Source: a virus | Reading direction: 5' to 3' (one strand) | Length of the DNA: 21,001 bases | Virus record (IMG/VR): IMGVR_UViG_3300020385_000076 | Span: 1 to 21,001 of that record | Shown here: positions 1-21,001 of the stretch, in pieces | Numbering within the stretch: the first letter of the stretch is position 1 | Layout: every line of letters begins with the position of its first letter | Program-made: the position numbers and the translations under genes | Notes under the pieces: generated by a model | Database searches by the model: none | What the model was told of the DNA's origin: nothing | Seen by the model: the letters and a program-made list of their open reading frames with translations, nothing else

Positions 1-146
1 TTTTTCTTTAAATTATACATTAGTGATTTTTTACCAATGTATTTTTTACCTGTGGGTATGTGGGTTGTTTGGTAAATAAAGCCGAACGCTTCTTGTGGAA
101 GGTCGGCTATATCATTAATTTCTTTTTTATTATATAACCATTTCAT
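1..146 (-). CDS. GIY-YIG nuclease, N-terminal fragment cut by window edge
   Basis: An ATG at 146-144 opens a frame with no stop through position 1, giving 48 visible codons. Residues 22-25 read GFIY and residues 36-38 read YIG, ten residues after the IY; this is the paired-strand signature at the start of the GIY-YIG nuclease fold. Lysines follow it (YIGKK). The catalytic Arg and Glu of the family would lie past the window edge, so activity cannot be judged. The start lies 7 bp after the tail fibre stop. Family members in T4-like phages include homing endonucleases (the Seg type) and uncharacterised small nucleases; which this is cannot be told. The fragment uses more C-ending codons (for example GCC GAC, TTC GGC, ACC CAC) than its structural neighbours, a mild hint of separate origin. 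The fold call rests only on this short motif. Confidence 0.68.
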   Translation of the reverse strand, partial: MKWLYNKKEINDIADLPQEAFGFIYQTTHIPTGKKYIGKKSLMYNLKK

Positions 147-153
147 ATTTTAA

Positions 154-2262
154 TTATTTATTTTCTAAATCTTCTATTCTTTTAGTTAAAGATTCTATTA
201 TTTCTTGTTGTTCTTGTAAAGCTTTTACTAATATAGGAGTTAATTTACTATAATCTACACTTAACATATCTCCCTCAGATTCATCTCCTGTGACTAAAAT
301 AGGTAATATATTTCTAATTTCTTGGGCTATAAAACCTACATCATCAGTATAACGTGATTTTGTTTGGTCTTTCCAATCAAATCTACTTGGTTTTAATTGT
401 TTTATATTATTAAGTTGAGATTCTAAAGGTTTAATATTTTCTTTTAATCTTTCATCACTATCGAAAACTGTTGTTTCAGCTTTTATTTTTCCTTTAACAT
501 GTAATGTTATATCAGAACTATCACCTTCACTATTTATTCCACCAATACCAACTCTTAGGTGTTTAGCGTTTCCACCTGATGAGGCAACATTTTGTTTTAA
601 ATGATAAGCATCTATTACTTCCATAGATGCATTTGTTTGATTAAAATGGCTACTAGGAACTCTTAATCTAATAACACCTCTATAAGGTGCGGTTGTATCA
701 TTTTGATTACTAGCATATTCAAAGAAATTAGCTTCAGCTCTTGGACTACCACCACCATTATCTGCAGTACCTCTTCCATCGGTTTTTATTATAAATTTAT
801 TTGAATTATTTTGCAAATAATAGCCAGAAAAATCATCTGCGCCTTTGCAGTAAAAAGAATACTCATGGCCATAAGATTGAAAGCCTACACTATTATCATC
901 CTTAGGCGTGTTATTATTAGTATCAATAGAACCTGTGACAGTGATTGATCCACTTACTAATAAGTTCCTATTAGCTTTTATAATTAAGGTTGGGTCACTA
1001 TGACTTTCACCTGTGGCTGATAAAAATTCTACAGGACCTTTAATTTGTGTGTTTTTATCCTCATTTCCAATAATTAAATTACCTACTCCTGATTGTGAAA
1101 TGTATGAATTAGAACCATCATGTTTTATTTGTAAATCTTTACCATCACCAAATGAAACTATTACATTGTCTTGACAATGTAAATCAGATTCTGATGCATC
1201 CCAATGTATATATTGGTTATTAGTGTTTGAAAACAAATAGAAATCGGGATTGCCTGACCCACCATTTACACCTACATCTACTTGTTGAGAAAATAAAGTT
1301 TTTTCATTGTCCCCATCTAAAGTAAGATGAGTTTGTGGGAGTGGGCTACCTGCAGGCTGAGTATTAAAGATAATGTTTTTTTCTTGAACTGTATTGCCTA
1401 TAATTAAATTACCTACTCCTGATTGTGAAATGTATGAATTAGAACCATCATGGAATATTTGAAGGTCATCTCCTGTACCTAATTTAATTTTATTATTATC
1501 ATTTAAATCAAAGCCAGTAGCTGTAAGGCTACCTACAAATGATTCAGCTGTTATTGTTCCACTTGCACTTATATTACCTGAGGCTGTTATGTGTCCTAAT
1601 ATTTGGACTTCATTTGAAATTAAAGTTCCACTTGAACTTATATTACCTGAGGATGTTATATGACCAAATGTTTGGATTTCATCTGAAATTAAAGTTCCAC
1701 TTGAACTTATATTACCTGAGGATGTTATATTATTAGTTACTTTTAGATTACCTTGTATTTCGACTTTTGGATTAGTATCGTGTATTTTTACTATATCAGT
1801 ATCATTATATCCCAATATTAGATGATTATTATCATCATAAATAAATCCATTATCGTCTGCAGTTCCACCAAAATGGATAGCACCCTCACTAGTACCACCT
1901 GTTGCTTGTGGAAGTTGTAAAAATTTAGTTAATATAGTATTACTTGAACTTATATTACCTGAGGATGTTATATGACCTAACCTATGATGGATTGAACCTG
2001 AAAAACTATGGATATCATCTGATGAATTACCAAATTGATTACTTTCTGTAAGATTTGTTATTAATATATCAGAATAAGAAAATGCATTTAAATTATAAGA
2101 TTCTGCATTTAAAGCAGAAGCTGATATAATACCTACGCATATTTGTTCGCCCGTTTCTGCTAAGTTTAGATTAGAATCTATTAAATGACCAAATTCATCT
2201 TGATCAGGAGTGGCATTACTGACAAAATGGGTTTTAAGGGTTGTTTTAGATTGTATAGCCAT
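154..2262 (-). CDS. Tail fibre protein with S74 intramolecular chaperone domain
   Basis: This 702-residue protein is a probable receptor-binding tail fibre. The C-terminal ~105 residues form a peptidase S74 (endosialidase-type) chaperone domain. SDERLKENI at 602-610 carries the Ser-Lys pair expected for self-cleavage (S602, K607), GFIAQEI is at 643-649, and the trimerising tail around 667-692 contains VDYSKLTPILVKALQEQ. By analogy with the family, the domain folds the trimeric fibre and is then released by cleavage before S602. Residues 177-245 hold three tandem ~23-residue units built on ITSSGNISSSGT, with one more copy near 97-108. Two further repeats at about 258-290 and 368-400 contain HDGSNSYISQSGVGNLIIGN. 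These give the exact DNA repeats listed separately. It is the last structural gene of the run; a 26-bp A/T-only-like gap separates it from the upstream gene. Receptor and host are not predictable. Confidence 0.88.
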   Translation of the reverse strand: MAIQSKTTLKTHFVSNATPDQDEFGHLIDSNLNLAETGEQICVGIISASALNAESYNLNAFSYSDILITNLTESNQFGNSSDDIHSFSGSIHHRLGHITSSGNISSSNTILTKFLQLPQATGGTSEGAIHFGGTADDNGFIYDDNNHLILGYNDTDIVKIHDTNPKVEIQGNLKVTNNITSSGNISSSGTLISDEIQTFGHITSSGNISSSGTLISNEVQILGHITASGNISASGTITAESFVGSLTATGFDLNDNNKIKLGTGDDLQIFHDGSNSYISQSGVGNLIIGNTVQEKNIIFNTQPAGSPLPQTHLTLDGDNEKTLFSQQVDVGVNGGSGNPDFYLFSNTNNQYIHWDASESDLHCQDNVIVSFGDGKDLQIKHDGSNSYISQSGVGNLIIGNEDKNTQIKGPVEFLSATGESHSDPTLIIKANRNLLVSGSITVTGSIDTNNNTPKDDNSVGFQSYGHEYSFYCKGADDFSGYYLQNNSNKFIIKTDGRGTADNGGGSPRAEANFFEYASNQNDTTAPYRGVIRLRVPSSHFNQTNASMEVIDAYHLKQNVASSGGNAKHLRVGIGGINSEGDSSDITLHVKGKIKAETTVFDSDERLKENIKPLESQLNNIKQLKPSRFDWKDQTKSRYTDDVGFIAQEIRNILPILVTGDESEGDMLSVDYSKLTPILVKALQEQQEIIESLTKRIEDLENK
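1071..1122. repeat. 52-bp direct repeat, copy 1 (fibre gene)
   Basis: This segment is identical over 52 bp to 1401-1452, in the same orientation and 330 bp (110 codons) away, so both copies stay in frame. It encodes most of the HDGSNSYISQSGVGNLIIG motif of the fibre. The identity is at DNA level, including third codon positions, which suggests recent duplication or gene conversion rather than only protein-level selection. Confidence 0.95.
1401..1452. repeat. 52-bp direct repeat, copy 2 (fibre gene)
   Basis: Second exact copy of the 52-bp unit at 1071-1122. The flanks diverge at once on both sides (for example TGTTTTATTT after copy 1 and TGGAATATTT after copy 2), so the boundaries are sharp. 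Confidence 0.95.
1615..1661. repeat. 47-bp tandem-type repeat, copy A (fibre gene)
   Basis: This segment is identical over 47 bp to 1684-1730. The period is 69 bp, equal to 23 codons, matching the ITSSGNISSSGT units of the fibre. A diverged copy lies immediately before it near 1555-1592, and a 36-bp partial copy (1942-1977) matches positions 1630-1665. Confidence 0.93.
1684..1730. repeat. 47-bp tandem-type repeat, copy B (fibre gene)
   Basis: Second exact copy of the 47-bp unit, one 69-bp period from copy A. It encodes an ITSSGNISSSGTLIS stretch of the fibre. Confidence 0.93.
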
Positions 2263-2288
2263 TTTATTTATTTATTTTATTATACATA

Positions 2289-4016
2289 TTAAGTGTCCCA
2301 TCTTACAACAAGGGTAGTATCGGTTTCATTTGAGGTTTTTATAGGCTGTCCCAATTTACCTACAACTAATAGTTCATTATTTTCATTATATAATCCTATA
2401 GTTGTAATATAAGGTTTAAAAAGTGAGCCTGTTGCAAAATTTGCAATGTTTTCATCTTTAGAAGATCTTAATTTTCTTGCTGTGGGATTTAATGTATTAT
2501 TATATTCAAATTCATCTATCGTACATTTATATTCATTTTCATAAATTAAATGAGATCCTTGAAATTTAATATTTGTTAACCACTTACTAGATATTCCCCC
2601 TACCGTAAAATCATTAGCTGCTGTGTCTGAAGCATCTAGTATCATACTTCCTATACCATAAGAAGTAATTTTAGGGAGATAAGAAGGGTTTGTAATTGTT
2701 ATTAATCCATGAGAATAAAATATATTTCCTATGTAAGGAGATGCATTTTTAGTTCTATAGTGATTTTGTATTTGGGTTTCATTTAGAGCTTGGTTGTATA
2801 TTTTTATATTGGATAGAGAACCGCTAAACGAATTATTATTATATTTTGATGTTATGTTAGATTGACCACCTATGTAAATATTAGCTTTATTATTTGTAAT
2901 ATTAGAGGTACATTTTTCACTCTGCATAATAGATGTATCTCTATATATATTTATTAAAGATCCTTCACGAACACATACTATATGATAGGGTAAAGTAGGG
3001 TTAATAGATCTATGTAAAAGTACAGAACATCTGTTAGTATTATCCCCATCAGATACTTCAAAATATAGTTCAGTTTTATCTGTTGTTTTTTGTAAATATA
3101 TTTTAAAGGGATATTGATTTCCTGCGTTTATTTCTTGTATTTCTCCGGGGGCCCCATCATATTCAGAAGGACCTGTGATTGTATTTTGGATAGTTGATTT
3201 AGATAAAACGTGTATTAGGGTTTCTTCTCCTTCAAGCGGAATATCATTTTTAACATCTATCCAAAATTCAATAGAATAATTATTATTTTCGTTGAAATTT
3301 AAATTATCGTTGTGAGTAACTTTAATTTCAGATTCTGTGTCAAATGTTATTGAAGGAAAATTAATTTTATCCACTGTGGTAGATAAATTTATTTTAGAAA
3401 AAATTATTTTATTATAATATATATGGTTTAAAAAATAACTATCATCATATTCATAATAAGCAGAATCAGTAGTATAAGATGATAAGTTATTTACTTTAGT
3501 TTCATTATCTATATTTAGATTATATTTTTTAAATCCTTCCTGAGGACCTATATTTAATAAAATTGATCTAGGGTCAGTTACAAAATCATCAATATTTATG
3601 TTTTTATTAATTATGTTTCCGTAAGAATCATCTATGTAGGTTTGCCCATTTAATATTAATTCTAATGAATTTGATTTAATTTTATGGCCATATAATCCTG
3701 AGGGTATAGAAATAATGGTAGCAGATTCATATAGATTTCTTTTATGTTTTAAAAAATTAATATCCCCAAATTTATTACTTAATTTTAATTTATAATTTTT
3801 ATAAAAAAGATGATCTATTTGGTTATATTTTATATTATCTTCTTTAGATAAACCTGAACCTGTAAGGTAAGTATCTATACTGCCTGAATTGTATTTAGAA
3901 TTATAAAATGTTATTTTATTAGCTAATGAAGAGTCAAAAGAAAAATTATATTGTTTGTGAGCATTGAATGGTACTACTGTGTAGTCTTTAGGTAAAAATT
4001 TTTTATAAACTGACAT
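2289..4016 (-). CDS. Structural protein with LamG-like domain and shared C-terminal module
   Basis: This 575-residue protein is not assigned to a named T4 gene. Residues ~228-418 look like a concanavalin/LamG-type jelly roll: YSIEFWIDV at 247-255, PYHIVCVREGSLINIYRD at 343-360, IYIGGQ at 380-385, FSGSLSNIKIYNQALNETQI at 397-416. This is the usual strand order of the fold, ending in the insert that precedes the last helix. The N-terminal ~200 residues are strand-rich with the segment ESATIISIPSGLYGHKIK at 97-114. From ~485 to the end it resembles the end of the next gene upstream (4029-5066), with YITTIGLYN at 536-544 and KLGQPI at 554-559. It sits between that gene and the tail fibre, so a peripheral baseplate or short-fibre role, perhaps glycan binding, is an inference. 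Confidence 0.6.
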   Translation of the reverse strand: MSVYKKFLPKDYTVVPFNAHKQYNFSFDSSLANKITFYNSKYNSGSIDTYLTGSGLSKEDNIKYNQIDHLFYKNYKLKLSNKFGDINFLKHKRNLYESATIISIPSGLYGHKIKSNSLELILNGQTYIDDSYGNIINKNINIDDFVTDPRSILLNIGPQEGFKKYNLNIDNETKVNNLSSYTTDSAYYEYDDSYFLNHIYYNKIIFSKINLSTTVDKINFPSITFDTESEIKVTHNDNLNFNENNNYSIEFWIDVKNDIPLEGEETLIHVLSKSTIQNTITGPSEYDGAPGEIQEINAGNQYPFKIYLQKTTDKTELYFEVSDGDNTNRCSVLLHRSINPTLPYHIVCVREGSLINIYRDTSIMQSEKCTSNITNNKANIYIGGQSNITSKYNNNSFSGSLSNIKIYNQALNETQIQNHYRTKNASPYIGNIFYSHGLITITNPSYLPKITSYGIGSMILDASDTAANDFTVGGISSKWLTNIKFQGSHLIYENEYKCTIDEFEYNNTLNPTARKLRSSKDENIANFATGSLFKPYITTIGLYNENNELLVVGKLGQPIKTSNETDTTLVVRWDT

Positions 4017-4028
4017 TCAATTAACATT

Positions 4029-5066
4029 TTAATAATCTAATTTAACTCTAATAAGAGCTTCTTTTGAAAAATCTTTTGCAATTGGTTGACTTAATTTTGC
4101 TACTGCTACTAATTCATTAGTATCATTATATAATCCAATTGTAGTAATATATACTTTTGGATTATTTTCCATAGTGTTGTATCTTAAATTTCCATTATTA
4201 TCTATAAATGATGGATTAGTAGTAAAATTAAAATCTTGATTTTTTATTCTTGTAAAATAATATTTTGAACTAATTGTTTCTTCACTATCTACTATAAATG
4301 AAGCACCACCACCTATTACATCAACTAATTTTTCATGGTTTTTTGCATTATTATTAGCTGTTGTTGTAGGTATTGCTTCTGCAATATGGTGATCTATTGC
4401 AGCAGGATTTAAAATTATGAAACCACTGTCAGGGTAATATAAACCATAAGATCCACTGTCTGTAACTTGTACTGTTAAGGAACCCGATCTTACACCACTT
4501 GAACCCGAAACAAGATTAAATTGTCTTCCTGCGTTTGTTAATATAGCTGATCCTGTTGATGTAATTGAATCATCTGTTAGGTGGAGAAATCCTAACCCTG
4601 ATCCCGATAATTTTAAATTTAAGGTACTTGTTTTTAAATTATTTTTGTAACGCCCTCTATTTATATTAATTACATAAATATCATCTGGGGTATGTGCGTC
4701 TGTAGCTCCTGCTGTTCCAGGAAATATAAAGTTTTTATTTTCATCCCCAAATACTAATTGACGGTATTGGTTGTAATTAACTTTTGAAGGACTATTACCT
4801 AATGCTGTTCCTGTATTTGTAAAATCTTCGGATCCTCCTCCTGTTTTATGACCATATGCTACTGAATATTGAACACTTGAAGTAGTGGCATCATTATGTA
4901 CATCTATAAAAAATGCACCTTTACTTGTAGGTGTTGTAAAAACTGCCTGAGCTGAAGAAGTAAAGACTGATGTTAATTCATTTACGTTATTAGTCCAAGT
5001 AGATGTGACTACTCTTTGGGTATCATCTACTACATCTCCACCATTATATGATTCTAAGTATGCCAT
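4029..5066 (-). CDS. Structural protein sharing C-terminal module with next gene
   Basis: This 345-residue protein has no assigned function. It is strand-rich and Ser/Thr/Gly-rich, with no signal peptide or membrane segment, as expected of a virion part. Its last ~78 residues (from ~268) parallel the end of the protein encoded at 2289-4016. Both have a DFNF/EFEY segment followed by NP(S/T), then YITTIGLYN (here 306-314), NELVAVAKLSQPI and a closing short VK/VR-x-D tail. The likeness is also visible in the DNA around 4104-4150 compared with 2355-2415. The shared ends suggest a common docking site or a duplication. The start ATG at 5066-5064 has an A/T-only leader without a Shine-Dalgarno motif. 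It belongs to the late structural run; being a baseplate or fibre-connector protein is inferred from position. Confidence 0.55.
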   Translation of the reverse strand: MAYLESYNGGDVVDDTQRVVTSTWTNNVNELTSVFTSSAQAVFTTPTSKGAFFIDVHNDATTSSVQYSVAYGHKTGGGSEDFTNTGTALGNSPSKVNYNQYRQLVFGDENKNFIFPGTAGATDAHTPDDIYVININRGRYKNNLKTSTLNLKLSGSGLGFLHLTDDSITSTGSAILTNAGRQFNLVSGSSGVRSGSLTVQVTDSGSYGLYYPDSGFIILNPAAIDHHIAEAIPTTTANNNAKNHEKLVDVIGGGASFIVDSEETISSKYYFTRIKNQDFNFTTNPSFIDNNGNLRYNTMENNPKVYITTIGLYNDTNELVAVAKLSQPIAKDFSKEALIRVKLDY

Positions 5067-5093
5067 TTTATTTTTATTTTTTATCTTAAATTA

Positions 5094-5780
5094 TTATAGT
5101 ACTGTTGCTTTTTGTCCTGTTTCAGCTTGGTTTATAGCAGAAGCTTCTTTATTAATTTTTACTAAAACAGTTGCCCTTGCTCCTGAATCCATACCTTCAA
5201 CTGTAATTACTGTTATTAATTGTGAATTAGTTCCAAATAATGAAACACCACTTAAAGTTACAAAGTTTAAAGTTTGAAGGTTAGATACTGTTTGGCTAAA
5301 TTTAACTGCTCCATTATATTGGTTTTGGGATGAATTTCCATCTCCACTTCCAAAACTTGAAAATAATCTAGCATCCATTGCAGTAAATATATACCCTGAT
5401 TCTGCTTGGCTATTGTTTCCGTTATAATTTAAAGTTTGTGGTGATATGGAACTTACACCATTTCTACCTAAAGTAATGGTTGAATTTGATATAGCAATTA
5501 TAGGAAGTTGTGTTGTACCTTGAGGTAAAGTAATTAATTTATGTTTCATTATATTATTACCATCAGGAAATGCTTCTAATATTGGCATATTTTCAATTGC
5601 TTCACCTGAATATTGTGAACCATTTGGGTGGTTTTCATTATATAATGAATAATCTATTTCATCATCACCTAATGCAAATTGTGTAATATTAAAAGAACCA
5701 TCATTTTTAGCTAATAATTCGCGACCTTTTTTGGTTAATATGGCGTCTACTGTAATTGAGCTGTTGTCTAAATATCCCAT
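5094..5780 (-). CDS. Unrecognised phage structural-type protein (228 aa)
   Basis: The 228-residue product has a distinctive N-terminus: MGYLDNSS, then VDAILTKKGRELLAKNDGSF (11-30), then ITQFALGDDEIDYSLYN. I believe this opening recurs in structural proteins of other large tailed phages, but I cannot name a family or function. The rest is rich in Ser, Asn, Gly and short strands, with no membrane segment or enzyme motif. The KKGRELLAK-FALGDDEIDY pattern loosely recalls the N-terminal region of P2-type tail fibre proteins that attaches to the baseplate; this is only a suggestion. The gene is preceded by a 49-bp gap, the largest in the window, that contains the 16-bp putative promoter element. 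It may therefore start a transcript for the distal structural genes down to the fibre. Confidence 0.55.
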   Translation of the reverse strand: MGYLDNSSITVDAILTKKGRELLAKNDGSFNITQFALGDDEIDYSLYNENHPNGSQYSGEAIENMPILEAFPDGNNIMKHKLITLPQGTTQLPIIAISNSTITLGRNGVSSISPQTLNYNGNNSQAESGYIFTAMDARLFSSFGSGDGNSSQNQYNGAVKFSQTVSNLQTLNFVTLSGVSLFGTNSQLITVITVEGMDSGARATVLVKINKEASAINQAETGQKATVL

Positions 5781-5790
5781 TGTAATTGTG

Positions 5791-5806
5791 TTTTGTTATA
5801 AATATA
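5791..5806 (-). promoter_or_regulatory. Putative late promoter element (16-mer, copy 1)
   Basis: On the minus strand this reads TATATTTATAACAAAA, ending 10 bp before the ATG of the 228-residue gene. The same 16 bases occur at 19362-19377, 7 bp before another start, and a one-base-longer variant lies at 15953-15969. It sits in the largest intergenic gap of the window. On the plus strand it contains TATAAATA, the T4 late promoter octamer, but facing away from the genes; as read with the genes it is TATTTATA. A transcript begun from it would have a very short leader. Recognition by the gp55-like factor is a guess. Confidence 0.5.
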
Positions 5807-5829
5807 TAATATTTTAAGAAATGTTTATT

Positions 5830-6483
5830 TTATTTTCCATATCCTGCTTTTAATAAAATTTTATTTAAATTAGCTTTTATAGTAGGATGTGTATGTTCTG
5901 GTATAAGTACAAATCCTTTATCACCTACTCCATTAGGTAATTCATTAGATATATCTAAATCTACAATTAAAGTTGGACTTTTTCTTAGTACAGATAATTG
6001 ATGACTAGAATAGGGATAAAAGTATGATGCAGAAACTGTTCTAGTTGCTGTTACTGTGTTAGACCCATCATATATTTCGTAATTATGTGTTGTTGGTTGG
6101 AATATAGATGAAGTTAAATCAGTCTGAAAAAATCTAGTACCTTTTAATTCTGTGGTTGTTATAAATCCATTATAATTTTGATTATTCCCCAAATGTTTTT
6201 CTTCTTCTTCTAAAAAAGTATCATATCGAGCTACATTTCTTGTAACACCTAAATTGAAGGTGTTTGAAGAACCTGTATTTGAATTTACGTGAGGGTAATC
6301 TATTTCCATTGTTCCAATAGATTCTTGTTTATTATTAGGAATACCACGTAAACCTTTTTCAAAGGTAACAAAAAATTTATTAGTATTTTTTGCTATTTCC
6401 CAATAAACTACATTATCATAAAATGATGTTAAACTACTTGTTAGTTGGGGATTTACTTCTTGTCCTTGTGTTGTAAATGCCAT
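5830..6483 (-). CDS. Unrecognised structural-type protein (217 aa)
   Basis: I do not recognise this 217-residue protein. It begins MAFTTQGQEVNPQLTSSLTS and reads as a compact soluble beta-rich protein: FYDNVVYWEIAK at ~22-33, FFVTFEKGLRGIP at ~37-49, SVLRKSPTLIVDLDIS at ~164-179 and a Lys-rich end (LNKILLKAGYGK). There are no membrane segments, coiled coils or enzyme motifs. It lies 3 bp after the stop-side neighbour boundary with the 271-residue gene and belongs to the same minus-strand run, so it is probably co-transcribed with, and incorporated near, the large baseplate protein. A peripheral baseplate role comparable to T4 gp8 to gp11 is conceivable by position only. Confidence 0.5.
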   Translation of the reverse strand: MAFTTQGQEVNPQLTSSLTSFYDNVVYWEIAKNTNKFFVTFEKGLRGIPNNKQESIGTMEIDYPHVNSNTGSSNTFNLGVTRNVARYDTFLEEEEKHLGNNQNYNGFITTTELKGTRFFQTDLTSSIFQPTTHNYEIYDGSNTVTATRTVSASYFYPYSSHQLSVLRKSPTLIVDLDISNELPNGVGDKGFVLIPEHTHPTIKANLNKILLKAGYGK

Positions 6484-6486
6484 AAT

Positions 6487-7302
6487 TTAAAGTTGTTTTA
6501 GGTTGATAGAAAAAGTTCCTGGATTAATAGATGGTGGGGTATCTGATGATGTTAATGGGTTTAATGATGTGATATTACCAATACTATTACCATATAGAGA
6601 TAATTCACTTGGAAATTCAGCTATAGTAGTAATTGTATTCTCCGTAAATAAACTAGCACTTCCAGATGCTGTTGTACCAAACCCAAACATACCTCCACCT
6701 GGAGCTGATCCTGATGCTATATTGTCAGTTAATATTCCTTTTTGGTCTCTTATTCCGTAACCACCAAATACTCCATCTTCATGTCCTTCAGTATTTGCAG
6801 TGTAAGCATATAACTTCATTAATAAACCTTGATTAAATTTAACATGATGGAATTCTTTTAACTGAGCAGCAGTTGCTATATCTAATATTTTAGTAACTAT
6901 TTTAGATCCTTCTGGAAAATTATCTGATATTAAACGTCTAAATGATTCTTTTTTTCCTTCAGTTTCATTAAATTGTTCAAATGATAATTTAGTTGATTCT
7001 AAAGTATCTAAATCAACTAAAAGGACTTCATTTATAGTTATATAACTATGATTTTTTATTTCAACTAATGGATCTAATGATCCTGTAGCTTCACCTTCCT
7101 GTATATTATTACCTATAAATAAAGCACATATTTTATTTTCTATAATAGGTTTAAGACCATAAGGGTATTGAGTATCTCCTTCGGTAAAATAATTAATTTG
7201 AGTTCCTGTTATTTTAGACCCTTCATAGCGAGGATTTTTCCACGAAGCCATATCTAAAAGACTATCATTAAATTCTATATCAAAACTTTTACTTACTGCC
7301 AT
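6487..7302 (-). CDS. Unrecognised structural-type protein (271 aa)
   Basis: This 271-residue protein is unfamiliar. The opening MAVSKSFDIEFNDSLLDMAS is followed by a region with regular strands: a KSFDIEF strand, ICALFIGNN at ~58-66, and YITINEVLLVDLDT at ~86-99. A helical stretch around 117-175 contains SFRRLISDNFPEGSKIVTKI and then FHHVKFNQGLLMKLYAYT. The C-terminal third is low-complexity, Gly/Ser/Thr-rich (ASGSAPGGGMFGFGTTASGS), typical of exposed or flexible virion segments. It is separated from the giant upstream gene by 10 bp and from the downstream gene by 3 bp. Assembly with that large protein is inferred from this tight linkage; nothing in the sequence shows an enzymatic role. Confidence 0.5.
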   Translation of the reverse strand: MAVSKSFDIEFNDSLLDMASWKNPRYEGSKITGTQINYFTEGDTQYPYGLKPIIENKICALFIGNNIQEGEATGSLDPLVEIKNHSYITINEVLLVDLDTLESTKLSFEQFNETEGKKESFRRLISDNFPEGSKIVTKILDIATAAQLKEFHHVKFNQGLLMKLYAYTANTEGHEDGVFGGYGIRDQKGILTDNIASGSAPGGGMFGFGTTASGSASLFTENTITTIAEFPSELSLYGNSIGNITSLNPLTSSDTPPSINPGTFSINLKQL

Positions 7303-7312
7303 TTTTAAGGAT

Positions 7313-10300
7313 TTAATTAATTATTCTATAATACCTACTAGATAATCTTGATTGATTTATATTTCCTTCAAAGTTTGAAGATCCAGCTAATTTATATGTT
7401 TCTTTAATGTTTATAGTAACGTTTGTTCCTTGTTCTTGTCTTTGTTCATTACTGCCCGTTGTTTGTAGTAGATTGTTTGTTACTATAACAGACGAACCAT
7501 TAAGAGAAAATGAATTATTAGGGTCCATTTCAAATTCAAATGTTTGGTATGAATTATTTAACATACTTTGACCCACACCTATTGTAGGTATTTCTCTTTT
7601 AAATTTGGTTCTTTCTAAATAATGGGGTTCAATTACTAAGCCCGTTTTTAAATTTGCTTTCATAGGAACCCACTGTTCTATTAGCTTAAATAATGTATGG
7701 TCAATGTATTGAATTGTTTTAATATAATCCCAATAATTGTATCTTCCTTTTACTTTTTTAAAATAAATGTCTTTTATAGTAGATAAATTTTCATATACAG
7801 GTGACGATTGAGCTGAGGGTAATGGTGACCCAATATAATCATCCAATCTGAATGAGCCTAATGTATATAGTATATCTTCATTTATTTCAGTTGTAGGGGA
7901 GAAAAATACTCCTAAATCTGGATAATCTAAAGGTTGACTATCTAATGTAGATGTTTCTGATTTTTGGGTTGTTTGTAACCAATTATCATCTACTATTCCT
8001 GTGTCTATTCTTACTTTTTCACTTGTCATTGAAATACCAACAGTGTCAGGGGTAGGTAAATGGTGGGTTTCTATTACTTCTTCCCACATTTGAGTAGTCA
8101 TACTACTTTCAACTTTTCCTAAATAATCTACATCTGGATTTGGATGGAAACTTCCGCTGTCTCTTTTATCATTACTTCCTAAAGGTAATCTTAAAACTAC
8201 ATTTGTGTAAGATGATGATGGTGTATTACCACTATACATAAAGGGTTCAAGAGCGTGTTTTTTAAGTGTCTCATGAGTAAGTAATTCACCAAAATGGTAT
8301 CTAACTTCTTGAAGTGAGCCTGAATAACGTAATCCATCTATACTATTATTTGCTATTCCTGAGGGTAAACCACCTATATAACAATGTGTAGCTCCTACTG
8401 ATTGTTTTATTATATTTGTATTAATACCATTATAAGGGGTAATTCCCCATGTATTTGTATGGGAAGCTTTTGAAAGTTCTTTATAATCTACTATATAAGA
8501 ATGTATATTTTTATTGTAATTTGATTGATATGCTCCAAATTTTAAGGATATAAAATCTCCTTTCTTTTTATTTACACCATCTACCCCTATAAATACATTC
8601 CAAAAATCACCATTAAATATAGGAAAGTATTCGGTTGATGTTGTTTGGGAATTATTATTTATACTAAATGTTATTCTACCATATTGACTAGCATCTCCTG
8701 ATGAGGATATATCATTACCTATGTATGGTTCTAATATTAAATGTTGATCATATTTAATCGGATATTTATATGAACCAGATAAAGACCATAAGTGGTAATT
8801 ATCGTTTGATCTATGGGGTTTAATTCTAAATTCAACTGTTTTTGCTTCTGAATTTAAATTTTTTGTTAAAGATGAAGACCAGTTAGTTTTTATAAAATAT
8901 CCTTCTGTACCTGAGTCACCATTAAAAGCTAATCCTGATTTTTCATAACTAAATGTTTGATATGTTGTTTTATCTGTGGTAGAACCTCCATACTCTTTGA
9001 CGTTAAGTATAGTAGATGGAACACCATAGCAACTCATGAGTGCTTTAAGACCACGTTCAGTACCTTTAGTTTTTAATAGATAAGGTGCATTATGGTATAA
9101 ACGTTTCCATATTTCTTTTGTGATATCTTCTTTGGGGATTGAACCCGCATTTGATGCAGTTACTAATGTTTGATTAGTAGGGGTGTCATAGAATATACTA
9201 CCTTCTGTACCTTCACCTAAAATATATTCAATTAAATTTGAATTCTCAAATTGATCAAAAGTTTCTAAACCTAAACTTTTTAAAGAAAAATAAACTAAAT
9301 CTTTAGATATACCTCTTGTATGATGAGAGTCTTTTGTTTCAGTAATATGTTTTATATGAGTCCATATTTGATCATAATGATGACCCATCATATTAACAAA
9401 TGTGGTATAAAATGAATTATCAGGATTTTCTAATATATGGTTAGGAATTAATCTTATTAAAGAATGTTCGTTTTGTCTGTCAAATAAATCTGCGTTTAAT
9501 AATTGTCCTCCATAATTAGGATAGCTGCTTCTTTCATCACCTAACCAAGTTTGAACTTGAGATGATGTAATAGAGTATAAAGTGTGAGGGGGTGAAATTG
9601 TAGATTTAGGCCAAGCTAAAGCTCCTGATTCATAATATAAAAATCTCTCATAACCATCTAATGCTTTAAGTAAATTTGTTTTTTTAGTTATAGTTGATTC
9701 TTTATCTTCTAAAACAAAAGTTGAAGCTGATGTAGGCCCTTCTATTAAATTTATTGTAGACAATCGAGTGTCGTATTGTTCTAATAGTTCAACCTTATAT
9801 TTAAAATTTTTAACACGTTCTAATGCACTACCAAAATGTACAAAATTTTCAAAATTATAAGTTGTTTCTTCAGGATTACCTTCAGCGTCACTTACAGGTG
9901 TTCTTATAAAATCATATTGAATTTCGGGAACCTCTCTATTTTCTAATTTATTTAGAAGATTTTGATAAGATGAAGTTAAACTATATTCTAAAACCTCATC
10001 ATAATTTTTATATCCTGAGGGTACACTATTATTTAATCTAACATCTATTTTAAAGTTAGGTCCTTTTAAAGGTATACTACCATCTATAAATTCAGGTAAA
10101 CCTAAATCTTGATCTATAATAATTTTATTAGTAATTTCTTCTACTATAGAAAAACTATCAAGTACAGAAACATTATTAGGTAAAGGTTCATTTAATTTTA
10201 TTAATAATTCATTGGTAGAAGGTATTTCATTAAATAATAAGTTAATACCAACAGCTGTTTTATCATTTCCAAAATTTAATATAAAATCTCTTAAAAATGG

Positions 10301-10720
10301 AGAATTACTAATTTCATTAATGTATTGTTGAGATGATTGTTTTAAATCTGTATTACTAATATTATTTGCTATGACCCTTAATTCTGTTCTTGTAGGTGAT
10401 ATAGCTTTAAGTGTAAATGTCTTTAAAGCTGTATTAAATATTTTTTTACGAAATATATTAAAACCTAATTTATATTTACCTGTTGTATAACCATTGTTAT
10501 TTAATAAAGAAACAGGATCAAAATTTAATTCATTAGGATTAGGTTGTGAATAATCTTGGAAGTCAGATATAGATGTTAAAATTTGATCATTTTGATTAAA
10601 GATATGGACTTCTATATGATCTTCAGGACGTCCAAATTTTCTATCAATAGTTTTAGAAACTACAGATTCTAAGGGTAGATCTATTCTTTGTTGTTGTCTT
10701 GTTTCTGCTCTAACTACCAT
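7313..10720 (-). CDS. Large baseplate/tail protein: P2 gpI-like region plus LamG-like domain
   Basis: At 1135 residues this is the largest gene and probably a wedge or peripheral baseplate component; T4 gp7 is similarly large, but I see no direct sequence proof of homology. Residues ~395-580 resemble the P2 gpI-type tail formation region: YDQIWTHIKHITETKD (449-464), EIWKRLYHNAPYLLKTKGT (536-554), GLKALMSCYGVPSTIL (557-572). The LLKTKGT..GL...YG pattern is the most telling part. Residues ~590-825 look like a LamG/concanavalin jelly roll (TVEFRIKPHR 628-637, WNVFIGVDG 707-715, CYIGGLPSG 780-788, YSGSLQEVRYHFGELL 799-814). Residues ~985-1042 hold a compact conserved-looking block ending IEPHYLERTKFKRE. 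The end is Asn/Gln/Ser-rich. The gene starts 3 bp after the 445-residue gene. The domain calls are by pattern and would need a profile search. Confidence 0.7.
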   Translation of the reverse strand: MVVRAETRQQQRIDLPLESVVSKTIDRKFGRPEDHIEVHIFNQNDQILTSISDFQDYSQPNPNELNFDPVSLLNNNGYTTGKYKLGFNIFRKKIFNTALKTFTLKAISPTRTELRVIANNISNTDLKQSSQQYINEISNSPFLRDFILNFGNDKTAVGINLLFNEIPSTNELLIKLNEPLPNNVSVLDSFSIVEEITNKIIIDQDLGLPEFIDGSIPLKGPNFKIDVRLNNSVPSGYKNYDEVLEYSLTSSYQNLLNKLENREVPEIQYDFIRTPVSDAEGNPEETTYNFENFVHFGSALERVKNFKYKVELLEQYDTRLSTINLIEGPTSASTFVLEDKESTITKKTNLLKALDGYERFLYYESGALAWPKSTISPPHTLYSITSSQVQTWLGDERSSYPNYGGQLLNADLFDRQNEHSLIRLIPNHILENPDNSFYTTFVNMMGHHYDQIWTHIKHITETKDSHHTRGISKDLVYFSLKSLGLETFDQFENSNLIEYILGEGTEGSIFYDTPTNQTLVTASNAGSIPKEDITKEIWKRLYHNAPYLLKTKGTERGLKALMSCYGVPSTILNVKEYGGSTTDKTTYQTFSYEKSGLAFNGDSGTEGYFIKTNWSSSLTKNLNSEAKTVEFRIKPHRSNDNYHLWSLSGSYKYPIKYDQHLILEPYIGNDISSSGDASQYGRITFSINNNSQTTSTEYFPIFNGDFWNVFIGVDGVNKKKGDFISLKFGAYQSNYNKNIHSYIVDYKELSKASHTNTWGITPYNGINTNIIKQSVGATHCYIGGLPSGIANNSIDGLRYSGSLQEVRYHFGELLTHETLKKHALEPFMYSGNTPSSSYTNVVLRLPLGSNDKRDSGSFHPNPDVDYLGKVESSMTTQMWEEVIETHHLPTPDTVGISMTSEKVRIDTGIVDDNWLQTTQKSETSTLDSQPLDYPDLGVFFSPTTEINEDILYTLGSFRLDDYIGSPLPSAQSSPVYENLSTIKDIYFKKVKGRYNYWDYIKTIQYIDHTLFKLIEQWVPMKANLKTGLVIEPHYLERTKFKREIPTIGVGQSMLNNSYQTFEFEMDPNNSFSLNGSSVIVTNNLLQTTGSNEQRQEQGTNVTINIKETYKLAGSSNFEGNINQSRLSSRYYRIIN

Positions 10721-10723
10721 ACT

Positions 10724-12061
10724 TTATGCATATATATATTTTCTAAATGTATATTGTCTATTACCTATTTTAAACTGTTGGTTTGAATCATCATTTTTAT
10801 GATAACTAAAATTTTGGAATCTATATGATTGAATTAATGCATACGTACTACCATATTGGTTTATTCCTTTTACCTCATACCTAACTTTAATTAATCCTTC
10901 ATCTAAAAGTTGATTAGCAGTTTTCCCATTATATTCTAAATTATTAAGATTTATTAAATAATCTTCTCCTTCTAAAACTCCTGGAAATAATTCTTTACCT
11001 TTGTCACCACTAGAAAATTTTCTTAATTCACTATCAAGAAGTGGATTAATTATTTGTGGATTTCCATTTTTATCTAATGATATCCCATCACCATTTGTTG
11101 TAGATTTTGGTAAAATTGATCCATCATTAAAATTAATATTAGGGAAATTTTCTCTTTTTTTCCATATTCGTGCTAATATAGCTAAAATTTGTCTTGATTT
11201 ATTTAATTTAGGTAATGCTATTTCATATAATTTTCTACCAACTTCTCTTTCTTCTTCTGTAAAACCATTTATGGAATCTTGATAATATTTCCAAGTTTGA
11301 GATTCAAGTGATCCCTCTCTAGAATATTCATTATTTATTTTATTTTTTAGCAAATTAATATATAATATTTCACTGCTCATAGATCCATCTTCTATAGGTT
11401 GAATTATATCATTTAATTCTTGTCTCCAATTATTTACTACAATTGAAGCTAAAATATTAGTTTGTTGTTCTAATTCTTCAGCTGCTGTTTGGCCCGTTAG
11501 GTCTCTTGATTCTAAAAGTGAACCTTCATCTATACTATCCAATATTACTTTAGGTACTACTTTTACTATATCTATATCAGAGGTGCCTGCTTTAAATCCT
11601 AATGAAGCTATTAGGGCTTTAAAAACAACACCCTTAGATCCCCCAGATACTAATCTTTTTTTCCCTTTATCCATATAATATACAGGTTCATCATCTGGAT
11701 TATTATTATTATTTACATCTGGAGCTATTAAAGTTCCATTAGAATAAAATGGATGTTCTTCTGTAGGAGTGGCTAATTCGTTTTCTAATTCAATGATTCT
11801 TTCTGTGAGAGTTGTAATTTGTTCATCTCTAGGATCAATGTAATTTTTAATGTAATCTGTACTTTGTTTTATAACTGAGGTGTGTGACTTTTCTCCTACT
11901 TTAGGAATATCATAAAATAATTCTTCATATATAGAAAAAAATCTATCAACATTTATAGGATCTTTTGATTTAAAAAATTCAGAAAAAGAACGATCTACTA
12001 AACCATCTGTTGATTTAGTACTATATATAATTTTTGTTAATTTTATATTTTCTTCCGCCAT
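10724..12061 (-). CDS. Unrecognised baseplate-region protein (445 aa)
   Basis: I do not recognise this 445-residue protein. The N-terminus contains FFSIYEELFYDIP (41-53) and a predicted coiled coil at ~76-98 (DEQITTLTERIIELENELA), followed by a short beta segment with PVYYMDKGKKRLVSGGSKG. The middle is helical and includes ILASIVVNNWRQELNDI and YEIALPKLNKSRQILAILAR. The end has aromatic strands (YALIQSYRFQNFSYHK, RQYTFRKYIY). There are no membrane segments. The first base of its ATG codon complement overlaps the stop of the DNRLRE-like gene by one base (TAATG), so translation is probably coupled. Because it lies between gp6 and the large gpI-like protein, a baseplate wedge or linker role is likely but unproven. 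Confidence 0.55.
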   Translation of the reverse strand: MAEENIKLTKIIYSTKSTDGLVDRSFSEFFKSKDPINVDRFFSIYEELFYDIPKVGEKSHTSVIKQSTDYIKNYIDPRDEQITTLTERIIELENELATPTEEHPFYSNGTLIAPDVNNNNNPDDEPVYYMDKGKKRLVSGGSKGVVFKALIASLGFKAGTSDIDIVKVVPKVILDSIDEGSLLESRDLTGQTAAEELEQQTNILASIVVNNWRQELNDIIQPIEDGSMSSEILYINLLKNKINNEYSREGSLESQTWKYYQDSINGFTEEEREVGRKLYEIALPKLNKSRQILAILARIWKKRENFPNINFNDGSILPKSTTNGDGISLDKNGNPQIINPLLDSELRKFSSGDKGKELFPGVLEGEDYLINLNNLEYNGKTANQLLDEGLIKVRYEVKGINQYGSTYALIQSYRFQNFSYHKNDDSNQQFKIGNRQYTFRKYIYA

Positions 12062-13194
12062 TATCTAACTACTTTAAAATGGTAATTATCATCATAAATT
12101 TGAGTACCATCATTATTTATATGTTTAAATAATATACGGTAGTATCTTTCTGGTTGTAAACCATTCATATATAGATTAAAATACATTCCATCATTATTTG
12201 CACTTAATTTAGTGTTATAATTATCAAATGGGATTACTACTTCTTCTGTGTGAGCATCTCTGATACTATAATATGATGATGTTGTAAAATATCCAGAATT
12301 TAAATAATTAGATGATGAAGTAAATTGACGTGTGGGGTATTTGTCTCTTACATGTAGTTTAATTTTAGCTACATCATTTTTATTATATTCTCTTTTATTA
12401 TTATATAAAGATACACTTAAATCACCTTCTAATTTAGCAGATGATTGTTTTTCATGTATACTATCATCCCATTTAAAAGTTAATTTTGGTGGATAAATTG
12501 TATGTGTATCAACTGAAAAATATTGTAAAGTACCATTACTGCTTGATACATTTTCCTCAATAGTGTCAGAATTTTTTAATATAAATCCATAATTAGGAAT
12601 ACCTGTGGGGTATGTTTGGGATGCATTTATACTTGCACTAAATTTTTGTACTATATTAGTAACATCTACATTTAAGTCTAATGAATCCGCATTTGAGAAT
12701 GTTTGGGTTCCTTTGAATAAACTACCTGTGTACCATTCTCCCCCTCCTTTTGTAATAGAAACTGTAGTACTTATAGATCCTGTAGATCCTACTCCAAAAC
12801 TTGAAGTTAGCCATTTAGTTTTAGAAGAATCATTATCTTTATATAACCAAGATGATCCATTTGATGATATAGGTAGATTTGAATATTTACCTGTTCCTTC
12901 ATTCCATGATGATGATAAAGGGAATACTTCTACTGACTGTTCAGCTGATAGATTTTTATGTTCTGCTGAAAATAATTCTAAACTAGAGGTAAAATTATTA
13001 GATTTAGCAATAGCTAATTGAATGTCAGAATTAGAAAATTGTAATAAAATTCTTGATGGGTAATACAAATTATTTGTAGATCCTTTTTCTTTAACAAGTT
13101 CAAGAATTTCATCATTACCTGTATTTAGATCAGATCTATTATGATGACTATATATAGTTGTGTCTTTTTCTGGAAATATCGAGTAATATGCCAT
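12061..13194 (-). CDS. DNRLRE-like structural protein in baseplate cluster
   Basis: This 377-residue protein resembles DNRLRE-type surface domains. It begins with AYYSIFPEKDTTIYSHHNRS, where D-T-T-I-Y is the typical opening strand, followed by an Asn/Gly-rich loop (LNTGND) and PSRILLQFSNSDIQ at about 46-59, the usual inward strand. Later come VDVTNIVQKFS and NYGFILKNS, which match the characteristic D-V-T and G-hydrophobic-L-K strands near the end of that domain. The C-terminal ~120 residues form further strands, ending YHFKVVR. There is no signal peptide, as expected for a phage virion part. It is adjacent to gp6 (1-bp gap) and overlaps the downstream gene, so a baseplate wedge or peripheral attachment role is inferred. 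The domain name is assigned by eye. Confidence 0.6.
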   Translation of the reverse strand: MAYYSIFPEKDTTIYSHHNRSDLNTGNDEILELVKEKGSTNNLYYPSRILLQFSNSDIQLAIAKSNNFTSSLELFSAEHKNLSAEQSVEVFPLSSSWNEGTGKYSNLPISSNGSSWLYKDNDSSKTKWLTSSFGVGSTGSISTTVSITKGGGEWYTGSLFKGTQTFSNADSLDLNVDVTNIVQKFSASINASQTYPTGIPNYGFILKNSDTIEENVSSSNGTLQYFSVDTHTIYPPKLTFKWDDSIHEKQSSAKLEGDLSVSLYNNKREYNKNDVAKIKLHVRDKYPTRQFTSSSNYLNSGYFTTSSYYSIRDAHTEEVVIPFDNYNTKLSANNDGMYFNLYMNGLQPERYYRILFKHINNDGTQIYDDNYHFKVVR

Positions 13195-13195
13195 T

Positions 13196-15106
13196 TTAAT
13201 ATGTTGTTACGCGTCCGTTAATATCTTGGTTTGGGTATTTTAATTCAAATATACTAGGATCCATTGAGGGATAAATTACACCTTTTCTTGTAGCTCCTAC
13301 AAAATCGTATTTATATTGTGAGTATCCTAAAGAAAGGCCATTTTTATTTTCTAATGTTACTTTTTCAACCGTTTGTACACCAGTAATACCCGCTAATAAA
13401 TTAGATATCTCAGATATAATAATAGGTTGGTTAACTTGCCATTTATCTATCAAAAAATAATTTTTTAATTCAGATATACAATCTAATATAACGTTTTCAT
13501 TATTATAATTTTTAAATGCAGTAATTTCAAAATCTAATTTAAAGTTAATTATAAATGCATCTTTAATATTAATTGCGTCTGTTAGCATTCTATATTGTTC
13601 TAAATAAGTAGCTAAATTAGTTTTAGTAGCTTGATTTAAAGTAGATAAATGTTTATTTTGATTATATCCTAAAGTATATAAATTTAATGCTAGTGGATTA
13701 GGTATATTATTAGATTCTGTTGATAATATAGATGTTTGGTCATCTTGTGTTATATAGGCCTTAGCTATCCTACCAAATTTAGAAGGTAACGATAATGTTC
13801 TTATAATATAATCATCTTTTGTAACTGTTCTTTGTTGAGCCGAAAAATTAGCCATTGCATTTAATCTAATGTCTTCTATAGAATCTCCTGCTCCCCCTCC
13901 TGTAGCTGATTCTGGATTATTAGACGTAACAGATGATTTTATATAATTTAATAAATTATTATTTAAATTAGGTTTGTTAATGGAAATTAAAGTGTCAATT
14001 TCAGTAATTGTATTAGACTGAACATTAGATTCTAAACCACCCCCCACAATATAGGTTATAGTTAAAGTTGTATTGGCAGGTGCTTGACCATAAGTTTTTG
14101 TAAATAAGAAATTAGAAGGGTCATATGCTTTATCTAATGCTGATCTTCCATCATTTATCCCTAAACCTATATTATCTGGATTAGGAATAATTTCTTCATC
14201 TGCTTTGTCGCTTGTACCAGCACCAAATTGAATTTCTAATTGATTATTGGTTTTAAATCGAGATATGAAACGTCTTGTTGATTTTTTTAACTTTAAAAGA
14301 AAAGGTGTTTGATTATTATATTGTTTTAATACAGGATCATTTGCTCCTGTGTTTTCAATTTCTTCAAAAATTGTATCTTGTGCTAAATATGGAACTTCAG
14401 ACCAATTATTACCTTCACTATCTACTACTGATTCAATTGATATAATATTATTGTCAAATAATTCTAATGTTTTAAATTTTTCAGCAGATCCTATAGTAAA
14501 TGTTTGTGATTTAGTTTCACCCGAAATTGCTTTAGCTGATTTTTTTAATAGATAATATGCAGGATTATTATTACTATCATAAGAATATACAGAAATATTA
14601 GTAGGATCTAAACCAGTTCCGTCATTTGAAGAGGATACATTAAAATTAACTTGATTACTTAAATAAAATTTGGGACCCTCGGTTGAATTAAAAACTGAAT
14701 TGGGTGAAATTTTTAAAGTATAATCAAAATCAGGTATATAATTATTAGGACCTATTTCTTTTGAGGGGACTAACTGAAATATCTCTAAATTAACATTAGA
14801 AGCGGCTGTTACTCGGGGTTTGTAACCCATAGCATATGCCATATTATATAAATTTTCTTTTTCTTGAGCTAAAGTTAAAAATGTTTCACGTAATTGAGTA
14901 TCAGTATAAAATGATAAAACATCACCAACATAAGCAGCCATTTCAAGAAACATCATTCCTGGGTTACCTTCGCTAAAATCATTAAAATTATCAGGGAAAT
15001 ATACTTCCGCAAATTCCATTAATTGATTTTTATAAGAATTAAAATCCTTATTAAGGTATTTTACATCTTTATCTTGTGTTTTATTTGATACTTTACTATA
15101 GGCCAT
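13196..15106 (-). CDS. 6: Baseplate wedge protein gp6 (baseplate J-like)
   Basis: This 636-residue protein matches the T4 gp6 / P2 gpJ family that forms the inner wedge ring of the baseplate and drives the sheath-contraction signal. The N-terminal signature is clear: FNDFSEGNPGMMFLEMAAYV at 41-60, DVLSFYTDTQLRETFL at 62-77, then LYNMAYAMGYKPR at 86-98. The second conserved block is at 411-433 (EDIRLNAMANFSAQQRTVTK then DDY), the usual R-x-V-T-x-D-D-Y turn of the family. A C-terminal region includes ILDCISELKNYF and the LLAGITGVQTVEKV segment. The length agrees with T4 gp6 (about 660). It follows gp25 after a 12-bp gap, and gp25 and gp6 partner in the wedge, which supports both assignments. 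The symbol is by T4 analogy. Confidence 0.92.
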   Translation of the reverse strand: MAYSKVSNKTQDKDVKYLNKDFNSYKNQLMEFAEVYFPDNFNDFSEGNPGMMFLEMAAYVGDVLSFYTDTQLRETFLTLAQEKENLYNMAYAMGYKPRVTAASNVNLEIFQLVPSKEIGPNNYIPDFDYTLKISPNSVFNSTEGPKFYLSNQVNFNVSSSNDGTGLDPTNISVYSYDSNNNPAYYLLKKSAKAISGETKSQTFTIGSAEKFKTLELFDNNIISIESVVDSEGNNWSEVPYLAQDTIFEEIENTGANDPVLKQYNNQTPFLLKLKKSTRRFISRFKTNNQLEIQFGAGTSDKADEEIIPNPDNIGLGINDGRSALDKAYDPSNFLFTKTYGQAPANTTLTITYIVGGGLESNVQSNTITEIDTLISINKPNLNNNLLNYIKSSVTSNNPESATGGGAGDSIEDIRLNAMANFSAQQRTVTKDDYIIRTLSLPSKFGRIAKAYITQDDQTSILSTESNNIPNPLALNLYTLGYNQNKHLSTLNQATKTNLATYLEQYRMLTDAINIKDAFIINFKLDFEITAFKNYNNENVILDCISELKNYFLIDKWQVNQPIIISEISNLLAGITGVQTVEKVTLENKNGLSLGYSQYKYDFVGATRKGVIYPSMDPSIFELKYPNQDINGRVTTY

Positions 15107-15118
15107 TTTTATATATTA

Positions 15119-15553
15119 TTAACCATTTCCACGAGGGAAGTATGATGAGTTAAAGTTTAATTGAATGGCATCTGATGATCCATCTAAATTAAAACTATAT
15201 GATATTACTATAAATAACTTATATTCATCTTCTATAGAATTTACATCTACACTCGATAAAGATATTGTAGGTATGTAAAATTCTATTTGAGTGTTGATTT
15301 TTTCTTTTAAAATTTCTACATCTAAATTAGGTTCAAATAATAGATTTTTTAATCCTACACCAAAATTTGGTTCATTTACACGTTCACCAGGTTCAGTTAA
15401 TAATAAATTAATTAAATTACTTTTAACTTGTTCTTTAAGTGTTTGTGTGCCTTTAAACATATTAACGTTATCTAGAGGAAAGGCAACCCCAATAGTGACA
15501 TTTTTATTAATGTCTAATGGACTTATTCTTCTATTTCCGTTAACATATGCCAT
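15119..15553 (-). CDS. 25: Baseplate wedge protein gp25
   Basis: At 144 residues this matches the gp25/GPW family of small baseplate wedge proteins, which form the core wedge with gp6 and help nucleate sheath assembly. The family core is visible at 50-74: LLLTEPGERVNEPNFGVGL followed by NLLFE. The EPGER...FG.GL pattern, with the conserved glutamate-proline pair, is the hallmark. A short N-terminal arm (SPLDINKNVTIGVAFPLD) precedes it, and a C-terminal pair of strands (YKLFIVISYSF) follows. T4 gp25 has 132 residues, so this is full length. The ATG overlaps the stop of the upstream 129-residue gene by one base (TAATG), a coupled arrangement, and gp6 follows 12 bp downstream. I see no lysozyme activity features. 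Confidence 0.93.
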   Translation of the reverse strand: MAYVNGNRRISPLDINKNVTIGVAFPLDNVNMFKGTQTLKEQVKSNLINLLLTEPGERVNEPNFGVGLKNLLFEPNLDVEILKEKINTQIEFYIPTISLSSVDVNSIEDEYKLFIVISYSFNLDGSSDAIQLNFNSSYFPRGNG

Positions 15554-15942
15554 TATGGTCTACTATTTTTCTTTTTATCTATAGCCCTCATTAATTCGCG
15601 GTAATCTTTATTTACTACATTAGCTACTGCCGTAGGCATTGGGGCTTCTGGAGTTAATGTTGATTCAAGATTTGTATTTCCTTGAGCAGTTTCGTTAAGT
15701 AAATCATTTAGGGCTCCATTAGATGTAAAACTTTGAGCTATAGGTTTACCCATAATTTTCTCTTTTAAAGAAGTTTGTACATTTTGGGGTATAGGAGTAC
15801 GTTGTACTTGATGTTCTACAATTGTAGGTTTTAATTCATCACGTAAGTCTTCCTTAAGTGTTTTAATTTCACGTCGAAGAGCATAGTCAATTTCTTCTCT
15901 TACGACTTTTCTGATTAATTTTTCGAAAACTGTTGCTTTCAT
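15553..15942 (-). CDS. Small helical protein of unknown function
   Basis: The 129-residue product is unrecognised. Residues 1-39 form one long charged helix (MKATVFEKLIRKVVREEIDY, then LRREIKTLKEDLRDELK), probably a coiled coil. The middle (about 45-95) is Pro/Thr/Gln-rich and likely disordered. The end has a second charged helix, KDYRELMRAIDKKKNSRP. This plan would fit a small adaptor, chaperone or minor virion protein, but no family can be named. Its stop overlaps the gp25 start by one base, so the two are probably translated together. The 33-bp gap before it contains a variant of the 16-bp putative promoter element, which would place it at the head of a gp25-gp6 transcript. Confidence 0.55.
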   Translation of the reverse strand: MKATVFEKLIRKVVREEIDYALRREIKTLKEDLRDELKPTIVEHQVQRTPIPQNVQTSLKEKIMGKPIAQSFTSNGALNDLLNETAQGNTNLESTLTPEAPMPTAVANVVNKDYRELMRAIDKKKNSRP

Positions 15943-15952
15943 ATTAAATAAT

Positions 15953-15969
15953 GTTTGTTAATAAATATA
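15953..15969 (-). promoter_or_regulatory. Variant of putative late promoter element
   Basis: On the minus strand this reads TATATTTATTAACAAAC. It matches the 16-mer of 5791-5806 and 19362-19377 except for one inserted T and the last base. It ends 10 bp before the ATG of the 129-residue gene and lies in one of the few gaps of more than 30 bp. Position and similarity support a regulatory role; the indel makes this copy less certain. Confidence 0.4.
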
Positions 15970-15975
15970 ATTAAA

Positions 15976-16806
15976 TTAAGCAATTCGATAACGAATTACT
16001 TGGAAATTTGCATTTCGTATTCTTTCTATTGTTTTTGGTAATAAATCATCTTCTATAAGAGTAATATCAGCTTCATCAGGTGCGTCATTTATAGCATCAG
16101 CATAATCTTCATCTTCCATAGAATCTCCTTCCACATCACACATTAGAATATATTTTAAATAATATGATTCAATTAAACCTATTATTGTTGAAATAAGTGA
16201 TTTTATAAAAGTTATAGTTCCTATAGCTAATTGTATTATTCCTATTGGAATTGATGCCGCAATTGATATTTTTTCAATTTTTTTTGTAAAAACTTTAGTT
16301 GAATTTTTTATTTCTTCTATTTTAGATTTTGATTTAGCTTTTAACTCTGCAAGTTTAACTGTAATATCTCCATCTGCTAAAGGTCCTTTTAATACAAGTA
16401 TAGCTATTTGTGCAGAAATTATTACTGTCTGTAAGGTGCTTACTAAAGTTTTTAAGACTAATATAATTGATTCAATGATAACAAGATATCCTGCTATTTT
16501 TGCTAATTGTTCTTGTAGTTTTTTAAGTTTTTCATTTGATTGATCAAGTATAAATTGTAATTTAACAGATTTAGATTTTAATTTATTATATATAGAATCA
16601 ATACGATTTCTTACTTCTATACTACAAATTAATTCAGGACCTTTGGATGATATTTCATCTATCATCATTTGTTTAACTGATTCTTTAGTAGGTATTTTTT
16701 GTTTAACTTCAGCTATTTTTTTATTAGCTTCTGCTTTTATTTTAGGACCCATAGCATCTAAAATTTGTTGACTTTGTTGGATTAATGTTACTATGACTCT
16801 TGACAT
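15976..16806 (-). CDS. Hydrophobic helical protein within baseplate cluster
   Basis: This 276-residue protein is unrecognised. Charged helices at ~22-103 (such as KIKAEANKKIAEVKQKI and EKLKKLQEQLAKI) lead into a hydrophobic stretch at 106-139 (YLVIIESIILVLKTLV, then TVIISAQIAILVL). A short charged linker at 155-178 precedes a second hydrophobic stretch at 180-222 (ISIAASIPIGIIQLAIGTIT, then ISTIIGLIESYYLKYILM). An acidic segment (MEDEDYADAINDAPDEAD) and a short tail follow. The pattern suggests four membrane-crossing or amphipathic helices. It lies directly after the hub and spike genes (1-bp gap) and before the wedge genes. An ejected pore-forming or tape-measure-tip protein that helps DNA cross the inner membrane would suit the location, but holin or a hydrophobic structural core are alternatives. 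No function is shown. Confidence 0.6.
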   Translation of the reverse strand: MSRVIVTLIQQSQQILDAMGPKIKAEANKKIAEVKQKIPTKESVKQMMIDEISSKGPELICSIEVRNRIDSIYNKLKSKSVKLQFILDQSNEKLKKLQEQLAKIAGYLVIIESIILVLKTLVSTLQTVIISAQIAILVLKGPLADGDITVKLAELKAKSKSKIEEIKNSTKVFTKKIEKISIAASIPIGIIQLAIGTITFIKSLISTIIGLIESYYLKYILMCDVEGDSMEDEDYADAINDAPDEADITLIEDDLLPKTIERIRNANFQVIRYRIA

Positions 16807-16807
16807 G

Positions 16808-17290
16808 TTATATTGTTTTAACTTGGTTACTTAAATTTTCTTTAAATTTATTTTTTAAGACACTTAATTTATCTATACGTCTTTGTAAAGGAATGATGTT
16901 AGTAGCATTGGGAGTTGTGGGTCCTGCGGGAGGTGCTATATATGATATTTCATTTCCTATCATATCTAATATATCTTCTAAAACATCTAATAATCCTTCT
17001 GTTAGATCATCTCCAATCATCCATTCTTGAAATTTATGCCCTAATAAAACAGGTTCAGTAGGTAGATCACCTTCTTTTAAACCTAAATAGATATTAGGGG
17101 AATTTACTACAAATTTACTATCTTGTTTATCACTTGTATCAAAATGGAAACTACCATTTGTACTAAAACCAATAGCTTTATCTGAAAATAATAAAATAGA
17201 GTCGTCTTTAGCATTAAATATTAGACGGTCTGAATCTATTATTACTTGTTTTCCTTGATATATGTTAGGGGTATCTGGTATATAACTCAT
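16808..17290 (-). CDS. Putative baseplate spike protein (separate gp5 C-terminal-like)
   Basis: The 160-residue protein looks like a central spike or needle. Residues ~12-75 contain short alternating strands typical of an intertwined beta-helix: KQVIIDSDRLIFNAKDDSIL, LFSDKAIGFSTNGSFHFDTS, KFVVNSPNIYLG. They are followed by TEPVLLGHKFQEWM at about 78-91 and a helical segment (LLDVLEDILDMI). The strand pattern plus the EPVLLG step and terminal helix is common to the spike parts of T4 gp5 and P2 gpV-type proteins. Its ATG overlaps the stop of the amidase-bearing hub gene by one base (TAATG), which fits two proteins made together. In T4 the OB, lysozyme and beta-helix parts are in one gene, gp5; here the spike appears to be separate. 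The assignment rests on pattern and neighbourhood only. Confidence 0.6.
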   Translation of the reverse strand: MSYIPDTPNIYQGKQVIIDSDRLIFNAKDDSILLFSDKAIGFSTNGSFHFDTSDKQDSKFVVNSPNIYLGLKEGDLPTEPVLLGHKFQEWMIGDDLTEGLLDVLEDILDMIGNEISYIAPPAGPTTPNATNIIPLQRRIDKLSVLKNKFKENLSNQVKTI

Positions 17291-19002
17291 TATATTGTTA
17301 ATTTAGCTACTTTTTTATGGTTATTATACTTTTCTTTACTTAAATTCATTCCACTTGGGATTCTTTGATCAATATTATTAAATGGAATTCCTAATTCTTT
17401 ACAATATTTACGAACATCAAACCAAGGACAACTTTTAGCTGCGATTTGATTATGACCCACTATTTGAATATCAGGATATCTAATTTGGTATAATTTAACT
17501 AATTCATTTAAACTATTAGCTTGTTTTTTAGACATATTAAATATACCCGCCCCTCCTATCCAACTTATATTAAGAGTATTATTATTGCTTATATCTGTAC
17601 TTTTATTAAGGCCCTTTGATGGTTGACCTACACCATATGATTTTTCACTGTCGAGATATATTTTAACACAATCACCATTTTGATCTATAGTTATATGATA
17701 TCCATGTCTCCTCCATCCATTATTATTATCAGCTGATTGCATAAAATAATATGCTACATCTAAATGAGTAGCACTTGTAGCCATAGCTGTAGTATGAATT
17801 ACTAGATATTTTACTCTAGAAGATTCTGATTCATTATTTATTCTATTAGTAAATGTAGTAATAGGTTCAGGTGTGTGTAATGTAACCGAAAATGATGAAT
17901 CCCTAAATGATGGTATAAGAGTATTATAAGATGTATTTTCTACATTAATGGTTGTACCTGTACTTTCATCTATATCTTCGCCTGTTTCTTCTGTTCCTGA
18001 TATATCTAATATTTCCATTATTCCTATTCCATCTAAAATTTCTTCTGCGTAATCCCCAAATGGATCATCTGAGTTTTCGGTAGATGGAGTAGGTGGTGGG
18101 GGTAAAGTTTGAGGAGTTATTTCAAATGATTCATTAATTTCATCTAAATCCTCAGTAATTTGTTCTGTTTGGGTAATTTTAGTTTCAGGAGTTATGTAAT
18201 CTCCAGTTAATTGTTCCTGTATAGTGGGTTCTATAACTAAATTGGCTCCAAATGATTTTTGGTTTAATGAAGCAGGAACAAAATTAGATAGTTGTTGATT
18301 TGATGTCATATAAATTGAAGATGCATCACCCATTACATCTTCTTTAGCATGAATCCAACCTTTATCGTCTAATTGATTTGATTGGCCATTTCTTATAATA
18401 GTAATGGGATCACCCAACTTACCTATATTACTCCATTCATTAGGAGTGCCTACTTTATCACTTATATTAGTAGAACCAAATCTTATAGAATTACCAAATC
18501 TACCTTCTATAATAGTATCACCTTCATAAGGTAATAATGGTTTTATATTTAATTTTTCTTGAAAGTATTTACCTAAATTAATACCTGTTGATCCATCTTC
18601 TACTTGCCTTGCAATACTCTGTTCATAATCATTAGATGAACCATTATTAAAATCTTCTATGTAGGGTAAAGCATTATGGTGAGGGTGGTTCCATATGTTT
18701 ACTATGGGGAAATAATATGTTGATATTTTATTATCTTTATCACCTGATGACATTATTAAAACTACTTCATTTATTAAAGGATAATTTTTTACAAATGAAA
18801 ATAAAGGTTTTGCTGTAGAATCAGTAGATGGATTTGATTGATTTAATGTTGTATAAAATATAGTACCTATTGAATCATATTGTCCATAATCTTCAAAACG
18901 ATCATGTGAAGGGTCTAAAATAATATCAGTAATTCTGACAGCTATTAATTTAGTGTCAGAAGGTAATATTTGGAATTGGTTATCTACTCTAACTACAGCC
19001 AT
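17290..19002 (-). CDS. Baseplate hub protein with C-terminal T7-lysozyme-type amidase
   Basis: This 570-residue protein is the likely tail-associated cell-wall hydrolase. Residues ~1-110 form a beta-rich domain (LIAVRITDIILDP at 19-31, VVLIMSSGD 80-88, YYFPIVNIWNHPHHNA 96-111) that I take as the hub end. Residues ~260-360 are an acidic, Pro/Thr/Glu-rich linker (PQTLPPPPTPSTEN at 297-310). Residues ~397-545 are an N-acetylmuramoyl-L-alanine amidase of the amidase_2 family, which cuts the bond between MurNAc and L-Ala. Zinc ligands H403, H517 and C525, plus K523 and GYH at 434-436, match T7 lysozyme H17, H122, C130, K128 and Y46; the spacing H-6-K-2-C is the same. In T4 gp5 the equivalent place holds a lysozyme. 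The gene is followed by the spike gene with a one-base overlap. The domain is complete, so activity is expected. Confidence 0.86.
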   Translation of the reverse strand: MAVVRVDNQFQILPSDTKLIAVRITDIILDPSHDRFEDYGQYDSIGTIFYTTLNQSNPSTDSTAKPLFSFVKNYPLINEVVLIMSSGDKDNKISTYYFPIVNIWNHPHHNALPYIEDFNNGSSNDYEQSIARQVEDGSTGINLGKYFQEKLNIKPLLPYEGDTIIEGRFGNSIRFGSTNISDKVGTPNEWSNIGKLGDPITIIRNGQSNQLDDKGWIHAKEDVMGDASSIYMTSNQQLSNFVPASLNQKSFGANLVIEPTIQEQLTGDYITPETKITQTEQITEDLDEINESFEITPQTLPPPPTPSTENSDDPFGDYAEEILDGIGIMEILDISGTEETGEDIDESTGTTINVENTSYNTLIPSFRDSSFSVTLHTPEPITTFTNRINNESESSRVKYLVIHTTAMATSATHLDVAYYFMQSADNNNGWRRHGYHITIDQNGDCVKIYLDSEKSYGVGQPSKGLNKSTDISNNNTLNISWIGGAGIFNMSKKQANSLNELVKLYQIRYPDIQIVGHNQIAAKSCPWFDVRKYCKELGIPFNNIDQRIPSGMNLSKEKYNNHKKVAKLTI

Positions 19003-19003
19003 C

Positions 19004-19354
19004 TTATTTTTTTACTTCTTTTCCTTTTTCTGTTTCTTCTATGATATTTTGAAGTTGATTCATTTCTTCTTCAGTTAACATATCTCCACTTCCACCAGTT
19101 ACATTTCCTGTAGATAAGCGTTGTACAATAGCCGCCATCTTTAGTAGATGATCATCATTCTTAACACTAATTTCCATATATTCTTTAATTAATGGAACAA
19201 CAACAGTAGCGTCTCCTAAATTTTGGATGAGAGGTCTTAATTCAGCTATAAGCTGACCAATTTGTTTACCTTTTTTTTTCTGATTAGTGTGAATTTCTTT
19301 AAGAAGATCAGAAAATGTTTTATCGTCAAATATTACTTGGCCTAATGGATCCAT
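19004..19354 (-). CDS. Small helical protein of unknown function (116 aa)
   Basis: The 116-residue product is unrecognised. It is nearly all helix: FSDLLKEIHTNQKKKGKQIG (14-33), QLIAELRPLIQNL, VVPLIKEYMEISVKNDDHLL, a MAAIVQRL segment, then a Gly/Ser turn (GNVTGGSGD) and an acidic helix (EEEMNQLQNIIEETEKGKE). No membrane segments or signature residues are seen. It lies 1 bp before the amidase-bearing hub gene, and its leader holds the 16-bp putative promoter element. It may therefore head the hub transcript and could be a hub assembly factor or minor virion protein, comparable in place to T4 gp26 or gp51; this is not supported by sequence. Confidence 0.5.
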   Translation of the reverse strand: MDPLGQVIFDDKTFSDLLKEIHTNQKKKGKQIGQLIAELRPLIQNLGDATVVVPLIKEYMEISVKNDDHLLKMAAIVQRLSTGNVTGGSGDMLTEEEMNQLQNIIEETEKGKEVKK

Positions 19355-19361
19355 ATTTTTA

Positions 19362-19377
19362 TTTTGTTATAAATATA
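19362..19377 (-). promoter_or_regulatory. Putative late promoter element (16-mer, copy 2)
   Basis: The minus strand reads TATATTTATAACAAAA, identical in all 16 bases to 5791-5806. It ends 7 bp before the ATG of the 116-residue gene, in the gap immediately after the late sigma factor gene. This would make it the first late promoter for the hub genes if the gp55-like factor uses it. Confidence 0.5.
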
Positions 19378-19383
19378 GATTTT

Positions 19384-20139
19384 TTAAATTTTTACATATC
19401 CCGTTTTATCATATTCATTATATAATTCACGATATTTCTTCTTAAGTACTTTAGTTACTTTAGTTATTACGGGAGTATCTACATTTGTTATTTCACGAAT
19501 ATAAATATAAAGTGCTTTTTTATTAAAAATTTCTAAATTTTCTCTACGTTTAAATAATATATTAACAGCATCACATACTTTTCTATCTTGATCTTTTTTA
19601 AATAATCTAAACATATGTTTATCAATATATTCAGTAAAATAATCAATAAAATCTTTCATATCTTGTTTACGATCGGGACGTCCAAGTTCGTGGATAACTT
19701 TATCGTCTTCATCAGCTGCTAATACATCTGTGGTGATTTTTTTCTTTTTATAATTTGTATTATTATAAAGAATAAGGTAATTTTTACCTACAATACTAAA
19801 GTAAGAAAAGGCCTTTGAACCTTTAGTTGGATCGAAATAATGAAGTTTTTCTAAAAGAAAACAAACAACTTCATGTTTTAGATCTTCTAAATCATCTACT
19901 TCTGTATAATAAAATTTAAATGTATGAATAAGATTTTCAGCTAATTTATAAAATGAATAATTTATACGTTCGTTAAATATTTTATTTCTAGTTGCTTCAT
20001 TATTAGAAGCTAAATATTCACCTATAGCTAATTCAGTATCATGTGTGAAGTACATTCTTGTACTTTTTCTACCTCTTTTTTTCTTCTTCGGAGTAGGAGA
20101 ACCGACATTTGTCGGTTCTTTTTTTTCTGTTTTGCTCAT
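19384..20139 (-). CDS. 55: Late-transcription sigma factor, gp55-like
   Basis: The 251-residue protein contains a sigma region-2-like core of the T4 gp55 family, which directs host RNA polymerase to late promoters with sliding-clamp help. The core lies at about 83-128: LEDLKHEVVCFLLEKLHYFD, PTKGSKAFSYFSIVGKNYLI, LYNN. The FDP.KG..AF.YF..V..N pattern is the usual promoter-opening helix. Residues 1-28 are a Lys-rich tail with KKKKRGRKS at 18-26, and residues ~129-235 are basic and helical. It is longer than T4 gp55 (about 185). I do not see a clear clamp-binding hydrophobic tail; the end is YDKTGYVKI. The ATG is 3 bp after the stop of the small membrane protein. A perfect hairpin lies in codons 7-14. 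It precedes the late genes it would switch on. Confidence 0.87.
   Translation of the reverse strand: MSKTEKKEPTNVGSPTPKKKKRGRKSTRMYFTHDTELAIGEYLASNNEATRNKIFNERINYSFYKLAENLIHTFKFYYTEVDDLEDLKHEVVCFLLEKLHYFDPTKGSKAFSYFSIVGKNYLILYNNTNYKKKKITTDVLAADEDDKVIHELGRPDRKQDMKDFIDYFTEYIDKHMFRLFKKDQDRKVCDAVNILFKRRENLEIFNKKALYIYIREITNVDTPVITKVTKVLKKKYRELYNEYDKTGYVKI
20098..20126 (+). terminator. Terminator-like hairpin inside late sigma factor gene
   Basis: The plus strand has a perfect 9-bp inverted repeat (AGAACCGAC at 20098-20106, loop ATTT, GTCGGTTCT at 20111-20119) followed by eight Ts (20119-20126). This is a textbook intrinsic terminator for transcription on the plus strand, antisense to the gene. 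In the minus-strand mRNA the same sequence forms a hairpin about 20 nt after the A of the start codon, preceded by an A-run, and could affect early translation. It encodes K-E-P-T-N-V-G-S of the protein. It is unusually GC-rich for this window. Confidence 0.6.
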
Positions 20140-20142
20140 TTA

Positions 20143-20394
20143 TTATCTCATACGAAACTCATTTAGGGCCTCTTGAATTTTTTTAACTTCTTCAAAAAAC
20201 CATCCAATTTCGTCATCTGCGTAAAATACCCCTTTTTGATCTATTTGTTTTAATCGGGCATCGCAAGCTGCAATTGCGTCGCTTTGTTTATTTATAAAAT
20301 CCTCCATCGCTTCATTTTTCTTAATAAGATTTCTTATTGCAACAAAAGATGCTGAAATCGATAGAGTTAACAAAATTACTAATATTATTTCCAT
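20143..20394 (-). CDS. Small membrane-anchored helical protein
   Basis: The 83-residue protein has an N-terminal membrane segment (IILVILLTLSISASFVAI, about 3-20) followed by a short basic stretch and a charged, coiled-coil-like helix (EAMEDFINKQSDAIAACDAR, then FFEEVKKIQEALNEF). It has one predicted membrane pass with no clear cleavage site, so it is probably anchored with the helix in the cytoplasm. No family can be named. Its ATG lies directly after the stop of the HD-domain gene, with no gap, and its own stop is 3 bp before the sigma factor start, so the three genes are probably one transcript. A holin or spanin role is not supported: there is no lipobox and no second segment. Confidence 0.6.
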   Translation of the reverse strand: MEIILVILLTLSISASFVAIRNLIKKNEAMEDFINKQSDAIAACDARLKQIDQKGVFYADDEIGWFFEEVKKIQEALNEFRMR

Positions 20395-21001
20395 TTAATC
20401 TTCATTAAAGAACGAATCAATAACACCTAATGTAGCTGCTGATAAGTTCGGATTATTGGCTTCATTTACAGCTTTAGATTTACGTTGTATCTTATCTGCT
20501 TTAGAAGCATTTTTAGGTTTAGCTGAAGGTACTGAATTTGTATTATTATTCCATTGTTCAAATTCAATTTGAGCAGCCATATGATCTGCTTGATGCATTA
20601 ATAATGGTAAGTGGGTACGTAAACGGGTTTCTTTTTGACCCGACATAAAATAAAATTTATTCGAATCATCATATAACCCATCATGAATTTTAATTGTAAT
20701 ATACTCATTTTGAGTTACTTTACAACCAATTTCCTGTAATATAAATAAAGATCGTTCAGGTACTTTCATAGCAGGTATGTCAGTATTAAATTTATATACT
20801 TGACCTAATTTATCAACATGCCATTGTGAATCATTGGGTTGGTAATATTCACCCTCTTGTTGACCCATTTTACCTAAATCATGAAATAATGCAGCAAAAC
20901 GCATTTCTTCAATTGTATATGTATTCATATCACCACCCTTATTATTCCAAACTGTATATAATGCATTAGCACAATCTAAAACACGTAAAACGTGATCACA
21001 A
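20395..21001 (-). CDS. HD-domain phosphohydrolase, 5' end outside window
   Basis: The frame stays open to the right edge, adding 24 codons before the ATG at 20928, so that Met is internal and the true start lies past 21001. The extra residues begin CDHVLRVLDCANALYTVWNN and supply the first metal-binding histidine. HDLGK then follows (15-19 counted from the internal Met), then WHVDKLG, IKIHDGLY and LMHQADHMAAQIEFEQW. The series of H, HD, H, H and H-x-x-D is that of HD phosphohydrolases, metal-dependent enzymes that usually act on nucleotides. A Lys/Asn-rich tail and a short acidic end (FFNED) follow. The substrate is not predictable from this. It probably starts further upstream and shares a transcript with the next two genes. 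Confidence 0.78.
   Translation of the reverse strand, partial: CDHVLRVLDCANALYTVWNNKGGDMNTYTIEEMRFAALFHDLGKMGQQEGEYYQPNDSQWHVDKLGQVYKFNTDIPAMKVPERSLFILQEIGCKVTQNEYITIKIHDGLYDDSNKFYFMSGQKETRLRTHLPLLMHQADHMAAQIEFEQWNNNTNSVPSAKPKNASKADKIQRKSKAVNEANNPNLSAATLGVIDSFFNED

Follow-up and report, generated by a model that had tools for sequence, protein, structure and literature searches.

The short elements that head three gene clusters in the viral DNA studied here are, with high probability, late promoters of a T4-like phage lineage that apparently infects Bacteroidota. The window, a complete virus record of 21,001 bp with 28% GC, corresponds to a T4-like tail and baseplate region, and its minus strand carries all the major genes. 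Among their products are wedge proteins similar to gp25 and gp6, a protein with an amidase domain, a tail fibre and a gp55-like sigma factor. The putative promoter would consist of a single extended -10-like box (A-12 T-11 A-10 T-9 T-8 T-7 A-6 T-5) without a -35 element, with A or T usual at -4, and transcription would start on A+1. In the proposed mechanism, the host RNA polymerase together with the phage gp55-like sigma factor (19384-20139) would melt the box once early genes have been expressed and would then transcribe, in the direction of their genes, the clusters for baseplate, tail, head and packaging, giving mRNAs with leaders of 10-20 nt (10-14 nt in the window), or with none in several lineages. 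The motif, its strand, its position at cluster heads, its preference for virion genes, the A at +1 and the limit on its spacing are computed directly from the genomes, as described below.

An initial annotation of this DNA had pointed to the 16-mer TATATTTATAACAAAA, which indeed occurs exactly on the minus (gene) strand at 5791-5806 and 19362-19377, and to a variant, TATATTTATTAACAAAC, found on the same strand at 15953-15969. The distances from the elements to the ATGs at 5780, 19354 and 15942 are 10, 7 and 10 nt, respectively, and the gaps in which they lie, of 49, 29 and 33 nt, are the three largest. Each element heads one gene cluster, much as first described. The T4 late octamer TATAAATA, reported on the plus strand of the elements, is present there at 5797-5804 and 19368-19375, but the third site reads AATAAATA; the caution that this octamer alone does not discriminate was well placed, with 13 copies in the window against 11.7 expected. 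What did not hold is the idea of the full 16-mer as the specific unit: it is the 8-bp core ATATTTAT that is conserved instead, while the AACAAAA tail varies. When three mismatches are allowed, the 16-mer is found 8 times in the window versus 6.3 expected, which is at chance level, and a random sequence of the window's composition yields about 0.8 repeated 16-mers per 21 kb, so that the repeated 16-mer is weak evidence by itself. The core occurs five times on the gene strand of the window, where all three non-coding copies, in only 210 bases of non-coding sequence searched, are the three sites, and three times on the plus strand, always within coding sequence. The convincing statistics for the motif come from the relatives, not from the window alone, and they support a functional unit that would be made of ATATTTAT plus an A five bases later.

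We propose that three late units start at 19364, 15956 and 5793, with a weaker candidate at 2277, all on the minus strand. The core of promoter 1 (19369-19376, positions -12 to -5) would direct a start at the A at 19364 and a leader of 10 nt (19364-19355) before the first gene of unit 1 (19004-19354, 116 aa), which is followed by 17290-19002 (amidase domain), 16808-17290 and 15976-16806. Promoter 2, with its core at 15961-15968, has a predicted +1 at the A at 15956 and a predicted leader of 14 nt (15956-15943); its unit opens with 15553-15942 (129 aa) and continues through the gp25-like gene 15119-15553 and the gp6-like gene 13196-15106, on to 5830. For promoter 3 (core at 5798-5805), the predicted start is the A at 5793 and the predicted leader spans 13 nt (5793-5781), upstream of 5094-5780 (228 aa), 4029-5066, 2289-4016 and possibly the tail-fibre gene 154-2262. 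This last gene is preceded by the unproven candidate fourth site ATATGTAT (2282-2289, minus strand, one mismatch, predicted +1 at 2277), which overlaps a loose 16-mer match at 2275-2290 and is judged from the window only, orthologs of the tail-fibre gene being absent from the fetched loci.

Other features of these regions are a 10-bp hairpin at 15978-16001, which lies at the end of gene 15976-16806 and, read along the minus strand, immediately precedes promoter 2, with a sequence kept in some, not all, relatives, and several repeats in the tail-fibre gene (repeat region 1082-1964): CCTCAGGTAATATAAGTT occurs four times, at 1566, 1635, 1704 and 1947, with a 69-bp spacing for three of them, and a 41-bp repeat lies at 1082 and 1412.

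Two scans of viral contigs provided about 160 related loci, among many more that exist. In 1,613 distinct upstream regions, of which the last 40 nt were counted, ATATTTAT is the most over-represented 8-mer upstream of genes (274 occurrences versus 7.7 expected), and its reverse complement appears only 21 times; it is also the top 8-mer in six larger genomes plus the window. In a ranking among all permutations of A3T5, the core reaches 157, where the median is 12. All the genomes examined show an enrichment of TATTTAT/ATATTTA, which is weak in the small set from G001, and the T4 sense motif ATAAATA stays at or near expectation in most of them, with about a 2-3-fold excess in G001 and G003. Before orthologs of the three genes that head the clusters, the core hardly changes even where protein identity falls to about 35%; its flanks vary. 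Around 100 diverged contigs keep it before head-gene orthologs: about 80 contigs before those of 19004-19354, about 90 before those of 15553-15942, and 13 of the 14 listed before those of 5094-5780. Orthologs of genes inside these clusters have no such box in front of them, even in a case where a gap of 27 nt is available.

The core heads clusters, before their first genes, and is almost absent before tightly packed genes. In seven large genomes, it was found at only 2 of 525 starts with gaps below 10 nt versus about 90 of 225 (roughly 40%) with gaps of 25-59 nt. The enrichment upstream of late genes that had been suggested as a check was borne out when run on the core in the relatives: with gaps of at least 15 nt, it is present at 47/70 virion or packaging genes but at only 4/21 replication or metabolism genes (P=1e-4), and with smaller gaps at 1/62 and 0/16, respectively. 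Terminase, portal, tail tube, hub, tape measure, PhoH and head-completion genes are all preceded by the core in several genomes; it was not seen before SSB, RecA, helicase or GroEL genes in the large genomes examined. The exact core is missing at about one third of the virion genes that have a gap, gp23 among them. One of the four replication/metabolism sites is a DNA polymerase gene, which shows an extra upstream element.

A second signature is found at the predicted start site, which was assigned from sequence alone by placing ATATTTAT at -12 to -5 as in the T4 geometry. Among sites with a spacer of at least 14 nt, 101 of 118 (86%) have an A at the predicted +1 (P=4e-12 against the local A content); the A content further downstream is 56%. 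In the pooled sites G is nearly absent at -1, and the 147 of them hold no -35 information and no enrichment of TTG, so that at the level of sequence the box lies about one turn before +1 without a -35 element, as in T4-type late promoters, where the box is at -13/-6. Counted over whole genomes, start codons rarely fall upstream of the predicted +1, with 3 sites at spacers 0-3 versus 18 at spacers 4-5 (P=1e-6), and spacers of 6-13 are depleted with respect to both 4-5 and 14-21. In 11 gene families of the relatives the ATG stands exactly at the predicted +1 (spacer 4), which implies leaderless late mRNAs there: for some messages of the relatives, the first nucleotide would probably be that of the gene itself. 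In the family of the window gene 15553-15942, 27 sequences are leaderless and 65 have leaders, with similar N-termini. The very short leaders foreseen by the initial annotation hold for the window, with 13, 14 and 10 nt predicted for promoters 3, 2 and 1, but the predicted length falls to zero in several lineages of relatives. An intrinsic terminator lies directly upstream in 13 of 129 motif gaps versus 9 of 270 other gaps (P=0.009). In a T4 control, the distance from TATAAATA to the start was 13-29 nt, apart from a single outlying copy at 52.

Two arrangements of these sites are worth recording. At L033, L039, L041-L043 and L045, promoter 1 lies inside or overlaps the 3′ end of the gp55-like gene, and the next ATG is at the predicted +1. 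In G002 (155603) and G004 (98212), a leaderless gene (MACHYLYL.../MACHCLHL...) comes directly after a sequence resembling a tRNA 3′ end, with the motif between them.

The best candidate reader of the motif would be the adjacent gp55-like sigma factor (19384-20139, minus strand), composed of a region 2 and a C-terminal helical domain. Its product matches the late sigma family PHROG 234 (E=5e-4), a weak match with which the hhalign comparison to T4 gp55, Sigma70_r2 and the fold search agree. The Pfam model Sigma70_r2 recognizes 20 of 41 family members at E<=0.1, with the window protein below the curated cut-off, and a Foldseek search with the modelled fold (mean pLDDT 75) returned mostly sigma factors among its top matches (best E 0.08), none of them strong. 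The phmmer and profile searches of the sigma factor against PDB chains did not recover gp55. The family is 232-264 aa long versus 157-185 aa in the T4, cyanophage, Aeromonas and Stenotrophomonas gp55 compared, and in its C-terminal third it has a conserved helical domain (FNKKALYIYIREIT..TP.ITKV.K.LK) which is missing from T4, cyanophage and Aeromonas gp55 and may be a region-4-like or clamp-contacting part. The first reading of the window had advanced a late-promoter class with very short leaders, perhaps served by the gp55-like factor; the comparative evidence favours this proposal, and we infer from it that RNA starts at these sites, late in the cycle, with the gp55-like protein as their reader.

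Pockets of T4 gp55 hold A-12, A-9 and A-8, with Y97 stacking on A-12 and T99 contacting A-8 (PMC7892883). As the hhalign match to T4 gp55 is weak (E 0.09), the comparison of these residues rests mainly on a MAFFT alignment, with the T4 gp55 sequence taken from NC_000866. The equivalent of Y97, in the A-12 pocket, is invariant in 41/41 relatives. The position of T99, a threonine in T4, cyanophage and Aeromonas, is occupied by serine, glycine or glutamine in most of the family, and that of R57 by threonine. Relative to T4, A-12 is retained in the motif, and it is precisely at -9 and -8 that A is replaced by T, a pattern that would fit a shift in the specificity of the sigma factor; the residue comparison is at most suggestive of such a change. 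There are exceptions: the G006 lineage uses ATATTTAT although its residue at T99 is still T, and R57 is retained as R in Mel-JY01.

In phage T4, gp55, acting together with gp33 and the gp45 clamp, reads the late promoter TATAAATA. Such promoters lack a -35 element and consist of one TATA box, located roughly a helical turn before the start (PMC2988020). The sites described here are alike in having a single 8-bp -10-like box before virion genes, about one helical turn from the start and with no -35; A-12, T-11, A-10, T-7 and A-6 are common to both, and the tyrosine of the A-12 pocket is kept in the gp55-like sigma. They differ in T-9 T-8 for A-9 A-8, in the conservation of T-5 and in a free T-13, as well as in promoters that are often nearer to the start codon and, by prediction, sometimes leaderless. 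Since on the gene strand the sites read TATATTTA and not the defining octamer TATAAATA, they are classed as a variant form of T4-type late promoters. The protein machinery differs too: the sigma factor has its extra C-terminal domain, and the Pfam models for gp45 and gp33 (PF02916, PF09116 and PF16805), which find their targets in T4, detected none in six relatives, where diverged versions could escape them, so that activation may not follow the T4 route. The marine cyanophage motif NATAAATA (S-PM2 and relatives) is likewise a T4-type late motif from another T4-like lineage, with a relaxed -13; however, A-9 A-8 are kept there, and the three cyanophage gp55 checked have threonine at T99.

The main rival explanation is that the primary sigma factor of the host, and not the phage one, reads the sites, ATATTTAT being in that case a variant form of TAnnTTTG, the -7 box of Bacteroidota. 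The flavobacterial sigma-A box lies at -12 to -5 (PMC9723704), in agreement with the position found here, at nearly the same distance from +1, and TATATTTA, through its TATATTT, fits TAnnTTT. We nevertheless consider this reading unlikely, because the terminal G of the box is an A at every site used and in almost every ortholog row, the -33 TTG element is not enriched in the pooled set, the motif is strongly concentrated before virion genes, and, in the window as in related loci, a sigma-like phage gene adjoins the first promoter. The host reading does gain from seven G003 sites with GTCAAAA/GGCAAAA upstream of the box, the sole annotated gene among them being a DNA polymerase; this subset suggests that a similar box is used with another, host-type sigma and a second element. 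A scan for E. coli-type promoters returned a chance number (141 versus 141 expected).

Other readings fare worse. An RNA-level element, such as a processing site or a translation signal, would agree with an AU-rich motif close to start codons, and translation in Bacteroidota is described as independent of Shine-Dalgarno sequences and tuned by the bases near the start codon (PMC6847099). This possibility is nonetheless quite improbable: the motif is missing before internal genes of the same clusters, its spacing ranges from 4 to more than 30 nt, the A signature appears at the T4 start position, and the 13 motifs after intrinsic terminators are hard to reconcile with it, as the upstream RNA should end first. 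Still less credible is a set of T4-type late promoters, TATAAATA, oriented against the genes and producing antisense RNA. The opposite strand does read (T/A)ATAAATA at most sites, but no start-site peak is seen at the would-be antisense +1 (gene-strand -17) and the position of the motif tracks the sense start codons; with a start-site signature in the gene direction only, this candidate was rejected and the plus-strand octamer regarded as incidental. Chance similarity in AT-rich gaps could be entertained for a window of 28% GC in which loose 16-mer matches are not enriched, but its probability becomes negligible in the light of the relatives, where conservation, 8-mer enrichment and the rank among A3T5 permutations refute it.

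Beyond the late promoters themselves, we hold as a tentative possibility that T4-like phages of Bacteroidota have a late-transcription system without the T4-type sliding-clamp co-activator, in which a gp55-like sigma factor with an added C-terminal domain would read ATATTTAT, its -9/-8 specificity shifted toward the host -7 box, and would yield leaderless or nearly leaderless late mRNAs. By analogy with the T4 box, which resembles TATAAT, the late box of these phages may have drifted toward that of their own host. In the open-access literature, nothing relevant came up on the motif, on the phage immuto or on leaderless T4-type late genes. A late-promoter code for these abundant, little-studied marine and freshwater T4-like phages would make late units readable from sequence. 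It would also offer a natural test of specificity change in a phage sigma factor, where two adjacent bases gripped by T4 gp55 are swapped and the motif now resembles the box of the presumed host's own sigma. The prediction of leaderless late mRNAs also concerns a gene family whose members in sister lineages have leaders, in hosts that make no use of Shine-Dalgarno signals.

The annotated relatives are Flavobacterium phage immuto, an isolate with a Flavobacterium host, and Microcystis phage Mel-JY01; genome-bin matches include Winogradskyella, Flavobacteriales and Bacteroidetes, and also unrelated bins. Together they make Bacteroidota hosts likely, not proven. Immuto encodes a gp55 homolog at 78174-78872 and has ATATTTAT ahead of, among others, 90688, 128591, 130599 and 149201. 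Mel-JY01 (PP395634.1, L201-L204), listed as a Microcystis phage, has the same gp55-like sigma and a TATTTAT signal; either this system is not confined to Bacteroidota or the assigned host should be verified.

Elements of other kinds were also observed in these genomes. G003 (L186-L193) shows a second promoter type, with GTCAAAA/GGCAAAA about 10 nt upstream of TATATTTAT, before 1888, 3646, 7515, 7745, 11707, 97275 and 109617; these sites mostly precede small genes of no known function and the DNA polymerase, and are possibly early, host-read promoters. A G signal at -29 in the pooled logo comes mainly from a subset of G003 sites with GTCAAAA. In L051, L055, L048, L067 and their relatives, a repeated upstream element, (C/A)(G/A)TATATTCACGTTATAAAATTAA, is found before genes and is perhaps an early promoter class. 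In immuto (L164-L167), non-coding TTTAGGTAT(C) is strongly enriched upstream, with 16 copies of TTTAGGT versus 0.9 expected, and is possibly the early promoter of this phage.
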